Below are positions 1 through 64,000 of a stretch of DNA of 64,000 nucleotides, piece after piece. The notes below the pieces were generated by a model. That model was not told the DNA's origin. It did not search any database and saw nothing but the letters and a program-made list of their open reading frames with translations. Position 1 is the stretch's first letter; the number at the start of each line of letters is the position of its first letter. Source of the stretch: Sphingopyxis sp. (GTDB taxonomy: Bacteria; Pseudomonadota; Alphaproteobacteria; Sphingomonadales; Sphingomonadaceae); assembly GCA_030148985.1 (NCBI GenBank), contig JASBSJ010000043.1, positions 1-64,000 of the forward strand, read 5' to 3'. A program made the translations under genes and the position numbers.

Positions 1-59
1 TCATCGAACGCGCCGTTCGGCGTTGCACCTGGCAACATGAGCGGGAATTTTCGGGGAAA

Positions 60-135
60 TGGTGCCGCTTACAGGACTCGAACCTGTGACCCCATCATTA
101 CGAATGATGTGCTCTACCAACTGAGCTAAAGCGGC
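60..135 (-). tRNA. tRNA-Thr (anticodon CGT)
   Basis: Read on the minus strand, the 7-bp acceptor arm starts GCCGCTT and closes with AAGCGGC, followed by discriminator A and an encoded CCA (TGG at 60-62). The D-arm TAGCTCAGTTGGTAGAGC and T-arm GGTTCGAATCC-type core are present. The anticodon stem CATCA/TGATG encloses loop TTCGTAA, giving anticodon CGT (threonine). The length of 76 nt including CCA is normal. No integrase or repeated tRNA 3' end is seen next to it, so there is no sign that it serves as an attachment site within this window. Confidence 0.95.
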
Positions 136-325
136 AACGAGCGGGCCTCTAACAGCGTGCCGGGACGATGACAAGCGACCTCTGACATGTGCCGCTGATG
201 CGGAGCGCGGGGACCATGCCCGCCCTCATTGATGAGGCGGCGGTCGCAACTGCGCGAGGCGCGATGACGGACCTCGACAGGCGCGGCGCCGAGGCATAGA
301 GTTGATAGGCAGTTTCGGCGGCGCT

Positions 326-835
326 CTATTCCGCCGGCACCTTGTAACGCTTCATATGGGGGATGAAATCCATCTTGCCGATGGCCAGGCCCGCGTTGCG
401 GAGCAGCGCGTATACCATTGTTACATGAAAATAAAAGTTCGGCATGATCCAGTCGCGGATGTCCTCCTCCGACGACATCACGAAACGCACGCCGTTCGGC
501 AATGTCAGGTCGACGGCAGCCTCCGCATCGGCCCATTCCGCCTCGTCCGCCGTGTCCACGTGCGAGCGGATCTCGGCGATCCGCTGGCGAACCTCTTCGA
601 GCGATCGATACTCGGCTTCGTCCAGCGGAACAGCTTTCCCGCCGACCTGATTGAGCGCGAGAAGCACCTGATTGAGCGCGATCCGGAACTGCAGTTCAAG
701 CGGGAACATATCCTCGGTAAGCTTTTCGGACAGTATGTCGTCGGTCATGCCTGCATCGATTGCCTTGCCGACAAGACGATCGAGCGTTCCAAGCATGTTT
801 TGAAAGGTCATTTGAGAGTAGTGAGCGTATGACAT
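326..835 (-). CDS. DUF1993 family protein
   Basis: A 169-residue soluble protein matching the DUF1993 family by recall: an N-terminal MSYAHYSQMTFQNMLGTL segment, a helical core, and a C-terminal block with NFYFHVTMVYALLRNAG and GKMDFI that is typical of the family. Family members are DinB-like four-helix proteins of unknown function. The start at 835 is preferred over an upstream in-frame ATG because AAGGGG lies 6-7 nt upstream of it. It stands alone, transcribed away from the NTF2-like gene on its right. No enzymatic function can be assigned. Confidence 0.8.
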   Translation of the reverse strand: MSYAHYSQMTFQNMLGTLDRLVGKAIDAGMTDDILSEKLTEDMFPLELQFRIALNQVLLALNQVGGKAVPLDEAEYRSLEEVRQRIAEIRSHVDTADEAEWADAEAAVDLTLPNGVRFVMSSEEDIRDWIMPNFYFHVTMVYALLRNAGLAIGKMDFIPHMKRYKVPAE

Positions 836-993
836 TGTGGCCCCTTTTGATAAATTTCGTTTGAGGATCGCATCTGTGACGACGGCCAACCCCGGTTAAT
901 CACCGAAGACAATGCCCCGCCCTGCGTCGATTCCGCTGTCGGGTCCGCATAGCCCGGCATTGCGCCTCTCCCGCGGTGGCCGGACCGCGGTGG

Positions 994-1383
994 TCAGGCT
1001 GCCTCATCGCGCGGCGCCTTGCCGTTCGGGTCGGCGGCATCGGAAATATAGCATCCCGCACCCCATCGCACCCTGCCCTGCTCGCGTACCAGAACCTCGG
1101 AAACGAGGGCATCTTTCTGGTTACGATACTGGATGACCAGCGTTTCGACGCCCTCGAAAACCGCCTCGATGGTGAAGTGCAGATCTGGAATGCGCCGAAG
1201 CCCCTCGGTCCAATAGGTCCGAAGCGCTGCCTTGCCCTCGATACGGCCAGCTGTGTCGGGGAGCATCGCCGCCGCCAGCGGCGAGGAAAAAACGACGTCA
1301 TCATGGAACAGCGCGAGGACGCGATCGAGATCGTGCGCGTTCCAGGCGGCGCACCATTCGCGGGCGAATTCCCAACCGGTCAC
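994..1383 (-). CDS. SnoaL/NTF2-like superfamily protein
   Basis: A 129-residue single-domain protein with an NTF2-like fold signature: N-terminal WEFAREWCAAWNAHDLDRVLALFHDD, a central GRIEGKAALRTYW turn and several beta strands ending in WGAGCYI. Such proteins bind or isomerise small hydrophobic molecules, or act as polyketide-cyclase-like enzymes; the substrate here is unknown. The start is GTG at 1383 with AGGAGAGACGAGG just upstream. It is monocistronic and divergent from the LysE-type exporter. Confidence 0.75.
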   Translation of the reverse strand: MTGWEFAREWCAAWNAHDLDRVLALFHDDVVFSSPLAAAMLPDTAGRIEGKAALRTYWTEGLRRIPDLHFTIEAVFEGVETLVIQYRNQKDALVSEVLVREQGRVRWGAGCYISDAADPNGKAPRDEAA

Positions 1384-1588
1384 GTCCTCGTCTCTCCTGC
1401 GATCTGCTCATACAGGCCGCCTAAGCCTGGACGCTCGCGCATTATAATGACGATGACGGACGAAAGGCCAGTGATGTTCAGCCGCTTGATTCGACCGTTC
1501 GCCGCATTGATCGGTGCAGAGGCGAGCGAAAAGCCCGAGAGTTCTCCGGCGCGTACTATAGACTGCCCACTGAACCGAAAGGCTCGAT

Positions 1589-2209
1589 ATGGACCTGCAT
1601 CTCTGGCTTAGCTTTGCAGCCGCTTCGATGGTGATGGCGCTCATCCCCGGCCCCGGCGTGGCGAGCATTATCGGCTTCGCGTTCAGCTCGGGTCGTGCCA
1701 CCGCCCTTGCTTCGGTTGCGGGGATGGCGGTTGGCAACGCGCTTGCGATTTCGGTTTCGCTTGCCGGCGCGGGCGCGGTTCTGGGGGCGTCGGCGACTGC
1801 CTTCGCGATTCTAAAATGGGCCGGGGCGCTTTACCTGATCGTGATCGGCCTCATCGCCATCTTAAGGAGTAGCGGGGATGGCGGAGAGCGCTCCGCATCA
1901 CGTCCGATCACTCCGCGCGCGGCATTCATGACGAATATCGCCGTCGGCACTTTTCACCCGAAGACCATCCTGTTCTTCGTGGCTTTCGCCTCTCAGTTCA
2001 TTAGGCCCGACCAGCCCTATCTGCCCCAGGCCGCGCTTCTTGCCGCGACATTCACCGTGATCGCAGCGACGACCGACACACTCTATGCCCTGACGGCATC
2101 CACCGCGTCGGGATTGATCCGGCGCAAAGGCGTCAGGAAATGGTGCCAGCGCGCGGGCGGCGCGGCGGTAATGTCCGCCGGTTTGGCAATGGCGAGCCTG
2201 AAGCGTTAA
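1589..2209 (+). CDS. LysE/RhtB family amino-acid exporter
   Basis: A 206-residue inner-membrane protein with about six predicted hydrophobic segments. It carries the LysE/RhtB hallmark near the N-terminus (MALIPGPGVASIIGFAFSSGR), and a central FMTNIAVGTFHPKTILFFVAF block corresponding to the conserved NPK.LFF region, with HPK in place of NPK. The family exports amino acids, homoserine lactones or similar small solutes; the substrate cannot be named. The start ATG is preceded by AAAGG. The next gene (dehalogenase) begins about 105 bp downstream on the same strand, so co-transcription is possible but not shown. Confidence 0.85.
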   Translation: MDLHLWLSFAAASMVMALIPGPGVASIIGFAFSSGRATALASVAGMAVGNALAISVSLAGAGAVLGASATAFAILKWAGALYLIVIGLIAILRSSGDGGERSASRPITPRAAFMTNIAVGTFHPKTILFFVAFASQFIRPDQPYLPQAALLAATFTVIAATTDTLYALTASTASGLIRRKGVRKWCQRAGGAAVMSAGLAMASLKR

Positions 2210-2313
2210 GCGGCGCGCGGCGGCGACCACCCCGCGCCGCGATCGGGCGGCCGGGAACGATCCGTTTTTACCAAAGCCTGTCGATAACCCTTTAAAATTA
2301 TGACGAGGACTCC

Positions 2314-3198
2314 ATGACGTTTGCCGATGAAAAACTCCCGACCCTCGCCGTGCTCGACTCCCGCATGGCTTACCGGGAGCAAGGATTGCGCGAGGCGCCC
2401 GTCGCGCTGTTCCTGCACGGGAATCCGACATCTTCCTATATCTGGCGTAACATCCTTCCGCATGTTGCGCCGGTCGCGCGTTGCATTGCGCCCGACCTGA
2501 TCGGCTTCGGACAGTCGGGCAAGCCCGACATCGAATACCGGTTCGTCGATCATGTCCGCTATCTCGATGCCTTCATTGAAGCCGCCGGGATCGATACCGC
2601 CTATGTCGTCGCCCAGGACTGGGGCACTGCGCTCGCATTCCATCTCGCTTCGCGTCGCCCGGAAATGATCCGCGGCCTCGCGTTCATGGAATTCATCCGG
2701 CCGTTTCCCGACTGGGATGCGTTTCACCAGTCGGACGGGGCGCGCCAGACCTTTCGCATGTTCCGTACGCCGGGTGCCGGTGAGGAAGCCATTATCAAGC
2801 AGAATGCGTTCATTGAGCGCGTGTTACCGGGTTCGATAAAGCGCGAGCTCAGCGAGGAGGAGATGGACGTTTATCGCGCGCCCTTTCTGAACGCCGACGC
2901 GCGCAAGCCGATCTGGCGGCTTCCAAACGAGCTGCCGATCGCAGGCGAGCCGGCCGATGTGGCGGCGATGCTTGAGCAGGCCCATGCCGATCTTGCGGCA
3001 TCGCACTACCCCAAGCTGCTGTTTACCGGCGACCCTGGCGCACTCGTGTCGCCTGGCTTCGCTGAGAATTTTTCAGCGCGATTACAGAATTGCCGTCTCG
3101 TGCAGCTCGGCGCCGGAGCGCATTATCTGCAGGAGGATCATCCGCATGCCATCGGGCGAGAGGTCGCCGCGTTGATCAGCACGGTCGAACGCGGATAA
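2314..3198 (+). CDS. Haloalkane dehalogenase (alpha/beta hydrolase, HLD-II type)
   Basis: A 294-residue alpha/beta hydrolase with the full haloalkane dehalogenase residue set. HGNPTSSYIWRN gives the halide-stabilising Asn (about N37). QDWG gives the nucleophile (about D102) with the second halide-binding Trp (W103). FMEFIRP gives the acid (about E126), and GAHYLQEDHP gives the base (about H270). This spacing matches the LinB/DhaA-like subfamily II. The reaction is hydrolytic cleavage of carbon-halogen bonds to alcohol and halide in the cytoplasm. The start is supported by GAGGA 8 nt upstream. It is not linked here to other halocarbon catabolic genes, so its natural substrate is open. Confidence 0.88.
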   Translation: MTFADEKLPTLAVLDSRMAYREQGLREAPVALFLHGNPTSSYIWRNILPHVAPVARCIAPDLIGFGQSGKPDIEYRFVDHVRYLDAFIEAAGIDTAYVVAQDWGTALAFHLASRRPEMIRGLAFMEFIRPFPDWDAFHQSDGARQTFRMFRTPGAGEEAIIKQNAFIERVLPGSIKRELSEEEMDVYRAPFLNADARKPIWRLPNELPIAGEPADVAAMLEQAHADLAASHYPKLLFTGDPGALVSPGFAENFSARLQNCRLVQLGAGAHYLQEDHPHAIGREVAALISTVERG

Positions 3199-4269
3199 AG
3201 CGCCGCTACGCGCACCTCGACGTTCAAGGCCTGTCCAACGCCGCTTGATTCGCGGTCGCCCGACTTTGCGTCGGCGAGGGTGACAGCGAAGACGGTGAGG
3301 GGGTTATCCTTCGTCAAAACAAGGCCAAAATTTTGGCTGACGAGATCCGATGCATCCGGAAGAGTAAATGGTGCCAGAAGAACACTCGAAAAGTCCATCT
3401 AGTGGACTGAACTAAAGACAAAATATTGTGCGATTTCTCACCGATACCCTCGTCGATACCTTACAAAATTTTTGGGCACAGGTTCGAGTCCTCATTGACT
3501 GAACAATCACGCTCCCACGATATGAATCGTGGTTGAACAAGATGGCTCCGCGAGGACCTCGAGGGAATTTCTTGCCGTGCCTACAAGCGATCCGAACCGC
3601 TTTGACCACCAACTTTGATGGATAGAAGTATCTTTTATGGATCAGAATGAGATCTATTTTGATCAATAGAAAGGTGCATAATCGAACATGCGTTGGAACT
3701 GGCTACAGCCCGATTGGCCGAATTTCAGCTACGAAACTTCGTGGCGCGGAGCCGTGACGACCAGTTCCAGAAGCGGCGGGCGTTCTCGTTGCCGCCATGA
3801 CCAACTTCACATTGCCGATATGGCAGGGCTTGTATCGAACCTCTACATTAAGTGTTGATATTAAACTATTTTTATCGCGCATGAAAATTGTTACCCCCAC
3901 ACCCACCCCCACATTTCTGACGGTCTAACGCTTGTTCGATTCACAAAAAGATGCGCTGGAGCTAGTTTTGGACAGACCCCGTTCGGTTCAGACAGGGCCT
4001 TTTCAGCCTTCGCTGATGGCCTGCCGCATTAACTGTCGAGCCTGCCAACCCATTTCGAAACCGTAAGGATAATAGCAACCGCTATGACCCTGTTTTAAGT
4101 ACCACGCCGCCCCGCGATCTTCGCTGTGAATGCAGGAAAAGAGGCTCCCGAACTTTTCGGCGGCACGCGGAGGGCACCGCGCCCTTTTCCTGACCTCAGA
4201 AACCGCTCTTCGTTCCTCGGCGCCGCCGGGCCCAAGAGCCTAAACTCTACCGAGACGACGCATTTCGGA
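3199..4269. other. 1.07-kb gene-poor, AT-richer debris region
   Basis: There is no intact gene here. Short open frames lack ribosome binding sites and recognisable domains. The stretch holds the start of a Fic-type gene (separate entry) and a minus-strand frame ending at 4004 that reads like the tail of a real protein (WYLKQGHSGCYYPYGFEM, then GWQARQLMRQAISEG) with no start. Base composition is visibly lower in GC than either flank. The interpretation is decayed insertions between the dehalogenase and the AtuA-like locus. Confidence 0.6.
3688..3738 (+). pseudogene. Fic family protein, N-terminal stub (DUF4172 region)
   Basis: From the ATG at 3688 the frame reads MRWNWLQPDWPNFSYE. This is the highly conserved beginning of DUF4172-containing Fic/DOC proteins (consensus like M.W.WQ.PDWP.F.YD). 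The similarity ends abruptly after about 17 residues and nothing resembling the Fic core motif HPFxxGNGR follows, so only the extreme 5' end survives. The region is AT-richer than its surroundings. Confidence 0.6.
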
Positions 4270-4590
4270 TCAAGATTCCGACCCATCGAGTGCGATGTCC
4301 AAAAAACGCACGAACTGCTGGCCGCTGTGCAAGTCACGTTCTTCCACTCCACCTTGCGGCGTTCGTCGCGGAAAGGAAATTTTCAGCAGCGCAAGATTCT
4401 CGACCAGATAATGCTGCACCTGCGCGGAATCGACATCGTAGAGTTGAGCGATAGATACTGCGTCGAGGGGCGGGCTCCGCGCATAGCGAGCAAATTCATC
4501 GGCACCTTTGAAGAACAGATCGATCGTGACCCAGAATGGCCCGGCGTTCTTTGAGCGGACGAGGTCGCAAACGGTCCCGACGCTTGTCAT
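4270..4590 (-). CDS. DUF4387 domain protein (partner of AtuA-like protein)
   Basis: A 106-residue protein starting MTSVGTVCDLVRSKNAGPFWVTIDLFF, the signature start of DUF4387 (a conserved VRSKNAGPFW-type block). Its ATG overlaps the stop of the AtuA-like gene (4587-4590), so the two are translationally coupled. In many bacteria DUF4387 directly follows, or is fused to, AtuA-like/DUF1446 proteins, suggesting a two-subunit enzyme. The biochemical role is not established. A longer open frame running upstream to 4785 is only the shadow of the AtuA-like gene. Confidence 0.85.
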   Translation of the reverse strand: MTSVGTVCDLVRSKNAGPFWVTIDLFFKGADEFARYARSPPLDAVSIAQLYDVDSAQVQHYLVENLALLKISFPRRTPQGGVEERDLHSGQQFVRFLDIALDGSES

Positions 4591-5987
4591 TGCTGCCCCT
4601 CCTGCGCCGCAAGATCGACCCATTCGATCCGAACCAGTTCCATCGGATCGTCGACCGCAACCACATGATTGAGGAGAAATTCGAATACCGGGCCGCGCGG
4701 GATATAAGCGGGCGAAAAGGGAAAAGCATAGCTCGGCATTTCCTTGTGACCCGGCATCGGCAAGTGAAAGAAGACGGGATTGCACGCCTTGGCGATCTGT
4801 GTCGCCAGGTCCTGCGTCTGCGCCGTCGCCACGAAAAGCAGCCCGATTTCACGCGGCGGCAGCGTCCCCGCGGGGACGCTGTCGTTCGAAACGGCATTCC
4901 ATCCGTAGAGGCGAAGCGAAATATCGAAGTCTCCCGCAGCAGTCCCGATTGTTTCGTGTACGCGGTGAATCAGCGCAGCCTGCATGCGATCGCGAAATCT
5001 ATCGAGATCGCCGAGCACGATGGGATCCTGGATGCCGACCAGCATGATCGTCTGGAAACGCCGCGCCGCCGCCCCCTCCAACTTCAGTGTATAAGGGCGC
5101 GGCGTCCAGACCGCGCCATCGACGGCGACACGCCGTCCGTCGAGTTGTTCGTAGCGCGAATTGGCCACATCGAGCACCCCGCCAGGCTCGGTCAGTCGGA
5201 AGGGGTTGCTATTCTCATAGGCCATGTGCGCCGAGACGCTGCGCACCGAACAATGCGCATCGGGGTCAAGCGGTTCGATCACGAAGCCATCCTTGCCAAC
5301 TCGCGCCAGAACCCCCGACCCAGGATCGTGCGTGTCTGAGCACAGGCCGCCGCATTCGGCGATTTTGCCGGCATGCCAACTCGCTGCGACGCCCGCCCCC
5401 TTCATGATTGGAAAAGCGGCAATGACTGCGGGATCCGATGTACGCCCCCCCAGAACGATGTCGGCGCCATCACGCAGGGCTGCGATATAGGGTTCGGGAC
5501 CCAGCACGGTTACGATGCGGTCGCAGGCATCCACATCCGCCGCCTCGAGCACCCCGTGCGGTGGCAGCGCCGCAACGCGCCCCTCGCGAACGAACTGCCC
5601 GAGTTGGTCCGCCGATATTTCGGACCGGAGACACGCGATGCGGGGATGAATGCCGAGTTCGGTCGCCACTTCCACAGCGATGTCGCGAAGCCACGCAAGA
5701 TTGGCATCGGCGCCAGCCTGGCCGCTCGTGCCGATCAGGATCGGAATGTGTTTCGGCCACGCCAGCCGCATCAAAATCTCGAGATCGCGTCGCACCGCAC
5801 CGCGACTATATTTGGCGACGCCAAGCGCCAGATAGGCCGCCCCACTGTCGGTCGAACCCGCATCGGCGGCGATCGCCTGCGCGCCCCCGGCAATCCCATG
5901 GGCGACTTCGCTTTCGACGACCCCGACGCCAAGCGCGCCTGTCGGAACCAATATGGTGACGGCATCGCTCATAGCCTTATCGGTCAT
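4587..5987 (-). CDS. AtuA-like acyclic terpene utilisation family protein (DUF1446)
   Basis: A 466-residue cytoplasmic protein with AtuA/DUF1446 features: an N-terminal ILVPTGALGVGVVESEV region, IAADAGSTDSGAAYL, IPILIGTSGQAG (glycine-rich loop), ADIVLGGRTSDPAV, AECGGLCSDTHDPG and a C-terminal FPFSPAYIPRGPVFEF. AtuA is named from acyclic terpene catabolism in Pseudomonas, but its reaction is not settled and the family is broad. The start at 5987 has GGAGAAAGAG upstream; the open frame extends much further 5' but without support. It is divergent from the Crp/Fnr regulator across a palindrome-containing intergenic region. Confidence 0.85.
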   Translation of the reverse strand: MTDKAMSDAVTILVPTGALGVGVVESEVAHGIAGGAQAIAADAGSTDSGAAYLALGVAKYSRGAVRRDLEILMRLAWPKHIPILIGTSGQAGADANLAWLRDIAVEVATELGIHPRIACLRSEISADQLGQFVREGRVAALPPHGVLEAADVDACDRIVTVLGPEPYIAALRDGADIVLGGRTSDPAVIAAFPIMKGAGVAASWHAGKIAECGGLCSDTHDPGSGVLARVGKDGFVIEPLDPDAHCSVRSVSAHMAYENSNPFRLTEPGGVLDVANSRYEQLDGRRVAVDGAVWTPRPYTLKLEGAAARRFQTIMLVGIQDPIVLGDLDRFRDRMQAALIHRVHETIGTAAGDFDISLRLYGWNAVSNDSVPAGTLPPREIGLLFVATAQTQDLATQIAKACNPVFFHLPMPGHKEMPSYAFPFSPAYIPRGPVFEFLLNHVVAVDDPMELVRIEWVDLAAQEGQQ

Positions 5988-6072
5988 CGCTCTTTCTCCG
6001 GCCCTGATCATTGACCGACCTTTCGGGATAGGCCTGTCGGGCGCTGCAATCGCACATTGTTCCGGGACCCAT

Positions 6073-6090
6073 GTGCAACCAAGGTTGCAC
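6073..6090. promoter_or_regulatory. Perfect palindrome between atuA-like gene and Crp/Fnr gene
   Basis: GTGCAACC and its exact reverse complement GGTTGCAC flank AA. The site lies 86 bp from the AtuA-like start and 51 bp from the Crp/Fnr start. Size and symmetry fit a dimeric Crp/Fnr-family helix-turn-helix. Inferred role: operator for the adjacent regulator. Confidence 0.55.
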
Positions 6091-6140
6091 CCCATCGCAT
6101 TCGCCATCAGACACGAGATCGGTGAAGGGAGCGTCGCGGC

Positions 6141-6815
6141 GTGACAGGTATAGTGCATGATGAGAATTGGATCGCGGAATTGCCGGTCGACGTGCGCGCG
6201 GCGCTGCTCGAGCGTACGACCGCCCACGCGGTCGATCGCGGCGAGACATTGAAGGCGGCGGGCGACCGGCCCGATGCTATCTACCAGATCGAGGATGGCT
6301 ATCTGAAACTGATGGGCCTCTACCCCGATGGCCGTAACATGCTGATCGAGATATACGGCGCCGGAAACAGCTTCGGCGAAACGGCCGTGATCGTGCACCG
6401 CGATGGCCATTTCCATAGCACCGTGGCGCTGACCCCGACCATCGTACGGCGGCTCCCGCGCGACGATTTCTGGGAACTGTATCGCACCTATTCCTCGATA
6501 CCCGAAGCGCTGTCGCGCAAGTTCGCACACAAGATCACCAGGATGTTCAACAGCCGCGAAATCAGGGCCACGCTCCGGTTGCGCAGCCAAATCGCGAGCC
6601 TGCTGCTCAATGTTGCCGGTCACTGCGGCACAGCGGGCTCCCACGGATCGCTCTGCGTCGCCCTGCCGATTACCCACAATGACATCGCCGAGCATCTCGA
6701 CGTAACGCGGCAAGCGGTGCAGCGCGAAGTCGGCGCCTTGCGCGAGGCCGGCCTGGTTCTGCAGGCCAAGGGCGGCTGGACCATCCTCCGACCCGGCGAC
6801 CTCGCACGCATCTAG
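6141..6815 (+). CDS. Crp/Fnr family transcriptional regulator
   Basis: A 224-residue protein with an N-terminal cyclic-nucleotide-binding-like domain (about residues 20-130, with GDRPDAIYQIEDGYLKL and GAGNSFGETAVI) and a C-terminal Crp-type winged helix (about 150-215, recognition region ITHNDIAEHLDVTRQAVQREVGAL). There is no N-terminal cysteine cluster of the FNR iron-sulfur type. The effector is unknown. The start is GTG. It is divergent from the AtuA-like/DUF4387 pair, which it probably controls through the palindrome at 6073-6090. A U-tract hairpin follows the stop. Confidence 0.88.
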   Translation: MTGIVHDENWIAELPVDVRAALLERTTAHAVDRGETLKAAGDRPDAIYQIEDGYLKLMGLYPDGRNMLIEIYGAGNSFGETAVIVHRDGHFHSTVALTPTIVRRLPRDDFWELYRTYSSIPEALSRKFAHKITRMFNSREIRATLRLRSQIASLLLNVAGHCGTAGSHGSLCVALPITHNDIAEHLDVTRQAVQREVGALREAGLVLQAKGGWTILRPGDLARI

Positions 6816-6816
6816 A

Positions 6817-6854
6817 CCGGCTTTGCGAATCGGCCCGTTTGCGCCGGTTTTTTT
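6817..6854 (+). terminator. Rho-independent terminator after Crp/Fnr gene
   Basis: CCGGC at 6817-6821 can pair with GCCGG at 6843-6847, immediately followed by seven T residues. The internal loop is long, so stem choice is uncertain, but the T run 30 nt after the stop codon favours termination. Confidence 0.5.
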
Positions 6855-6973
6855 GGCGTCAGCGCCTGCTCAGTCTTCGAAAGCGACACGAGCGGGAGCC
6901 CGTTGGCAAGGGCTCGCGCTGGTAAAAAGCGCGTCTATTTCAATCACATTCGGCGCCAATCCTTATGATATAT

Positions 6974-7013
6974 ATTGGCTATTGAATTGATCAATCAAAT
7001 TGGCTACTATTTT
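6974..7013 (+). promoter_or_regulatory. Promoter of the TonB receptor with repeated ATTGGCT element
   Basis: A -35 TTGAAT (6982-6987) and -10 TACTAT (7005-7010) are separated by 17 bp. Two direct ATTGGCT copies sit at 6974-6980 and 6999-7005, 25 bp apart, the second overlapping the -10. The block ATTGGCTACTATTTT (6999-7013) recurs exactly on the minus strand at 23335-23349, in the promoter of the ethanolamine-type operon. Confidence 0.65.
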
Positions 7014-7055
7014 CTCACGGCATTTGGGATTTGCTCGGTCAAAGGAGGAATCAAT

Positions 7056-9191
7056 ATGGGGCGTGCGGTTAGTTTGGTGGCACTTGCATTGGCTTTAAGC
7101 ACGCAGGCGCACGCCCAGGAACCAATAGAGGACGGCCTCGTCGAGCCGACCGAATCCGAATCCATCGTCGTTACCGGATCGCGCCTGCCGGCCTCGCTGC
7201 GGACCATGCCGCAATCGGTCGACGTCTTTTCGGCCGAGGATGTGTCGAAACAGCTCGCGACCACCAACAATCTCGAACAGGTGTTATCGAACCTGGTTCC
7301 GGGCCTGTCGCGAAGCACGAACACGACGGTCACGACCTATCTGTCGCTGCGTGGGCGCAAGCCTGTCTTTTTCGTCGATGGGGTGCCGATCACCGCCACG
7401 CTGAACGATACGGGACGCGAGCTTCGCCTGATCGACCCCGAATTGATCGGACGCATCGAGGTGGTCCGCGGATCGTCGGCGCTCTATGGGAACAGCGCGG
7501 GCGCGGGTTTCATCAATTATATCACCAAGAATGGCGATCCGGAGCCGCTGACCGCGCGCACCGAAGTCGGCCTGAATCTGTCAACCGAGCATTTGGGAGA
7601 CTCGGCTCGCCCGTCGATCCGCCAGACCTTCTCGGGAACGAGCGGCAATTTCGATTACCGCGTTGGCGGCTATTATGAAAAGATCAATTCATTCTTCGAC
7701 GCCGACGGCAACCGTATCCCCCCACCCGAAGGTTCGGCGCTGCAGGACAGCCGGATTCTGAGCGGCTACGGCAAGTTCGGCTATACCGCCGGCGACCAGC
7801 GCATCGAAATGCTGCTCAACTATTATGAGCAGAAGGCAGTCATCAAATATCGCGCGGTCCCCGGCAATATCCTGCTTGGCATTCCGGCGACCGCCGCACC
7901 GGCGACGCCAATGCCCGGCGAAGTGCCGCAGCTCAATCGCAATTTCATCGCGAGCCTTGCTTATTCGGACACGTCGGCGTTCGGGACCGACAGCTCGTTC
8001 CGCCTGCAGGGCTATTATCTGGAATCCTATAGCATCTTCCAGTTCGCCGCGAACCGCTTTCCACGGGTTGTCCCGCTCGGGCAGAGCCCAAATGGCCAAT
8101 CGACCAACGACACGAAAAAATTCGGTGCCCGCATCGACATCAACACACCCCTCGACACGCTGATCGGAGTCGATGGCGAGATTCTCTGGGGTGCCGACTA
8201 TCTGCACGACAATACCAAGATCCCGTTGGTGGATGGCCGCCAGTTCGGCATCCCGCAAGTCCAGGACAGCTACGCGGGATTCGTGCAGATACAGATCAAG
8301 CCCGTTGATTTCCTGTCGATCAGCGCGGGCATCCGACACGAGGAATCCAGGATCAAGGTCGCCGACTTCTTTTCGTTGTTCACTCTGGCGAACATCACGG
8401 GGGGCAAGCTCAAATATTCGACGACGCCGATCAATGCCGGCGTGGTCGTCTCGCTCACGGACTCGTTCGACCTGTTCGGCGGTTTCTCGCAGGGTTTCGA
8501 CATCCAGCAGACAAGCCAGAATTTCCGTGCATGGCCGCAGGACATCGATCTCACACAGATCCAACCACCGCCGAACGTCATCGACAGCTACGAGGCAGGC
8601 GCGCGTTACAAGGGACATGGCATCACCGCATCGGCGAGCTTTTTCCTGACCAAATCGAGCGATGGCGTGAGCTATGTCTTCAACGCAGCATCGCCGAACG
8701 AGCCGCAAGCTCGCGTCGCCCCTGACCGTGTCCACGGCTTTGAGCTGACGCTCGACTACGCGGGAATCGAAGGGTGGAATTTCGGCGGCAGCTATGCCTT
8801 TCTCGAAGGCAAGTCGGATAACGACAACAACGGAAGCTATGAAAGCCCGTTGCCCGGACGCCGCATCCCGCCGCGCACGGCAACCGGCTATATCGAGCAT
8901 CAGATCGACGAGGGCAGCTACGTCAGACTGCAGGGCCAATATTCGGGGAGCCGGAACAAATTCCCCAATACGACTCCTGGGCGCTTCCATGAAGGCCGCA
9001 TCCACTCCTATTTCCAGCTCGACCTCGCGTCCAAGTTCGACCTGGGCAAGATGGGAGAAGTCAGCTTCGGCATCGAAAACCTGCTGAACGACGACCATTT
9101 CACCAACTATTCCGAGGGCTTCAATACCAACGCCAATTATCTCAAGGCATCGGGCCGCACGGTCATGCTCCGCTACGCCATCAAATATTGA
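7056..9191 (+). CDS. TonB-dependent outer-membrane receptor
   Basis: A 711-residue receptor. The start at 7056 follows AAGGAGG and gives a clean signal peptide ending ALSTQAHAQ. Next comes a TonB-box-like ESIVVTGSR, a plug domain (about residues 45-160, with MPQSVDVFSAEDV, LSLRGRKPVFFVDG and RIEVVRGSSALYGNSAGAGFINYIT), and a beta-barrel ending in LRYAIKY. It imports an iron complex, cobalamin or another large ligand across the outer membrane. The downstream PepSY protein suggests a metal chelate. The promoter block shared with the ethanolamine-type operon could instead mean uptake of its substrate or of cobalamin for EutBC; neither can be decided here. Confidence 0.92.
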   Translation: MGRAVSLVALALALSTQAHAQEPIEDGLVEPTESESIVVTGSRLPASLRTMPQSVDVFSAEDVSKQLATTNNLEQVLSNLVPGLSRSTNTTVTTYLSLRGRKPVFFVDGVPITATLNDTGRELRLIDPELIGRIEVVRGSSALYGNSAGAGFINYITKNGDPEPLTARTEVGLNLSTEHLGDSARPSIRQTFSGTSGNFDYRVGGYYEKINSFFDADGNRIPPPEGSALQDSRILSGYGKFGYTAGDQRIEMLLNYYEQKAVIKYRAVPGNILLGIPATAAPATPMPGEVPQLNRNFIASLAYSDTSAFGTDSSFRLQGYYLESYSIFQFAANRFPRVVPLGQSPNGQSTNDTKKFGARIDINTPLDTLIGVDGEILWGADYLHDNTKIPLVDGRQFGIPQVQDSYAGFVQIQIKPVDFLSISAGIRHEESRIKVADFFSLFTLANITGGKLKYSTTPINAGVVVSLTDSFDLFGGFSQGFDIQQTSQNFRAWPQDIDLTQIQPPPNVIDSYEAGARYKGHGITASASFFLTKSSDGVSYVFNAASPNEPQARVAPDRVHGFELTLDYAGIEGWNFGGSYAFLEGKSDNDNNGSYESPLPGRRIPPRTATGYIEHQIDEGSYVRLQGQYSGSRNKFPNTTPGRFHEGRIHSYFQLDLASKFDLGKMGEVSFGIENLLNDDHFTNYSEGFNTNANYLKASGRTVMLRYAIKY

Positions 9192-9210
9192 GATAGATGA
9201 AGCCCCCTTG

Positions 9211-9243
9211 CGCGAGGGAAGGGCACTCTCCCCTTCCCTCGCG
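9211..9243 (+). terminator. Strong hairpin between TonB receptor and PepSY gene
   Basis: Perfect 13-bp arms CGCGAGGGAAGGG (9211-9223) and CCCTTCCCTCGCG (9231-9243) enclose a 7-nt loop. No T tract follows, so it may act as a partial terminator or mRNA-stabilising element that lowers downstream expression. Confidence 0.55.
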
Positions 9244-9278
9244 TTGAGAGTTCCGGCCAGGCAAGGCAGCAATCCGCC

Positions 9279-10397
9279 ATGACATATCGCCGCTGGGCAT
9301 CGCTTCACAGAACCATCGGGCTCGCGCTGCTGGCACACTGGGCGCTGCTCGCCTTGTCCGGCATGTTGCTGGTCTTCCATCGCGACATCGAGCAACAGAT
9401 GCTCGCCTCGGCACCGGGTTCGGACCGGCGGGCCTCGCTGACCGCCGTGACGCAAAGCGTCGCCGCCGCCCGCCCCCAGGCTGAAATACTCCAGATCTCG
9501 ACATTGAATGGCGGCACCGACTTGCTGCGCATCCGCGTAAAGCCGACGAGCGGCGGCGAGGTGCGCAGCCTCGTTTTCGACACGCATGCCGGCACGATCA
9601 TCGGCGACAGCCAACTTTCGGGAAGCATGCGTGCCGACGGCATCCTCCAATTCGTCTACCGGTTGCACCAGACGCTTCTGCTCGGCGACGGCGGCAAGAC
9701 GCTCGTTGCTTTCAGCGGCCTGTTCCTCGTCTTCACCTCATTCGCCGGCTATCGCCTGCTCTGGCCGCAACGCCGCAACTGGCGGCGTATCATCCGGCCA
9801 AAGCTCGTCGGAAACGCGCGCTCGCGGATGACCCTCGTCCATCGCGCGATTGGCGTCCTCGTCGGCCCGGTTCTGATCATCCTCGCCATCACCGGCGCAG
9901 GAATGAACTGGACGCCCGCGATCAAATCCGCCCTTGTCGGTGCCGGACTTGCCGAGGCGGCGGCGGCGGCAGCGGATAGCGAGCAGGCCCCGCGGCTTGG
10001 CCCCGATGGCGCCCTTGACGCAGCAAGGCGACGTTTTCCGGATGCCGAGTTCACCTCGGTCACCCTGCCGGCCAAGGGATCGGCAATCTATGCGGTTCGA
10101 CTGCGCCAGCCGCGCGAGGCACATGCGATCTTCGGCATGACCAACGTCTTGGTCGACGGCGTGACGGGCGAGATCCTTTCCGTAACCGACCCGCGCCAGT
10201 CGAAGGCCGGCGACAAGGTGCTGGAATGGCTGTTTGCCATCCACAATGGCGAATTTCTGGGCCTGGCCGGCCGCCTTGTCGTGTTACTAACCGGCGGCGC
10301 CTTGTTCCTGCTGTGCCTGCTGGGCGGAGCGTCGTGGTGGCGCAGGCCGCGACCGCGGCGCGACCCGGGCGGGGCGCGTACCTTGCCCGGAGACTGA
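9279..10397 (+). CDS. PepSY-associated transmembrane protein
   Basis: A 372-residue inner-membrane protein of the PepSY_TM family. It has an N-terminal helix after YRRWASLHRTIGLALLAHWALL, periplasmic PepSY-like segments, VHRAIGVLVGPVLIILAITGAGMNW in the middle, and a C-terminal LFAIHNGEFLGLAGRLVVLLTGGALFLLCLLGG helix. The conserved histidines near membrane faces (LHRT, LVHRA, IHNGE) are typical of the family. Such proteins usually sit beside TonB receptors and some are proposed ferric-siderophore reductases. It follows the receptor by 87 bp and precedes the RraA-like gene by 3 bp. Confidence 0.85.
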   Translation: MTYRRWASLHRTIGLALLAHWALLALSGMLLVFHRDIEQQMLASAPGSDRRASLTAVTQSVAAARPQAEILQISTLNGGTDLLRIRVKPTSGGEVRSLVFDTHAGTIIGDSQLSGSMRADGILQFVYRLHQTLLLGDGGKTLVAFSGLFLVFTSFAGYRLLWPQRRNWRRIIRPKLVGNARSRMTLVHRAIGVLVGPVLIILAITGAGMNWTPAIKSALVGAGLAEAAAAAADSEQAPRLGPDGALDAARRRFPDAEFTSVTLPAKGSAIYAVRLRQPREAHAIFGMTNVLVDGVTGEILSVTDPRQSKAGDKVLEWLFAIHNGEFLGLAGRLVVLLTGGALFLLCLLGGASWWRRPRPRRDPGGARTLPGD

Positions 10398-10400
10398 GCA

Positions 10401-11069
10401 ATGTTCACTATCGGAGAAAATGCCCCACCGCTTCCCGCCGACCTGCTCGGCAAGATGACGCGGACCGAGACCGCCACCATCGGCCACTTCCGCCATCACG
10501 GCTTTGTCGACCCGGCGGTTGCATCGGTGCTGGGCGACGTGCGGATCGCCGGCAGCGCAGTGACGGTGCGGATACCCGGCGCCGATTCGACCCTGCTGCA
10601 TCACGCCCTGACGCTGTGCGGACCCGCCGACGTGCTGGTCATCGATCGCTGCGGCGACACCCGCCATGCGTGCTGGGGCGGCGTGGTGACGGCTGCGGCG
10701 GGGCTGACGGGTATCGCGGGCGCGATCATCGACGGGCCCGCCACCGATATCGGCGAGGTGATGGCGGCCGGCTTTCCGCTATGGTGTCGTGGCCGATCGT
10801 CGCTGACGACAAAATTCCTCGAACTCGACAGCGCCGTGAACGTACCGGTGCAGATCGGCGGCGTCGCAGTCGCCCCAGGCGATGGCGTTTTTGCCGATTA
10901 TAGCGGCGTGGTCGTCGTCCCGCGCGCCGAGATCGAGCAGGTCTGCGACACCGCGCTCGCGATGCAGGACAATGAACTGCGAGTACTCGAACGCCTTCGG
11001 AACGGCGAGCGGTTAGCCGACATCAGCGGCGCGGCGGAACGAATTGCGCGGGCGCTGGCCAGCCAATAG
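10401..11069 (+). CDS. RraA-like protein (HMG/CHA aldolase family) with altered signature
   Basis: A 222-residue protein of the RraA/4-hydroxy-4-methyl-2-oxoglutarate aldolase fold: DVRIAGSAVTVRIPGADSTLLHHAL, HACWGGVVTAAAGLTGIAGAIIDGPATDIGEV and VQIGGVAVAPGDGVFADYSGVVVVP. Members act either as pyruvate-type class II aldolases or as RNase E inhibitors. The usual DGxxRD motif reads DGPATD here: the metal-binding Asp is kept but the substrate-binding Arg is absent, so aldolase activity is doubtful. GGAG lies before its start. It is the last gene of the plus-strand cluster, converging on the porin 12 bp downstream. Confidence 0.8.
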   Translation: MFTIGENAPPLPADLLGKMTRTETATIGHFRHHGFVDPAVASVLGDVRIAGSAVTVRIPGADSTLLHHALTLCGPADVLVIDRCGDTRHACWGGVVTAAAGLTGIAGAIIDGPATDIGEVMAAGFPLWCRGRSSLTTKFLELDSAVNVPVQIGGVAVAPGDGVFADYSGVVVVPRAEIEQVCDTALAMQDNELRVLERLRNGERLADISGAAERIARALASQ

Positions 11070-11081
11070 TCCCCGCCGGGC

Positions 11082-12320
11082 TCAAAGTTCGAACGAAAAC
11101 TCTGCGCGCAGACCAAGCACCAGTGCGTCGGCGATGCGGGGATCGGCGGACGGATTGCGGACATAGTGCACGCTCGGCTGTAACACGAACCGGTCGGTAA
11201 TGGGGGCCCGATAGGTCGCCTCGATCGCAACCTCCGACGGCCCCGCGCCGGTCGCGGCACGATGGCTGTCCGAGGTAAAAGCAGCCGCAAGCGCGATACC
11301 GAACTCGTCTTCGTCGCGTCCTGGCACCCAACCGCTGAATTTCAGCCCGCCGCTGGCGAAGGCGTCGAACATGTTGAAACGCCCCGCAGCCTTGCCGAGC
11401 CGGAAAAAGGCATCGATCTTGCGTCCGGCGCTGGCCGACAGCGGAAACTCGCCGCGAACATAGGTCCCGGCATTGCCCTTTCCGGTCCCGGTGCCGTCGT
11501 TGCGGTCGAAGCGGGCGGTATATTGCCAGCGCCCGAGTAGCAGCTTGCCACCGCCGAGCGGCGCTTCAAGTTCGCTGACGAGCAGCGCACCGTCACCATG
11601 GCCGAGTTTGACCGCCGTGCGCCCGGGACGATCGGGATCGCCCGGAACACCGTCGAGTACCGCGGCACGGACTGCCCATCCTTCGATGGGCACCCATTGC
11701 ACGCGCGCGGCAAGCGAGGCCTGGGGAAAGATCGACGGCCCGTTCTCGCCGCTCTGTGCAAAGTCGGTTCCAATGCCGTGCGGGCTGCTGACGAATAGCC
11801 CCGCAGCGTCGAGCGCGTCGAATTCGGAATTGAGGTCGTAGAGGCCAGCCTTCACCGACAGCCGGTCGCCGATCTTCTGGTCGATCCAGGCTTCGTAGAG
11901 GCGGACCGCCTGCGTCCCCGCCTCGATATTGCTCACCGCCTGGGTGTCGCCGGCAAGGTCGCTAATCGATTTGCCGTTGTTGTAGAGGCCGTAGACGTGG
12001 ACCTGCGCGCCGGTCCAGCCGACAAGTTTGTCCATGTCCGCCTCGAACACGATATCGAGATTGTCGAGATAGCGCGTCCCGCGCCGGACCTCGCCGGATA
12101 CATTGCCCATAACCTCGCCGGTATAGGTTAGTTGCAGCAATATGGGGCCGTGCGTTTCGTCGATTTCGGCGGGGGCATGGGTGTGGCTGTGTGGAAGATG
12201 GCCGTGGTGCGTCGGATGCGGCGCCGCATCCAAGCCGGACGTCGCAGATGCGGCAAGCGCGAAGGCGGACGCCAGCATCAGAAGCTGACCATGAAGGCGA
12301 GCCGGATGCGGTCGAGCCAC
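11082..12320 (-). CDS. OprB-type carbohydrate-selective porin
   Basis: A 412-residue outer-membrane protein with a signal peptide (MLASAFALAASATSGLDA) and a histidine-rich mature N-terminus (HPTHHGHLPHSHTHAP). The OprB-like barrel contains LTYTGEVMGNVSGEVRRG, VHVYGLYNNGKSISDLAGD, AWIDQKIGDRLSVKAGLYD and the family ending, LRAEFSFEL. OprB porins pass sugars and other small solutes. The His-rich stretch suggests metal binding or is simply a linker. It is the last gene of the long minus-strand operon; its start overlaps the end of the preceding porin gene. Confidence 0.85.
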   Translation of the reverse strand: MARPHPARLHGQLLMLASAFALAASATSGLDAAPHPTHHGHLPHSHTHAPAEIDETHGPILLQLTYTGEVMGNVSGEVRRGTRYLDNLDIVFEADMDKLVGWTGAQVHVYGLYNNGKSISDLAGDTQAVSNIEAGTQAVRLYEAWIDQKIGDRLSVKAGLYDLNSEFDALDAAGLFVSSPHGIGTDFAQSGENGPSIFPQASLAARVQWVPIEGWAVRAAVLDGVPGDPDRPGRTAVKLGHGDGALLVSELEAPLGGGKLLLGRWQYTARFDRNDGTGTGKGNAGTYVRGEFPLSASAGRKIDAFFRLGKAAGRFNMFDAFASGGLKFSGWVPGRDEDEFGIALAAAFTSDSHRAATGAGPSEVAIEATYRAPITDRFVLQPSVHYVRNPSADPRIADALVLGLRAEFSFEL

Positions 12321-13567
12321 TGGTCTGGCGACAGGCCGCCGGCATAGGCCGGGTCGAGTGGGCGGTAATGATACCAGAGCAGATCGAGCTGCAGATGCTC
12401 GGCCGGCACATAGCCGATGCCGAAGCCGTGCAACTGGTAATTGGTCGACAGGTCGATATTGTCGTGGCTGAACGCCGCGAGCACTGAGTCCACCTCGACC
12501 TCCGAATAATTATAGGCGACGCGCCAGTCGCCGGGCCTGGCGGCGCGGCCGGCGGCGAATTCGAGGTTGAAAGCGGTGTCGCCCGCAACCGCCGCGCCTG
12601 TGTTGTGGACATAGTCGGCGGTGAAGCTGAGCGGCCAGCGCGGCGACAGGCCGGCCCAGTTCAGCGTGCCGATGCCCTCGATCAGGCGGAAATCCGAAAC
12701 ATAGCGTCCGCCCGAGATCAGATTGCCGCGAAAGTCGCCGGCGTCGGCACCCGCGACCGAACCGAGGCGATAATGATAATAGCTGCCGGTGAGCCCCCCC
12801 CTGATGTCGGAAGCGAGCGGTGCCGAGACGGCGAGCTGGCCGCCGATCATGTCGCTGTCGCGTGCGATCGACGCTTCGTCGATGACAAACCACAGGCCGC
12901 GCGCGTCAGCGCGCGCCTTGCCGATGTTCGCGCCATAGGCCACCGCGACGCCCTGCGGCGACACATCGCCGTCCCACAGCATGTCGGTGCGCTGGAATTG
13001 CTGCGGGAATTTGCCGGCATAGGCGGTCAAGCCGCCGTTGGTGTAGCGGACCCAAGCCTGATCGAGCGACACCCGAAAATCGTCGACAAAATTGCCGAGC
13101 GTGACGTCGGTCGAATTGGGATCGTCGGGGTCGCCGGTCGCAATCTGGGTGCCGACCGCGAAATGATCGTCGATCTTGTAGGTCGAGCGCAGGCGGGCGC
13201 GGACGGAAGAACGCGAACGCTCGCGGCCCTCGATGACATTCCATTCCTGCCGCACGCGCATGTCGCCGCCGATGTCGAGGCCGGGGATGCGGAAGCTGGC
13301 GTCGGTTGGAGCGGCTAAATTCGTCGCCGTCGGAGAGGTTTGCGGCAGCGCGGGCACGGACATTTGCAATTGCGGTTCAGCCGGCGTTGCGGTCAGGCGC
13401 TCGATCTGTTCCGATTGCTCGGCGAGCAGGGCGTGCAACCGTTCGATCTGTGCCTGCTGAGCGGCGAGCTTTGCTTCGATCGCTGCGAGCCCGATGTCTT
13501 GCGCGGCCGCGGGCAGCGCACAGGTGGCTGTGAGGAGAAAGGTAAGAACGCGGAATTGGCAAGGCAT
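12278..13567 (-). CDS. Putative porin with N-terminal coiled coil
   Basis: A 429-residue outer-membrane protein. The start at 13567 (GGAAGGACC upstream) gives a signal peptide ending CALPAAAQ. A heptad-like segment (LAAIEAKLAAQQAQIERLHALLAEQSEQIERL) suggests trimerisation outside the barrel. The barrel then has FRIPGLDIGGDMRVRQEW, RSSVRARLRSTYKIDDHFAVGTQIATGD and WVRYTNGGLTAYAGKFPQQF, and ends LAFMVSF. This fits the 'putative porin' (Porin_5-like) family. It lies about 100 bp after eutC and overlaps the OprB-type gene, so two different porins end the operon. Confidence 0.82.
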   Translation of the reverse strand: MPCQFRVLTFLLTATCALPAAAQDIGLAAIEAKLAAQQAQIERLHALLAEQSEQIERLTATPAEPQLQMSVPALPQTSPTATNLAAPTDASFRIPGLDIGGDMRVRQEWNVIEGRERSRSSVRARLRSTYKIDDHFAVGTQIATGDPDDPNSTDVTLGNFVDDFRVSLDQAWVRYTNGGLTAYAGKFPQQFQRTDMLWDGDVSPQGVAVAYGANIGKARADARGLWFVIDEASIARDSDMIGGQLAVSAPLASDIRGGLTGSYYHYRLGSVAGADAGDFRGNLISGGRYVSDFRLIEGIGTLNWAGLSPRWPLSFTADYVHNTGAAVAGDTAFNLEFAAGRAARPGDWRVAYNYSEVEVDSVLAAFSHDNIDLSTNYQLHGFGIGYVPAEHLQLDLLWYHYRPLDPAYAGGLSPDQWLDRIRLAFMVSF

Positions 13568-13665
13568 ATTAGGTCCTTCCAGGTGGAGGGTGCGCGGAAG
13601 CGCCCGCGTCCTCTGCTCGGACGACACGGCGAACAGGTCGAAACGATATGGACGGGGCTTGCGGA

Positions 13666-14439
13666 CTAGGGAGGACGCTCGATAGCGGCGGAAGCCGCGA
13701 GCAAGGAGAGCCGGTCCTCCTTGAGGTCAATGCCGCTGAGGCGGCGCGATCGCGCTTCGCGCATCAGCCAGGCAAGCTGATCCGCAGCGGTCGCGATCGG
13801 CAGCCCCCCGGGCCGGATGTTGGAAATACAATTGCGTTCGCTGTCGCGGCGGCCTGGTTCGGGCGCCCAGGTCAGATAAGCGCCCAAGCTGTCTGCAGCA
13901 CTCAATCCGGGGCGTTCGCCGAGCAGGACAACGACGAGCGACGCGCCAAGCGCGGCCCCGATCTCGTCGCCAATCGCGACCCGCCCCTGCTGGACCAGGA
14001 CGACGGGCGCGACCCGCCAGCCGCCGAGGAGAGCGCAAACGGCGGCGACCAACGCCACAGCCTGGCGATTGACGGCCATCGCCGACAATCCGTCGGCAAC
14101 AACGAACGCCGCATCATAATCTCCTGGGCGGAGTGCCACGAGACCCGCGGGGTCGACGCGGCGGCCGAGATCGGGACGACGAAGATATTCCCCACGGTCG
14201 GCCGCTTGCGATCGCATCCTGACAATTTCATGTCCAGACAGGGCGGCAGCGATCGCGTCGGCGTCGAGCTCGGTATATACAGCATCTCGCGCACGCGCGT
14301 GCGCGAGCTGGAAATCCAGCAGCGGCGCTGTGGGAAGAGCGTCGCCTGCCCGCCCCAAGGCGATCCGCGCGGCGGTGGCTGCCCGCAGCGCATCGTACTT
14401 CACCGGGCTGTCGTCGATCACGGAACGCCCCCATCCCAT
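13666..14439 (-). CDS. eutC: Ethanolamine ammonia-lyase small subunit
   Basis: A 257-residue EutC. Conserved blocks include DFQLAHARARDAVY, the central VVADGLSA, VVLVQQGRVAIGDEIG, GERPGLSAADSLGAYLTW, and the C-terminal RNCISNIRPGGLPIATAADQLAWLMREA with RRLSGIDLK. With EutB it forms the adenosylcobalamin-dependent enzyme converting ethanolamine to acetaldehyde and ammonia. The start overlaps eutB by 22 nt. A GTG six codons inside is an alternative start. No N-terminal encapsulation extension is evident, in keeping with the absence of microcompartment genes. Confidence 0.93.
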   Translation of the reverse strand: MGWGRSVIDDSPVKYDALRAATAARIALGRAGDALPTAPLLDFQLAHARARDAVYTELDADAIAAALSGHEIVRMRSQAADRGEYLRRPDLGRRVDPAGLVALRPGDYDAAFVVADGLSAMAVNRQAVALVAAVCALLGGWRVAPVVLVQQGRVAIGDEIGAALGASLVVVLLGERPGLSAADSLGAYLTWAPEPGRRDSERNCISNIRPGGLPIATAADQLAWLMREARSRRLSGIDLKEDRLSLLAASAAIERPP

Positions 14440-15809
14440 CCGAGCATCATGCCGCCACGGTCGAAACCGATCGGTCGTATCCCGCCCTGACCGTCGGAAA
14501 GCTCGACGGCCTCAAGCCACGCCTCGAACTCCGGCGCGGGCCGAAGGTCAAGCGCACGCCGGACATAAAGGGCGTCGTGGAAACTGGTGCTCTGATAATT
14601 GAGCATGATGTCGTCGGCGCCGGGGACACCAATGACAAAGTTCACCCCTGCAACGCCGAGCAGCGTGAGCAAGCTGTCCATGTCGTCCTGGTCGGCCTCG
14701 GCATGGTTGGTGTAACAAACGTCGACGCCCATCGGGAGGCCAAGCAGCTTGCCGCAAAAATGATCCTCAAGACCCGCGCGGATGATCTGTTTGCTGTCAT
14801 AGAGATATTCGGGACCGATGAAACCGACGACGCTGTTGACCAGCAGCGGGGAGAATTCGCGCGCGACGGCATAGGCACGGCATTCGAGCGTCTGCTGGTC
14901 GACGCCGTGATGGGCGTCGGCCGACAATGCCGATCCCTGCCCCGTCTCGAAATACATGACGTTATCGCCAACAGTACCGCGCTGCAGCGACCGCGTCGCT
15001 TCGTGCGCCTCGCGCAGCAGCGTGAGATCGACGCCAAATCCGCGGTTCGCCGCCTCGGTCCCTGCGACCGACTGGAAGGTCAGGTCCACCGGAGCGCCCC
15101 TCTCGATCGCAAGGATCGTGCTGGTAACATGCGACAGGACGCAGCTTTGTGTCGGAATCGCGAAACGCTGGCGCAGCTCGTCGATCAACGTCAGCAGCGT
15201 GACAATGTTGTCGATGCTGTCGGTGGCGGGGTTGATCCCTATCACCGCATCGCCGCACCCCATCAGCAAGCCGTCGAGGATGGCTGCAGCGACGCCGGTG
15301 GGGTCGTCGGTCGGATGGTTCGGCTGCAAGCGGACGGCCATGCGGCCCGGTAGGCCAAGCGTGGTTCGAAACGCCGTCACGACACGACATTTGCGCGCAG
15401 CGGCGATCAAATCCTGGTTGCGCATGATCTTGGAAACCGCGGCGGCCATTTCGGGAGTCAGGCCGGGCGCCACCGCCGCGAGCGCGGCGGGTGTCGCCTT
15501 TCCCAATATCCATTCGCGCAAACCGCCGATGGTCAGATGCGCCACGGGCGCAAAGGCTGCCCGGTCGTGGCGATCGAGGATTAACCGCGTGACCTCGTCC
15601 TCCTCATAAGGAACGACGGACTCCTGCAGAAATGTCGCCAGCGGCAGGTCGGCGAGGACGAAGCGTGCTGCCATCCGTTCGACGTCGCTGGCGGCGGCAA
15701 TTCCGGCCAGCGCGTCCCCCGACCGCCTCGGCGTTGCGGCCGCAAGCAAGTGCGCAAGATCCCGAAAGGAATAGCGTGTGCCTGAAAGGTCGGTGCGATA
15801 AGATGGCAT
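14418..15809 (-). CDS. eutB: Ethanolamine ammonia-lyase large subunit
   Basis: A 463-residue EutB of normal length. Characteristic regions are LLMGCGDAVIGINPATDSIDN, TQSCVLSHVTSTILAIERGAP, VDLTFQSVAGTEAANRGFGVD, ETGQGSALSADAHHGVDQQTLECRAYA and LGLPMGVDVCYTNHAEADQDDMD, which make up the TIM-barrel active site binding ethanolamine and cobalamin. It is followed by eutC in the usual order. The preceding hydrolase gene ends 14 nt upstream, so the pair is part of the long operon. Adenosylcobalamin must be supplied from elsewhere: no EutA reactivase or EutT adenosyltransferase is nearby. Confidence 0.95.
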   Translation of the reverse strand: MPSYRTDLSGTRYSFRDLAHLLAAATPRRSGDALAGIAAASDVERMAARFVLADLPLATFLQESVVPYEEDEVTRLILDRHDRAAFAPVAHLTIGGLREWILGKATPAALAAVAPGLTPEMAAAVSKIMRNQDLIAAARKCRVVTAFRTTLGLPGRMAVRLQPNHPTDDPTGVAAAILDGLLMGCGDAVIGINPATDSIDNIVTLLTLIDELRQRFAIPTQSCVLSHVTSTILAIERGAPVDLTFQSVAGTEAANRGFGVDLTLLREAHEATRSLQRGTVGDNVMYFETGQGSALSADAHHGVDQQTLECRAYAVAREFSPLLVNSVVGFIGPEYLYDSKQIIRAGLEDHFCGKLLGLPMGVDVCYTNHAEADQDDMDSLLTLLGVAGVNFVIGVPGADDIMLNYQSTSFHDALYVRRALDLRPAPEFEAWLEAVELSDGQGGIRPIGFDRGGMMLGWDGGVP

Positions 15810-15823
15810 CGCAGCAGCTCCGG

Positions 15824-16708
15824 TTACTCAGCTCGCAGTCCTTTGAGGAATCGGCCGAGTATATCGAAATAGGCCCCAGGCTCTTCATAAAAGGGCATGT
15901 GCGAGCTATGATCGAAAATGTGGATCTGTGAATTGGGCAGCGCGGCGTGCATCTTGTGCGAACAGGACGGGGTCAGCTCGTCATATTTGCCGCACAGAAC
16001 GAGGCAGGGCACCTCGATCGCCGACATCGCCGGCACGCGGTTCCAGTCACGCATATTGCCCGTATAGGTGAATTCGTTCGGACCCTGCATGGTTTCATAC
16101 GGACCCATGTTCCAGTCGGCGAGCGCTTCGGTCAGGCTTTCGGGCCATTCGGCGAGGCGGCAGACGTGGCGATAATTCAGCAGCGTGATCGCTGCCTGAT
16201 ACTCGGGATGGTCGATCGTCCCCGCGGCCTCGCGGGCAATCATCATGTTGACGGTCTCGCTACCGAGTGCCCCGCGCAGACGGCCCAGTTCAGCGACAAG
16301 ATGCGGAATGTCGCAGGCCCCATCGGCAATGATATAGCTTGCGATACGCTCAGGGTACGTCAGGCAATATTCCGTCCCCATCCAGCTCCCCCAGCTGTGC
16401 CCAAGGAAGTGGATGCGCTCCGCCCCGACGAACGCGCGCACCTGGTCGGCTTCGGCGACGTAGCGCCCAAGCGTCCACAGCGCCGGATCCTCGGGTCGAT
16501 CGGATGCTCCGCATCCGAGCTGGTCCCACGCCACCACGCGCAAACGTCCGTTCGCGAGACGCTCGTGCGGCGCGCGCAGATAGAGGCTCGGCAAGCCCGG
16601 CCCGCCATTGGCGAGCAGGATGGTTTCGGGACCATCGCCGTAGATATAGACAGCGACTTCATAGCCTTCGGCGAGCCTCAGGCGACGCGTTTCCATCGCG
16701 ACGGTCAC
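15824..16708 (-). CDS. Proline-iminopeptidase-like alpha/beta hydrolase (amidase)
   Basis: A 294-residue alpha/beta hydrolase of the prolyl iminopeptidase/L-amino-acid amidase group. It has an oxyanion motif LLANGGPGLPS, a nucleophile elbow HFLGHSWGSWMG (Ser), an Asp region CGKYDELTPS and His at DHSSHMPFYEEP. Such enzymes cleave N-terminal amino acids or small amides. Position between an amidase and eutBC suggests it releases an ethanolamine-like moiety from an amide precursor; this is inference. The GTG start overlaps the nitrilase stop (GTGA). Confidence 0.85.
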   Translation of the reverse strand: MTVAMETRRLRLAEGYEVAVYIYGDGPETILLANGGPGLPSLYLRAPHERLANGRLRVVAWDQLGCGASDRPEDPALWTLGRYVAEADQVRAFVGAERIHFLGHSWGSWMGTEYCLTYPERIASYIIADGACDIPHLVAELGRLRGALGSETVNMMIAREAAGTIDHPEYQAAITLLNYRHVCRLAEWPESLTEALADWNMGPYETMQGPNEFTYTGNMRDWNRVPAMSAIEVPCLVLCGKYDELTPSCSHKMHAALPNSQIHIFDHSSHMPFYEEPGAYFDILGRFLKGLRAE

Positions 16709-17559
16709 AGAATCAACTCCTCAAGCGGGGTGCGGTCAAACGTCATCGAGGGTATCGACGCGCGGAAGGCGGGAACCTCTTGCAAGTCGAGATCGGCGAC
16801 GATCACCCCGGGTTCACCTCCCGCATCGGCCAGCACTCGGCCCCAGGGATCGATGATCAGCGAATGGCCGTGCGACCGTCGGCCAGGAAAGTTGTCGCCG
16901 CACTGCGCGGGCGCGATGACATAGCAACCCGTTTCAATCGCGCGCGCGCGTAGCAGCGGTTCCCAGTGCAGCGGCCCGGTATAGCTGCTGAACGCCGCCG
17001 GGATCGCGATGATCGAGGCTCCCGCCTGCGCGAAACCGCGATAAAGATAGGGAAAGCGCATATCATAGCAGATGCTCATTCCCATGAGACCCCAAGGCGT
17101 ATGCGCGACAACGCGCTGCCTGCCCGCTCGATAGAAATCGGACTCGCGGATCGAATCTCCATCGGGCAGGTCGACGTCGAAGAGATGAACCTTGTCGTAA
17201 TAGGCCCGAATGTTGCCCGCAGGATCGACCAGCAGCGAGCGGTTGACCGGCGCACCGTCCTCGGCGCGCATCGAGATCGACCCCAGCAGAATCCAGATCT
17301 CCAGCTCGGCAGCCAGCGTTCGCATGTGGCGGAGCGCCAGATGGTCGGATGCCGGTTTCGCATAGGCGTGAATCTTCGCCGCCGTCGGGGCAAGATAGTC
17401 GAACGCCTCGGGCAAGGCGACGAGCTCGGCGCCTTCCGCCGACGCCGAGCGGACCAGTGCCTCGGTCGCCGTTAGCGTGGCGCCCGGGTCGGTCGTCGCG
17501 CAATTTTGGACGCAGGCGACGCGAAGCCTGTCCGACATGGGTTCAGCCCGCCGCATCAT
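16705..17559 (-). CDS. Carbon-nitrogen hydrolase (nitrilase superfamily)
   Basis: A 284-residue nitrilase-superfamily amidase with the Glu-Lys-Cys triad visible: Glu in LVALPEAFDYL, Lys in YYDKVHLFDVDL and Cys in MSICYDMRFPYLYR, followed by IIAIPAAFSSYTG. The YDKVHLFDVDLP and RFP features resemble the omega-amidase/Nit-type branch that hydrolyses small amides to acid plus ammonia. The start could be 17559 (coupled to the ATPase stop) or the ATG at 17538. It is translationally linked on both sides within the operon. Confidence 0.88.
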   Translation of the reverse strand: MMRRAEPMSDRLRVACVQNCATTDPGATLTATEALVRSASAEGAELVALPEAFDYLAPTAAKIHAYAKPASDHLALRHMRTLAAELEIWILLGSISMRAEDGAPVNRSLLVDPAGNIRAYYDKVHLFDVDLPDGDSIRESDFYRAGRQRVVAHTPWGLMGMSICYDMRFPYLYRGFAQAGASIIAIPAAFSSYTGPLHWEPLLRARAIETGCYVIAPAQCGDNFPGRRSHGHSLIIDPWGRVLADAGGEPGVIVADLDLQEVPAFRASIPSMTFDRTPLEELIL

Positions 17560-18635
17560 GGCAGCACCACAACCGCATGCGCCCGATCGAACGTCGCGAA
17601 TACCTCGGGCCGGTCGAACGCATCCTCCGTCTCGGCCGCGATCGAGGTGCCGCCGGCATCGAGTGCATATTGGTAGCGCGCACCCAGATAGCTGCGGCCG
17701 GTGATACGTCCGGGCAGCAGGTTGAAGTCGTCGTTCGCCGGCCGCGCGACGGCCAGCCGGACATGTTCGGGGCGCACAGCGACCAGCACGTCGCTACCCG
17801 GCTTCACATCGGGTGCCCAGATGGCGCTGATCATCGTTCCGCCTTCAAGGGCGACTTCCGCCGTGCCGTCGGCATCGCGGCGCGCCATCTTGCCTTTCAT
17901 GAAATTGGAAGACCCGATGAAGTCGGCGACGAACGCCCCCGCCGGCCGCGTATAGATTTCCTGCGGGGTCGCGAGCTGGACCATCTCGCCCTTGTTCATT
18001 ACGGCGATGCGGTCGCTCATTGCGAGCGCCTCGATCTGGTCGTGCGTCACATAGATGGTCGTGATTTTCAGGCGCTGCTGAAGTTCCTTGAGCCAGTTGC
18101 GCGCGCGAATCCGGAGCTTAGCGTCGAGGTTCGATAGCGGCTCGTCGAGCAGGAGGAGCGTAGGTTCGAACACAAGCGTGCGCGCCAGCGCCACGCGCTG
18201 CTGCTGGCCGCCCGACAGTTCGTGGGGATAGCGTTTCGCATAAGGGGCCATCTCGACCAGGTCGAGGGCCTCGGCGATGCGCCGCGCGCGGTCGGCGCCG
18301 CCGACCTTGCGAATCTTCAGCGGAAAGGCGAGATTCTGCTCGACCGTCATGTGCGGCCACAGCGCATAGGATTGGAACACCAGCCCGCAGTTGCGCTTCT
18401 CCGGCGGCACGAGGATGCCCTTCGTGCTGTCAAAGAAGACATTATTACCTGCGCGGATGATACCGCCCGTCGGCGTGTCGAGCCCGGCGATCGCAAAAAG
18501 CGTCGTCGACTTGCCGCAACCGCTCGGCCCCAGGAGGGTCAGGAACTCGCCGTCGGCGACGGTCAGGTTGATGCCGTCGATCGCGCGCACATCGCCGAAA
18601 TGTTTCGACAGATTTTCAAGAACTAGCTCAGACAT
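17556..18635 (-). CDS. ABC transporter ATP-binding protein (FbpC/PotA type)
   Basis: A 359-residue ATPase. Walker A is GPSGCGKST, the Q-loop is FQSYALWPHM, the signature is LSGGQQQRVALART, Walker B is LLLLDEPLSNLD, and the H-loop is YVTHDQIEA. A C-terminal TOBE-type domain (about 240-359) places it with iron(III), polyamine, thiamine and phosphonate importers. It powers uptake with the fused permease encoded immediately upstream. The start at 18635 overlaps the permease stop by 8 bp. Confidence 0.92.
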   Translation of the reverse strand: MSELVLENLSKHFGDVRAIDGINLTVADGEFLTLLGPSGCGKSTTLFAIAGLDTPTGGIIRAGNNVFFDSTKGILVPPEKRNCGLVFQSYALWPHMTVEQNLAFPLKIRKVGGADRARRIAEALDLVEMAPYAKRYPHELSGGQQQRVALARTLVFEPTLLLLDEPLSNLDAKLRIRARNWLKELQQRLKITTIYVTHDQIEALAMSDRIAVMNKGEMVQLATPQEIYTRPAGAFVADFIGSSNFMKGKMARRDADGTAEVALEGGTMISAIWAPDVKPGSDVLVAVRPEHVRLAVARPANDDFNLLPGRITGRSYLGARYQYALDAGGTSIAAETEDAFDRPEVFATFDRAHAVVVLP

Positions 18636-20352
18636 TTTGATGACTCCGCAGAAGTTGGCGCGCGGCAAAGACGAAAATGACGGTCAAGGCGATCTGGATG
18701 ACCGAGAGGGCGGCAACGGGCCCCGTGTCGCCGTTCGCCCAGAAGGAGAGCATCGTCGTGCCGATGATCTCGTTGCCAGGCGAAAAGAGGAATACCGCCG
18801 AACTATATTCCTTGAGGAACGACAGGAAGAGCAGCACATAGGCGCTGAAGATCGCGGGCTTCAGGAGCGGCAGGATGATGGTGCGGCACGCCGTCCACCA
18901 GTCGGCGCCGCACGACCGCGCGCTCTTGTCGAGCTCCTCGCTGATCTGCATCAGGGCGGGCGAAATTGCCCCGAAAGCCGTCGGAATGCTGCGCATCGTG
19001 AAGGCCAGCACCATGATCCAGATCGTACCGTGCATCCAGCCGATGCCCGGAATGATCAGCATCGCCCAGAACAGGCCGATACCAGCGACGATACCTGGAA
19101 TCGCCCGCGGATAGAGGGCGATGAACTCCAGCTGGCGGCGAAACCGAAAGTTGGAGCGATGGACGACGAGCGTGATCAGCGCGATGAAAACCGTCGCGAT
19201 GGCGCCCCCCACGGTCGAGATGATCAGACTGTTGGTGATCGAACGGACATAGGCGTCATAGGAGAAGATCAGGTTGAAATTTTCCCACGTCAGCAAATCG
19301 AAAGGAGCCATCAACGGTGTCAGGAAGGTCGTCACGGAGCGCAGTGCGATGCCCGCCAGCGGGATTGCCAGAATGACGACGTTGTAGAGTAGGAAAAGAA
19401 GAAATACCGGCCAGCGCGCGGCGCCGAGATCGGCGAGCTTTTGCCGCTGCGCTTTGCCTTTCAACGTGACAAACCGCCCCGCCTTGGTGAGCAGCATGCC
19501 CTGGCAGATTAGCAGGACCGTGATGATGACGAGCAGGATCGCCGCCGCCGCGCCCAATATGCCATAGTCCGGTTCAATCCCGCCAAGACCATGGCTGTAC
19601 AAATAGGTGGTGAAGAATTCGATCCCGACCGGACGACCGAAAACCAGCGGCACCGACAGCATTTCGAGCGAGCCGATGAACGTCAGGAGAGCGCTGTAGA
19701 TGATCGCCGGTCGCATCAGCGGGATCGAGATTGACCACAGCACGCGTAGCGAACCTGCGCCCATCGTGCGCCCGGCGTCTTCCAGTGTCGCGTCCACTCG
19801 CTGCGCCGAACTCGCGCAGAAAAGATAGACGAGCGGCGCCATGCCCGTGCCGCCGACCGCGGCCATCCCCCAGATGGTGTAGAGGTTCCAGGGCGCGTCG
19901 CCAAATAGCTGCTGCGTGAGCAGCGTGACATATCCCGATGGGCCGTACATGACGAACCAGGAGAAGGCGATGACGAGCTGAGACACATACATTGGCCAGA
20001 GCACGATCGATCGCAATGTCTTGCGAAAAGGCAGGTTCGTTCGTTCAAGAAAGATCGCAAATGCCACCCCGAGTATGCAAGCGATGAGCGTGGTCGCAAG
20101 CGCAAGCAGGATCGAGTTCGAAATCACGCTGTAAAAGACGCTGTCGCCAAATAGCCGGACATAATTGTCGAGCGTCAATATTCCGCCGTCCTCGTAGAGA
20201 GGTCGGCTGACGAACGACTGGTAAAGGATGGGCACAAGCGGAGCCGCGACCAGGATCAATGCACTGCCCCCGATCAAGGCCTGGATCGCGAGCGCCCTGT
20301 TCAGGCCACCGTCGCCGTGTCGGGCGCGTGCCGTGATAGGAATGGATGCCAT
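18628..20352 (-). CDS. ABC transporter permease, fused FbpB-type double domain
   Basis: A 574-residue inner-membrane permease with about 12 hydrophobic helices and two binding-protein-dependent transport domains in tandem (EAA-like loops around DATLEDAGRTMGAGSLRVLWSISIP and SEELDKSARSCGADWWTACRTIILP). This is the FbpB/PhnU-ThiP style fusion. The start at 20352 is chosen for AGGAGAG upstream rather than the longer frame to 20403. It acts with the binding protein and ATPase on either side. Substrate by context: an ethanolamine derivative or related amine; by family: iron(III) or a phosphonate is also possible. Confidence 0.9.
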   Translation of the reverse strand: MASIPITARARHGDGGLNRALAIQALIGGSALILVAAPLVPILYQSFVSRPLYEDGGILTLDNYVRLFGDSVFYSVISNSILLALATTLIACILGVAFAIFLERTNLPFRKTLRSIVLWPMYVSQLVIAFSWFVMYGPSGYVTLLTQQLFGDAPWNLYTIWGMAAVGGTGMAPLVYLFCASSAQRVDATLEDAGRTMGAGSLRVLWSISIPLMRPAIIYSALLTFIGSLEMLSVPLVFGRPVGIEFFTTYLYSHGLGGIEPDYGILGAAAAILLVIITVLLICQGMLLTKAGRFVTLKGKAQRQKLADLGAARWPVFLLFLLYNVVILAIPLAGIALRSVTTFLTPLMAPFDLLTWENFNLIFSYDAYVRSITNSLIISTVGGAIATVFIALITLVVHRSNFRFRRQLEFIALYPRAIPGIVAGIGLFWAMLIIPGIGWMHGTIWIMVLAFTMRSIPTAFGAISPALMQISEELDKSARSCGADWWTACRTIILPLLKPAIFSAYVLLFLSFLKEYSSAVFLFSPGNEIIGTTMLSFWANGDTGPVAALSVIQIALTVIFVFAARQLLRSHQNV

Positions 20353-20372
20353 CGCCGCTTGCTCTCCTGCGC

Positions 20373-21554
20373 TCACTTCTTCGCCTTGAAGGTGTCGGCC
20401 CAACGCTTGTTGAACGCTTCATAATCGGTAAGCAGGCGCGGGTCGTATCCGATCCGAACCATATTTTGCTCGCCGCCGACCGCGGTCGATATCTTGCTGT
20501 AGGTTTCGTGCGGAACCTCGCTGTCGGCGACGTCGGGGCGATAGGGCGTCATCCCGCCCTTGCCCGCATTCACCTGACCCTCGTGCGACAATATATAATC
20601 GAGCAGAAGCTTGGCAGCGTTCTTATTCTTGGCACCGGAGGTCACGGCCATGCCGCGCATCATCATTGGCACGCCGTCTTTCGGCAACGCCCAGCCGAGA
20701 ATCTTGTCGCGGCCCGGATCCTTCATTCGTGGAAAGACGGTGATGCCGGACGTATAGAAGGAGGCGAGATATTCACCCGACATAACCTTATCGAGCATCG
20801 TCGAGCCGCCAGTCTCGGGACGCGTGTAAGGCCCGAGCTTCTCGAAGGTGCGCCATCCGCCCATCTTGCCATGATCGATCGCTGCCCAATGAATGGCATA
20901 GGCGAAGGAATGGCTCGTCGAGTCATAGGTCGTCAGTTTGTTGCGGAAGCGCGCCGGATCGGCCTCGGCGGTCGCCGCCAGCTTCGCCAGACTGTCGGGA
21001 TATTCGGTGGGCTTTAGCAGCGCCTTGTTATAGATGATGATCATCGGGTCGATTGCCACCGTGTAGACGCCGGGGAACGGACGGGTCCATTCGGGCACTT
21101 TGTCTGTTTCGGGGCTGGCATATTTTTCCGGTCCGTCATTCTTCACGAAGCGCTGCCAGGCGTCGGGTGCCGCAACCACCAGCATGTCGGCTGACCGCTT
21201 GCCCGACTTCACCTCGGAATAATAACGTTCGAACGATTCCGTCGGGCCAAGATCGAGCGCATGGACCTTGATCCACGGATATTTGCGCTTGAAGCCGTCA
21301 AGGATTGCGCGCCAGTTATATTCGGCAACGTTCGAATAGACGAGCAACTCCTTTTCGGATCGCGCGGCGTCGATCAGATTCGCATATTCGGCGGGATAAT
21401 AGTCAGGATAGAGCGGGCCTGCCGGCGTGTCATCGGCGCCTGCCGCCTGACGCTCTTCGTTGCCCCCGCCGCCACAGGCGGAAAGCGCCAGCGCCGCCGC
21501 CAACAGGCTCACCATCGCCTGGCGCCGTGAACTGACGCCGAAAATGCTACCCAT
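20373..21554 (-). CDS. ABC transporter substrate-binding lipoprotein
   Basis: A 393-residue family-1-like extracellular binding protein. The N-terminus MGSIFGVSSRRQAMVSLLAAALALSACGG carries a lipobox (LSAC) after a twin-arginine-like SRRQAM. Mature regions include KELLVYSNVAEYNWRAILDGFKRKYPWIKV and RYYSEVKSGKRSADMLVVAAPDAW, as in FbpA/AfuA and 2-aminoethylphosphonate-type binding proteins. The conserved paired tyrosines of ferric-binding FbpA are not evident, so an organic ligand is plausible. It is first of the three ABC genes and overlaps the aldolase end by 8 bp. Confidence 0.88.
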   Translation of the reverse strand: MGSIFGVSSRRQAMVSLLAAALALSACGGGGNEERQAAGADDTPAGPLYPDYYPAEYANLIDAARSEKELLVYSNVAEYNWRAILDGFKRKYPWIKVHALDLGPTESFERYYSEVKSGKRSADMLVVAAPDAWQRFVKNDGPEKYASPETDKVPEWTRPFPGVYTVAIDPMIIIYNKALLKPTEYPDSLAKLAATAEADPARFRNKLTTYDSTSHSFAYAIHWAAIDHGKMGGWRTFEKLGPYTRPETGGSTMLDKVMSGEYLASFYTSGITVFPRMKDPGRDKILGWALPKDGVPMMMRGMAVTSGAKNKNAAKLLLDYILSHEGQVNAGKGGMTPYRPDVADSEVPHETYSKISTAVGGEQNMVRIGYDPRLLTDYEAFNKRWADTFKAKK

Positions 21555-22329
21555 GTTCTGCCTCCCTGTAAGATTCCCGAACGAATGAGAGCGCCCCCGC
21601 TCTCAGAAAGCCGACGTCACTGGCGGCCGTGACGAACCGATAGCCGCGAGCGAACAGCTGGGCTGCGTCATGTCCCGGCATCGCCGCCCCGCCAAGCGCC
21701 GCTCCGCTCTCGATTATCCGCCGTTCGGCAGCGCCCAGGATCTCGACAAAGGCCCGATCGGCATAGTCGCCCATCCGGCCGATGCTGGCCGACAGGTCGA
21801 GCGGGCCGACGAAAAACATGTCTATGCGCCCGACCTTCGCCATGTCGGGAATGGCATCGACTCCGGCCGCCGATTCGATCATCGCGATCACCAGCGTTTC
21901 CTCAGCGGCATGCCGCGGGTATCGGTCGGAATCTGCTCCCCAGCCAGCAGCACGCGATACCGTGAAATGCGCGCCGCGGCGCCCGAAGGGCGGATAATAA
22001 GCGGCCGCAACGACCTCCTCGATTTCGGCGACATGTTCGACATTCGCGGCGATCACACCTTCCACGCCCATATCGAGCAACCGCTTGACGGGGGCTGCCC
22101 GGTTTTCGGGGAGCCGAGCGAGGATGGTGGCAGGACCCGCCGCCGCAGCGCGAAGCTGCTCCACTGCCGTTTCGATCCCGCCCGGTGAGTGTTCATGATC
22201 AATCAGCAGCGCATCGAAACCGCAATCGGCCAATATTTCGGTGGCGACCGGACTGCCGCTGAACAGCCAGCAGCCGAGCGACGGTAGCCCCTCCTGCAAA
22301 CGCAGTTTGAGGCGGTTTGGTCTAAGCAT
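21547..22329 (-). CDS. HpcH/HpaI family class II aldolase
   Basis: A 260-residue TIM-barrel aldolase of the HpcH/HpaI family: LGCWLFSGSPVATEILADCGFDALLIDHEHSPGG, the active-site Arg region ILARLPENRAAPVKRLLDMG, metal-ligand VIAMIESAAGVDAIP, and FFVGPLDLSASIG. It catalyses reversible retro-aldol cleavage of 2-keto-3-hydroxy acids to pyruvate plus aldehyde. In this operon it could handle an aldehyde formed downstream, perhaps acetaldehyde, but that is inference. The start at 22329 overlaps the upstream hydrolase stop by 8 bp. Confidence 0.87.
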   Translation of the reverse strand: MLRPNRLKLRLQEGLPSLGCWLFSGSPVATEILADCGFDALLIDHEHSPGGIETAVEQLRAAAAGPATILARLPENRAAPVKRLLDMGVEGVIAANVEHVAEIEEVVAAAYYPPFGRRGAHFTVSRAAGWGADSDRYPRHAAEETLVIAMIESAAGVDAIPDMAKVGRIDMFFVGPLDLSASIGRMGDYADRAFVEILGAAERRIIESGAALGGAAMPGHDAAQLFARGYRFVTAASDVGFLRAGALSFVRESYREAEHG

Positions 22330-23200
22330 TGCTGCATTCTTGTGCGGCGACGCCCAGCTTCTCGCAAAAGAAGGCGGATGCCAGGGCAGCGAGCGGTGCG
22401 CAGTCATGTGCGACGCCCGGCAATGTTTCGGTCTTCACATCGAGCCTGTTGGCAACGAGATTTTCAGAAAGCGTCCTCAATCGCTCGACGCGCGTCGCAC
22501 CGCTGTCATTGGCACCGGGCATCCAATGCCGCCGGCCCGGTGCGTGAATGATCTCGCTCGCATCGAGATCGTCCTCACCGACCGCGAGATGAATCGCGAT
22601 CCGCCGCATCGCCTCGATATCGATCGGGGTACCGAAGCGGTCCTCGATATCGGCAATGCCGATCCACCAGTCGCGGTTCGTGTCGAGAAGTGTTGGTGAT
22701 CCCGGCGAGCAGGCGGAAACGGCCGTCAGGCGGCCAGGATGGAGATAAATCATCCGGTGCGCGAGATGCGCGCCGCCCGAGAAGCCAAAAATCGCAAACC
22801 GGTCGGCGCCAGCGCCATATTTGCGGCCGACCTCTTCGACCATCGACAGCAGCAGCGTATCGAACCTTATACCTTCGAACTCGACATATTTATAATTGTC
22901 GCGGTCATCGGGATCGACAATGCCTGACGGGAAAAGCGGCGCAAGGACGATCAGCCCCAAGCGATCGGCGAGGGGCACGAAGAGGTCGCGCACCACATGG
23001 TTTCCGCGACCCGTGCCATGGATCGCCACAAGGATGCGCGCGGTTGAAAGCTGCCCTCGCTCGACGAGGACCGGCGGCACATAAAGGCAGTAGGAAAATC
23101 GCTGGTCGGCCTGACAGGCGATGGCACCCGTCCGCCCCACATCATATGGTGAAAATTCCTGCACCGCACCCTTCTCCGTTCCGACGATCATAATCAGCAT
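22322..23200 (-). CDS. Alpha/beta hydrolase, first gene of the ethanolamine-type operon
   Basis: A 292-residue predicted cytoplasmic alpha/beta hydrolase: oxyanion region VAIHGTGRGNHVVRDLFVPLAD, nucleophile elbow FAIFGFSGGAHLAHRM (Ser in GFSGG) and a C-terminal His near GVAHDCAPL. The fold resembles poly(3-hydroxybutyrate) depolymerase/dienelactone-hydrolase-like esterases. It heads the operon. The ATG at 23200 is chosen; another in-frame start at 23224 is possible. The shared ATTGGCT promoter lies about 130 nt upstream. Role: probably the first hydrolytic step on an ester or amide substrate (inference). Confidence 0.8.
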   Translation of the reverse strand: MLIMIVGTEKGAVQEFSPYDVGRTGAIACQADQRFSYCLYVPPVLVERGQLSTARILVAIHGTGRGNHVVRDLFVPLADRLGLIVLAPLFPSGIVDPDDRDNYKYVEFEGIRFDTLLLSMVEEVGRKYGAGADRFAIFGFSGGAHLAHRMIYLHPGRLTAVSACSPGSPTLLDTNRDWWIGIADIEDRFGTPIDIEAMRRIAIHLAVGEDDLDASEIIHAPGRRHWMPGANDSGATRVERLRTLSENLVANRLDVKTETLPGVAHDCAPLAALASAFFCEKLGVAAQECSNA

Positions 23201-23334
23201 CTCGATCCACTTGCGCCGCGCCATGCCGCCAGATCGGCCATTATATGGGAGTTTCGTCTGCCTTGTGGCGGCACCAAAGCCCTCATTGCCGACATGGAAA
23301 CAGCCTCGCCGCGCGACGCCTCATTCATGACGCC

Positions 23335-23373
23335 AAAATAGTAGCCAATTTTATCACCCTAAGTAAAGCCAAT
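23335..23373 (-). promoter_or_regulatory. Promoter of the eleven-gene operon with ATTGGCT repeats
   Basis: On the minus strand, ATTGGCT at 23373-23367 and ATTGGCTACTATTTT at 23349-23335 are spaced 24 bp apart. The -10 is TACTAT (23343-23338) with a weak -35 TTACTT 17 bp upstream. The 15-bp block is identical to the one in the TonB-receptor promoter. The divergent GntR/FCD gene makes that protein the obvious candidate binder. Confidence 0.65.
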
Positions 23374-23497
23374 TTATGGAACGATTTTTAATTATTATAT
23401 TTCAATTGCTTATTCTTCCACTTGGGCACTGAGGAAGCATTTTCCGCTTGCTGAACGAAGGGTGCACCGGCTACAGGGTCGGCGAGAGGAGCCAATC

Positions 23498-24151
23498 TTG
23501 GCGAAAGTGATGCAGATGTCCGATTCGGATCACGACGAACTGAGTCTGGTTGCCCGGATCGAAGCCGATTTGATTGGCGGCAATTTCCGACCCGGTGAAT
23601 GGCTAAAGCAGGCGGATGTCGAGGAGCTTTACGACTCCAATCGTTTCGATGTGCGCATGGCCTTGCTCGACCTCAAGGCGCGGCGACTGATCGAACATAT
23701 TCCCAACCGCGGCTTTCGGGTCATCAACCTCAGCGAGCGTGAACGTGAAGATCTTTTCGAAACACGCGTGATTCTGGAAACCGCAGCGGCGCGGCTCGCC
23801 GCCTCGCGCATTTCGGAAGAGACAATCGCTGAACTCGACGCGATCCTGCTCGCATTTCGCGACTGCATGGAAACCGCCGACCAGGATCATCTGCGCGCGC
23901 TGAACGGCCAGTTCCACGATCTGCTTTACCAATCGAGCGGTAATGCGGTGTTGGCCGAGGAAATCAAGGCGCTGCGCCAGCGCGGCCTGCCCGGCACGCG
24001 CGGAGGCCTCCGCTGGCGCACCATGGCAGGCATCCAGCACAGCCACGATGAGCATGTTAAAATGATCGAGCTGTTGCGCGCCCGCGACGGCGAAGCACTG
24101 GCGGCGACGATCGACGAGCATCTGAACGGCTGGCGCCGCTACCTGCCCTGA
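23498..24151 (+). CDS. GntR family transcriptional regulator (FadR/FCD subfamily)
   Basis: A regulator of about 217 residues with an N-terminal winged helix (about residues 15-75: RIEADLIGGNFRPGEWLKQADVEELYDSN and RLIEHIPNRGFRVINLSE) and an all-helical FCD effector domain (ETRVILETAAARLAA, ALNGQFHDLLYQSSGN, SHDEHVKMIELLRARD with the usual His residues for metal or acid binding). The start TTG at 23498 has GAGAGGAG at the right spacing; ATGs at 23510/23516 are alternatives. It is divergent from the ethanolamine-type operon and probably represses it. Confidence 0.85.
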   Translation: MAKVMQMSDSDHDELSLVARIEADLIGGNFRPGEWLKQADVEELYDSNRFDVRMALLDLKARRLIEHIPNRGFRVINLSEREREDLFETRVILETAAARLAASRISEETIAELDAILLAFRDCMETADQDHLRALNGQFHDLLYQSSGNAVLAEEIKALRQRGLPGTRGGLRWRTMAGIQHSHDEHVKMIELLRARDGEALAATIDEHLNGWRRYLP

Positions 24152-24157
24152 TCGCCA

Positions 24158-24538
24158 TCAACCGGGACGGTCCGCCCGCCCGATTTCGGCAAAATCGGAA
24201 TCACCGAACACACGCCCGCGCACCAGAAAGCGGCGCTCGCGGCCGTTATCCAGGCTGAACATCCCGCCACGCCCCGGCACGACGTCCAGAATCAGCTGGG
24301 TATGCGCCCACGCCATGCCCTGCGCGCGGCCGATATAGACCGGCACACCGCCGACCCGGCCAAGCAAGATGTCGCTTTCGCCGATGCGAAACTCGCCCAC
24401 CGGATAACACATCGGCGACGAACCGTCGCAGCAGCCGCCCGACTGATGGAACAGGATCGCGCCATATTCGGCCTCGATTTCCGCGATCAGTTCGAGCGCA
24501 GCCTCTGTCGCGACGACCCTCGGCGCTATATCGGCCAT
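24158..24538 (-). CDS. DUF779 family protein
   Basis: A 126-residue protein with DUF779 hallmarks: AALELIAEIEAEYGAILFHQSGGCCDGSSPMCYPVGEFRIGESDILLG with a conserved Cys-rich CCDGSSPMC, then PVYIGRAQGMAWAHTQLILDVVPGRGGMFSLD. Function is unknown, but the gene commonly follows AldB/ExaC-type aldehyde dehydrogenases, as here. GGAGGA precedes the start; it follows the dehydrogenase by about 60 bp. Confidence 0.85.
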   Translation of the reverse strand: MADIAPRVVATEAALELIAEIEAEYGAILFHQSGGCCDGSSPMCYPVGEFRIGESDILLGRVGGVPVYIGRAQGMAWAHTQLILDVVPGRGGMFSLDNGRERRFLVRGRVFGDSDFAEIGRADRPG

Positions 24539-24599
24539 CGAACATCCTCCGAGAATGAGCGCCCCGCCCGCAATGGCGAGGTACGACGGGGAAAGAGGA

Positions 24600-26126
24600 T
24601 CAGAAAAAACCCAGTTTCTTGGGGCTGTAGCTCACCAGCATATTCTTGGTCTGCTGATAATGATCGAGCATCATCTTGTGCGTTTCGCGCCCGATGCCTG
24701 ACTGTTTGTAGCCGCCGAACGCCGCGTGCGCGGGATAGGCGTGATAGCAATTGGTCCATACGCGCCCCGCCTGAATGGCGCGGCCAAAGCGATAACAAGT
24801 GTTGGCATCACGGCTCCACACCCCGGCGCCAAGGCCATAGAGCGTGTCATTGGCAATCGCGAGCGCCTCGTCCTCGTCCTTGAAGGTGGTGACGGAGACG
24901 ACGGGACCGAAGATTTCCTCCTGAAAGATCCGCATCTTGTTATGGCCCTTGAACACCGTCGGCTGGACATAATAGCCGCCCGACAGCTCGCCGCCGAGGT
25001 CGGCCGCGCCGCCGCCGATCAGCAGCTCGGCGCCCTCCTGCTTGCCGATATCGATATAGGAGAGAATTTTCTCGCGCTGTTCGGACGAAGCCTGTGCGCC
25101 GATCATCGTCGCGGGGTCGAGCGGGCTGCCCTGAACGATCGCCGCGACGCGCTGCAACGCGCGCTCCATGAAACGGTCATAGATGCTCTCGTGGATCAGC
25201 GCGCGGCTCGGACAGGTGCAAACCTCGCCCTGATTGAGCGCGAACATCACGAAGCCCTCGATCGCCTTGTCGAAGAAATCATCGTCGGCGCGCGCGACGT
25301 CCTCGAAGAAGATGTTCGGCGACTTTCCGCCCAGTTCCAACGTCACCGGGATCAGATTCTCGCTGGCATATTGCATGATGAGCCGGCCCGTCGTCGTCTC
25401 GCCCGTGAAGGCGATCTTGGCGATGCGGCTCGACGAGGCGAGCGGCTTGCCCGCCTCCAGCCCAAATCCGTTGACGATGTTGAGCACGCCCGGCGGCAGC
25501 AGATCGCCGACCAGGTCGATCCAAACCATGATCGACGCCGGTGTCTGTTCGGCGGGTTTCAGCACGACGCAATTGCCCGCCGCGAGCGCGGGCGCGAGCT
25601 TCCAGCACGCCATCAGCAGCGGGAAGTTCCAAGGGATGATCTGGCCGACGACGCCCAGTGGCTCGTGGAAATGATAGGCGACGGTGTCCTGGTCGATCTC
25701 GCCGATCGAACCCTCCTGGCCGCGAATGACACCAGCGAAATAGCGGAAATGGTCGATAGCGAGCGGAAGGTCGGCAGCCGTTGTCTCGCGAATCGGCTTG
25801 CCGTTATCCCACGTCTCGGCGAGCGCGAGCCGATCGAGATTGGCCTCCATACGGTCGGCGACGCGGTTCAGAATCAGCGCACGCTCGGCGACAGGAGTAC
25901 GCCCCCAGCTATCCTTCGCAATATGCGCGGCATCGAGCGCGGCTTCAATATCGGACGCGTCGGACCGGGCGATCTCGCCCGCCACCTTGCCGGTGATCGG
26001 GGAGATATTCTCGAAATAGCGGCCCGACCTGGGCGCCACCCAGCGACCGCCAATGAAATTATCATAGCGCGCGGCGAACGGCGCCTTCAGCGTGGTTTCG
26101 GGACGGTCTTCAACGAGCGTGGTCAT
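24600..26126 (-). CDS. NAD-dependent aldehyde dehydrogenase (acetaldehyde type)
   Basis: A 508-residue ALDH superfamily enzyme: [19 protein letters not shown], the NAD-binding FTGETTTGR, catalytic Glu in [14 protein letters not shown], and the catalytic Cys in [13 protein letters not shown] (the AldB/Exa[10 protein letters not shown] motif rather than GQxC). It closes with [20 protein letters not shown]. It oxidises acetaldehyde and other short aldehydes to acids. With EutBC nearby it would convert the acetaldehyde from ethanolamine into acetate. The start at 26126 is supported by GAAGAGGA. An AcoR-like regulator gene lies immediately upstream. Confidence 0.92.
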
Positions 26127-26230
26127 GCGTGGATCCTCTTCCTCGGGCTGGTGCCGTTCGCGCGGCATCGGGAAGAGCAAACTACGCCCGCCGGACGGAC
26201 CGAAAAAGCGCAGGCGCCGCCGTGACGGGG

Positions 26231-26258
26231 CAATCTGTCTCGTTATCGAGACAGATTG
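26231..26258. promoter_or_regulatory. Perfect 12-bp-arm palindrome upstream of aldehyde dehydrogenase
   Basis: CAATCTGTCTCG (26231-26242) and its exact reverse complement (26247-26258) flank TTAT. It lies 105 bp upstream of the dehydrogenase start and just after the regulator stop. No T tract follows on either strand, so an upstream activator site for the AcoR-like regulator is favoured over a terminator. Confidence 0.6.
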
Positions 26259-26270
26259 ATGCGGAAAACC

Positions 26271-27227
26271 TCAGTGGCGAAGGCCGGCGCGCGCGAGGCG
26301 CCGATACAGCGTCGCGCGGCCGATGCCGAGCAGGCGCGCGGCCTCGCTCGCGTTGCCGCCCGCACGGGCGAGGGCCTGCCGTAACACGGCGCGGTCGCCA
26401 TCCTCGAACGAGGGCGAAGTGCCAGTGCCGAGCAACTGGTCGAGTGGGCGCGGCTCGCCGAGCACGCCTTCTTCCAGCCCGAGCCGCAGCCGCGCGGCGC
26501 GGCTGGCGCCGACCACCAGATTGTCTCGGTCGGCGGCAAGCAACGCGGTGCCCGTCGCCGCATCGTCGGCGAGAAAAATTATCCGCTGTCCCTCGAAATG
26601 GCGGCAGAAATAGTCGCGTTCGATACGGCGCGCAGCGTCGCGGACGAGCGCTGCAATCATTTCAACGACGGCCGGCCCATGGTCGTCGCGACAGGTCGAT
26701 ACATCGAGCGCGGCGATCAGCCGCCCTTGCGGATCGTGCACCGGCGCGTCCATGCAACTAATCCCGACGTTGCGGCTCGCGAAATGCTGATCGCGGTGGA
26801 TCACCACCGGGCGATTTTCGACAAGGCAGGTGCCGATGCCGTTCGTCCCCTCGTCGGCCTCGCCCCAGCGCGCGCCTTCGGCCAGACCGCCGCGATCGAA
26901 ATCGGGCTCGTCGCCCGCCCCGACCCGCCGCTCGAGAATGATGCCCTGTGCATCGCTGAAGATCACGCCGCATCCCGACCGCCCCACCGCACGATACATC
27001 TGGTCGAGAACCGGGTTCGCGACGTCGAGCAACGCCCGATGCGCCTCGCGCAAATGCCGCAGCTGCGACGCCTCGACAGATTCGCGCTGGCCGTTCACTT
27101 CGGGATCGAGCCCGTGATGGAGCGCCGACCGGCACCAGGAAGCGGCGATGTCGGACACCGCCGCACCGCTTGGCGAGCGAACAATGTCCAGCACGATGCC
27201 GGCGTGAAGATGGCGGTTGCGGTCCAT
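26271..27227 (-). CDS. AcoR-like GAF/Fis regulator lacking the AAA+ domain
   Basis: A 318-residue regulator. The N-terminal GAF-type sensor (about 60-210: GVIFSDAQGIILERR, GTNGIGTCLVENRPVVIHRDQHF, CMDAPVHDPQGRLIAALDVS) is typical of AcoR/acetoin-type activators, and the C-terminus is a Fis helix-turn-helix (LARAGGNASEAARLLGIGRATLYRRLARAGL). The sigma-54-contacting AAA+ module (GAFTGA, Walker motifs) normally between them is absent, so it cannot be a standard enhancer-binding activator. AAAAGGCGGGAGAG precedes the ATG at 27227. Upstream of the aldehyde dehydrogenase, which it presumably controls. Confidence 0.85.
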   Translation of the reverse strand: MDRNRHLHAGIVLDIVRSPSGAAVSDIAASWCRSALHHGLDPEVNGQRESVEASQLRHLREAHRALLDVANPVLDQMYRAVGRSGCGVIFSDAQGIILERRVGAGDEPDFDRGGLAEGARWGEADEGTNGIGTCLVENRPVVIHRDQHFASRNVGISCMDAPVHDPQGRLIAALDVSTCRDDHGPAVVEMIAALVRDAARRIERDYFCRHFEGQRIIFLADDAATGTALLAADRDNLVVGASRAARLRLGLEEGVLGEPRPLDQLLGTGTSPSFEDGDRAVLRQALARAGGNASEAARLLGIGRATLYRRLARAGLRH

Positions 27228-27286
27228 GGCTCTCCCGCCTTTTAAGCTGGGCAAGCAGCGCGCTGGAGTCAAGGCCGCGCGGCAGG

Positions 27287-27533
27287 TCAGGCCGTACGGC
27301 GTCCCCGCGACGGCTGCGGATGGTTGAGCAAGCTGCGCATCGCGATGCTCGAATGGATGCGCGCGACGCTCGGCAGGCGCGAGAGGATATGCTTGTGGAT
27401 TCCCTCATAAGCCGCCGCGCTCGGGGCTGATGCGCGCAGCAGACAGTCGGCGTCACCGGACATCAGATAACCTTCCTCGATCTCGGGATGCTGTCGGACT
27501 GCTTCCTCGAAACGGTTGAGATAGGCTTCTCGT
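27287..27533 (-). pseudogene. Lrp/AsnC regulator, C-terminal fragment
   Basis: About 80 codons encode the Lrp/AsnC ligand-binding (RAM) domain: EAYLNRFEEAVRQHPEIEEG, YLMSGDADCLLRASAPSAAAYEGIHKHIL and LPSVARIHSSIAMRSLL. The N-terminal helix-turn-helix is missing; the frame instead runs upstream into unrelated sequence that belongs to an integrase fragment in another frame. The gene has therefore been cut, probably by the mobile element next to it. Confidence 0.75.
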
Positions 27534-27539
27534 GCTGAT

Positions 27540-27726
27540 ATAGCTGGAACCGCCGAATATCCTCGGTCGTCGCCGTATCGGGAGGCCGCCCTAGGAATGC
27601 AGTAAGGCGCCGGACGTGGCGGATATAGTCCTACTGGGTATGCTGACCTAGGCGGCGCATCATCATATCGTGCTGCATGCGCTGGCGAAGCGGGGTGACA
27701 GGGGCGTCGGTCGTAACGGTAGTCAT
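27540..27726 (-). pseudogene. IS91-type tyrosine integrase, N-terminal fragment with stop codon
   Basis: The ATG at 27726, preceded by GAGGAG, opens a frame MTTVTTDAPVTPLRQRMQHD, then MMMRRLGQHTQ, a TAG stop, and DYIRHVRRLTAFLGRPPDTA with TTEDIRRFQLYQHE. This is the SAM-like N-terminal domain of integrases carried by IS91-type elements (consensus ..TQQDYIR.V..F..FLGRSPDTAT.EDIR.FQ.). The premature TAG replaces a glutamine codon, and the frame ends at the junction with the Lrp fragment. It is non-functional. Confidence 0.7.
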
Positions 27727-27902
27727 AGCATGCTCCTCTTCGTTGAAGGAGCTCCATGATCGGCCTACCTAGCGGCCTTGCTCAACATCCGTGTATCGTC
27801 CGCCGCCTCAGCCCCGGCGCCAGTCCCGCGAAGCGGGTTCGTGCATGAGGCGCAAAGCTGCGTGCGCGCCATTTCTATCAGTCGGCTCGGCATGAGATCT
27901 TG

Positions 27903-29069
27903 CTAGCCCTCGGAGAGAAGCGCTTCGCCCGCTGTCTTCAGCGACATCACCTCGACACCTTCGCCCAGCGGATACCGCTCATCCCCTGGATAGACCAGCA
28001 ATCGCCGGGTCGGAGCCAAATCGCTGCAGGCGTGATGAAAGCCGCGTTCGAGTTTCGGTTGCAGGCTACGTTTGATCTCGACTGCCCAGAGCGCGCCGCC
28101 GGGAAGCGTCAGGAGAACGTCGATTTCGGCGCCCGCGGCCGTGCGGTAGAAATTGGCTCGCGTACCCTCCGGAGCAGCCGCGATCAGCGTTTCGATGACA
28201 AATCCTTCCCAGCTCGCTCCGGCTACGGGATGGCCAAGGACGTCCTCGGCCGTCGACAGGCCAAGCAGTGTGTGCACCAACCCGCTATCGCGGACATAGA
28301 TTCGCGGCGACTTGACCAGCCGCTTGCCGGCATTGTTGTGCCAGGGCTCCAGCCTGCGCACGAGAAGGAGGTCGACCAACAGATCGAGGTAGCTCGCGAC
28401 CGTCTTGTTATCGACGCCAAGGCTTCGCGCGAAGTCGGCGGCGTTGAGGAGGCCTGATTGATGGTGGGCGAGCATCGTCCAGAAGCGGCGCAGCGTCTCC
28501 GCCGCGATCCGCGGGCCGAACATCGGGATGTCGCGTTCGAGATAGGAGCGGATGAAATCCTGCCGCCACCGCTGGCTGGCGCGATCGCTGCCGGCAAGGA
28601 AGCTGTCCGGGAAGCCTCCGCGCACCCACAGGCGCTCGACTTGCCCCTGCCCCACCTCGAGCGCGTCGAGCGGATGCATTTCGAGATAGCTTATGCGTCC
28701 GGCCAGGCTTTCGCCCGACTGGCGCAGGAGATCGATCGACGCCGACCCGAGCAGCAGAAACCGCCCTGCCCGGCGTCCCTTGCGACGACCAGAGTCAATC
28801 AATCCACGGAGTATCTGGAAGAGATTGGGAAGGCGGTGCACCTCGTCGAGGATGACGAGCTTATCCTCATGTTCGGACAGATAAAGCTCGGGTTCGGCAA
28901 GCTTCGCGCGATCGGCGTCGGATTCCAGATCAAGGTAAATCGAAAGCCTCGCCTCGGCGATTTCAAGCGCGAGCGTTGTCTTTCCCACCTGTCGCGGCCC
29001 GATCAGGGCAACGGCAGGCGCTTCCTCCAGCCTTTCCGCCAATTCTGCATAGATTCGCCTACCAATCAT
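27903..29069 (-). CDS. AAA ATPase with DUF4143 domain
   Basis: An ATPase of about 388 residues: Walker A GPRQVGKTTLALEIAEA, Walker B KLVILDEVHRLPNLFQ, sensor FLLLGSASIDLLRQSGESLAGRISYLEMHPL, then a C-terminal DUF4143 region with NAADFARSLGVDNKTVASYLDLLVDLLLVRRLEPW and the nuclease-like FYRTAAGAEIDVLLTLPGGALWAVEIKRS (E..D..EVK-type motif). The family is widespread, often horizontally acquired, with unclear function. The ATG at 29069 is preferred over a TTG at 29096. Single gene between integrase debris and the recombinase module. Confidence 0.85.
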   Translation of the reverse strand: MIGRRIYAELAERLEEAPAVALIGPRQVGKTTLALEIAEARLSIYLDLESDADRAKLAEPELYLSEHEDKLVILDEVHRLPNLFQILRGLIDSGRRKGRRAGRFLLLGSASIDLLRQSGESLAGRISYLEMHPLDALEVGQGQVERLWVRGGFPDSFLAGSDRASQRWRQDFIRSYLERDIPMFGPRIAAETLRRFWTMLAHHQSGLLNAADFARSLGVDNKTVASYLDLLVDLLLVRRLEPWHNNAGKRLVKSPRIYVRDSGLVHTLLGLSTAEDVLGHPVAGASWEGFVIETLIAAAPEGTRANFYRTAAGAEIDVLLTLPGGALWAVEIKRSLQPKLERGFHHACSDLAPTRRLLVYPGDERYPLGEGVEVMSLKTAGEALLSEG

Positions 29070-29275
29070 CCTAGTAATTATGGAGATTGATTCCAAATTT
29101 GCAATGTTAATTTAGAACATGAACGAGATTCGCGATCCGATCGACCTTTCTAAGGCGTCCGATTCTTCGCGCAGAATCGACACCATGCCGGCATCAGCTG
29201 CCGTCGCTTTTTCCAGTAGTGACCCGCGTCGATAGGCAGCTTCGGTCTTGTCCTTTACGATCCCACAGCACGCGG

Positions 29276-29653
29276 CTAGGGACCATCGAACGACGCGATG
29301 CTCGACGCGTCGGGAAACAGCTTGTCGAGAAAAGCAAGCGTGTCAAAGAGACGCGAACGCAACGCAGACACCTCGAGGGCGATCAGCGCATCGCGTCGAC
29401 CAGACGCGATAAGAAGACGCCGCAGCACCTCATCGGAATGCCGGATCAACTCTAATAGATGAATAGCGCGCGGCGCATGCGTCCCGGCAAGCCAATGTTT
29501 GACGCTTCGTTCGCTGGCACCGGTCCAGCGCATCGCGATTTTCACAGCCTGGTGGGTGGGCCCGAGGCCTTCTGTCAGCGCCTCCGCCATGATCGCCGCG
29601 AATGCCAATTCGTCCTTATTCTGGTGCAGGTTCCTGCCCGTTTTCGGCAACAT
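29276..29653 (-). CDS. Small putative DNA-binding protein beside serine recombinase
   Basis: A 125-residue protein with a helix-turn-helix-like centre (GPTHQAVKIAMRWTGASERSVKHWLAGTHAPRAIHLLELIRHSDEVLRRLL), a lambda-repressor-like architecture without close recognition. AAGGAGC lies just before the ATG. It is divergent from the recombinase gene with about 118 bp between starts, so it may regulate the recombinase or act as its directionality partner; this is inference from position only. Confidence 0.65.
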   Translation of the reverse strand: MLPKTGRNLHQNKDELAFAAIMAEALTEGLGPTHQAVKIAMRWTGASERSVKHWLAGTHAPRAIHLLELIRHSDEVLRRLLIASGRRDALIALEVSALRSRLFDTLAFLDKLFPDASSIASFDGP

Positions 29654-29771
29654 ATTGCTGCTCCTTCAAGTCTATACTCGCTAAAAGCTCCTCGACATCG
29701 ACTCGAAGAATACGCGCTGCGACTGGTCGAGGTTGGCTCAATTCCGACGCCCCGATACGGAGTTGACGACG

Positions 29772-31340
29772 ATGCCGAGCTGGCGAACCCATATTGATCC
29801 AGAACGAGGCAAGTCCCCGGTCATTCGCGCTGCGGAATATGTCCGCATGTCCACGGACCATCAGAAATACTCGACCGAAAACCAGGCCGACGCGATCCGC
29901 CACTATGCCGCCGCACGCGGGATCGAGATCATCAAAACCTATGCAGACGAGGGAAAGAGCGGACTGAAAATCCATGGTCGCGATGCCCTCAAGCGGCTCA
30001 TTGAGGATGTCCAGGCGGGAACGACCGACTTCACCATGGTGCTTGTCTACGACGTCAGTCGCTGGGGGCGGTTCCAGGACGCCGATGAGAGCGCCTATTA
30101 TGAATATATATGTCGGCGCGCCGGGATCAGCGTCGAATATTGTGCCGAACAATTCGACAATGACGGCAGCCCCATCGCCACGATCGTAAAGGGTGTCAAA
30201 CGCGCGATGGCGGGCGAATATAGTCGCGAGTTATCCGCGAAGGTTTTTGCGGGCCAAGGCCGCCTTATCGAGAAGGGGTTTCGCCAAGGCGGACCCGCCG
30301 GTTTTGGTTTACGTCGAACCCTGGTCGACGAACATGGCACCGAAAAAGGACTGCTCAAACGCGGCGAGCAGAAGAGCATCCAGACCGATCGCGTCATCCT
30401 CACGCCGGGTCCAGGCGAAGAAATTTCCATCGTTCGCGAAGTCTACCAGGCCTTCGTCCACGAGGGCCGCGCCGAGCATCAGATTGCCGATGACCTGAAC
30501 GCCCGCGGAATCAAGACCGATCTTGGGCGCCCTTGGACTCGAGGTACCGTGCACCAGCTCCTGATCAACGAAAAATATGTGGGCGATAATGTCTGGAACC
30601 GGCAGTCGTTCAAGCTCAAGCAAAAGCGCGTTCGGAACGATCCCGGCACCTGGATCCGGGCACCCGGCGTGTTCCGCGCCATTGTCGAGCGAGATATTTT
30701 CGAGGCCGCGCGGACCATTATCAACGCGCGTTCGTTCCGCTTGTCGGACGAGCAAATGCTCGCCGAGCTTCGCGGCCTGTACGAACGCCGCGGGCTGCTT
30801 TCGGGGTTGATCATTGACGAAAGCGAAGCGCTGCCGTCGAGCAGCGCCTACAGCTCGCGCTTTGGAAGCCTGCTACGCGCTTATAGCCTGGTTGGGTTCA
30901 GACCCGACCGCGACTATCGCTACATCGAGATCAACCGGTCATTGCGCCGGCTGCATACCACCGTTCTGCACGAGGTACTCGAAGGGATGCGCTCCATGGG
31001 AAGCGATGTCCACGAAAACGACGCGTCCGATCAAGTTACGATCAACGGCGAGTTCAGCCTCTCGGTGGTGATCGTCCGCTGCGACCCGACTCCCACGGGG
31101 CTACTCCGCTGGAAGCTGCGCTTCGATACCTCCTTGTCGCCCGATATCACGGTCGTGGTGCGGATGGACCAGTTCAACCAGGTCCCGCTGGATTATTATC
31201 TATTTCCGCACCTCGACCTCGCCGGCGAGCGTTTACGCCTTGCGGAAGACAATGGCCTGAACCTCGACGCATATCGGTTCGAGAACCTAGATTATTTCTA
31301 TGAGATCGCCGCGCCGGTCCGATTTGCGATGGCAGCCTGA
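29772..31340 (+). CDS. Large serine recombinase (resolvase/invertase superfamily)
   Basis: A protein of about 522 residues. The N-terminal resolvase catalytic domain (about 20-170) has AAEYVRMSTDHQKYSTENQADAI (catalytic Ser in RMST), VYDVSRWGRFQDADESAYYEY and YSRELSAKVFAGQ. It is followed by a recombinase domain (GPAGFGLRRTLVDEH, QIADDLNARGIKTDLGRPWTRGTVHQLLINEKYVGDNVWNR) and a C-terminal extension without an obvious zinc cluster. It would integrate or excise DNA between att sites. ATG 29772 (GGAG upstream) is preferred to TTG 29733. Its stop overlaps the start of the first ParB-like gene. Confidence 0.9.
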   Translation: MPSWRTHIDPERGKSPVIRAAEYVRMSTDHQKYSTENQADAIRHYAAARGIEIIKTYADEGKSGLKIHGRDALKRLIEDVQAGTTDFTMVLVYDVSRWGRFQDADESAYYEYICRRAGISVEYCAEQFDNDGSPIATIVKGVKRAMAGEYSRELSAKVFAGQGRLIEKGFRQGGPAGFGLRRTLVDEHGTEKGLLKRGEQKSIQTDRVILTPGPGEEISIVREVYQAFVHEGRAEHQIADDLNARGIKTDLGRPWTRGTVHQLLINEKYVGDNVWNRQSFKLKQKRVRNDPGTWIRAPGVFRAIVERDIFEAARTIINARSFRLSDEQMLAELRGLYERRGLLSGLIIDESEALPSSSAYSSRFGSLLRAYSLVGFRPDRDYRYIEINRSLRRLHTTVLHEVLEGMRSMGSDVHENDASDQVTINGEFSLSVVIVRCDPTPTGLLRWKLRFDTSLSPDITVVVRMDQFNQVPLDYYLFPHLDLAGERLRLAEDNGLNLDAYRFENLDYFYEIAAPVRFAMAA

Positions 31341-32239
31341 TGAGCGCCGTGACGCCTCGGCACATCGAGATGGTTCCCATTTCGCGGATCACCGTCCTCA
31401 ATCCGAGGGCGCGTAACAAGCGGCAGCACCGCGAGATCGCCAACAATATCGAGGCCATCGGGCTCAAACGGCCGATCACCGTCAGTCGCCGCTCGGGGCC
31501 CGGCGGTCCTCGCTATGACCTTGTTTGTGGCGAGGGGCGGCTCGAGGCCTTCCAGATGCTGGGACAGACGGAAATCCCCGCGGTCGTGATCGAAGCGTCC
31601 GAAAGCGAATGTCTGGTGATGAGCCTCGTGGAGAATATCGCGCGGCGCATCCATCGCCCCATCGACATCATGAAAGAGATCGGTGCACTCCATGAGCGCG
31701 GCGACAGCGACCAGGACATCAGCCGAAAGATCGGCGTTAGCCAGTCGTGGGTTGGTCTCGTCCTGACCCTGCTCGACCGCGGCGAGGAACGACTGCTTGC
31801 CGCTGTCGAGACCGGGCTCCTTCCGGTGAGCCTGGCGGTCGAAATTTCGCGCGCGGAAAGCGACGAAGCGCAAAACCTCCTCCTCGATGCCTATGAATCC
31901 GGCAAACTGCGCGGGAAGAAGCTGGCGGCCGCGCGCCGGCTCCTCGATATGCGCCTCAGAAGCGGACATAAGGGGATGCACCCTGGGCGGCTCGGGAGAC
32001 GATGCAACAACCGTAAACTCACGGCTGCGGATCTCATGGATATCTATCAGCGCGAAGCTGAAAAGCAGCGCCTCTTGGTGAAGAAGTCCGATTTCGCGCA
32101 GACCCGCCTCCTTTTCGTCGTCGAGGCGATCAAGGACCTGCTCGCCGACGAGGGATTTACGACCTTGCTTCGCGCCGAAGGACTGGAGCAGATCCCGCGG
32201 GCACTCGAGCTAAGGATGAGCGGCAATGTCATCAACTGA
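31340..32239 (+). CDS. ParB/RepB-like partition protein coupled to recombinase (first)
   Basis: A 299-residue protein with a ParB N-terminal nuclease-like domain (MVPISRITVLNPRARNKRQHREIANNIEAIGLKRPITVSRR, YDLVCGEGRLEAFQMLGQTEIPAVV, SLVENIARR), a helix-turn-helix (DQDISRKIGVSQSWVGLVLTLLDRGEERLLAAVETG) and a RepB-type C-terminal region. The ATG overlaps the recombinase stop (ATGA). No ParA partner is present, so a partition role is doubtful; a role in recombination or regulation of the element is plausible. Confidence 0.88.
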   Translation: MSAVTPRHIEMVPISRITVLNPRARNKRQHREIANNIEAIGLKRPITVSRRSGPGGPRYDLVCGEGRLEAFQMLGQTEIPAVVIEASESECLVMSLVENIARRIHRPIDIMKEIGALHERGDSDQDISRKIGVSQSWVGLVLTLLDRGEERLLAAVETGLLPVSLAVEISRAESDEAQNLLLDAYESGKLRGKKLAAARRLLDMRLRSGHKGMHPGRLGRRCNNRKLTAADLMDIYQREAEKQRLLVKKSDFAQTRLLFVVEAIKDLLADEGFTTLLRAEGLEQIPRALELRMSGNVIN

Positions 32240-33170
32240 GGGGCTTGAGCCTGCCGAGCCAGGCGCAGACGGGCATGTTCGCGTCGCGTTCGAGCGCGAT
32301 TATGTCACCGTCGATATCGGGGCGATCGTGCCGCTAAAGACGCTTCGCGATGGCATTCACGAGAGCAAGAAATATGCCCAGATTGTCAGCTCCATCAAGG
32401 CCATCGGCCTCGTCGAGGCGCCCGTGGTGATCGCGGCTCCGGGGAATTGCGGCCAATATTACCTGCTCGACGGCCACTTGAGGATCGAGATCCTGAAGCA
32501 GCTTTCCTTCGCATCGGTCGAATGCCTAATCGCCACGGACGAGGACACCTACACCTATAACAAGCGCGTCAATCGCCTTCCTCCCGTCCAGGAACACCGC
32601 ATGATTGTCCGGGCGATCGAGCGCGGCGTCGTGCCGGCGCAGATCGCCGATGCGCTTGGTCTCGAAGTCCGAACGGTCAGGCGCCGCTCACGGCTCCTCG
32701 ACGGGATCAGTCCCGATGCCGCCGAAATGCTGAAAGACACCAACTGCCCGGCCGTGGTTTTTGACCTGCTTCGTCGAATGTCGGCGTTGCGCCAGGTCGA
32801 GGCCGCGGACCTGATGATCGGTCAGAATAATTTCACCGCGATGTTTGCCAGGGCGCTGCTTGCCGCGACTCCCGACGATCAACTTGCCAAGCCTCTCAAG
32901 AGCCGGAATGGTGGAGCGGGTAGCCCCAATGCTCAACAATTGGCACGCATGGAGCGCGAACTCGCTGTCCTGCAAACGCGGATAAAATCGGTCGAGGACA
33001 GTTATGGCATCGACAACCTCCACCTGACACTCGCGCGCGGTTATATTGCTAAGCTCCTCGGCAACGCGGGCGTCGTTCGCTGGCTATCGCACAACCGCCA
33101 AGAATATCTGGCGGAATTTCAGCGCATCGCCGAGATCGACACGATCGCTGCCGGCCTCGAAGTGGCGTAA
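32226..33170 (+). CDS. ParB/RepB-like protein coupled to recombinase (second)
   Basis: A 314-residue paralogue-like protein, divergent in sequence from the first: VDIGAIVPLKTLRDGIHESKKYAQIVSSIKAIGLVEAPVVI, YLLDGHLRIEILKQLSFASVECLIATDEDTYTYNKRVNRLPPVQEHRMI, and a helix-turn-helix VVPAQIADALGLEVRTVRRRSRLLDGISPDAAEMLKDT. The C-terminal part matches the RepB plasmid-partition C-terminal domain with a coiled-coil-like stretch near MERELAVLQTRIKSVEDSYG. It overlaps the previous gene by 14 nt, giving a three-gene recombinase-ParB-ParB unit. Confidence 0.87.
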   Translation: MSSTEGLEPAEPGADGHVRVAFERDYVTVDIGAIVPLKTLRDGIHESKKYAQIVSSIKAIGLVEAPVVIAAPGNCGQYYLLDGHLRIEILKQLSFASVECLIATDEDTYTYNKRVNRLPPVQEHRMIVRAIERGVVPAQIADALGLEVRTVRRRSRLLDGISPDAAEMLKDTNCPAVVFDLLRRMSALRQVEAADLMIGQNNFTAMFARALLAATPDDQLAKPLKSRNGGAGSPNAQQLARMERELAVLQTRIKSVEDSYGIDNLHLTLARGYIAKLLGNAGVVRWLSHNRQEYLAEFQRIAEIDTIAAGLEVA

Positions 33171-33280
33171 TTGACGGGGACCCGGACCCGAAAGCGCGGG
33201 GACCGCGGGAGACGCCGCACGCTGGGGCGGATCGATCGCGGAGGTGGGAACGGCGGCGAACCCGCAGCAAGCCCATCGAG

Positions 33281-33340
33281 GCCGGACGCCATAATCCGGC
33301 TGGAGGGGCATGGCGTGTCGAGGGGTCGGCACGCCATGCC
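33281..33340. terminator. Tandem hairpins after the recombinase module
   Basis: Hairpin 1 is GCCGGA/TCCGGC (33281-33286/33295-33300). Hairpin 2 has perfect 11-bp arms GGCATGGCGTG (33307-33317) and CACGCCATGCC (33330-33340). They lie in the 314-bp gap between the second ParB-like gene and the convergent helix-turn-helix gene. No T tract follows. A bidirectional terminator or a recombination-site structure is possible. The rest of the gap holds no recognisable gene. Confidence 0.45.
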
Positions 33341-33484
33341 ACCTCTCCGCTGACAGGTTCAAATCGATCTGGAAATGGCCCAACTCCGACGCCGGGCCGC
33401 GTCGCCAAGCCGGCCACTTTCGAGCAAATTTCGCAACCAAGCGCGTGCGCAACGGCGGCACGGCCTTCTCGATGATCGCAAAGT

Positions 33485-33712
33485 TCAACTTTTCTCGAAG
33501 AGGCGCTTCAGGCTCGCATAGAGAATGAACGTCGATCGGCCGATCTTGACGGTGTCGATGGCACCCGCCGCGATCAGCTCATAGAGGGTCGAGCGCGGAA
33601 TGCCGGTGAGCTTTATCGCGTCAGCAACGCGCACGCTGAGCGGCTCGACCGGTAAGGCCGCATGTGCTGCAAACGACTCGGCAACAGGTCGTTCGCGCTC
33701 CCCGAAGCTCAT
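33485..33712 (-). CDS. Small helix-turn-helix (excisionase/AlpA-like) protein
   Basis: A 75-residue protein with an excisionase-type MerR-like motif: LSVRVADAIKLTGIPRSTLYELIAAGAIDTVKIGRSTFILYASLKRLFEK. The start at 33712 overlaps the stop of the preceding 95-codon gene (ATGA), indicating coupling. It is last in the trb operon. It may act as an excisionase or a transcription factor for the conjugative element. A much longer upstream open frame is not supported. Confidence 0.75.
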   Translation of the reverse strand: MSFGERERPVAESFAAHAALPVEPLSVRVADAIKLTGIPRSTLYELIAAGAIDTVKIGRSTFILYASLKRLFEKS

Positions 33713-33996
33713 CCCTCGCCTCGCCCGGGCAAACAGGCGGGAGGAGCAAGTCTCGCGCACTTGGCTTGCGCGAACCAGCCTTCGGCTTCCGCCTGCCGCC
33801 TCGCGAGAACGTGCGACGGCAGCGCCTCGTCGAACGGCCCACCCCGCCGGAACGAGGTCCGTGCGCCATGTTCGAGGGCATATCGGAACCCCTCGGTCCG
33901 TGAGGCGCAGGCCCTCACCATCAGCCTCCGCCCTGCCTGGCTGACGCCATCGATATCGCGGCGCGTAACGGTGCGGGAAGCGAAGCCTATCATCAT
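33709..33996 (-). CDS. Hypothetical protein in trb operon
   Basis: A 95-residue basic protein (MMIGFASRTVTRRDIDGVSQ, then EGFRYALEHGARTSFRRGGPFDEALPSHVLARRQAEAEGWFAQA), with no domain I recognise. Its start overlaps the stop of the DUF2274 gene and its stop overlaps the next ATG, so it sits in a run of translationally coupled genes, the main reason to accept it as real. Confidence 0.55.
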   Translation of the reverse strand: MMIGFASRTVTRRDIDGVSQAGRRLMVRACASRTEGFRYALEHGARTSFRRGGPFDEALPSHVLARRQAEAEGWFAQAKCARLAPPACLPGRGEG

Positions 33997-34223
33997 CCCC
34001 CCTTCCCGCTCCGCTCGCGGCGCAGCCGCTGGAACGCGCGATCATTGTCGAGAAAGGTTGCCAGCATCGCGGGGATCAATTCGGCGACGGGCTCTTCGCG
34101 GCCATATTGCTCGCGATAGAAGGCGGCATATTCGCCGATGCGCGCGTGGAGGTCGGGCATGAGGCTGATCGTGAGTTTGACCGGCGTTCGCTCGGGCAGT
34201 TGCTTGAGACTGATACCTGCCAT
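33993..34223 (-). CDS. DUF2274 domain protein
   Basis: A 76-residue protein: ISLKQLPERTPVKLTISLMPDLHARIGEYAAFYREQYGREEPVAELIPAMLATFLDNDRAFQRLRRE. This is the DUF2274 family, almost always placed directly after trbI in Trb-type conjugation operons. Ribbon-helix-helix-like DNA binding has been suggested by its pattern but no function is established. The trbI stop lies 2 nt from its start. Confidence 0.85.
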   Translation of the reverse strand: MAGISLKQLPERTPVKLTISLMPDLHARIGEYAAFYREQYGREEPVAELIPAMLATFLDNDRAFQRLRRERSGKGG

Positions 34224-34225
34224 CG

Positions 34226-35446
34226 TCACTCTCCTCGCGTCCGCCAGGGCCGCAGCACGATATCGCGGTGAACGACGACACGAAGCGGCCAGCCGGGACG
34301 CACGCGCAAGCTCGGCGGGATCCCGAGATTGCGAGAGACAAGCTGATCGCCCGCGCGCGCGCCGCCCTGCTGCGCGGATTCGCGCAACGCACGGACAAGG
34401 TCGCTTTCGCTGCTGCCGAAGCTCAGCTCGCTGCCGACGCCGAGGAGCGTCGAGAGGACGACGCCCTTCAGAAGCTGCCAGCCATGCCGGTCGACGCGGT
34501 CGGCGAGACCGGCATAGCCTTGCGCATCGGTCGCCGGCACATTGTCGATGCGGATCGACGATCCGTCGGGGAGAATGATCCGCTGCCACACGACGAGCGC
34601 GCGGCTTTGCCCGAACGCAATGTCGCTATCGTAGCGGCCGATCAGCCGCGAGCCTTGCGGAATGAGCAGCGACTGCCCGGAGACGCTGTCATAGACATTC
34701 TCGGTCACCTGCGCGGTGACCAGCCCCGGCAGGTCGGAGTTAAGGCCGGTGACCAGGCTCGCGGCGATGATGCTTCCCGCCTGCAAGGTCCAGGGCGAAA
34801 CGGGTTCGGTCAAAGCGTGCGGATTGGTGTCGGCGCCGTCATTGGCGCGCCCGACCAGCGCCGCCTTGCGCACCTGCCCGTTGGCGTCGGACGCCGCCAC
34901 TGCCGACAGTAGCGACGGCACCTCGGGCGGCGCCTCAACCGAAACCTTCGCGATCGGCGCATTCTCCCTATCGCCGGTCGTTCGCAGCATGACGCCGGAT
35001 TCGCGCGCCGCGCGCGCTTCGGCGGCAAGACGCTGGCGCTCGGCCTCGGCCTGCTGCGCTGCACGCCGCGCCGCATCGTCGGCCGGCGCCGCAGACGCCA
35101 TTCCCATCTGGCGCTGATGTTCGAGAATCGGTCTTCCAAGGTCGCCGGGGAGCGGCGGCCCGAGCTGCGGAATATCGCCATAGCTCGTCGGAGCGCCCGC
35201 GAGCGCGTCGGGCGGCGCCTTTTCGCCGACCGGCTTGTCGTCGCTCGCCGCCACGAGGGAGAGCGACGTGGGTTTGAGCGCCAGCCAAGCGGCCCCGACA
35301 ATCGCAATCGAACCGGCGGCGGCGATGGCGACGACCGCGCCGCGGCGGAAACGGGTTACCCGGCCCGGCGCTGCGCGCAGCACCAGCGTCTCGGGGTCGG
35401 CCTTGGCGGGCGGGGCGCCGGCAGGCGAAGGCGCAGGCTCGGTCAT
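34226..35446 (-). CDS. trbI: Conjugal transfer protein TrbI (VirB10-like)
   Basis: A 406-residue inner-membrane-anchored protein. One N-terminal helix (VVAIAAAGSIAIVGAAWLAL) is followed by a Pro-rich periplasmic linker and a C-terminal TrbI/VirB10 domain: LQAGSIIAASLVTGLNSDLPGLVTAQVTENVYDSVSGQSLLIPQGSRLIGRYDS and VDRHGWQLLKGVVLSTLLGVGSEL. It spans the envelope as part of the type IV secretion core complex. The start at 35446 overlaps the trbG stop; the much longer open frame upstream is a shadow of trbG. Confidence 0.93.
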   Translation of the reverse strand: MTEPAPSPAGAPPAKADPETLVLRAAPGRVTRFRRGAVVAIAAAGSIAIVGAAWLALKPTSLSLVAASDDKPVGEKAPPDALAGAPTSYGDIPQLGPPLPGDLGRPILEHQRQMGMASAAPADDAARRAAQQAEAERQRLAAEARAARESGVMLRTTGDRENAPIAKVSVEAPPEVPSLLSAVAASDANGQVRKAALVGRANDGADTNPHALTEPVSPWTLQAGSIIAASLVTGLNSDLPGLVTAQVTENVYDSVSGQSLLIPQGSRLIGRYDSDIAFGQSRALVVWQRIILPDGSSIRIDNVPATDAQGYAGLADRVDRHGWQLLKGVVLSTLLGVGSELSFGSSESDLVRALRESAQQGGARAGDQLVSRNLGIPPSLRVRPGWPLRVVVHRDIVLRPWRTRGE

Positions 35447-36261
35447 TGGCCTTTCCTCCGCTGCGGCCAGGCGCTCGCGATCCGCACCACCTGCTGCTTC
35501 TTGCCACCGAGGCGCAGTTCGGCGGCGCCGAACAGCCGATCGACGACATAATAACGCCCTGCGACGCGATAGTTGACGAGCTGGGCTTCGCCCTCGTCCC
35601 CGATGACGAACAAGGGCGGCGCCTCGCCCACCGCGATCGACGGAGGAAACTCGATGAAGGTCTGCCGCCCGTCGTCGAAAGCGCGCAAGGGACGCCACGC
35701 GGGCTTGTCGCCCGAAATCGCGTAGTTGAAGTTGAGGCGCTCGATAGCGAGACCCGACGCGATCGGACGCGCCGCCGCGGCAGCAGCCTCCTTGCGCTGC
35801 AGCGCGATCAACTCGTCGTGCGGGTAGCGCCATTTGAGCGCCGCCATCGCGCCGCTCGCCCGGCTCTCGAGTTCGAGATGATAGACGCGGCGGTCGGTCG
35901 TGATGACGAGGTTGGTGCGCAGCCCCGCCGCGAACGGCTTCACCAGGATGTGGGTGCGCTTGCCCTCGCCGCTCCCGCTCGTCGTGTCGCCAACGGTCCA
36001 GCGAACCGTGTCGCCGGCGGCGACCGATGTCACCGCCTCGCCGGGCTGCAAGGCGATATCGGTCACGCGCTCGGGCGCGGCGTAGAGCCGATAGAGCGCG
36101 CCCTCGGCGTAAGGATAGACCTGCACCGCATCGATGTAACCCGCGCGCGACGGTTCGCGCAGCGCGGCCTTGTTCGCGGCTGCCACGGCCCCGGTGGGCT
36201 GGGCCGTGGCGGGAAGGACGAGCGACAGCGCGCTCGCCGACAGGAAAAGGACACGGATCAT
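35443..36261 (-). CDS. trbG: Conjugal transfer protein TrbG (VirB9-like)
   Basis: A 272-residue secreted protein: signal peptide MIRVLFLSASALSLVLPATAQ, then YPYAEGALYRLYAAPERVTDIALQPGEAVTSVAAGDTVRW, the VirB9/TrbG beta-domain, and FNYAISGDKPAWRPLRAFDDGRQTFIEFP with RYYVVDRLFGAAELRLG at the C-terminus. It is the periplasmic/outer-membrane component of the secretion core with TrbI. The start at 36261 overlaps the trbF stop by 4 nt. Confidence 0.93.
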   Translation of the reverse strand: MIRVLFLSASALSLVLPATAQPTGAVAAANKAALREPSRAGYIDAVQVYPYAEGALYRLYAAPERVTDIALQPGEAVTSVAAGDTVRWTVGDTTSGSGEGKRTHILVKPFAAGLRTNLVITTDRRVYHLELESRASGAMAALKWRYPHDELIALQRKEAAAAAARPIASGLAIERLNFNYAISGDKPAWRPLRAFDDGRQTFIEFPPSIAVGEAPPLFVIGDEGEAQLVNYRVAGRYYVVDRLFGAAELRLGGKKQQVVRIASAWPQRRKGQ

Positions 36262-37070
36262 GGCTGGCTCCTTTCGAGCGGATCGAGGGGTGCGGACGGG
36301 GCGCGATCGATGTCGACCGGCGAGCCGCGCGGCAGGATGTCGCGCGGCAACGGCATCGCCTGCGCGGGGGCCACGCGATCGGCGGGGGTTTCGAACTCGC
36401 GGCTCCAATCGATCGCATCGACGTAAAGCCCGAGCGGGTTCTTGCGCAGCACATCGGCCGAGCGCGGCGGCTGCACCTTGACGGTGAGCATCGCGGTCCA
36501 GCGCAACGTGCCGGCCAGGCTGCCGCGCTCATAGGCCTGCTCGGTCCACTTGACCTGGAAGCTGCGCTCCGACGCGCGCACCACGCTCGTCACCTGCACC
36601 GACACGGTGCGGCGGCCGACCTCGGCGAACGGATTGGACGCGCGGGCATATTCGCCGAGGAAGAGCGCCGCGCGCGGCGTCGCGAAATCATAAGCCGACA
36701 GCCAATGCTCGCGCATCAACACCGGGTCGAGCGAGCGCGAGCGGACATTCTTGATGAACGTGCCGAGGTGCCACGCGATCTGCGCGTCACTCGCCCGATA
36801 GTCGGTCACCGCGGGAGCAACGCTGCGCGCCTCGCCGAGCCGATCGACCTCGACGACATAGGGGATGACGCGGCTCTGCATCGACTGCCAGACGAGCGCC
36901 GACGACAGCCCGATCGTCAGGAACAGCCCGCCGAACGCCATCAGCCGCCAGTTTTTCGCCTGGGCCCGCGCCGAACCGATCCGCTCGTCCCATAGCTGCC
37001 CGGCACGCTGATACGGCGTCTCGGGTTCGCCCGTCCGCCCATAACACTGCACGGCACGTTTGAATCTCAT
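36258..37070 (-). CDS. trbF: Conjugal transfer protein TrbF (VirB8-like)
   Basis: A 270-residue bitopic protein: a cytoplasmic start with TPYQRAGQLWDERIGSARAQAKNWR, one transmembrane helix (MAFGGLFLTIGLSSALVWQ), and a periplasmic VirB8/TrbF NTF2-like domain (VIPYVVEVDRLGEARSV, DYRASDAQIAWHLGTFIKNVRSRSLDP, FQVKWTEQAYERGSLAGTLRWTAMLTV). It nucleates assembly of the translocation channel. It follows trbL by 3 nt. Confidence 0.93.
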   Translation of the reverse strand: MRFKRAVQCYGRTGEPETPYQRAGQLWDERIGSARAQAKNWRLMAFGGLFLTIGLSSALVWQSMQSRVIPYVVEVDRLGEARSVAPAVTDYRASDAQIAWHLGTFIKNVRSRSLDPVLMREHWLSAYDFATPRAALFLGEYARASNPFAEVGRRTVSVQVTSVVRASERSFQVKWTEQAYERGSLAGTLRWTAMLTVKVQPPRSADVLRKNPLGLYVDAIDWSREFETPADRVAPAQAMPLPRDILPRGSPVDIDRAPSAPLDPLERSQP

Positions 37071-37073
37071 GAC

Positions 37074-38384
37074 TCAGTCCCTTTCCTTGATATCGGGGTT
37101 GGCGCCGGCGCCGCCCTTGTCGCCGCCCTGAATGGCGTGGATCGCCATCTGGCGGCGATGCCGGCTCGCCTGCGCCCCATGAAGTTTCTGTGCCCAAGCC
37201 GGCGGCACGCTATCGCCGCCGCTGCCACCCGGCGAACTAGCCGCGCTCGCTACCTCGCTTCTTCCGCCAGCAGCCCAGGCCGCCTGCTGGCCGCGCGCCG
37301 CGGCGGCGCGGAGCCCGAAGGCATTCTTCATCTTGTCCGTCGCAGCGCCTTTCGCGGCGCTCGCCATGCCGCCGATGCCGGCGCCGACGCTTGCGTGGCC
37401 CGATGTTTCCTGGCCGAGCTTGTAGGCGGTCGACGCCGCACTCCCCATCGACGTGCCGGCGCGCAGCGCGCCAAGACCGGCGCCCGCTACGCCGCGCGCC
37501 GCGGCGACCGCGCCCGCCCCGCCCATCGCGAGACCGCCCGCAGCAAGTGCGGTCGTCGTCACCGCCGAGCCCGCGCCGAGCTGCGGCGCACCCGCGACCA
37601 GCCCGGAAGCAATCCCGGGAGCAAAGATCGCGAGCCCGAACAGCGCGAGGCTCGCGAGCATCAGCGACACCGCCTGCTCGATCGACACCTCGTCGCCGGC
37701 GATCGCGCCGGTGAAGTCTGCGAAATAGTTGGAGCCGATGCCGACGATGACCGCGAGCACCATGACCTTGATCCCCGACGAAACGACATTGCCGAGCACG
37801 CGCTCGGCGAGGAACGAGGTGCGGTTCCACAACGCGAACGGCACCAGCACGAAACCGGCGAGCGCGGTCAGCTTGAACTCGAGAATGGTGATGAAGAGCT
37901 GGATCGCGAGAATGAAGAAAGCCGCGATGACGATGATCCACGCGATCACCAGCACCGCAATCTCGACGAAATTGTCGAAGAAGTCGATCGGCCCGACGAG
38001 TTCCTTCGCCTGTTCGAGCAGCGGCCACGCCGCCTCGAAACCCGTCCCCGCGAGGCGCCCCGGCATGAGCAGGTCCTGGGGTCCGATCGCGCTGCCGCCC
38101 GCGGTCAGCCCGAGCCCGGCGAACGAGCGAAAGACGATGTCGGCGAGGAGCGGAAAACTGTTCAGGATCAGCGCGAAAGCGCCGACATAGAGAATCTTCT
38201 TGAGGAACTTGCCGATGACATCCTGCTCGCCGCCGAGCGCCCAGAACAGCCCGGCGAGCGTGATGTCGATGCCGATCAGGATCGTCGTCAGGAAGCCGAC
38301 GTCACCGCCGAGCAGCCCGAAGCCGCTGTCGATATAGGCGATGAACGCTTGCATGAACTGGTCGATGACATTGAGATCCTGCAC
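37074..38384 (-). CDS. trbL: Conjugal transfer protein TrbL (VirB6-like)
   Basis: A 436-residue polytopic membrane protein with about six or more helices in the first 290 residues (VGFLTTILIGIDITLAGLFWAL, VLVIAWIIVIAAFFILAIQLFITILEF, FVLVPFALWNRTSFLAERVLGNVVSSGIKVMVLAVIVGIG), then an Ala/Gly-rich soluble tail. It forms the inner-membrane pore region of the mating apparatus. The start is GTG with CAGGAGTG upstream. About 125 bp separate it from trbJ; no trbK-like gene is seen there. Confidence 0.92.
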   Translation of the reverse strand: MQDLNVIDQFMQAFIAYIDSGFGLLGGDVGFLTTILIGIDITLAGLFWALGGEQDVIGKFLKKILYVGAFALILNSFPLLADIVFRSFAGLGLTAGGSAIGPQDLLMPGRLAGTGFEAAWPLLEQAKELVGPIDFFDNFVEIAVLVIAWIIVIAAFFILAIQLFITILEFKLTALAGFVLVPFALWNRTSFLAERVLGNVVSSGIKVMVLAVIVGIGSNYFADFTGAIAGDEVSIEQAVSLMLASLALFGLAIFAPGIASGLVAGAPQLGAGSAVTTTALAAGGLAMGGAGAVAAARGVAGAGLGALRAGTSMGSAASTAYKLGQETSGHASVGAGIGGMASAAKGAATDKMKNAFGLRAAAARGQQAAWAAGGRSEVASAASSPGGSGGDSVPPAWAQKLHGAQASRHRRQMAIHAIQGGDKGGAGANPDIKERD

Positions 38385-38511
38385 GGCAATCGCACTCCTG
38401 GAAACGCAAGAAGGGGTGCCGCGGGACCGGTCCCCGAGAGAGGAAAGCGGGTCCGGTCCCGCGGCGGACGGGCGCCAGGCCGGGGAGCAAGCGGCGCGGC
38501 GCCGCCCAGGC

Positions 38512-39261
38512 TCATTGGCGCGGCGTGTAGGCCTTGCCGTCGCCGAGGAAGCGCGTCGTCCGCGCGCGCGCTTCGAGCGCGCTCTGCCCGCGCCGCGCGG
38601 CTTCGAGCGATTCCTTGCGGAACTGCGCCGCCATCAGCGCCTGGAGCTGGAACTGCTGCTTTGTCGCGAGCGCGAGCAGCTGGTTCGTCGCCTGCTGCGC
38701 GGCGAGCGAACCCTCGGCGCCCTGGCTTTTCGCGACGATCTCGCTCAGCGCCGCCGTGTCATCGCGGACATTTTCGACGATCCCGCTCTGCACCTTCATC
38801 GTCTGCCGGAACGCCGCCATCTCGGCGTCGAGCCGTTGCTTCGCCGCCGCGACGCGCTGATCGCGGGTCATCGCCGAAGCGAAATCGTCGGGGAAAAGCT
38901 GGCGGTAGCGCGCGTCGAGCTGGTCGACCCGAAAGTCGATCCCCTGCGCCTCTCCCATAAGCCGGTCGATCTCGCCGAGCTTTTCGCGGAGCCGGTCGAG
39001 CTCGGGGAAGTCGATCCGCGCGAGGTTCTTCGCTTGGCCTGCGAGCATTTGCGCCTCGTTCTGGAGCGAACGGATCTGGTTGTTGACCTGGCTCAGCGTC
39101 CGCGCCGCGATGAGCAGATTCTGCGAATAATTGCTCGGGTCGAACACGCTGATTTGCGCCGATGCGGGCGCGCCGGGCAGGATAACCGCGAAGGCAATCG
39201 AGCCGATCGCGCCGAGACCGAGCAGGCGGGTGACGACGTGGTGACGGAGGGGGAGTGACAT
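38512..39261 (-). CDS. trbJ: Conjugal transfer protein TrbJ (VirB5-like)
   Basis: A 249-residue secreted protein with a signal peptide ending ILPGAPASAQ and a long helical body (DPSNYSQNLLIAARTLSQVNNQIRSLQNEAQMLAGQAKNL; QATNQLLALATKQQFQLQALMAAQFR), typical of TrbJ/VirB5 minor pilus or entry-exclusion-linked proteins. The ATG at 39261 has AGGAG 7 nt upstream and overlaps the trbE stop. Confidence 0.92.
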   Translation of the reverse strand: MSLPLRHHVVTRLLGLGAIGSIAFAVILPGAPASAQISVFDPSNYSQNLLIAARTLSQVNNQIRSLQNEAQMLAGQAKNLARIDFPELDRLREKLGEIDRLMGEAQGIDFRVDQLDARYRQLFPDDFASAMTRDQRVAAAKQRLDAEMAAFRQTMKVQSGIVENVRDDTAALSEIVAKSQGAEGSLAAQQATNQLLALATKQQFQLQALMAAQFRKESLEAARRGQSALEARARTTRFLGDGKAYTPRQ

Positions 39262-41756
39262 CAAGAATCTCCTTCTTGGGGGGCGTGGGGGGTCGGAAAA
39301 TCGGCGAGCAGGTCGGCCGCCCAGTCGAGGCCGGCGCCCTCGAGAAAGGCGCGCGCGAACGCCGCGGGGTCGCGCTCGCCAACATCAAGCCGGTCGAGCT
39401 TCGCTTCGACGGCGTCGATGCGCTTCTGCGTTTCGGGGTCGGACGCGCCGCAAAGCGCGAGCGCGATCGGTCCAAGCCCCAGCTCGAACAGCCGGTTGCC
39501 ACGCGCCGATTGCAGATAATATTGCCGCTTGGGGCCCGCGCGGCTGACGAGCTCGATCTGCCGCGCGTTGAGCCCGAAGCGCCGATAGGCGGCCGCGCCC
39601 TGCGGCTCGATCGCCCGGTCGTTGGGGAGCAATATCCGTTGCGGGCAGCTTTCGATGATCGCCGGCGCAATCGAGGACTCGGCGATGTCGGCGAGGCTCT
39701 GCGTCGCGAAGACCACGGCGACATTGCGCTTGCGCAGCACCTTCAGCCATTCGCGGATGCGCGCAGCGAACAGCGGGTGATCGAGGAACACCCACGCCTC
39801 GTCGAGAATGAGCAGGGTCGGACGCCCAGTGAAACGCTCCTCGAGACGGTGGAACAGATAGGAGAGTAACGGCGCGACGACACCCCCCTGCCCCATCAGC
39901 GCCTCGGTTTCGAAACATTGCACGTCGGCGACGCGCAAATCATCTTCGGCGGCGTCGAGCAGCCGCCCGAAGGGGCCTTCGAGCGTGTAGGGCGCGAGCG
40001 CCGCGCGCAGCGGCGCCGATTGCAAGAGCAGCGACAGGCCGGTGAGCGTGCGCTCTTCGACCGGCGCGGTCGCGAGACTAGTCAGCGCCGACCATAGCGC
40101 TTCCTTCACTTGCGGATCGACCGAGACTTTCTCGTGCGCGAGCAAGGCGGCGATCCACTCCGCCGCCCACGCGCGTTCGTCGGCACGGTCGATCTGCCGC
40201 AGGGGCTGGAAAGCGATCGCGGGGCCACCCTCCCCGGGTTGACCGCCATCCTCGCCGCCGAGCCCAAGCGCGTGATGCGCGCCGCCCATCGCAAGCACCG
40301 CGGCGCGCGCCGAAAAGCCCTTGTCGAAAATATAGACCTGGGCATCCGCGTAGCGGCGGAACTGCAACGCCAGCAAGGCGAGGAGGACCGACTTGCCGGC
40401 GCCCGTCGGTCCAACGATCAGCATATGCCCGACGTCGCCGACATGGGTGCTGAGCCGGAACGGGGTCGACCCACTGGTCTCGGCAGTGAGCAGGGGCGGC
40501 CCGCCGAGATGCTTGTTTGCCGCCGGCCCCGCCCAGACGCTCGACAGCGGCACCAGGTGCGCGAGATTGAGCGTATGGACGATCGGCTGGCGGACGTTCG
40601 CATAAACATGGCCCGGGAGGCTCGACAGCCACGCCTCGACCGCATTGATGCTCTCGCGAATGCAGGTGAAGCCAAGCCCGTTGACGATGCGCTCGACCGC
40701 GCGGACCTTCTCTTCGACGCGGGCCCGGTCGGCATCGGCGACGGTGATCGTCGTCGTCAGATAACCGAAGGCGAGCATGTCGGCGCCGAGCGCCTGCAAG
40801 GCCAAGTCGGCGTCGACCACCTTGTTGTCGGCGTCGCTGTCGAGCAGTTGCGCCGGCTGGTTGTAGAGAACCTCGCGCAGCATCGCGGTCACCGACTTGC
40901 GCTTGTTGAACCATTGACGGCGCAGCTTGGTGAGCGCCTTCGTCGCTTCCTGCTTGTCGAGCGCTATGAAGCGCGTGACCCAACGATAAGAAAAATCTTC
41001 ATGATTGAGCGCGTCGAGGATGCCGGGACGGCTGACATTCGGGAAACCCAATATCGTCAGCATGCGGAGGTGCTGATCGCCGAGCATCGGTTCGAGTCCG
41101 CCCGCGAGCGGCGTGTCGGCGAGCAGGCCGTCGAGATACATCGGCGTCTCGGGCACCGCGACGGCATGACGGCGCGTCGAGACCGTGCCGTGGAGATAGG
41201 TCAGCGTCTCGCGATCATCGAGCGCGCGCACCTCGGGCATGAACCCAGCGAACAGGTCGAGCGCGCGATCGGTCGCGGCGACGAAGCCGGCGAGCGCCTG
41301 CCGCCAATCACGCCCCTTGACGGTGTAGCTGCGCTCGACGAGCAAGCGGCCCGCGCTATCGGCCTGGTCGGGCGGCGGCAGGAAGGTCAGCGTCAGGTAG
41401 TAGACGCTCTCGAAATGCACGCCCGCGCTCTCGAAGGCGGCGCGGCGTTCCTGCTCCACCAGCCATGACGCCGCGTCGGGAAAGGCGCTGTCGGGATAGG
41501 CGAGCGCCTCGCGCCGTTCGGCCTCGAAGTGCAACGCCCAGCCCGAACCGAAGCGCTTCAGGACATTGTTCGCGCACGCGCAGGCGGCGACGAGTTCGGC
41601 CTCGGTCGCGCTTTCTAGGTCGGGCCCGCGAAAGCGCAGGGTGCGCTGGAAGCTGCCGTCCTTGTTCAGAACGACGCCGGGCGCGATCAGCGCAGCCCAT
41701 GGCAGGTGGTCGGCGAGCCGGTCGGTGCGGTTGCGATATTCACCCAGGTTAAACAT
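39261..41756 (-). CDS. trbE: Conjugal transfer ATPase TrbE (VirB4-like)
   Basis: An 831-residue VirB4/TrbE ATPase. The N-terminal CagE/TrbE domain includes ALIAPGVVLNKDGSFQRTLRFRGPDLES and SYRWVTRFIALDKQEA. The C-terminal motor carries Walker A (IVGPTGAGKSVLLALLALQF), Walker B (PTLLILDEAWVFLDHP) and VAVVFATQSLADIAES. It energises pilus assembly and DNA transfer at the inner membrane. Full length, intact and in the canonical order between trbD and trbJ. Confidence 0.95.
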   Translation of the reverse strand: MFNLGEYRNRTDRLADHLPWAALIAPGVVLNKDGSFQRTLRFRGPDLESATEAELVAACACANNVLKRFGSGWALHFEAERREALAYPDSAFPDAASWLVEQERRAAFESAGVHFESVYYLTLTFLPPPDQADSAGRLLVERSYTVKGRDWRQALAGFVAATDRALDLFAGFMPEVRALDDRETLTYLHGTVSTRRHAVAVPETPMYLDGLLADTPLAGGLEPMLGDQHLRMLTILGFPNVSRPGILDALNHEDFSYRWVTRFIALDKQEATKALTKLRRQWFNKRKSVTAMLREVLYNQPAQLLDSDADNKVVDADLALQALGADMLAFGYLTTTITVADADRARVEEKVRAVERIVNGLGFTCIRESINAVEAWLSSLPGHVYANVRQPIVHTLNLAHLVPLSSVWAGPAANKHLGGPPLLTAETSGSTPFRLSTHVGDVGHMLIVGPTGAGKSVLLALLALQFRRYADAQVYIFDKGFSARAAVLAMGGAHHALGLGGEDGGQPGEGGPAIAFQPLRQIDRADERAWAAEWIAALLAHEKVSVDPQVKEALWSALTSLATAPVEERTLTGLSLLLQSAPLRAALAPYTLEGPFGRLLDAAEDDLRVADVQCFETEALMGQGGVVAPLLSYLFHRLEERFTGRPTLLILDEAWVFLDHPLFAARIREWLKVLRKRNVAVVFATQSLADIAESSIAPAIIESCPQRILLPNDRAIEPQGAAAYRRFGLNARQIELVSRAGPKRQYYLQSARGNRLFELGLGPIALALCGASDPETQKRIDAVEAKLDRLDVGERDPAAFARAFLEGAGLDWAADLLADFPTPHAPQEGDS

Positions 41757-41765
41757 GACGATGCT

Positions 41766-42053
41766 TCAGCATGAAAGATGTCCCCGCTGGCGAAGGTGGC
41801 GCGCGAGAATGGGCGCAAAATCGGGGTCGCGCTTCGCCGCAAACACCGCGAGCGTGTGGCCGAATGCCCACATCGCAAGGCCGGCGACCCATTGCTGCAA
41901 ACCGAGGCCGAGCGCCGCCGCGACCGTGCCGTTGACGATCGCGATCGCGCGCGGCACGCCGCCGAGCAGGATCGGTTCGGCGAGCGCGCGGTGCATCGGC
42001 GCTTCGAATCCGGCCAGGTGGCCGTTGTCGCCAGGATGGTCGGCGCCGCTCAT
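41766..42053 (-). CDS. trbD: Conjugal transfer protein TrbD (VirB3-like)
   Basis: A 95-residue membrane protein: FEAPMHRALAEPILLGGVPRAIAIVNGTVAAALGLGLQQWVAGLAMWAFGHTLAVFAAKRDPDFAPILARHLRQ, the standard TrbD/VirB3 pattern of a short N-terminus followed by hydrophobic helices and a conserved DP.F motif. It works with TrbE. The start overlaps the trbC stop by 4 nt; trbE begins 9 nt downstream. Confidence 0.92.
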   Translation of the reverse strand: MSGADHPGDNGHLAGFEAPMHRALAEPILLGGVPRAIAIVNGTVAAALGLGLQQWVAGLAMWAFGHTLAVFAAKRDPDFAPILARHLRQRGHLSC

Positions 42054-42418
42054 GCGATGAGTGCCCCGCCGCCGAAGGAGAAGAAGGAGAGGAAAAAGCT
42101 CGACGCCGCAAAGGCGATCGACAAGCCGAAAATGATCTGGATGAGCCGCCGGAACCCGCCCGCGGTTTCGCCGAACGCCAGCGTCAGCCCGGTGACGATG
42201 ATGATGATCACCGCGACGATCTTCGCCACCGGTCCCTGAACCGATTCGAGCACCTGTTGGAGCGGTTCTTCCCACGGCATGCCCGAACCGGCGGCATGGG
42301 CGGCACCGGCAAGTCCGAGCACGAGACCGAGGTTGATGCTGACACCGGCCAGCCGCCGCAATGCGGGCGCGCGGGCGCGGGCCTTTGCCATCAACGGCGC
42401 GAGGGCGCGAACATACAT
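42050..42418 (-). CDS. trbC: Conjugal transfer pilin TrbC (VirB2-like)
   Basis: A 122-residue prepilin: a long signal region (LAGVSINLGLVLGLAGAAHAAGSG), then MPWEEPLQQVLESVQGPVAKIVAVIIIIVTGLTLAFGETAGGFRRLIQIIFGLSIAFAASSFFLSFFSFGGGALIA with two hydrophobic helices around a short basic loop, as in TrbC/VirB2. The TraF-type peptidase at 59.2 kb may mature or cyclise it (inference). ATG 42418 has AAGGAGAA upstream; the trbB stop lies 2 nt away. Confidence 0.92.
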   Translation of the reverse strand: MYVRALAPLMAKARARAPALRRLAGVSINLGLVLGLAGAAHAAGSGMPWEEPLQQVLESVQGPVAKIVAVIIIIVTGLTLAFGETAGGFRRLIQIIFGLSIAFAASSFFLSFFSFGGGALIA

Positions 42419-42419
42419 G

Positions 42420-43436
42420 TCATTCTCCTTCAAGAGCGAGGGGGTCGGTGAGGTCGCGGACGGCGTAATCGCCCTGCACGTCGAGCCCGGCGACGCGCGC
42501 GATGGTCTCGACGCGGCGCGCAAGACCGCGTCCGGCAATGAAGACGATCATGTCGATTGCTTCGGCGATCAGGCGGCGCGGCACGGTGACGACGCTTTCC
42601 TGCACCAGCTGTTCGAGCCGGTAGAGCGCCGCGCTCGCGCTATTCGCGTGGACCGTCGCGATGCCGCCGGGGTGGCCGGTGTTCCAGGCCTTGAGCATGT
42701 CGAGCGCCTCGCGGCCGCGCACCTCGCCGACGATGATGCGATCGGGGCGAAGACGGAGCGTCGAGCGCACGAGATCGGCCATCGTCACCGCGCCCGCGCC
42801 GGTCGCGCCCACCGCGCGTGTCCGCAGTGCGACGACATCGCTTGCCGCGCATTGCAGCTCGCGCGTGTCCTCGATGATGATCACCCGCTCGTCGAGACCG
42901 GCCATTTCGGCGAGCAGCGCGTTGGCGAGCGTCGTCTTGCCCGACGACGTGCCGCCCGCGACGAGAATGTTCCGCCGCTCGACCACCGCCATCGACAGCA
43001 GCCGCGCCGTCTCGGCGGGCATGATGCCGTCCTTCACATAGTCGAGCAGCGTATAGATGCGCGCCGCGGGTTTGCGGATCGAGAAGCAGGGCGCGAGGCT
43101 GACCGGCGGCAACACGCCCTCGAACCGCTCGCCCGCCCCCTCGCCATGCGGCGGCAGTTCGGCCGAGATAATCGGCGCCGCGGCATGCGCCTCGGTTCGC
43201 GCATGGCTCGCGACGAGCCGGATGATGCGTTCGACCTGCGCCGGGTCGTAGCGCGTGCCGGTGTCGATGCGACCCTCGCCGAGGCGGTCGAGCCGCAGTA
43301 CGCCGTCGGGGTTCACCATGATTTCGATGACCGCGGGATCGGCCAGCGCCGCGGCGATGCCCGGCCCCATCGCGGTGCGCAGCATCGCCCGTCGGCGCCC
43401 GGACGAGAGCGTGGCTGGCGAAAGCGCGTCGTTCAT
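42420..43436 (-). CDS. trbB: Conjugal transfer ATPase TrbB (VirB11-like)
   Basis: A 338-residue VirB11/TrbB hexameric ATPase: an N-terminal domain with PAVIEIMVNPDGVLRLDRLGEG, Walker A VAGGTSSGKTTLANALL, the Asp box IIIEDTRELQC, and the His/Walker B region LRLRPDRIIVGEVRGREALDMLKAWNTGHPGGIATVHANSA. It acts at the cytoplasmic base of the transfer channel. It overlaps the CopG-like gene upstream by 4 nt. Confidence 0.95.
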   Translation of the reverse strand: MNDALSPATLSSGRRRAMLRTAMGPGIAAALADPAVIEIMVNPDGVLRLDRLGEGRIDTGTRYDPAQVERIIRLVASHARTEAHAAAPIISAELPPHGEGAGERFEGVLPPVSLAPCFSIRKPAARIYTLLDYVKDGIMPAETARLLSMAVVERRNILVAGGTSSGKTTLANALLAEMAGLDERVIIIEDTRELQCAASDVVALRTRAVGATGAGAVTMADLVRSTLRLRPDRIIVGEVRGREALDMLKAWNTGHPGGIATVHANSASAALYRLEQLVQESVVTVPRRLIAEAIDMIVFIAGRGLARRVETIARVAGLDVQGDYAVRDLTDPLALEGE

Positions 43437-43837
43437 GACGGCACCACGCTGCTGGTGTCGGGACCAAGCGTTCGCTTGCCGCCCGCGAGCTGGCGGCCGA
43501 GCTGCGCGATAAAGCGCTCGAAGCGCGCGTTGCCCACCGCGAGCGCGGCGGCGTCGGCCTCGGGCAGCGGCGCGGTGACGGTAAGCTGGTAGCGCACGAA
43601 CAGCGCGAGCGCCTCGAGCACCACCTCGATGTCGCGCCGCCCCGCCGCGACCTCGCGCGAGATGCGGTCGAGCCGCACCTTGAGGAGGTCGTCGACCTCC
43701 TTGCTCGCGCGCCGCGCCAGCCAGTCGCGCAAGGCCGCGTTGACGATGCGCGATTTGTTGCCGCCGCGCCGGATGACCAGCGCATCGAGCGCATCGCCGA
43801 GGTCGCGGTCGATATAGAGATTTTGCCGGATCTTCAT
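43433..43837 (-). CDS. CopG/ribbon-helix-helix protein of the trb operon
   Basis: A 134-residue protein beginning MKIRQNLYIDRDLGDALDALVIRRGGNKSRIVNAALRDWLARR, a ribbon-helix-helix (CopG/Arc-like) DNA-binding domain, with a helical C-terminus for oligomerisation. Genes of this type regularly lie between traG and trbB and probably autoregulate the transfer operon. It is separated from traG by 3 nt and overlaps trbB. Confidence 0.85.
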   Translation of the reverse strand: MKIRQNLYIDRDLGDALDALVIRRGGNKSRIVNAALRDWLARRASKEVDDLLKVRLDRISREVAAGRRDIEVVLEALALFVRYQLTVTAPLPEADAAALAVGNARFERFIAQLGRQLAGGKRTLGPDTSSVVPS

Positions 43838-43840
43838 CGC

Positions 43841-45856
43841 CTACAGCCCTGGCAAGAGATCTTGGGTTTGCGACTGGTTCAGCGCGTGGCCGCGCACCAG
43901 CGACGCGCGGACGCGGTCCATGACACGCTTGTCGGCGGCGGCGTCGGGATCGTCGCGTTCGAGATCGGGGAGCTCGAGCTGTTTCGCCGGCTCGGCTTTT
44001 ACCGCATGTTCGTCGAGCGCAGGATGACGCTGCTGCTGGAGGCCGCCGTCATCTTCCGCATCGGGCTCATTGCCGTGACCGAGACGATCGTCGGGCGCGC
44101 GAACCAGCCCGCTCCAATCGTCGGCGCGTGGCGCCGGGCGATCTTCATAGCCGCCATCCGAAAGCGCGGGCGGCGGCGCGAGGCGCGCGCGGAAATTGGC
44201 ATCGTCGTAATAGCGCAGCTTCTTCGCGCGGATCGGCGCGATACCTGATACCAGCACCAACTCGTCGTCGGGCGGCAGCTGCATGACCTCGCCCTGCGTC
44301 AGCAGTGGGCGGGCGGTCTCCTGGCGGCTGACCATGACGTGCGCGAGCCAGGGCGCGAGGCGATGACCGGCATAGTTGCGCATCGCGCGCTGCTCGGTGG
44401 CGACGCCGAGCGCATCGGAGACCCGGCGCGCCGTGCGCTCGTCGTTCGTGGCGAAGGCGACGCGGACGTGGCAGTTGTCGAGGATCGAATTGTGCTCGCC
44501 ATAGGCTTTCTCGACCTGGTTGAGACTTTGCGCGACGAGAAAGGCGCGCACGCCGTAGCCCGCCATGAAGGCGAGGCTCGTCTCGAAAAAGTCGAGGCGG
44601 CCGAGCGCGGGGAACTCGTCAAGCATCATCAGGAGCTGGTGGCGGCGCACCGCCGAGCGATGATCGTCGAGCTTCTCGGTGAGCCGGCGCCCGACCTGGT
44701 TGAGCAGGAGCCGCACCAGCGGCTTCGTCCGCGAAATGTCCGACGGCGGGATGACGAGATAGAGTGAAACGGGATGGTCGCCCTCGACGAGATCGGCGAT
44801 GCGCCAGTCGCAGCACGACGTGACCTCGGCGACGGTGGGGTCGCGATAGAGACCGAGGAACGACATCGCGGTGGACAACACCCCGCTGCGCTCGTTCTCC
44901 GACTTGTTCAGGAGTTCGCGCGCGGCCGAGGCGACGACGGGATGGACCCGCGGCGCCTCCGCTGTGCCGAGATGGTTGGTGGTCATCATCCGGCGGAGCG
45001 TGGTGACGAACGGGCGCTGCGGATCGGACAGGAAGGTCGCGACGCGCGCGAGGGTCTTTTCTTCCCCGGCGTAAAGGACGTGGAGGATCGCTCCGACGAG
45101 CAGCGAGTGCGACGTTTTCTCCCAGTGGTTCCGGCGTTCGAGCGCACCTTCGGGATCGACGAGGATGTCCGCGATGTTCTGGACGTCGCGCACCTCGTGC
45201 ATGCCGCGGCGTACCTCCAACAGGGGATTGTACCTGGCGGATGCCGGATCGGTGGGATTGAAGAGAAGCGCATGGGAGAAACGCGAACGCCACCCCGCCG
45301 TGAGCTGCCAGTTCTCGCCCTTGATGTCGTGGACGATCGCCGAACCGGTCCAGCTCAGCAAGGTCGGGATGACGAGCCCGACCCCCTTGCCCGAGCGGGT
45401 CGGCGCGAACGTCATGACATGTTCGGGGCCATCGTGGCGGAGGTAGCGGCCATGCTTGCGTCCAAGGAATATGCCCGCGTCGCCGAAAAGGCCGTTCCGC
45501 TCGATCTCGCGAACGGTTGCCCACCGCGCCGAACCATAGGTCGTGACATGGCGCGACTGCCGGGCGCGCCACAGCGACCCCGCGATGGCCGCTGCGCAGC
45601 CGAGAAAACCGCTGCTGCCTGCGAGCATCCCCGCCCGGTCGAATATTTCGGGCGCATAGGCCTCATAGTGGTACCACCATGGGAAGATCGCCCACGGGCG
45701 ATAGACCGGCGTATCGCCCGCCATGAACCAGGCGGGCCCGAGCTGCGCTTGATAGCCAAGCTGCGCGGCACACCACTGCGTCGATGCCCATACCCCCGCG
45801 AATACGATCGCGAAGACAATGAGGATCTGTCCGACAAGAAGCTTCGTGGGGGTCAA
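43841..45856 (-). CDS. traG: Type IV coupling protein TraG (VirD4-like)
   Basis: A coupling protein of about 671 residues. Two N-terminal membrane helices (LLVGQILIVFAIVFAGVWASTQW and GSSGFLGCAAAIAGSLW) precede YGSARWATVREIERNGLFG, Walker A FAPTRSGKGVGLVIPTLLSW and Walker B HQLLMMLDEFPALGRLDFFE. It brings the relaxase-DNA complex to the secretion channel. The TTG start at 45856 (GGGAGA upstream; family N-terminus TPTKLLVGQ) is preferred over a GTG at 45922. First gene of the traG-trb operon. Confidence 0.93.
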   Translation of the reverse strand: MTPTKLLVGQILIVFAIVFAGVWASTQWCAAQLGYQAQLGPAWFMAGDTPVYRPWAIFPWWYHYEAYAPEIFDRAGMLAGSSGFLGCAAAIAGSLWRARQSRHVTTYGSARWATVREIERNGLFGDAGIFLGRKHGRYLRHDGPEHVMTFAPTRSGKGVGLVIPTLLSWTGSAIVHDIKGENWQLTAGWRSRFSHALLFNPTDPASARYNPLLEVRRGMHEVRDVQNIADILVDPEGALERRNHWEKTSHSLLVGAILHVLYAGEEKTLARVATFLSDPQRPFVTTLRRMMTTNHLGTAEAPRVHPVVASAARELLNKSENERSGVLSTAMSFLGLYRDPTVAEVTSCCDWRIADLVEGDHPVSLYLVIPPSDISRTKPLVRLLLNQVGRRLTEKLDDHRSAVRRHQLLMMLDEFPALGRLDFFETSLAFMAGYGVRAFLVAQSLNQVEKAYGEHNSILDNCHVRVAFATNDERTARRVSDALGVATEQRAMRNYAGHRLAPWLAHVMVSRQETARPLLTQGEVMQLPPDDELVLVSGIAPIRAKKLRYYDDANFRARLAPPPALSDGGYEDRPAPRADDWSGLVRAPDDRLGHGNEPDAEDDGGLQQQRHPALDEHAVKAEPAKQLELPDLERDDPDAAADKRVMDRVRASLVRGHALNQSQTQDLLPGL

Positions 45857-46640
45857 GACATTCTCCCGGCGAGGCAAAGGGTCGCCTCGACGCCCCAAGT
45901 TCGGCCGGAAAGAGAAAATCACATATGACGGTCACGACGCGCGACGACGCGAGTTGGCGCAAGCCGCGCATCTCGAGCATCAGATCAATCGGGGCGCGCC
46001 ACAGGTCGGTTTATCGAGGCGCAATAGGCTCGACCCGGGTCGCCGTCTGTTTTTGCGTCCGATTTCGGAAGTCTTAGCGGTCAAGTTCCGGTCCCCAAAA
46101 GCTGCCTTTGGCGAACGGCATCTTCTGCGCGAGGCAATCAAGCGCGTCGCCTCATGGGTCTGCGAGGGATCGCGAAAAAATCGAGGCCGCCGTCGCACGC
46201 CATGTGATAGGCCTCGGCGGGGGTGCCGATCCCATGGCTGCACGATGTGTGCGCGTGGAGATTGCCGAAACGGATATCAGCCAGCTAGGCCGGGGCGGAA
46301 ACCCGGCTGAACCCTGCCGAGACGATAGCTGCCGCGAAAATATGTCGCATCGAGGTCATCCCCCTTTGGCAGCCGCTATCATCATTCGTCGGTGAGGGTC
46401 GAAAAAAGATTGATCCAAATTGGGGAGGGCGAGGGCGCGGTGCGTGTGCCCGCGCGTTCCGGACCGCTGCCTTACCGCCGATCCCCTGTCATGCGCCGAA
46501 GCGTGAGCGTGACGGCCGTGTCGTGGGCGCCATGGACGTTTTGCCGCAAGCAAAAAAACGCGCAAGGGACCGGCCGTTCCATTCGCGTTCATCTTGTGTC
46601 AGGCAATTATTCCGGATGAGACGTAGGCGGGGGCGTGGTC
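45857..46640. other. 784-bp region upstream of traG, mostly remnant
   Basis: No intact gene is visible. It contains the decayed start of a PHP/DUF3604-type gene (own entry) and the promoter region of the traG-trb operon, which I cannot pinpoint. Overlapping short open frames on both strands lack ribosome binding sites or domain matches. Confidence 0.55.
46150..46350 (-). pseudogene. DUF3604 (PHP-like) protein, 5' fragment
   Basis: From the ATG at 46350 the frame reads MRHIFAAAIVSAGFSRVSAPA, a TAG stop, then LADIRFGNLHAHTSCSHGIG and TPAEAYHMACDGGLDFFAIP. The FGNLHAHTSxSDGxGTPxEAYxxA...LDFxAITEHN pattern is the conserved N-terminus of DUF3604 proteins. A further frame shift is suggested because HEATRLIA, expected after AITEHN, appears in another frame about 46150-46180. 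In-frame stop plus frameshift and no C-terminal part: a broken gene. Confidence 0.65.
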
Positions 46641-47549
46641 ATGAATTGCGGAAAATTGCTCGGTCGGCGAAAGCTCCTCTGGATGGTCGCGCTCGCGGCA
46701 GCTTCGCCGATATTGGCCGGTCCGCTTGTGCCGGCAAGCGCCCAACAGGCATCTGCTAAGGCAACGCCGCTCGAATGGTCCAATTTATCCGCGCTGGTGG
46801 GCCGCTATCCTGGCAGCTATTCCAGCGCCAATATCGATCTCTTCGACAAAGGTGCCATTGCCGAGGCGCTGATAGGCGTGCTGGGCGCGAAGATGGCAGT
46901 GCTCGAGGCGAACCTGGCCACGGTCGGCCCGCTCGAACGCCATGGGAACCTCTATTATATTTCGGGGAACGCGCCGCATCGCGGCGGCGAGGACCAGGCC
47001 TATGTGCTGATCGACCCGGCCAGGCGCGTGGTCCAGGTCGGGCTTTGGGAAAAGGGCAAGCTCACGGTCTATGCGCCCGCTGGCGGCCGATTGCCCGAAC
47101 CGCCGGCGATCCGCACGATGCTGGCGAACAGCCCGGGCGAGGGCGCCAATGCGGCGCCGGGTACGCCATGGGAATTATTGCCGGTCGATGGTCGTGCACC
47201 GGTGGCCTATGTGGAAGCCGCGGCATCCCCAAGCATCAAGTCGTTCACGGTCTATTGTGAAAAGGGCCGTCCCTATATCGCGATGTTGCTCGTCAAGCCG
47301 CGCGCGGCCCCGCACATCACGCTGACCTGGAATTTTGCGGGACGGATTGTCAACATTCCGGTTCAGCGCGCCAATAATGCGGGCACCTATTGGGTCGGCG
47401 GCATTGCCGGGACGCCTTTGATGCAGCACCTCATGGTGCAAAAGGACATGGCCTATTTACGTCTCGACGGCCGCCTAGAAGGCGAGGCATCACTTGCTAA
47501 CGCCCCCGCCGTACTCCGCCAAGCCATGCGCCACTGTGTCAGGCTTTAA
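46641..47549 (+). CDS. Secreted protein of unknown function
   Basis: A 302-residue protein with a signal peptide (KLLGRRKLLWMVALAAASPILAGPLVPASAQQ). The mature part begins WSNLSALVGRYPGSYSSANIDLFDKGAIAEALIGVLGAKMAVLEANL and has LYYISGNAPHRGGEDQAYVLIDPARRVVQVGLWEKGKLTVYAPAG; the C-terminal half has FTVYCEKGRPYIAMLLVKPRAAPHITLTWNFAGR and closes DGRLEGEASLANAPAVLRQAMRHCVRL. Two domains seem likely. No specific family is recognised with confidence. It is a single gene within the conjugative element, between traG and groEL. Confidence 0.7.
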   Translation: MNCGKLLGRRKLLWMVALAAASPILAGPLVPASAQQASAKATPLEWSNLSALVGRYPGSYSSANIDLFDKGAIAEALIGVLGAKMAVLEANLATVGPLERHGNLYYISGNAPHRGGEDQAYVLIDPARRVVQVGLWEKGKLTVYAPAGGRLPEPPAIRTMLANSPGEGANAAPGTPWELLPVDGRAPVAYVEAAASPSIKSFTVYCEKGRPYIAMLLVKPRAAPHITLTWNFAGRIVNIPVQRANNAGTYWVGGIAGTPLMQHLMVQKDMAYLRLDGRLEGEASLANAPAVLRQAMRHCVRL

Positions 47550-48134
47550 AACCGGCGTCGGCTTGCCCGCCTGACAAAGTGCGGACGCCCAGCAAATGCT
47601 ACCCTCGGAAACGAAGATCGAGGTCGCCCGGCTGCCTTTCAGCCCACGATCGAACGCGACCTCCAATTTAAACACTCGTGCTCGGCTTGAACTGACGAGA
47701 TGGGGTGGACGGCCCCTGCACCGAGGCAAGTGTGCAATGATGCGGCTGTGGATCGCATATCTAGGACGACGCCCTATTGAAAGGACGAGAACATTGCCAA
47801 AGCAGTTGCTGCGTTTTCGATATTGGATCGGCGCCAGCGCTTACCGCCGCACTGGCAGCAATGTCTCCGGTTCACAATTTCGCGCCAAAACCTGCCTGAC
47901 CTTAAACGGCCACAATGACACGAACCCTTGCGCCCCAGATCCGCAAGGACGGCGTCCCGGAATTGTATCTCCTGTTCGTTGCCGCGATCGCGTGCCCAAC
48001 GAGCCTGCCGCGCGACGCGAAGCGTGGCTTCCTTGCCGTGCCGCGATTCCATCTGCGCCGAAGAGACCCTAACGCTCTGACCAGAATAAAGCATTGCCGA
48101 TCTCCGCTATTTTCCTGCCGGTCATCGCCAGGAT
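47550..48134. other. 585-bp gap without recognisable gene
   Basis: Open frames exist on both strands, including about 158 codons on the plus strand from 47596, but none has a convincing ribosome binding site, domain or codon pattern. Base composition is more AT-rich than the flanks. No repeats of note were seen apart from the groEL terminator at its right edge. Confidence 0.5.
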
Positions 48135-48160
48135 GGGGGCGGCGGAGCCCCGCCGCCCCC
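48135..48160 (-). terminator. Hairpin terminator after groEL
   Basis: Eleven-bp arms GGGGGCGGCGG (48135-48145) and CCGCCGCCCCC (48150-48160) with a 4-nt loop, starting 8 bp beyond the groEL stop. The stem is very stable but no long T run follows in the groEL direction. Confidence 0.6.
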
Positions 48161-48167
48161 TTTGTCG

Positions 48168-49814
<1,647 letters not shown>

Positions 49815-49838
49815 TCAGGTTGCTGGAACGGTGCGGCG

Positions 49839-50153
49839 TCAGGCCGCTTTCTTGAGTGCCTCGGCTTGCTCGATCACACCGAGAATGTCGCTCTCCTTCA
49901 TGATGAGCAGCTCCTCGCCATCGATGCGGACCTCGGTTCCCGACCATTTGCCGAACAGGATGCGCTCGCCGGCCTTGACGTCGAGCGCGGTGACCGTGCC
50001 GTCCTCGGCGCGGGCGCCCGGGCCGACGGCGACGACTTCGCCTTCCTGCGGCTTTTCCTTGGCGGTGTCGGGGATGATGATGCCGCCCGAGGTCTTCTCC
50101 TCGGCTTCGATGCGGCGGACGACCACACGGTCGTGCAAGGGACGGAAATGCAT
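49839..50153 (-). CDS. groES: Co-chaperonin GroES
   Basis: A 104-residue co-chaperonin: [46 protein letters not shown], mobile-loop [11 protein letters not shown], then [35 protein letters not shown]. It caps GroEL. The ATG at 50153 has GGAGGT upstream. groEL follows after about 50 bp in the same transcript, which is driven by a heat-shock-type promoter. Confidence 0.95.
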
Positions 50154-50188
50154 GCATAACCTCCATGTTGCATAACGATATGATACGA

Positions 50189-50214
50189 GCCGCCCGCCTC
50201 CCGGACAGGCGGCG
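50189..50214 (-). promoter_or_regulatory. Stem in groES 5' untranslated region shared with hsp20
   Basis: CCGCCT (50194-50199) and AGGCGG (50207-50212) form the core of a stem near the start of the predicted groES leader. Nearly the same sequence (CCCGCCTC, GGACAGGCGGCG) occurs at 51972-51992 before an hsp20 gene. Role unknown: an RNA thermometer-like or transcript-stability element is possible, or a REP-like repeat. Confidence 0.4.
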
Positions 50215-50220
50215 TGGATG

Positions 50221-50249
50221 AGCTAGGAAAGCGAATTTTTCGGTTCAAG
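50221..50249 (-). promoter_or_regulatory. RpoH-type promoter of groES-groEL
   Basis: On the minus strand, a CTTGAA -35 (50249-50244) is followed 15 bp later by TCCTAGCT, close to the alphaproteobacterial sigma-32 -10 (CCCTATnT-like). It lies 68-96 bp before groES. A similar arrangement precedes the hsp20 genes. Confidence 0.6.
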
Positions 50250-50267
50250 AGGGCGGCGAAAATTTTT

Positions 50268-50294
50268 TCGGCACTCTATACTGTGAAGTGCCAG
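50268..50294. promoter_or_regulatory. CIRCE-like inverted repeat
   Basis: TCGGCACTC, a 9-nt spacer, then AAGTGCCAG: 13 of 18 arm positions match the CIRCE consensus TTAGCACTC-N9-GAGTGCTAA. It overlaps a plus-strand TATACT that could be the -10 of the 50415 gene and lies just upstream of the groES promoter. HrcA binding is possible but the match is degenerate. Confidence 0.4.
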
Positions 50295-50414
50295 AGGAAG
50301 ACGCTTTCGGCTATGGCGAGACCTCTTGACGCGACTCGTTTCCGTTCCAAAATGGCGATGCGGCGGATCGCCGCATGCGATGAAAAAGGAGCGACTCAGG
50401 AAGGAGGCACGATC

Positions 50415-50651
50415 ATGTCGCAGCCATTTTCCCGTTTTCTTCATCCCTTCGAAATTGCGCGCCACCCAAGCCTCGAACCCGAGGTCAAGCGCGCCTTGCT
50501 GGCAAGATGGGCTTCGGACCGCGCCGCAGTTCGGGACAAGCCCGCCCTCCGCAAGCTGCCTGGCGCGAAACGTGCCGTCCCGGTCGACGATGTACTGGCG
50601 GCGCTGCGGACGCTCGATCGGGGCGGCGGGGAGCACCGGGCCGCCTTATGA
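50415..50651 (+). CDS. Small conserved protein divergent from groES
   Basis: A 78-residue protein: FSRFLHPFEIARHPSLEPEVKRALLARWASDRAAVRDKPALRKLPGAKRAVPVDDVLAALRTLD. It resembles short alphaproteobacterial proteins with the HP..V...P.L...EKR.ILASWASDA pattern, of unknown function. AAGGAGG lies 5 nt before the ATG. The next gene, usg-like, overlaps its stop (ATGA), so the pair is coupled and divergent from groESL. Confidence 0.75.
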   Translation: MSQPFSRFLHPFEIARHPSLEPEVKRALLARWASDRAAVRDKPALRKLPGAKRAVPVDDVLAALRTLDRGGGEHRAAL

Positions 50652-50917
50652 GCGATCCTGCGCTGGCCCGGCAGTTGCAGGGCTATGGCCTGACCACGGC
50701 CGAGATCCATTATTACCGGCCCGATCATCCGTCGCTGCTGCAACTGTTCGTCTGGCAGGAATATGATCTCGCGCCCGACTTCCCGGTGCTGTTCGACTTC
50801 CTCGATTATTGGCGGCGCGAGGTCGAGGCCGCGCTCCACTCGGTGCGGATCGCGCACGAGCGGCTGATCCGTCCCGCGGAATGGCGCGCGGTGGACGGAG
50901 TCATCTCGATCCAGTGA
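50648..50917 (+). CDS. Usg family protein
   Basis: An 89-residue protein matching the Usg family: LQGYGLTTAEIHYYRPDHPSLLQLFVWQEYDLAPDFPVLFDFLDYWRREVEAALHSVRIAHERLIRPAEWR. Usg was named from a gene near the tryptophan operon in alphaproteobacteria and has no established function. It is translationally coupled to the preceding small gene. Its presence in a heat-shock cargo block is unusual because usg is normally chromosomal. Confidence 0.85.
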   Translation: MSDPALARQLQGYGLTTAEIHYYRPDHPSLLQLFVWQEYDLAPDFPVLFDFLDYWRREVEAALHSVRIAHERLIRPAEWRAVDGVISIQ

Positions 50918-50919
50918 GC

Positions 50920-50953
50920 GGCACGCGGCGCGTTACGAGACGCGCCGCGTGCC
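50920..50953. terminator. Bidirectional terminator hairpin between convergent genes
   Basis: Perfect 13-bp arms GGCACGCGGCGCG (50920-50932) and CGCGCCGCGTGCC (50941-50953) with an 8-nt loop. It lies between the usg-like stop and the NDUFS4-like stop, serving both strands; no T tract. Confidence 0.65.
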
Positions 50954-51343
50954 GGTGTCATTTTCTGCCGCGCATTGTTCCAGGACCGGATATCGCCCGC
51001 AGCAAAGCGCATGCGGTCCGCTCGGCCAACAGCATAGCGGCGTGGTCGCGACCGGCGGGAGCATCGGTACGCGCGGCGGCCCGGGTGGTGCAAAGCGGCA
51101 CTCGAAAGATATTCCGGCCCGCCGGCAATAGGCTTCCGCGACCTCCCGGTTGGCGAAACGCAATTCGATCGTGCCCAGCGGATCACCGCCACCGGTCCAG
51201 CCGGTCAGCGGATCGGCAGACGGTCCCCATCGCGGGGCAAAGCGCACGCGCCAGCGGTCGCGATGCGCGCGGCCCGATGTGACCGGGCTCGGGGGAACGG
51301 GTTCCACGATCGCAACCGCACCATCGGGCACGGCGCCGAACAT
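50933..51343 (-). CDS. NDUFS4-like (complex I accessory subunit) protein
   Basis: A 136-residue protein whose centre matches the ETC complex I NDUFS4/18-kDa domain: WRVRFAPRWGPSADPLTGWTGGGDPLGTIELRFANREVAEAYCRRAGISFECR (consensus W.l.F...... dPLMGWtsS.D.......F.s.e.A..yae..Gi.y). No other complex I gene is near. The start at 51343 has AGGGCGG upstream; an ATG at 51424 overlapping the hsp20 end is an alternative. Context: downstream of an hsp20 gene in the stress-protein block. Confidence 0.75.
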   Translation of the reverse strand: MFGAVPDGAVAIVEPVPPSPVTSGRAHRDRWRVRFAPRWGPSADPLTGWTGGGDPLGTIELRFANREVAEAYCRRAGISFECRFAPPGPPRVPMLPPVATTPLCCWPSGPHALCCGRYPVLEQCAAENDTGTRRVS

Positions 51344-51407
51344 TGCACACCGCCCTGCATGGTTGTCGTTGGCAACCGGCCCGGGATGGACATCCCGGGC
51401 CGCGCCG

Positions 51408-51929
51408 TCAGGCCGACTTGCCATTGATCGGGATGCGGCGCACATTCTGCTTCGCCGCCTCCGTCTTGGGAAGCGTGACGGTGAGCACGCCATTCCTGAA
51501 CGTGGCGTCCGCCTGCTCGCGATCGACGCTCAGCGGCAGGCCGATGCGCCGTTCGAAGCGGCCGTAGCTGCGCTCCGAATAGCCGCGATCCTTGTCCTCG
51601 ATTTCGGCGCGCTTCTCGCCGCTCAGAATCAGCACGCCTTCCTCGACGCTGATCTCGACGTCCTTTTCATCGAGACCGGGCAGTTCGGCGGTGACGCGGA
51701 TCTCCTTGTCGGTCTCGCTGAGCTCGACGTGCGGCCAGCCGCCGTCGCGACCGAAGCCGCCGAAGGCTGGACCTTCGAAGCCGCGAAAGACATCATCGAA
51801 CAGCCGGTTCACCTCGCGGTGAAGCGACAGCAGCGGATGCGTGTCATAGCCCCGGTCGCGTTCGGGGCTGACCGGATGGGGGAGCCGGTTTTCCTGCCGA
51901 CTCCAGGGAATGAGATCACGAAGTGCCAT
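51408..51929 (-). CDS. Small heat-shock protein Hsp20 (first)
   Basis: A 173-residue alpha-crystallin-type chaperone. N-terminal arm MALRDLIPWSRQENRL and HPLLSLHREVNRLFDDVFRGFEG; alpha-crystallin domain (about 70-160) with PHVELSETDKEIRVTAELPGLDEKDVEISVEEGVLILSGEK, RSYGRFERRIGLPLSVD and the A-x-x-x-n-G-V-L-T-V motif (ATFRNGVLTVTLPK). It is an ATP-independent holdase. The start at 51929 has AAAGGAG upstream. It follows the second hsp20 gene by about 90 bp; the leader contains the stem also found before groES. Confidence 0.93.
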   Translation of the reverse strand: MALRDLIPWSRQENRLPHPVSPERDRGYDTHPLLSLHREVNRLFDDVFRGFEGPAFGGFGRDGGWPHVELSETDKEIRVTAELPGLDEKDVEISVEEGVLILSGEKRAEIEDKDRGYSERSYGRFERRIGLPLSVDREQADATFRNGVLTVTLPKTEAAKQNVRRIPINGKSA

Positions 51930-51971
51930 GATAGTCATCTCCTTTCTGGCTGGAATGGGCGTGGCCGACCG

Positions 51972-51992
51972 GCCCGCCTCGGACAGGCGGCG
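51972..51992 (-). promoter_or_regulatory. Stem before hsp20, matching groES leader stem
   Basis: CCGCCT (51974-51979) and AGGCGG (51985-51990) lie in the spacer between the two hsp20 genes. The surrounding sequence nearly repeats the groES leader element at 50189-50214. Confidence 0.4.
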
Positions 51993-52019
51993 CCGGAGGG
52001 CCGTTCCTTTGTGGCGGGA

Positions 52020-52499
52020 TCAGGCGGCTTCGGCCGCCTTCTCCTTGCGCGATTCAATCCGCTCGGGCGCGGATGGGCCGCTGCCGATCGCGATCTTCCG
52101 AGGTTTCATCGCCTCGGGGACGACGCGCTTCAGCTCGATCGAAAGCAGACCGTTGTCGAAGCCCGCCTCGCCGACTTCGATGAAATCGGCGAGCTGGAAG
52201 CGCCGCTCGAAGTCACGCGCGGCAATGCCTCGGTGCAGATACTGGCCCTTGCCATCATCCTCGTTGCGCTTGCCGGTGACGGTGAGCTGGTTCTGCTGCG
52301 CGACCACCTCGATCTCGTCGGGGCGGAAACCGGCGACCGCGAGCGTGATCCGGTAGCTGTCCTCGCCGTCCCTCACGATGTCGAAGGGCGGGTAGCCGTC
52401 GGCCGCGTCGCCGCGCATGCCGGTCTCGAGCAGATCGAAAAGACGGTCGAAGCCGACCGTGGAGCGCCGATAGGGCGTAAAGTCGAAGTTGCTTCTCAT
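52020..52499 (-). CDS. Small heat-shock protein Hsp20 (second, IbpA-like)
   Basis: A 159-residue Hsp20 of the IbpA type: MRSNFDFTPYRRSTVGFDRLFDLLE, YPPFDIVRDGEDSYRITLAVAGFRPDEIEVVAQQNQLTVTGKR, YLHRGIAARDFERRFQLADFIEV and a FDNGLLSIELKRVVPEAMKPRKI C-terminal block. The Y..S.VGFDRLFD start is typical of IbpA proteins. The ATG at 52499 follows AAGGAGGATTTGG. First gene after the heat-shock promoter at 52607-52634; probably an operon with the other hsp20 gene and the NDUFS4-like gene. Confidence 0.93.
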   Translation of the reverse strand: MRSNFDFTPYRRSTVGFDRLFDLLETGMRGDAADGYPPFDIVRDGEDSYRITLAVAGFRPDEIEVVAQQNQLTVTGKRNEDDGKGQYLHRGIAARDFERRFQLADFIEVGEAGFDNGLLSIELKRVVPEAMKPRKIAIGSGPSAPERIESRKEKAAEAA

Positions 52500-52606
52500 C
52501 TCCAAATCCTCCTTCTCGAAGCAATTCGGGCATGAGATGCGCCGGTAGCGAAGAGCCGACGCTCTCCATGTCCAACCGGACCCGAACCTGGCGTCCGGCG
52601 ATGAAA

Positions 52607-52634
52607 AGTTAGGAAGGCTATATCTGGATTCAAG
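52607..52634 (-). promoter_or_regulatory. RpoH-type promoter of the hsp20 genes
   Basis: On the minus strand, CTTGAA (52634-52629) and TCCTAACT (52614-52607) are 14 bp apart, closely mirroring the groES promoter (CTTGAA, 15 bp, TCCTAGCT). It lies about 108 bp before the IbpA-like start. Confidence 0.6.
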
Positions 52635-52707
52635 GGCTCTCTCCGATCGCGACTGCCCTCACCCGGCTCGTCTCCAACGCCGCCGATCTGCTTGCGGCCA
52701 AATGAGG

Positions 52708-54693
52708 TCACGAGATGCTCGGACCGCCCCGCTGGCGCCCGAACGTCCAGCTAATACCGCCCTCGCGCATGATGCCTGAGACGTTCTTGCCGATATGCCG
52801 CTCCATCACCGGGCGCCACGGAACCAGCGTGAAGTCGCGCGATCGCTCGACCAGCGCATGGCGTCCGCTCACCATCTCGACCGTGCGGACCAGGCGTCCC
52901 TCGATCGGCTCTCCCGGCTTCGCTTCGACGAAGTGTTTGCCGATTTCACCCGATAGCTGGCGCGCGACCCGAAACAATTCGCGGCGCTGCAAGGCCGCGA
53001 GCAGGTCGCGGCGATACACGGTTTGGCCGTCCTGTTCCCCGGCAAGCTGCTCGGCGACCAGCCATTGCCGCCGCATGGCCTGCGCGACGCGGACCTCCTG
53101 CCCGAAACCGGCATCGCGCAGCGGTACGGGATTGTCGGCGACCAGTTCGCGGTCGAGCCAGGTCGCGGCCTCCGTTCCCGGCAGCTTGTCGAGCGGCACC
53201 GCCGAGAGGATCTCGACGGACACGGGTTGGTCGCGAAGCTGGCGGGCTTCGAACGCTTCCACCTTGGCGAGATGTTCGGGGGTAATGATCCAGGTCCCAC
53301 CGGGTTCGCGCTCGACGTTGCCCGCGACGCGCCGCATCGCCTCGAGCCTGCGGACATGGGTTTGGGCAAAGCGTTCGCTGGCTGCCGGGTCTTGCTTCAA
53401 GTGCGCATCGACCGAATAGCGCCCGCCATTGGCGGCGGCGACTTCGGTGATCGTGCGATCGGCGGACCGAACGCCGCTGCCGCGCGGCCTGATCTCGACA
53501 ATCGCATCCTTGGGGATCGGACCGACCGCTCCGCCCTTCCCGATCTCGGCATAATGGGTACGGCCGTCGATGGCTTCGACGATGACATAATGACGGTCGG
53601 CATGTTCGTCGGACAGTCCGCGTTCGACGAGGCGGCCGATGAGCGGGCGGGCATCGGCCGCGGCCGGATCATAAATGGCGTGGTCGACAGGCGCAGGCGC
53701 GGTCCCTCGCGCCGCATAGGCGCGCTGCATCGTGCGGACGATGTCGGCGCGCTCGCCCATCCGGCGCAGCGTCTCGGACATCCCGGGGGCCAGCCGCCAA
53801 TGCGCCGCGCCCTGCCGCGTCGCCAACCCGAGACGCTCGAGCGTCTTGAGGCGGCCCATGCGAATGTCATGGTCAAACGGCCCCCGCGCCTTCGCGCTGA
53901 CCAATATGTCCTTGTCGGCCTCGCGCAGCATCGCGCGGTCGATGCTGGTGAGCCGTTCCTGCTCGACCTCGGCGCGAAGCCGCTGCTCGATCGCCCGGTC
54001 GGTGCGCGGACCAAGGTCGAGATCGACCAGTTCGCACGCGCGTTCGCGCAGGCCATGGCTGATATAGTCGCGCGCGATGACCAGGTCCCTGCCCCGCGCG
54101 TCCTTGCCGCGGACGATGATATGGGTGTGGGGATGCCCGGTGTTATGGTGATCGACCGCCACCCAGTCGAGCTTCGTCCCCACGTCCTCCTCGACCCTGG
54201 CCATGAGCCGCCGCGTCAGCGGCTTGAGGTCGTCATATTCCATGCCGTCCTCGGCGCTGACGATGATGCGGAATTGATGGCGGTCGTCCTTCGCCGGTTC
54301 CAGCCAGGCGCCCCGGTCGACGGCGTCGCTGTCGGCGCTATAGAGTTGCCCGCGCCCACCCTCGCGCGTCGTGCCGTCGCGCTCGACATAGCGAAGATGC
54401 GCCTTGGCGCCCTCGAAACCCTTGCCGCCGAGTTTGACGGTCCGGGTCTTGACGATGACGCGGCGCCGTCGGAACGCGGCGTAGCGGTCGCGCGCCGACA
54501 GGACGCGGCCGACCCCGGCACCACGCCCGATCCGGCTGCCGGTGAAGACCGAGGGGCGGGAGCGGCCGGGGACACCGCCCCGCGCGAGATTGGCGGCGGC
54601 GATCACGCGCGAGAGGAACTTGCGCGGCCGGGGCTTGCGGCCCTTGTCGCCGATGCGGCCGAGCCGCGGTTCGAAATCATCTTCGGTTGACAT
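52708..54693 (-). CDS. Relaxase/mobilisation nuclease (DUF3363 type)
   Basis: A 661-residue relaxase. A basic N-terminus (KGRKPRPRKFLSRVIAAANLARGG) precedes VKTRTVKLGGKGFEGAKAHLRYVERDGT (candidate catalytic Tyr) and HQFRIIVSAEDGMEYDDLKPLTRRLM. The three-histidine metal site is DWVAVDHHNTGHPHTHIIVRG. The C-terminal half is DUF3363 (RLVERGLSDEHADRHYVIVEAIDGRTHYAEIG). It nicks oriT and leads the strand into the recipient. The start at 54693 lies just beside a nested inverted repeat likely to be oriT. Confidence 0.93.
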   Translation of the reverse strand: MSTEDDFEPRLGRIGDKGRKPRPRKFLSRVIAAANLARGGVPGRSRPSVFTGSRIGRGAGVGRVLSARDRYAAFRRRRVIVKTRTVKLGGKGFEGAKAHLRYVERDGTTREGGRGQLYSADSDAVDRGAWLEPAKDDRHQFRIIVSAEDGMEYDDLKPLTRRLMARVEEDVGTKLDWVAVDHHNTGHPHTHIIVRGKDARGRDLVIARDYISHGLRERACELVDLDLGPRTDRAIEQRLRAEVEQERLTSIDRAMLREADKDILVSAKARGPFDHDIRMGRLKTLERLGLATRQGAAHWRLAPGMSETLRRMGERADIVRTMQRAYAARGTAPAPVDHAIYDPAAADARPLIGRLVERGLSDEHADRHYVIVEAIDGRTHYAEIGKGGAVGPIPKDAIVEIRPRGSGVRSADRTITEVAAANGGRYSVDAHLKQDPAASERFAQTHVRRLEAMRRVAGNVEREPGGTWIITPEHLAKVEAFEARQLRDQPVSVEILSAVPLDKLPGTEAATWLDRELVADNPVPLRDAGFGQEVRVAQAMRRQWLVAEQLAGEQDGQTVYRRDLLAALQRRELFRVARQLSGEIGKHFVEAKPGEPIEGRLVRTVEMVSGRHALVERSRDFTLVPWRPVMERHIGKNVSGIMREGGISWTFGRQRGGPSIS

Positions 54694-55021
54694 CGTCGGC
54701 GCCGTCAAGGGAGAGAGAGCGCAATTATGCGCGCGCACCCAAAAGATGAAAATCGGTGCCGGAAAAATGGGCGGAAAACCGCCGCTTTCTGCCGGATCGG
54801 CACCGTCGCCGGCAGGGCGGCACTGTCTCAAACCCGCAAAAAAGGATGTGCAGACAATGCGTTACGGTACCGGGGGTGCCGCAGCTTTCTATCTTGCCTT
54901 CCGTCCCTCCCCCGATCTCCCCGCCGCTCGCATCGTTCCTCGCCGCCTTTTTTCGCGAGCAAAAAAGGAGCAGCGCCCGCTGGCGCCGCTCCGGTTTCGG
55001 CCTCGCTCGATGCCCAGCCTA
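54694..55021. other. Candidate oriT region upstream of the relaxase
   Basis: No gene is seen in these 328 bp. A nested inverted repeat lies at 54754-54805: outer arms CGGTGCCG and CGGCACCG around an inner GGCGG-AAAA-CCGCC hairpin (54770-54783), 60-110 bp upstream of the relaxase start. This resembles an origin of transfer. Repeat-rich position adjacent to the relaxase gene is the main argument; no nic consensus is identified. Confidence 0.5.
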
Positions 55022-55183
55022 CTATCGCCGATCTGCCGTTTCCAACTGCCGATCTGCGCGGCTTGCGCGGCGCAATTGCCGCTCGGCGGCGCGCAGTTCC
55101 GCCGCGATCTGGCGCCGTTCGCCCGCGTCGTCGCACCATGAAAGTTCGGCGCGCAGTTCCTCGATTTGCTGTTCGATGCTCAT
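55022..55183 (-). CDS. Short coiled-coil protein
   Basis: A 53-residue, charge-rich helical protein (MSIEQQIEELRAELSWCDDA, then GERRQIAAELRAAERQLRRA) with heptad-like leucines, preceded by AGGAG. The family is unknown. It lies between ParB-like and relaxase genes in the same direction. It may be a small structural or regulatory factor of the element. Short length keeps confidence moderate. Confidence 0.55.
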   Translation of the reverse strand: MSIEQQIEELRAELSWCDDAGERRQIAAELRAAERQLRRASRADRQLETADRR

Positions 55184-55538
55184 ATCTGGCTCCTGGCTTT
55201 TCGTGAAAGATGGGAGCCTCGCCCGGCGGCGGGCGGGCCGGGTCAAGGACCGCGAAGCGGCCGCGCAGCGGCGATGGGGGTCACGATTTTGCGCAGCAAA
55301 ATGGTGGGGCCCCGTCGTCCTTGACGCGGCCCGTTCGCTGCTGGATGCTTGGCCGATCCGAGCAGACAGCCTCTTTCCTGACCCTCGATTGCAACCCGCG
55401 TCGGCGGGTTTTTTGGTCGCGACCGGCTGTTTATCGGCGGGATCGAAGAGGAAAAAAAACGCCACCCGAACCGCGAAAGCGGCGGGCGGCGCGATACTGA
55501 AATGGACGGGCGGCGGTGCGCCGCCGCCCGCTCGAAGG
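55184..55538. other. Inverted-repeat region with plus-strand terminator
   Basis: No gene is recognised. GTCAAGGAC (55242-55250) is repeated inverted at 55317-55325; between them is the hairpin ATTTTGC-GCA-GCAAAAT (55286-55302). An intrinsic terminator on the plus strand follows: AACCCGC/GCGGGTT with T6 (55393-55414). Possible small RNA or replication/partition site; unproven. Confidence 0.45.
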
Positions 55539-57305
55539 TCAGGCGGCTTGGCGCTCGGCCTGCGGTTCCGTCCCGGCCTTCGCCGGTGCCGGGAGCGCGA
55601 TCGCCGCGCCCGGACCCGCCGGGTCGGGGTCATTGCCGGTGCGCGCGGTGTAGGCCGACGGCGGGAACGCCATCCATTTCGGCACCCAGCCCTCGACCTT
55701 CGCGCGCCCGTTCGCCCCGTCCAAGTGATCGCGGATGATGCGCTTCAACGTGGCGCCCTTTTCCTTTGCGTTGGCGGCGGCGACTTCTTCGCCCGCGACC
55801 TCGGCGACGATGCGCGTCAGCACCTCCTTGTCGCGCAAGGCTTCGAAAAAGGCCTCGTCGGCTTGCCAGTAGGCCGCCATATCGATGCCGATTTCGGCGC
55901 CGATCGCCTCGACCGCGGCGCTTCCCGCGGCGAGCGTCTCACCGATGACGATCATGATGACGTCCATGACCGCGCGGTCGGGTAGGTCGAGCAGGCGCAG
56001 GAAAATCCCGGCAAGCCCAAAGCCGTCGCCATTGCCGCCGGTCACCGTCGGCTCCTCGGGCGAGAAGCCGAGCAGGTCGAGCACGGCGCGGCGTTTCGTG
56101 TCGAACTCGGTCTCGCCCTTGCAGGTTTCGACCGACTCGCGCACCGCCTCGTTGCGGCAGGCCTGCGGTTCGGGCTGCACCTTCCACAGGTGCGACCCGG
56201 CGATGGCGTGGGCGACCATCAAGCGCAGTGCGACCTTCGGATGGCGGGTCAGCGCAGCGCGCACGGCGGCATGGCGATGGAGATCGACATAGGTCTGCAT
56301 CGTGCGCGTGATTTCGGGACGCGGCGCCTTGGGGGCGCTATCGATGGCCTCGCCGCGTTCGAGCCTTTTGCCTTCCTTGGCGGTCACATAGCCTTCGTAG
56401 ACGGCGATTTCGCCGTTCTCGCGCACGTCGATATAGACGCGCCCGCCCTTGCGCTTGGGCGCCGTGGCGAAGTCGTAGCGGTGGAAATATTCGCCCGGCG
56501 GGACGATCACCACGTCGCTCCACCCATCGCCCAGATAGGCTTCGCGGCGCGCGTCGATGGCGGCGTTCTGCGCCGTCCAGAAGGCGTCGGCGTCGGCGAA
56601 ATAGCGGTCCTCGCCGAACAGGTCGGCGATCACCGCAAGCCCGCTTGCCTCGACGTCGAACAGCGCATGTTCGGTCTTGATCGACGCGCCGCCGAACAGC
56701 CATGCCTTGAGCTGGTGGCCCGTCGGGCAATAGCTTTGCGGGTCGTCGTGGAGCGCGAGCCACGCTTTCTGCTGGCTCTTGCTCGCGAGCGTCAGGTGGC
56801 GGACGGTCGCGGCATCGATTTCCTCGCGCCGGTAGAGGTCGCGAATGCGCGGCAAGAGATTGCCGAGCGCGAGGATGCGCTTCACCCCCGGTTCGGGGAT
56901 GCCGAAGGTCGCCGAAATATCGGCAGGGTCACGGCCTTCGCGGACCAGCTTGGTGAAGGTTTCCCAACGCGTCACCTCGTCGGGCGCGAGCCGCGCGACA
57001 TTCTCGATCAGCGACGCCTCGATGGCGGCGGCATCGTCACCCTCGTCGAGGATCGCGCACGGCAGCGGGTCGCCGCTGCCGTCGCCGCGCTCGTCGGCGA
57101 CGATCTTGGCGGCGGTGTAGCGCCGCGCGCCCGCGACGATCTCATAGGCGTCGGGACCGCAGTTGGGGCGCACGATCAGCGGCACGAGAACGCCGCGCGC
57201 GCGAACGGTCGGAAGGATATCGGACACGTCGGGCGCCTTTTTCGCGTAGCGCATATTGGCCTTGCTGATCGACAGCTTGCCAAGGTCGATAAAGTCGAGT
57301 TTCAT
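55539..57305 (-). CDS. ParB/RepB/Spo0J family protein (large plasmid/ICE type)
   Basis: A 588-residue protein with a ParB N-domain (MKLDFIDLGKLSISKANMRYAKKAPDVSDILPTVRARGVLVPLIVRP, YEIVAGARRYTAAKIVADE, SLIENVARLAPDEVTRWETFTKLV), a helix-turn-helix (DPADISATFGIPEPGVKRILALGNLLPRIRDLYRREEIDAATVRHLTLA) and a long C-terminal half unlike chromosomal ParB. This type is widespread on sphingomonad plasmids and ICEs. ATG 57305 follows AGGAG. No ParA is adjacent, so the role may be regulatory. Confidence 0.88.
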   Translation of the reverse strand: MKLDFIDLGKLSISKANMRYAKKAPDVSDILPTVRARGVLVPLIVRPNCGPDAYEIVAGARRYTAAKIVADERGDGSGDPLPCAILDEGDDAAAIEASLIENVARLAPDEVTRWETFTKLVREGRDPADISATFGIPEPGVKRILALGNLLPRIRDLYRREEIDAATVRHLTLASKSQQKAWLALHDDPQSYCPTGHQLKAWLFGGASIKTEHALFDVEASGLAVIADLFGEDRYFADADAFWTAQNAAIDARREAYLGDGWSDVVIVPPGEYFHRYDFATAPKRKGGRVYIDVRENGEIAVYEGYVTAKEGKRLERGEAIDSAPKAPRPEITRTMQTYVDLHRHAAVRAALTRHPKVALRLMVAHAIAGSHLWKVQPEPQACRNEAVRESVETCKGETEFDTKRRAVLDLLGFSPEEPTVTGGNGDGFGLAGIFLRLLDLPDRAVMDVIMIVIGETLAAGSAAVEAIGAEIGIDMAAYWQADEAFFEALRDKEVLTRIVAEVAGEEVAAANAKEKGATLKRIIRDHLDGANGRAKVEGWVPKWMAFPPSAYTARTGNDPDPAGPGAAIALPAPAKAGTEPQAERQAA

Positions 57306-57389
57306 TGTACACACTCCTAGTGAGTGCCGGTCCGTCGAGTTTTGCGATTGGGCGGACCGGCTTATCCAGCGGCGGGAACGCGCCGCGCG

Positions 57390-57812
57390 TCATCCACCCT
57401 TCGATGGAAGCTCGTTGCCGCCGCCTGTCGCCACCTTGCGGCGAAGGTCGCGCTCGGCGCCGATGATCGACCCCGCGCGGCGCGCCGCCTCGGCCCATGC
57501 CGAGAGCGAGTGCGCCGTCGAGAAATGCAGGTCGCGCTCGACGGCGAGGCCGAACGGCAAGCGCAGGCTCGCAATTTCGGCGAGCGAGAAACTGCCGAGT
57601 TCGGGGCAACCGAAGCCGAGATCGGCGAGGCCGAAAAGCGTGTCGCCGTCGGCGTCGAGCTCGGTCGCGAGCCATGTCGCGGCGCCAACGGGTGATAATA
57701 ATTTGACGACCGGCACCGGGTCGGGTTCGCGCTGCGCGCCCTGCTGCGCGGCACGGCGGGCGATGTCATTGGCGCGCAGGGCCGCGCGCAACTCGGAGGT
57801 GAGCAAGTTCAT
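57390..57812 (-). CDS. DUF2958 domain protein
   Basis: A 140-residue protein with the DUF2958 core: PVPVVKLLSPVGAATWLATELDADGDTLFGLADLGFGCPELGSFSLAEIASLRLPFGLAVERDLHFSTAHSLSAWAEAARRAG. Function is unknown, common on conjugative elements next to ParB-like and antirestriction genes. The start overlaps the stop of a 23-codon frame (ATGA); the ParB-like gene follows after 84 bp. Confidence 0.85.
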   Translation of the reverse strand: MNLLTSELRAALRANDIARRAAQQGAQREPDPVPVVKLLSPVGAATWLATELDADGDTLFGLADLGFGCPELGSFSLAEIASLRLPFGLAVERDLHFSTAHSLSAWAEAARRAGSIIGAERDLRRKVATGGGNELPSKGG

Positions 57813-57880
57813 GCCGCCCTCCCTTCAAGGCGCCATGCCCCACCCGCGCGCCGCGCGCGACGCTTGCTGATCCTGTCCAT
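57809..57880 (-). CDS. 23-codon basic mini-ORF coupled to DUF2958 gene
   Basis: An ATG at 57880 with AGGAGG at ideal spacing opens MDRISKRRARRAGGAWRLEG and three further residues, ending in ATGA overlapping the DUF2958 start. It may be a leader peptide or a translational coupler. Support is only the ribosome binding site and overlap. Confidence 0.4.
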   Translation of the reverse strand: MDRISKRRARRAGGAWRLEGRAA

Positions 57881-58583
57881 TGCTATCCTCCTGACACGCC
57901 CAAAACCCCCTGGGCCTCCCCCGGAGTGGGGGTGGGCGGCGAGCTGCGACCTGCCGGGCGCGGCTAGGAGGCGGCCCGCATCCGCAGGACCGGAACGCAG
58001 AGGAGGAGCCGGCGCAGCCGGCTTGCGGGACGCCGGGCCGCGCCCAGGAGGGAGCGCCGGCCACCGCCGCGACGGCGGGAAGGCCCCGAACCGAACCCCG
58101 CCGCGCGCCATCGCGCGCGGCGACCGCATCGTGCCGCGGGCACCCGAGAAGAAACGCGCCCTTGGCGACGCCGCCGGCGCGGCGGCGTGCGCGCGGGCGG
58201 GACCGGGTCGGCCATGGCCCCGCCAGGGCCTGGACAGCGCGGGGCGCTGTTCACCCGGCGCACGGGCGCCGCCGCCGTGCCCCCGGCCAAAGCCAAGAGC
58301 GCATGCGCGGGCCAAAACAACACGCGACCCTTGGCGGCGGCCCCCCGCCGCCAGTGCGCGCTCCTTATTCCCGCGCTCCGCAAGACCCGGCCGCGCGACG
58401 AGCCCGCCCCGCCGGACCAGGCGGTGGCACGTCACTTGCTCGCGCCCGGCGCGGCCGGCGAACATGACATGCCGCACCATGTACGCCTCAAGTTGCGAGC
58501 GAACGGGTAAAAATGCAGGACGACAGCGCCATGACCCGGACAGGCGCAGCGCCACCAATGCCGGGACTTGCCGGGCTCGCAGC
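57881..58583. other. 700-bp extremely GC-rich stretch without a clear gene
   Basis: Long frames exist on both strands only because stop codons are rare at this GC content; predicted proteins are Arg/Ala/Pro/Gly-rich without domains or ribosome binding sites. Many short GC palindromes are present. It may be a long leader or structural DNA of the element. Confidence 0.45.
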
Positions 58584-59165
58584 CTAGCGTCGGATGAAGA
58601 AGATCGACTGCTTCGACGCGCTCGCGGCGCCGATCGGGGCCAGGAGTGGCGGGAGACCAACGGGCGCCGTCGGCACTGAGCGGGACAGACCGCCCGGCCC
58701 TGCCACCTGCGCGACATAGGCGCGCGTTTCGCCGGGCAGGCGCTGCCGACCCGCGAGGTATGCCGAGTAGCGCCCCGGCCCCGCGTTATAGGCCGCGAAC
58801 AGGCCGGGATAGCCGAAACGGTCGTACATCAGGCGCAGGTACAGCGTTCCCGCCAGGATATTGTCGCGCGGCGCGTGCGGGTCGGGGCCGAGTCCGAGCC
58901 GCGCGCGCATCGCCGCCCAGGTGCCGGGCATGAGCTGCATCAGCCCCATTGCCCCAGCGCGGCTTGTGATCGGCCGTCCGCCGAGCGTCGTGCGGCCGCC
59001 GCTCTCGGCGCGCATCACGCGCTCGATCCACTCGGCCGGCACTCCGAAGCGCGTCGACGCTTCCTCGATGTGGGGCCGCCAGCGATCGATCGATTGCGCG
59101 CGGACCGGCGCGGCGGCGACGAGCAGCAGCGCCGCGAACGCCGCGGCGCGCCCTAGCGAAGCCAT
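58584..59165 (-). CDS. Lytic transglycosylase (VirB1/TrbN-like)
   Basis: A 193-residue secreted SLT-fold enzyme: signal peptide AAAFAALLLVAAAPVRAQ, then IEEASTRFGVPAEWIERVMRAESGGRTT (catalytic Glu in AESGG), SRAGAMGLMQLMPGTWAAMR, DNILAGTLYLRLMYDRFGYPGLFAAYNAGPGRY. It opens the peptidoglycan for the transfer channel. Its start overlaps the stop of the TraF-type peptidase gene. Confidence 0.9.
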   Translation of the reverse strand: MASLGRAAAFAALLLVAAAPVRAQSIDRWRPHIEEASTRFGVPAEWIERVMRAESGGRTTLGGRPITSRAGAMGLMQLMPGTWAAMRARLGLGPDPHAPRDNILAGTLYLRLMYDRFGYPGLFAAYNAGPGRYSAYLAGRQRLPGETRAYVAQVAGPGGLSRSVPTAPVGLPPLLAPIGAASASKQSIFFIRR

Positions 59166-59713
59166 AGCGGCACCGCCTTGCCGATGACCGCCCGCTGCTC
59201 GACCGGCCCGAAATAGCGCCCGTCAAAGCTCGCGGGGTCGTCCATCATCAGCAGCATCGCACCATCGTCAAGCGTCCGACAACCACGCCACCAGGGCAGC
59301 GGCCGCCCGCGGCGATCGGCGGCGCGGCGGAGCGCGATCACCCTGCCCTCGACGAAGATCCAGGGTCCGAAGGCGCAGACGCGATCGCCGGGCGCGGCGG
59401 CGACGCGCTTCAGCAGCGGGATATTGGCGGGGAGATAGTGGCGCCGCGCCGCGAGGTCGCGCCAGGGCTGCCCGAGCCGTGCGACGACCATGTCGCCGCG
59501 GCGCACGGGCACGCCGGGCAACACCCGCCACAGGCCGACCGGGGCGCTGGCACTCGCGTTCCAGAGCAAGCGCGGGCGCGGCGGCGCGGCCAAGGTCGCC
59601 GCCAGCGCGACCGACAGCGCGGCGCAGAAGCCGATCCAGCACCTCCGCGCGCGCGTCCGCCGCCGCGCCGCGCGAAGCGCCGCGCCGACGATGCGAACGG
59701 GCGCCCTAGGCAC
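59153..59713 (-). CDS. S26 family signal peptidase (TraF type)
   Basis: A 186-residue membrane-anchored peptidase. N-terminal basic stretch and helix (IGFCAALSVALAATLAA), then the S26 box NASASAPVGLWRVLPGVPVRRGDMVVARL (Ser in SAPVGLW), PLLKRVAAAPGDRVCAFGPWIFVEGR with the catalytic Lys, and MLLMMDDPASFDGRYFGPVEQRAVIGKAVPLWL. In IncP systems TraF cyclises the TrbC pilin. The start is GTG at 59713, overlapping the helix-turn-helix gene stop by 8 nt. Confidence 0.88.
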   Translation of the reverse strand: MPRAPVRIVGAALRAARRRTRARRCWIGFCAALSVALAATLAAPPRPRLLWNASASAPVGLWRVLPGVPVRRGDMVVARLGQPWRDLAARRHYLPANIPLLKRVAAAPGDRVCAFGPWIFVEGRVIALRRAADRRGRPLPWWRGCRTLDDGAMLLMMDDPASFDGRYFGPVEQRAVIGKAVPLWLR

Positions 59714-59945
59714 CGGGGCCGGCCTCGCCGACGCTCCGCGACCAGGCATCGAGATCGTCGACATGGTAGCGGATATGGCGGCTATGGCGCCGGAAGCGCG
59801 GGCCGGTACCGGCAGACCGATATTCTTGCAGCGTGCGCGGCGACACGCCGAGATAGAAAGCCGCCTGGTCGGGGGCGAGGAAGGGCGACCCGCGCCGTGC
59901 GAGCGCCGCGCGCGCGTTGGCATCGCTGTCGGGAACATCGGTCAT
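59706..59945 (-). CDS. Helix-turn-helix (excisionase-like) protein
   Basis: A 79-residue protein: GSPFLAPDQAAFYLGVSPRTLQEYRSAGTGPRFRRHSRHIRYHVDDLDAWSRS, a MerR/excisionase-type DNA-binding motif. The start at 59945 is chosen; a longer frame lacks support. It heads a coupled run with the signal peptidase and transglycosylase genes, and is divergent from the LexA-box gene at 60143. Confidence 0.8.
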   Translation of the reverse strand: MTDVPDSDANARAALARRGSPFLAPDQAAFYLGVSPRTLQEYRSAGTGPRFRRHSRHIRYHVDDLDAWSRSVGEAGPGA

Positions 59946-60074
59946 GGCATGGCACCTCGATGCGCGGCGCCTCAACGCGCCGCCTGGTGCCCTGTTGATG
60001 ACGCCGCGGCCGCTTCCCCGGGAGGGTCGAAGGCACCAAGCGGCAAAAACAACCCCCATCGATCTTGCGCACTT

Positions 60075-60089
60075 GTTCTGCTTATGTTC
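60075..60089 (+). promoter_or_regulatory. LexA box (GTTC-N7-GTTC)
   Basis: GTTCTGCTTATGTTC is an exact direct-repeat alphaproteobacterial LexA box, 54-68 bp before the 60143 gene and 130 bp from the divergent helix-turn-helix gene. It shares GTTCnnCTnATGTTC with a second box at 63941-63955. Confidence 0.65.
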
Positions 60090-60142
60090 TTATACGCGCC
60101 TTGCCGCTGCCCGCGGCGATTCGACATCGACGGAGACGAAGA

Positions 60143-60352
60143 ATGCAGCACGACGTGCAGCTGCGCGCTGCCGCGCGCGCGATTTACGACACCTGTTACC
60201 CGGGCGAGGAATGGTCACCGATTGGGTTCGAGGAGGCCGAGCGCTGCCGAACCGTCCATTATCGGCAGGCGGTCGGTGCGGCGATCGAGGCGCGCGAGGT
60301 GCTGGCGGCACCGCGGCAACCCGACCTTTTTAGCAGGGCGCAAGCCGGGTAA
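60143..60352 (+). CDS. Small conserved protein behind a LexA box
   Basis: A 69-residue protein: MQHDVQLRAAARAIYDTCYPGEEWSPIGFEEAERCRTVHYRQAVGAAIEAREVLA with a C-terminal tail PRQPDLFSRAQ. No family is recognised. GGAG lies 8 nt upstream of the ATG. A perfect LexA box precedes it, so SOS induction is likely. It ends 7 bp from the convergent nucleotidyltransferase-HEPN gene. Confidence 0.65.
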   Translation: MQHDVQLRAAARAIYDTCYPGEEWSPIGFEEAERCRTVHYRQAVGAAIEAREVLAAPRQPDLFSRAQAG

Positions 60353-60358
60353 CGTCGG

Positions 60359-61267
60359 TCACGAGCCAACGCCTTCCGCCAAGCGTTTCTCGGCAATCGC
60401 CTTCACTTCGGCCTGCAAGAGCTCGATGCGCTCGACGAGCCATTCGAGCTCGGGGCCGGTGATCTTGTAGTGCGGTGAGTAGCGGGCGTTGACATAGGCC
60501 TGCTGCAAGAGCTCGAAGCAGCGGCGACCGAACTTGCTGTCGCGCGGCCAGACGGGAATCAGGTCGCGCGCGATGTCCTCGGACTTGTCGCGCAGGAAAT
60601 TGATCTTGTGCGATTTGGGCGAATAGAGCGTCAGGACATGCAGCACCGTGTGATAGAAATGCTCGGTCGCCTGGTGCAGCAGGAAGGCTGCTAAATTGTT
60701 CTCGCCATCCTTTATGGCATAACCAGCGTTCCGGAAAAATGCGCTCGCGCTCTTGAACCACTTATCGAAATAGTCCTGCGCCTCCGCCCGCGCCTCCTCG
60801 GGCGACAGCGGCTTCGGCGTATCGAACGCCTGCGTACCGAGCTCGTAGAGCACGATCCCGTCGCGCACGATGTCGATGAAGAAAGGCCGGCCGCGCGATA
60901 GCTGCTGGTTCACGTCGGCGAGGCTATGGACGATCAGGCCGACAGGCGCCGACAGTTTCTTGGTCACGCCATAATCGCGCAGGAAGCGGTCCTCGGCCTT
61001 GTACCAATAGTCGACGGGATCGGTCAGCCGTTCGTCGTTGACGACGACGAGGATATCATAATCGGAGTAATAGCCGCCCTTGGGATCGGCGACCCAGTCG
61101 CCGCGCGCGTAGCTGCCGTAGAGGATGACCTTGAGGATGCGGCCCTGCTTCTTCCATTTCTGCGTCGCAAGCGCCGTCGCGTCTTCGAACTCGGCGAAGA
61201 GGATTTCGACGATGCGCGCGAGGTCTTGCTGCTTGCCGCCGGGAAGATGGTCGAGATCGGTTTTCAT
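60359..61267 (-). CDS. Fused nucleotidyltransferase-HEPN domain protein
   Basis: A 302-residue protein. The N-terminal minimal nucleotidyltransferase (about 35-130) has LYGSYARGDW and YYSDYDILVVVN, the GSxxRGDxxxxSDxDxxV catalytic pattern. The C-terminal HEPN domain (about 155-300) has YDIxRD-like helices, FLLHQATEHFYHTVLHVLTLYSPKSH, and NARYSPHY near the end. MNT and HEPN are usually separate antitoxin (adenylylating) and toxin (RNase) subunits; here they are one polypeptide. Cargo of the conjugative element; a defence or self-regulating toxin role is inferred. Confidence 0.85.
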   Translation of the reverse strand: MKTDLDHLPGGKQQDLARIVEILFAEFEDATALATQKWKKQGRILKVILYGSYARGDWVADPKGGYYSDYDILVVVNDERLTDPVDYWYKAEDRFLRDYGVTKKLSAPVGLIVHSLADVNQQLSRGRPFFIDIVRDGIVLYELGTQAFDTPKPLSPEEARAEAQDYFDKWFKSASAFFRNAGYAIKDGENNLAAFLLHQATEHFYHTVLHVLTLYSPKSHKINFLRDKSEDIARDLIPVWPRDSKFGRRCFELLQQAYVNARYSPHYKITGPELEWLVERIELLQAEVKAIAEKRLAEGVGS

Positions 61268-61317
61268 GTCTCGGGAATCCTAGCCGAATATCACGCCGTG
61301 ACAACGAAAAGGGTGAT

Positions 61318-61345
61318 CCCCGCGCCCGCCGGAGCGGACGCGGGG
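61318..61345 (-). terminator. Hairpin after DUF736 gene
   Basis: CCCCGCG (61318-61324) pairs with CGCGGGG (61339-61345), with an inner CGC/GCG extension, 8 bp after the DUF736 stop and before the nucleotidyltransferase-HEPN start. No T run. Confidence 0.45.
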
Positions 61346-61352
61346 TCGGCCG

Positions 61353-61676
61353 TCAGTCGGCCGGGTTCCAAATGACGGCGTAGGTGTCGTCGTCGTCCTG
61401 GCCCGCGGCGCGGCCGAGGTTGGCGTAGAGCCGGCGCGGTCCGAACTCGGGCGCCGCGAGGCTCAGCGAGACATAGGTCTTGCCCGACACCTCGCCGGTG
61501 CGAACCCAGCCGGCACCGATCTCCACGCCGTCGGAAAAGACCCGGAAATCGGGCTGCACGTCGTTCGACTTGCTCCGGTTCGGGCTGATCTCGATGCTCG
61601 CGCGGATCGAGAGGGTCTTGAGCTGGCCAACGAAGCCTTTTTCGATGGTGCCGTTCACAAAGCCGATAGCTGCCAT
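61353..61676 (-). CDS. DUF736 domain protein
   Basis: A 107-residue protein: MAAIGFVNGTIEKGFVGQLKTLSIRASIEISPNRSKSNDVQPDFRVFSDGVEIGAGWVRTGEVSGKTYVSLSLAAPEFGPRRLYANLGRAAGQDDDDTYAVIWNP. This is DUF736, nearly universal on alphaproteobacterial conjugative plasmids and ICEs, of unknown function. An upstream GAAGGAGACG supports the start. Confidence 0.9.
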   Translation of the reverse strand: MAAIGFVNGTIEKGFVGQLKTLSIRASIEISPNRSKSNDVQPDFRVFSDGVEIGAGWVRTGEVSGKTYVSLSLAAPEFGPRRLYANLGRAAGQDDDDTYAVIWNPAD

Positions 61677-62109
61677 TGTTCGTCTCCTTCATCGCTGCCG
61701 GAGACCGTCCCCGGAGCGTGAGCAGGGACAGGACGGACGCCACGGAAACGCAGCGCACCTGCAGGGTCGCAGCGAAGCGGAGAACGGATGGCCGGCGCTT
61801 TTTTGGACGCGGAACGCGGGGCGCGAGGAGCTCGCGCAGCGGGCGGGGAAAAAAGCGGCGGCCAGCCGTTGCGCGGGGTTTCGCGGACGGCCACACGGCT
61901 CACACCGGCACCGGGACGGCCTGCGGCAACGGCGGGCGACAAATGGCGGCTAAAGAATTTTTGCCGGGCATGTCATCGAATTTGGCATGGCCAGGCGCGG
62001 GCAATCGTAGCAAGGCGTGCGGGATCGATCGCCGGATTCGCGGACGGGGCGGTTCGTGCCTCCGGCTCATCGACCGCGGCGAGCGCGCGTGAACCAAGGG
62101 GGATTCGCA
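61677..62109. other. 433-bp gap upstream of DUF736
   Basis: No gene is recognised; frames on both strands are low-complexity Arg/Ala/Gly. Two TTTTTT/AAAAAA-containing GC segments near 61800 and 61850 are roughly inverted relative to each other. It probably contains divergent promoters for DUF736 and the 62110 gene. Confidence 0.4.
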
Positions 62110-62403
62110 GTGGACGGCAGGGCTGAATTATTGATCGCGAGCGAACGCGAGGATCTCGATGACCTCGCGGCGCGCAGCGCCGGGATCTGGATCGGGCTGT
62201 CGATCGACGATGCCGCGCATGCCGCGCTCCGCCGCGACGGAATCGACCCTGCCACGCTGCGGCTGACGGGGCTTCATCCGTTCGAATATGCAGCGGCTCC
62301 GGACGACGGACTGCTGGTCATCGCGCATGCGACCGACAACGAGACGGCCGAGGCACTGCTCGACCTCTTCCGCGTCCATTTTTTGCGGCGGCTGCTGGCC
62401 TGA
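62110..62403 (+). CDS. Hypothetical protein of the element
   Basis: A 97-residue acidic protein: ELLIASEREDLDDLAARSAGIWIGLSIDDAAHAALRRDGIDPATLRLTGLHPFEYAAAPDDGLLVIAHATDNETAEALLDLFRVHFLRRLLA. No domain recognised. The GTG start at 62110 follows AAGGGGG at good spacing; a GTG at 62089 is an alternative. It is divergent from DUF736. Confidence 0.6.
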   Translation: MDGRAELLIASEREDLDDLAARSAGIWIGLSIDDAAHAALRRDGIDPATLRLTGLHPFEYAAAPDDGLLVIAHATDNETAEALLDLFRVHFLRRLLA

Positions 62404-62493
62404 CCCGGAACGCAAGGGGGAACCACCGGAGGCGATTGTCGATGCCGTCACCTTAAGGGGCAGGAAGCAAGGGAAGTCCCGACCCTTTTCGGA

Positions 62494-62589
62494 TCATTCG
62501 TCATCCCTGCTGCCAGCAAGCACGAGGATGACGCACATCAGTATGATCCCGAAGGCGGTCAGTCCGACGATGAGCACTTCGTCGCTCAC
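62494..62589 (-). CDS. 31-residue single-helix membrane microprotein
   Basis: From GTG at 62589 (GGAG 6 nt upstream) the frame encodes MSDEVLIVGLTAFGIILMCV, then ILVLAGSRDDE, one hydrophobic helix flanked by acidic ends, stopping at 62494. It lies 16 bp downstream of the YedK-type gene on the same strand, so could be co-transcribed. Confidence 0.45.
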   Translation of the reverse strand: MSDEVLIVGLTAFGIILMCVILVLAGSRDDE

Positions 62590-62605
62590 GCGGCGCTCCA
62601 ATCTA

Positions 62606-63256
62606 CTAAAGCAGCGACGGCGTGTCCGATGCGCTGGGTTTCGCCTTGAACCAAGGTTCGGCGGTTCGGTCGACGACCAGCCTGCTGGCGGGATATTTCC
62701 GCACCAGCGTTATCGCTTCCTCGGCGGGCGCGCGCAGCCATGCCTCGTGCTCGTCGGGGTGCAGGATCACTGGCATCCGGTCGTGAATGTCGAAAAGCTC
62801 CTCGGTCGCGTCGACCATGACGCCGGTATAGGCGTCGCCCCATTCGTCGGTCGGCCGCCACAGGCCTGCCCACGCCGCAGTCGGCTGATCGGCGACGCTG
62901 ATCCATGTGCGGGTCATCCTGCCCTTCGGCCCCTCGGCCTCGGCAAAGGCGGTGAACGGAATGAGGCAGCGATGTGCTGGGGCCGTGAACCAGTGCTTCC
63001 AGAAAGGCGTCAGCAGCTTGTCGTCGCGGGCATTGTTGACGGGTTTCGGCTTGCTTGTCGGCTTCATGCCCTTGAGGCGGACTGGGAAGCCCCATGTCAT
63101 CTGGTCAATCGCGCGGGCGCCGTCATCTTCGCGGACGACCAACCCCGGATAGCCCGGATAGACGTCCGCGGGCGCGTTGAAGCCGCGCGGCGCCTGTGCC
63201 TTGAACAGGTCGGCCATCTCCTGCACCGCGGTCTTGTTGGTGTAGAGGTTGCACAC
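62606..63256 (-). CDS. SOS response-associated peptidase (HMCES/YedK family)
   Basis: A 216-residue SRAP-domain protein. Catalytic Cys2 is exposed after Met removal (MCNLYTNK). Further motifs are MTWGFPVRL, KPVNNARDDKLLTPFWKHWF, RCLIPFTAFAEAEG (active-site Glu), WAGLWRP, and DIHDRMPVILHPDEHEAWL with the conserved His. It crosslinks to abasic sites in single-stranded DNA, which conjugation produces. The start is GTG. Element-borne copies may protect the transferred strand (inference). Confidence 0.9.
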   Translation of the reverse strand: MCNLYTNKTAVQEMADLFKAQAPRGFNAPADVYPGYPGLVVREDDGARAIDQMTWGFPVRLKGMKPTSKPKPVNNARDDKLLTPFWKHWFTAPAHRCLIPFTAFAEAEGPKGRMTRTWISVADQPTAAWAGLWRPTDEWGDAYTGVMVDATEELFDIHDRMPVILHPDEHEAWLRAPAEEAITLVRKYPASRLVVDRTAEPWFKAKPSASDTPSLL

Positions 63257-63340
63257 GCTCCGATCATGCCGCGCCTGCCCGGCCTGTCAATCGGCAACCG
63301 GCCGGGCGCACGCGCGTTCGCGATGCGAAGGAGACATGAC

Positions 63341-63610
63341 ATGACCCCCGAATATGATGCTGCAAAGACTGCGCCGGTCGAGCGGGTTGCCCGCGTACTG
63401 GCCGGCCATGCGCTGAGCCGCAACGCCGAAGGCGACATGGGATCGGCGGGATCCGCGGTCGACGATCTTTGGCCCGACTATGCCCCGGCGGCGCTCGCGG
63501 TTCTGCGCACCCTGCGCGAACCGAGCGGCCGCATGATCGCGGCGGGCGACGCCGACACCTGGGACCGGATGATCACGGCGGCGATCGAGGACGAAACCCT
63601 CTCGGACTGA
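63341..63610 (+). CDS. Hypothetical protein
   Basis: An 89-residue acidic protein: TPEYDAAKTAPVERVARVLAGHALSRNAEGDMGSAGSAVDDLWPDYAPAALAVLRTLREPSGRMIAAGDADTWDRMITAAIEDE. AAGGAG lies upstream of the ATG at 63341. No family is assigned, but short proteins of this kind are frequent on sphingomonad plasmids. It is divergent from the YedK-type gene and convergent with the next one. Confidence 0.65.
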   Translation: MTPEYDAAKTAPVERVARVLAGHALSRNAEGDMGSAGSAVDDLWPDYAPAALAVLRTLREPSGRMIAAGDADTWDRMITAAIEDETLSD

Positions 63611-63615
63611 GATGT

Positions 63616-63927
63616 CTAACGCCGCCGCCTGAGTTGCCGCTTCCACTCGATAATATCCGGCATCGGCAATTGCCGCGTGTGCGCCTCGGAAGTGAGTTCA
63701 AGCGCCGCGAGCGTTCGCTTCCGCTTTCCCACATAGCATTGAAGGCAGCGCATCCGCTTGCGCACTGCGGACAGCTTGTCGTTCCATCCCTTGCGCTCGA
63801 AGTGCCACCAGAGCGCGTGCGGATCGAAGATGCCAACATTGCCGCACCCGCACGACACCTTGATCGTGTGATGCCGGACCGCTGCGTCGAACAGGTCCTG
63901 GATCGGGTTGACGAGGTCGCGACTCAT
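63616..63927 (-). CDS. Cysteine-containing small protein behind a LexA box
   Basis: A 103-residue protein: MSRDLVNPIQDLFDAAVRHHTIKVSCGCGNVGIFDPHALWWHFERKGWNDKLSAVRKRMRCLQCYVGKRKRTLAALEL. CGCG with a later CLQC forms a likely zinc ribbon (CxC...CxxC). The basic C-terminus suggests nucleic acid contact. The start is at 63927 (a TTG at 63936 is possible). A perfect LexA box lies 14 bp upstream, so it is probably SOS-induced. Confidence 0.68.
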   Translation of the reverse strand: MSRDLVNPIQDLFDAAVRHHTIKVSCGCGNVGIFDPHALWWHFERKGWNDKLSAVRKRMRCLQCYVGKRKRTLAALELTSEAHTRQLPMPDIIEWKRQLRRRR

Positions 63928-63940
63928 GCTGGACAAATGA

Positions 63941-63955
63941 GAACATTAGTGGAAC
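63941..63955. promoter_or_regulatory. LexA box (GTTC-N7-GTTC on minus strand)
   Basis: Minus strand GTTCCACTAATGTTC, an exact alphaproteobacterial LexA box between the 63927 gene and a probable plus-strand gene starting at 63991. Confidence 0.65.
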
Positions 63956-63990
63956 ATTTGTGCAATCGAGAATCGAGTCGGAGATGAAAG

Positions 63991-64000
63991 ATGGACGTGC
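63991..64000 (+). CDS. Start of a gene cut by the window edge
   Basis: An ATG at 63991 has GGAG 7 nt upstream; only MDV is visible before the window ends. It is divergent from the 63927 gene across the LexA box. Confidence 0.3.

Follow-up and report, generated by a model that had tools for sequence, protein, structure and literature searches.

A gene set in the 64,000-nucleotide window analysed here (Sphingopyxis sp., contig JASBSJ010000043.1, positions 1 to 64,000) is tentatively attributed, with confidence just short of even, to a regulon for the uptake and consumption of a foreign, ethanolamine-containing carboxylate chelator, where the ligand, as we infer, is most likely a siderophore of the vibrioferrin/achromobactin type. 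The putative ligand and putative catalytic steps are read from three observations, i.e. the gene families present, their co-conservation in other genomes, and a regulatory element shared by two transcription units.

The eutBC operon, its importer and its hydrolases

The first-pass annotation had described eleven tightly coupled genes, comprising eutBC, nitrilase-family and proline-iminopeptidase-like hydrolases, an aldolase, an ABC importer, and two porins. All eleven open reading frames were found on the minus strand at 11082–23224, where neighbours overlap by 4–86 bases or are separated by 14 or 38 bases (reading frames as listed), and profile searches matched the named families. Pfam and NCBIfam models cover ten of the eleven genes; the eleventh frame (22322–23224) reaches no Pfam cut-off. 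Percentages refer to partners in four further genomes with the gene block (G046, G253, G470, and G1078).

11082–12320, minus: OprB porin (PF04966; partner only in G046, 47%)
12278–13627, minus: Porin_5 porin (PF16930; partner near the G046 block, 47%)
13666–14439, minus: EutC, ethanolamine ammonia-lyase small subunit (NF003971, 306 bits, cut-off 230)
14418–15809, minus: EutB, ethanolamine ammonia-lyase large subunit (NF011649, 709.8 bits, cut-off 554; PDB 2qez, 5.8e-150)
15824–16708, minus: pip, proline-iminopeptidase-family hydrolase, proposed Ala-ethanolamide aminopeptidase (TIGR01250, 241.4 bits, cut-off 167.65; PDB 1mt3; 67–86% in the four genomes)
16705–17559, minus: nit, Nit-type carbon–nitrogen hydrolase, proposed 2-oxoglutaryl amidase (PDB 1ems, 2w1v; E, K, and C motifs)
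17556–18668, minus: ABC importer ATPase (PF00005 and TOBE_2)
18628–20403, minus: ABC importer permease with two BPD_transp_1 stretches (PF00528)
20373–21554, minus: solute-binding protein, MctA-like fold (PDB 7f6 series, 1.4e-32; Foldseek)
21547–22407, minus: HpcH/HpaI-family aldolase (PF03328; nearest PDB 2vws, 1dxe)
22322–23224, minus: abh, alpha/beta hydrolase, proposed esterase, start uncertain (GFSGG motif; 48–62% in the four genomes)

Both EutB and EutC pass their NCBIfam cut-offs, which places the pair within the eut family. The stated lack of microcompartment genes was borne out: shell family PF00936 was found in none of the five genomes, including our own (73% complete), in a search that was positive for the controls E. 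coli and Synechococcus. A PduO-type adenosyltransferase is encoded in all five genomes and could stand in for EutT. The CobA type, considered as an indicator of the eutBC version, is present in G046, G253, and G470 but absent from our own incomplete genome and from G1078; it is uninformative, because the PduO type occurs throughout.

The solute-binding protein is nearest to MctA of the metal-citrate importer both by sequence (27% identity) and by fold, with the 13 best Foldseek matches all being MctA (TM 0.86–0.88 to target). Ferric-ion import by an FbpA-like protein was dropped, since MctA is nearer in fold. At three MctA ligand-site positions that were compared, S26, D28, and S79, the window protein instead carries N, A, and A, respectively, and citrate is therefore not taken to be established as the ligand. 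Iron binding by this protein, first offered as grounds for rejection, would be compatible with an imported conjugate, given that metal-citrate is what the closest fold binds. The top NCBIfam models, PhnT2, PhnU2, PhnS, and phnR_burk, suggest instead a system for 2-aminoethylphosphonate or a related phosphonate. All four matches fall far below their cut-offs, however (355/457.7, 160.4/593.25, 28.9/395.3, and 89.3/271.5 bits, respectively), the binding protein is closer to MctA in sequence and fold, and no phosphonate enzyme is found among the scanned block genes. Phosphonate use was dropped on account of these scores and is considered highly improbable.

Among the hydrolases, pip exceeds its cut-off; nit matches deaminated glutathione amidase (NF043013, 1.5e-57) with 194.8 bits, under the equivalog cut-off of 500. 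From motif contexts of omega-amidase and deaminated glutathione amidase, we take its catalytic Glu, Lys, and Cys to be E51, K123, and C164. The abh product shows a weak match of PHA-depolymerase type (NF050058, 4.4e-08, under cut-off), and the HpcH-family protein is closer to sugar-acid aldolases than to SbnG.

A shared element, the TonB receptor and flanking genes

An operon limited to 11082–23224, as first proposed, is correct for the eleven genes but not for the extent of the system, which is shown to be larger by a twin regulatory element and the genes on either side:

6974–7013, plus: element before the TonB receptor gene (AAATTGGCTACTATTTT at 6997–7013, second ATTGGCT at 6974–6980)
7056–9191, plus: TonB-dependent receptor (plug and barrel domains; 38–47% partners in the four genomes)
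9279–10397, plus: PepSY_TM membrane protein, proposed chelate-metal reductase (PF03929, 148.8 bits; 27–40% partners in the four genomes)
10401–11069, plus: RraA-like protein, aldolase/oxaloacetate decarboxylase family (PF03737; 62% partner inside the G470 block)
23335–23373, minus: element before the operon (AAATTGGCTACTATTTT at 23335–23351, second ATTGGCT at 23367–23373)
23462–24151, plus: GntR/FCD regulator (PF07729, PF00392; 46–75% partners in the four genomes)
24158–24538, minus: DUF779 protein (PF05610, 140.4 bits)
24600–26180, minus: ExaC-type acetaldehyde dehydrogenase (NF050026, 947.4 bits, cut-off 900; 89% partner beside the G253 block)
26271–27272, minus: GAF/Fis regulator (PF01590, PF02954; 75% partner in G253)

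The 17-base element occurs as exact twins before the receptor gene and the operon, 16 kb apart, and nowhere else in the window; allowing up to three mismatches gives the same two matches, compared to none in 100 shuffles. Its core also accompanies the block in G046, G253, and G470, and the element is kept in G1078. Genome-wide, the pattern exceeds a backward control in our own genome (2 vs. 0), G046 (3 vs. 1), and G253 (4 vs. 0), with no excess in G470 (4 vs. 4) and G1078 (13 vs. 20). An exact match in G470 lies away from the block, at a locus (L205) where no block relatives were found among the genes; at another match in G1078 (L207), the only block relative found was an ATPase. An Rfam scan of positions 1–30000 returned nothing beyond the tRNA. 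The GntR/FCD protein is the likely binder of the element, and the regulon is probably under the control of this adjacent regulator, the type of which suggests induction by substrate rather than by iron shortage. The GAF/Fis protein probably regulates the ExaC-type dehydrogenase.

The receptor likely starts at ATG 7056 behind AGGAGG (the reading frame being listed from 6975). In all five block genomes its best model is TIGR01783 or RhtA, both siderophore types. The curated TIGR01783 cut-off of 223.5 is missed by all five receptors (117–182 bits), including that of the window (181.8 bits, and 129.5 against a cut-off of 1100 for RhtA). A Vibrio campbellii receptor was discarded as a yardstick for vibrioferrin, as its record contains no NIS synthetase. 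FoxB is a PepSY siderophore reductase, and the PepSY_TM protein, which adjoins the TonB receptor here, is likened to such reductases by family and gene placement. It is found in 5/5 block genomes and is fused to reductase domains in G470. Receptor and PepSY protein favour a metal chelate over a simple N-acylethanolamine, and with both genes inside the conserved set the plain N-acylethanolamine was dropped as first choice.

Together with an importer of the iron-type superfamily, the same two genes could reflect siderophore piracy for iron alone, with the hydrolases releasing the iron and nutrition being a by-product. Against this, EutBC, as well as the glutamine-synthetase-like (GS-like), aldehyde dehydrogenase (ALDH), and alcohol dehydrogenase genes of G1078, point to the use of carbon and nitrogen, and the regulator that adjoins the block is of the GntR/FCD type, not an iron regulator. 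Iron-only piracy is regarded as improbable.

Conservation of the gene set

In G046, G253, and G470, the genes for the TonB receptor and PepSY protein occur together with those for the importer, the aldolase, EutBC, the GntR regulator, and all three hydrolases, along with the element core. The four genomes with the full set, our own included, belong to two families, and gene order is reshuffled among them. The two porins are the least conserved part of the block.

This co-conservation despite reordering, together with the shared element, argues against a normal short eut operon that merely adjoins unrelated genes, a reading we hold to be very unlikely, more so than iron-only piracy. Shell-less eutBC operons are known (eutBC with eat; excerpts of PMC6529630) and the window likewise has eutBC without shell genes. 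Moreover, among the family's 15 genomes with eutB, 12 lack the block, as do all 80 named eutB loci, and an ExaC-type dehydrogenase similarly lies near 11 of these 80 (at least 66% identity). The window differs, however, in that a TonB receptor and a PepSY protein share one element with an ABC importer and with three hydrolases. Three permeases encoded next to eutB, each in a named genome and chosen as queries by size, place, and hydropathy, have relatives at 39 of the 80 named eutB loci and none in the 10 block loci or the window (E 1e-20); thus, these queries did not reveal the ethanolamine permease of a short eut operon in the window.

In G1078 the element, receptor, importer, and hydrolases are kept, while GS-like, ALDH, and Fe-ADH genes take the place of eutBC, which is absent nearby. 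The gamma-glutamylethanolamide route is known from Phaeobacter and Streptomyces (excerpts of PMC10132767 and PMC6529630), and the G1078 genes follow the order of MED193_10046, 10051, and 10056 given for ethanolamine use in Phaeobacter (excerpt of PMC10132767). Here, they lie inside the TonB/hydrolase regulon, where the window has EutBC instead. A dedicated catabolism of citrate/ethanolamine siderophores (vibrioferrin/achromobactin type), in which EutBC and the gamma-glutamylethanolamide route can replace each other as the final step, is put forward as possible, albeit with a little less confidence than the broader chelator assignment. The G1078 block adds PrpB, PrpD, and MlrC, and its ligand may therefore differ.

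The earlier idea of a conjugate that is imported, hydrolysed, and deaminated gains support in that hydrolases and EutBC share one regulon in four genomes and that G1078 shows the gamma-glutamylethanolamide gene order; it had missed the TonB and PepSY genes. Another ethanolamine conjugate, e.g. an aminoacyl- or dicarboxylic-acid ethanolamide, for which TonB transport would serve size or scarcity rather than a metal, would account for this regulon and for its substrate-type regulator. Importer, pip, nit, and abh are also found without TonB, parts of the set are found without eutBC and TonB, and a Thalassospira unit combines eutBC, a Nit-type hydrolase, an HpcH-family protein, and a GntR regulator with a TRAP importer. 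The PepSY protein with its reductase fusion, the siderophore-type receptor models, and the metal-citrate fold of the binding protein speak against such a conjugate, which appears rather unlikely.

A putative route of chelator breakdown

The building blocks of vibrioferrin are 2-oxoglutarate, alanine, ethanolamine, and citrate (excerpt of PMC5577590). A ligand of this type is favoured because the three hydrolase types fit its three bonds. The TonB receptor would import the metal complex and the PepSY protein would reduce the metal and free the ligand, a polycarboxylate that the MctA-like importer would carry into the cell. There, the Nit-type amidase may remove the 2-oxoglutaryl group, pip the alanine, and abh may split the citryl-ethanolamine ester. 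Ethanolamine would be deaminated by EutBC to acetaldehyde plus ammonia, with ExaC then forming acetate, and the acid part may be handled by HpcH and RraA. All four building blocks would in this way serve as food. HpcH and RraA, without a clear role and neither required for vibrioferrin, count against this assignment.

The environmental fate of carboxylate siderophores is described as little known (excerpt of PMC12364333), and a survey of titles and abstract openings in the mostly open-access literature revealed no report of vibrioferrin breakdown or of a TonB–eutBC cluster. If correct, the chelator assignment would name candidate genes for carboxylate siderophore breakdown, link iron chelators, in place of phospholipids, to the B12-dependent use of ethanolamine, and give siderophores a role as food besides that of supplying iron. 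The five-genome gene set and the element make the idea directly testable.

The building blocks in known vibrioferrin and achromobactin systems fit the window hydrolases, but those systems serve synthesis, whereas breakdown enzymes are found here. NIS synthetase (IucA/IucC) is encoded in 0/5 genomes, and the chelator would therefore be foreign. The achromobactin-type cluster of Thalassospira marina has an importer of the FecBCD type, unlike that of the window; its receptor is 28% identical to the window receptor over 727 columns.

The eut operon and its control unit

The first-pass annotation had proposed that an ethanolamine conjugate is imported, hydrolysed and then deaminated by EutBC, without a microcompartment. 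All eleven open reading frames assigned to this operon were recovered on the − strand, with neighbours overlapping by 4–86 bases or lying 14 or 38 bases apart, and shell proteins are indeed absent from the genome of the window (a 2.94 Mb draft, 73% complete, with a single EutB). The general idea gains support in part: hydrolases and EutBC do share a conserved block, but the gene limits were drawn too narrowly and a TonB control unit was missed. A better reading is a single regulon serving to import, reduce, hydrolyse and use an ethanolamine-containing chelator, the leading putative ligand being a vibrioferrin-type siderophore.

6997–7013: AAATTGGCTACTATTTT, before the TonB receptor gene (tonB)
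7056: likely start of the TonB receptor gene
11082–23224, − strand: operon of eleven genes, including eutBC
22322–23224, − strand: putative hydrolase gene (abh)
23335–23351: AAATTGGCTACTATTTT, before the operon

In a profile search of the window, EutB and EutC both exceeded curated cut-offs and are, by sequence, clear family members. EutB contains RLQPN, GINP, YFETGQG and CYTNH, which we take to be active-site motifs. The abh product scores below every Pfam cut-off; it carries a GFSGG motif and weakly matches a PHA depolymerase, and is on these grounds classed as a predicted alpha/beta hydrolase. Divergent to the operon lies a GntR/FCD regulator gene, followed in order by DUF779, ExaC acetaldehyde dehydrogenase (947.4 bits vs a cut-off of 900) and a GAF/Fis regulator.

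The window holds exactly two copies of AAATTGGCTACTATTTT. At up to three mismatches the same two sites alone were found, and none in 100 shuffles, which average the entire GC-rich window and thus understate chance matches in AT-rich spacers. A second ATTGGCT begins 24–25 bases upstream of each copy, and a search of the draft genome for a related pattern of 15 bases, at one mismatch, yields just these two sites. As the element is common to both, the TonB receptor gene is part of the operon's control unit, to which the downstream genes for PepSY and the RraA-like protein probably belong as well; the element is the likely binding site of the GntR protein.

In four other genomes with the block or a related one (G046, G253, G470 and G1078), the core ATTGGCTAC is located at the 5′ edge of tonB. 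It also occurs upstream of the carbon–nitrogen hydrolase gene (nit) in G046; in G470, both there and before gntR; in G253, between nit and gntR; and, in G1078, both before the binding-protein gene and between gntR and the gene of the proline-iminopeptidase-family hydrolase (pip). As a control, 80 eutB loci from named genomes gave two matches in 1.59 Mb, and 12 block-free eutB loci from the same family gave none in 226 kb. Genome-wide counts at one mismatch, compared to the backward pattern, were 2 vs 0 (genome of the window), 3 vs 1 (G046), 4 vs 0 (G253), 4 vs 4 (G470) and 13 vs 20 (G1078). In the last two, it is only the position of matches within the block that argues for the element.

Conservation and distribution of the block

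Table. Identity (%) to the window proteins in G046, G253, G470 and G1078, in this order unless named
TonB receptor: 40, 38, 39, 47
abh: 62, 61, 59, 48
HpcH: 67, 59, 59, 30
Binding protein: 65, 48, 46, 50
Permease: 78, 60, 64, 62
ATPase: 83, 60, 63, 62
PepSY: 40, 31, 27, 27
nit: 68, 62, 62, 51
pip: 86, 75, 72, 67
GntR: 75, 55, 56, 46
EutB: 79 (G046), 74 (G253), 75 (G470)
EutC: 65 (G046), 59 (G253), 56 (G470)
ExaC: 89 (G253)
GAF/Fis regulator: 75 (G253)
RraA: 62 (G470)

G470 represents a different family of the same class and G1078 a third family; eutBC was not found within the 35 kb examined in G1078. For OprB and Porin_5, partners exist only within or close to the G046 block.

Among 298 genomes of the family, 15 (that of the window among them) encode EutB, and three of the 15 carry the block (own, G046, G253). 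The other 12 lack it, judged on stretches of 8.4–20 kb with at most an aldehyde dehydrogenase, PepSY, or a weak GntR or ATPase match. The same three of 397 family genomes encode abh at ≥60% identity; three more do so at 35–41%, their surroundings lying outside the block count. Within the class, abh at ≥60% identity was found in two of 385 genomes (own, G470), and weaker relatives in 11 others, with the block at 0 of 12 loci from nine genomes (G442, G571 and some second copies left aside). The binding protein is present in four of 396 genomes of the order, namely own, G1078 (with a related block), and G085 and G1275 (matches counted, loci outside the comparison). Across the phylum it is present in 12 of 398 genomes; the three of these that were inspected (G921, G820, G823) have the importer and lack TonB and eutBC. 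Among eutB loci from named genomes, the 80 best all lack the block. In a separate group of abh relatives (41–49% identity; stretches L136–L147), several lie close to paired genes for other ABC ATPases and some close to GntR genes.

Chelate, ethanolamine and candidate ligands

For all five receptors the top two NCBIfam models are RhtA and TonB-siderophor, each scoring below its cut-off, with haem receptors third. PepSY proteins, a type that reduces ferric siderophores and is a candidate for that role here, are encoded in all five block genomes; the G470 protein, read in part, fuses PepSY, NAD-binding and 2Fe–2S domains (stretches L208, 18148–19497, and L135, 148–2100). The structure model of the binding protein (mean pLDDT 80.8) matches the metal-citrate-binding protein MctA better than FbpA-type proteins, but S26, D28 and S79 of MctA are not conserved, which counts against the chelate reading.

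In G1078, GS-like, aldehyde dehydrogenase and iron-type alcohol dehydrogenase genes lie between the nit-to-PrpB genes and gntR, matching by locus tag the order of Phaeobacter ethanolamine genes (MED193_10046, 10051, 10056; PMC10132767). As none of the three proteins exceeds an NCBIfam cut-off, and related GS genes adjoin polyamine importers or other transporters, this order is support, not proof, for ethanolamine use, independently of EutBC. Permeases were selected beside eutB in three named genomes on the basis of their size, location and hydropathy. Relatives of these occur in 39 of 80 named eutB loci; the 10 block loci and the window have none, which fits an intracellular origin of ethanolamine.

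Vibrioferrin is built from four units, 2-oxoglutarate, alanine, ethanolamine and citrate, each present once and linked by two amide bonds and one ester (PMC5577590). The Nit-type protein is closest to a deaminated glutathione amidase model and to Nit1/Nit2 structures, pip (above its family cut-off) to N-terminal aminopeptidases, and abh appears esterase-like. Nit1/Nit2-type enzymes and deaminated glutathione amidase cleave 2-oxoglutaryl amides. The three hydrolase types thus match the two amides and the ester. NIS synthetases were found in none of the five genomes, and the chelator would therefore be foreign. Vibrioferrin requires no role for HpcH or RraA, counted as a misfit. Achromobactin, the second candidate, holds ethanolamine, citrate, diaminobutyrate and two 2-oxoglutarates. 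G1078 additionally encodes PrpB (above cut-off), PrpD and MlrC, which suggests a different acid part of the ligand there.

Related plasmid loci and further features of the window

Nitratireductor pOM-1 and Roseicitreum pRA01 combine the importer with pip, nit and abh, without eutBC or TonB; Shinella, Aureimonas and Pararhizobium plasmids combine it with a CoA-transferase, CoA-ester lyase, hydroxyacid dehydrogenase and RraA. These loci show that parts of the gene set would serve other conjugates elsewhere; they fit a polycarboxylate ligand family and single out no ligand.

A suggestive outside case is a Thalassospira marina plasmid (stretches L174, 14965–22758, and L225, 9838–27911). One place holds eutBC, a TRAP importer, an HpcH-family protein (just 25% identical to the window HpcH), a Nit-type hydrolase (45%) and a GntR/FCD gene; about 64 kb away lies an achromobactin-type siderophore cluster with three IucA/IucC genes, a decarboxylase–aminotransferase fusion, an SbnG-like HpcH (best PDB matches 4tv5 and 4tv6), RraA and a TonB receptor. 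SbnG is a citrate synthase. Identity of the cluster to the window proteins is 37% for HpcH (~186 columns), 33% for RraA (~184 columns) and 28% for the receptor (727 columns). The window HpcH is still closer to sugar-acid aldolases than to SbnG, and the window receptor has matches in >1,600 other plasmid records.

Because a serine recombinase, RepB/ParB proteins, Trb/VirB conjugation genes (VirB8, TrbL, TrbE, TraG-type) and a DUF3363 protein are encoded in the same window, at 29733–57314, the block may lie on or beside a conjugative element. Further features are:

60–135: tRNA-Thr
1589–2209: LysE-type translocator, adjoining the dehalogenase
2314–3198: haloalkane dehalogenase (377.3 bits vs an NCBIfam cut-off of 241)
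4587–6713: AtuA-like gene, between dehalogenase and TonB gene; true start probably further in, as the listed frame overlaps the next
6141–6815: Crp-type regulator, in the same interval
60359–61267: one protein with nucleotidyltransferase and HEPN domains
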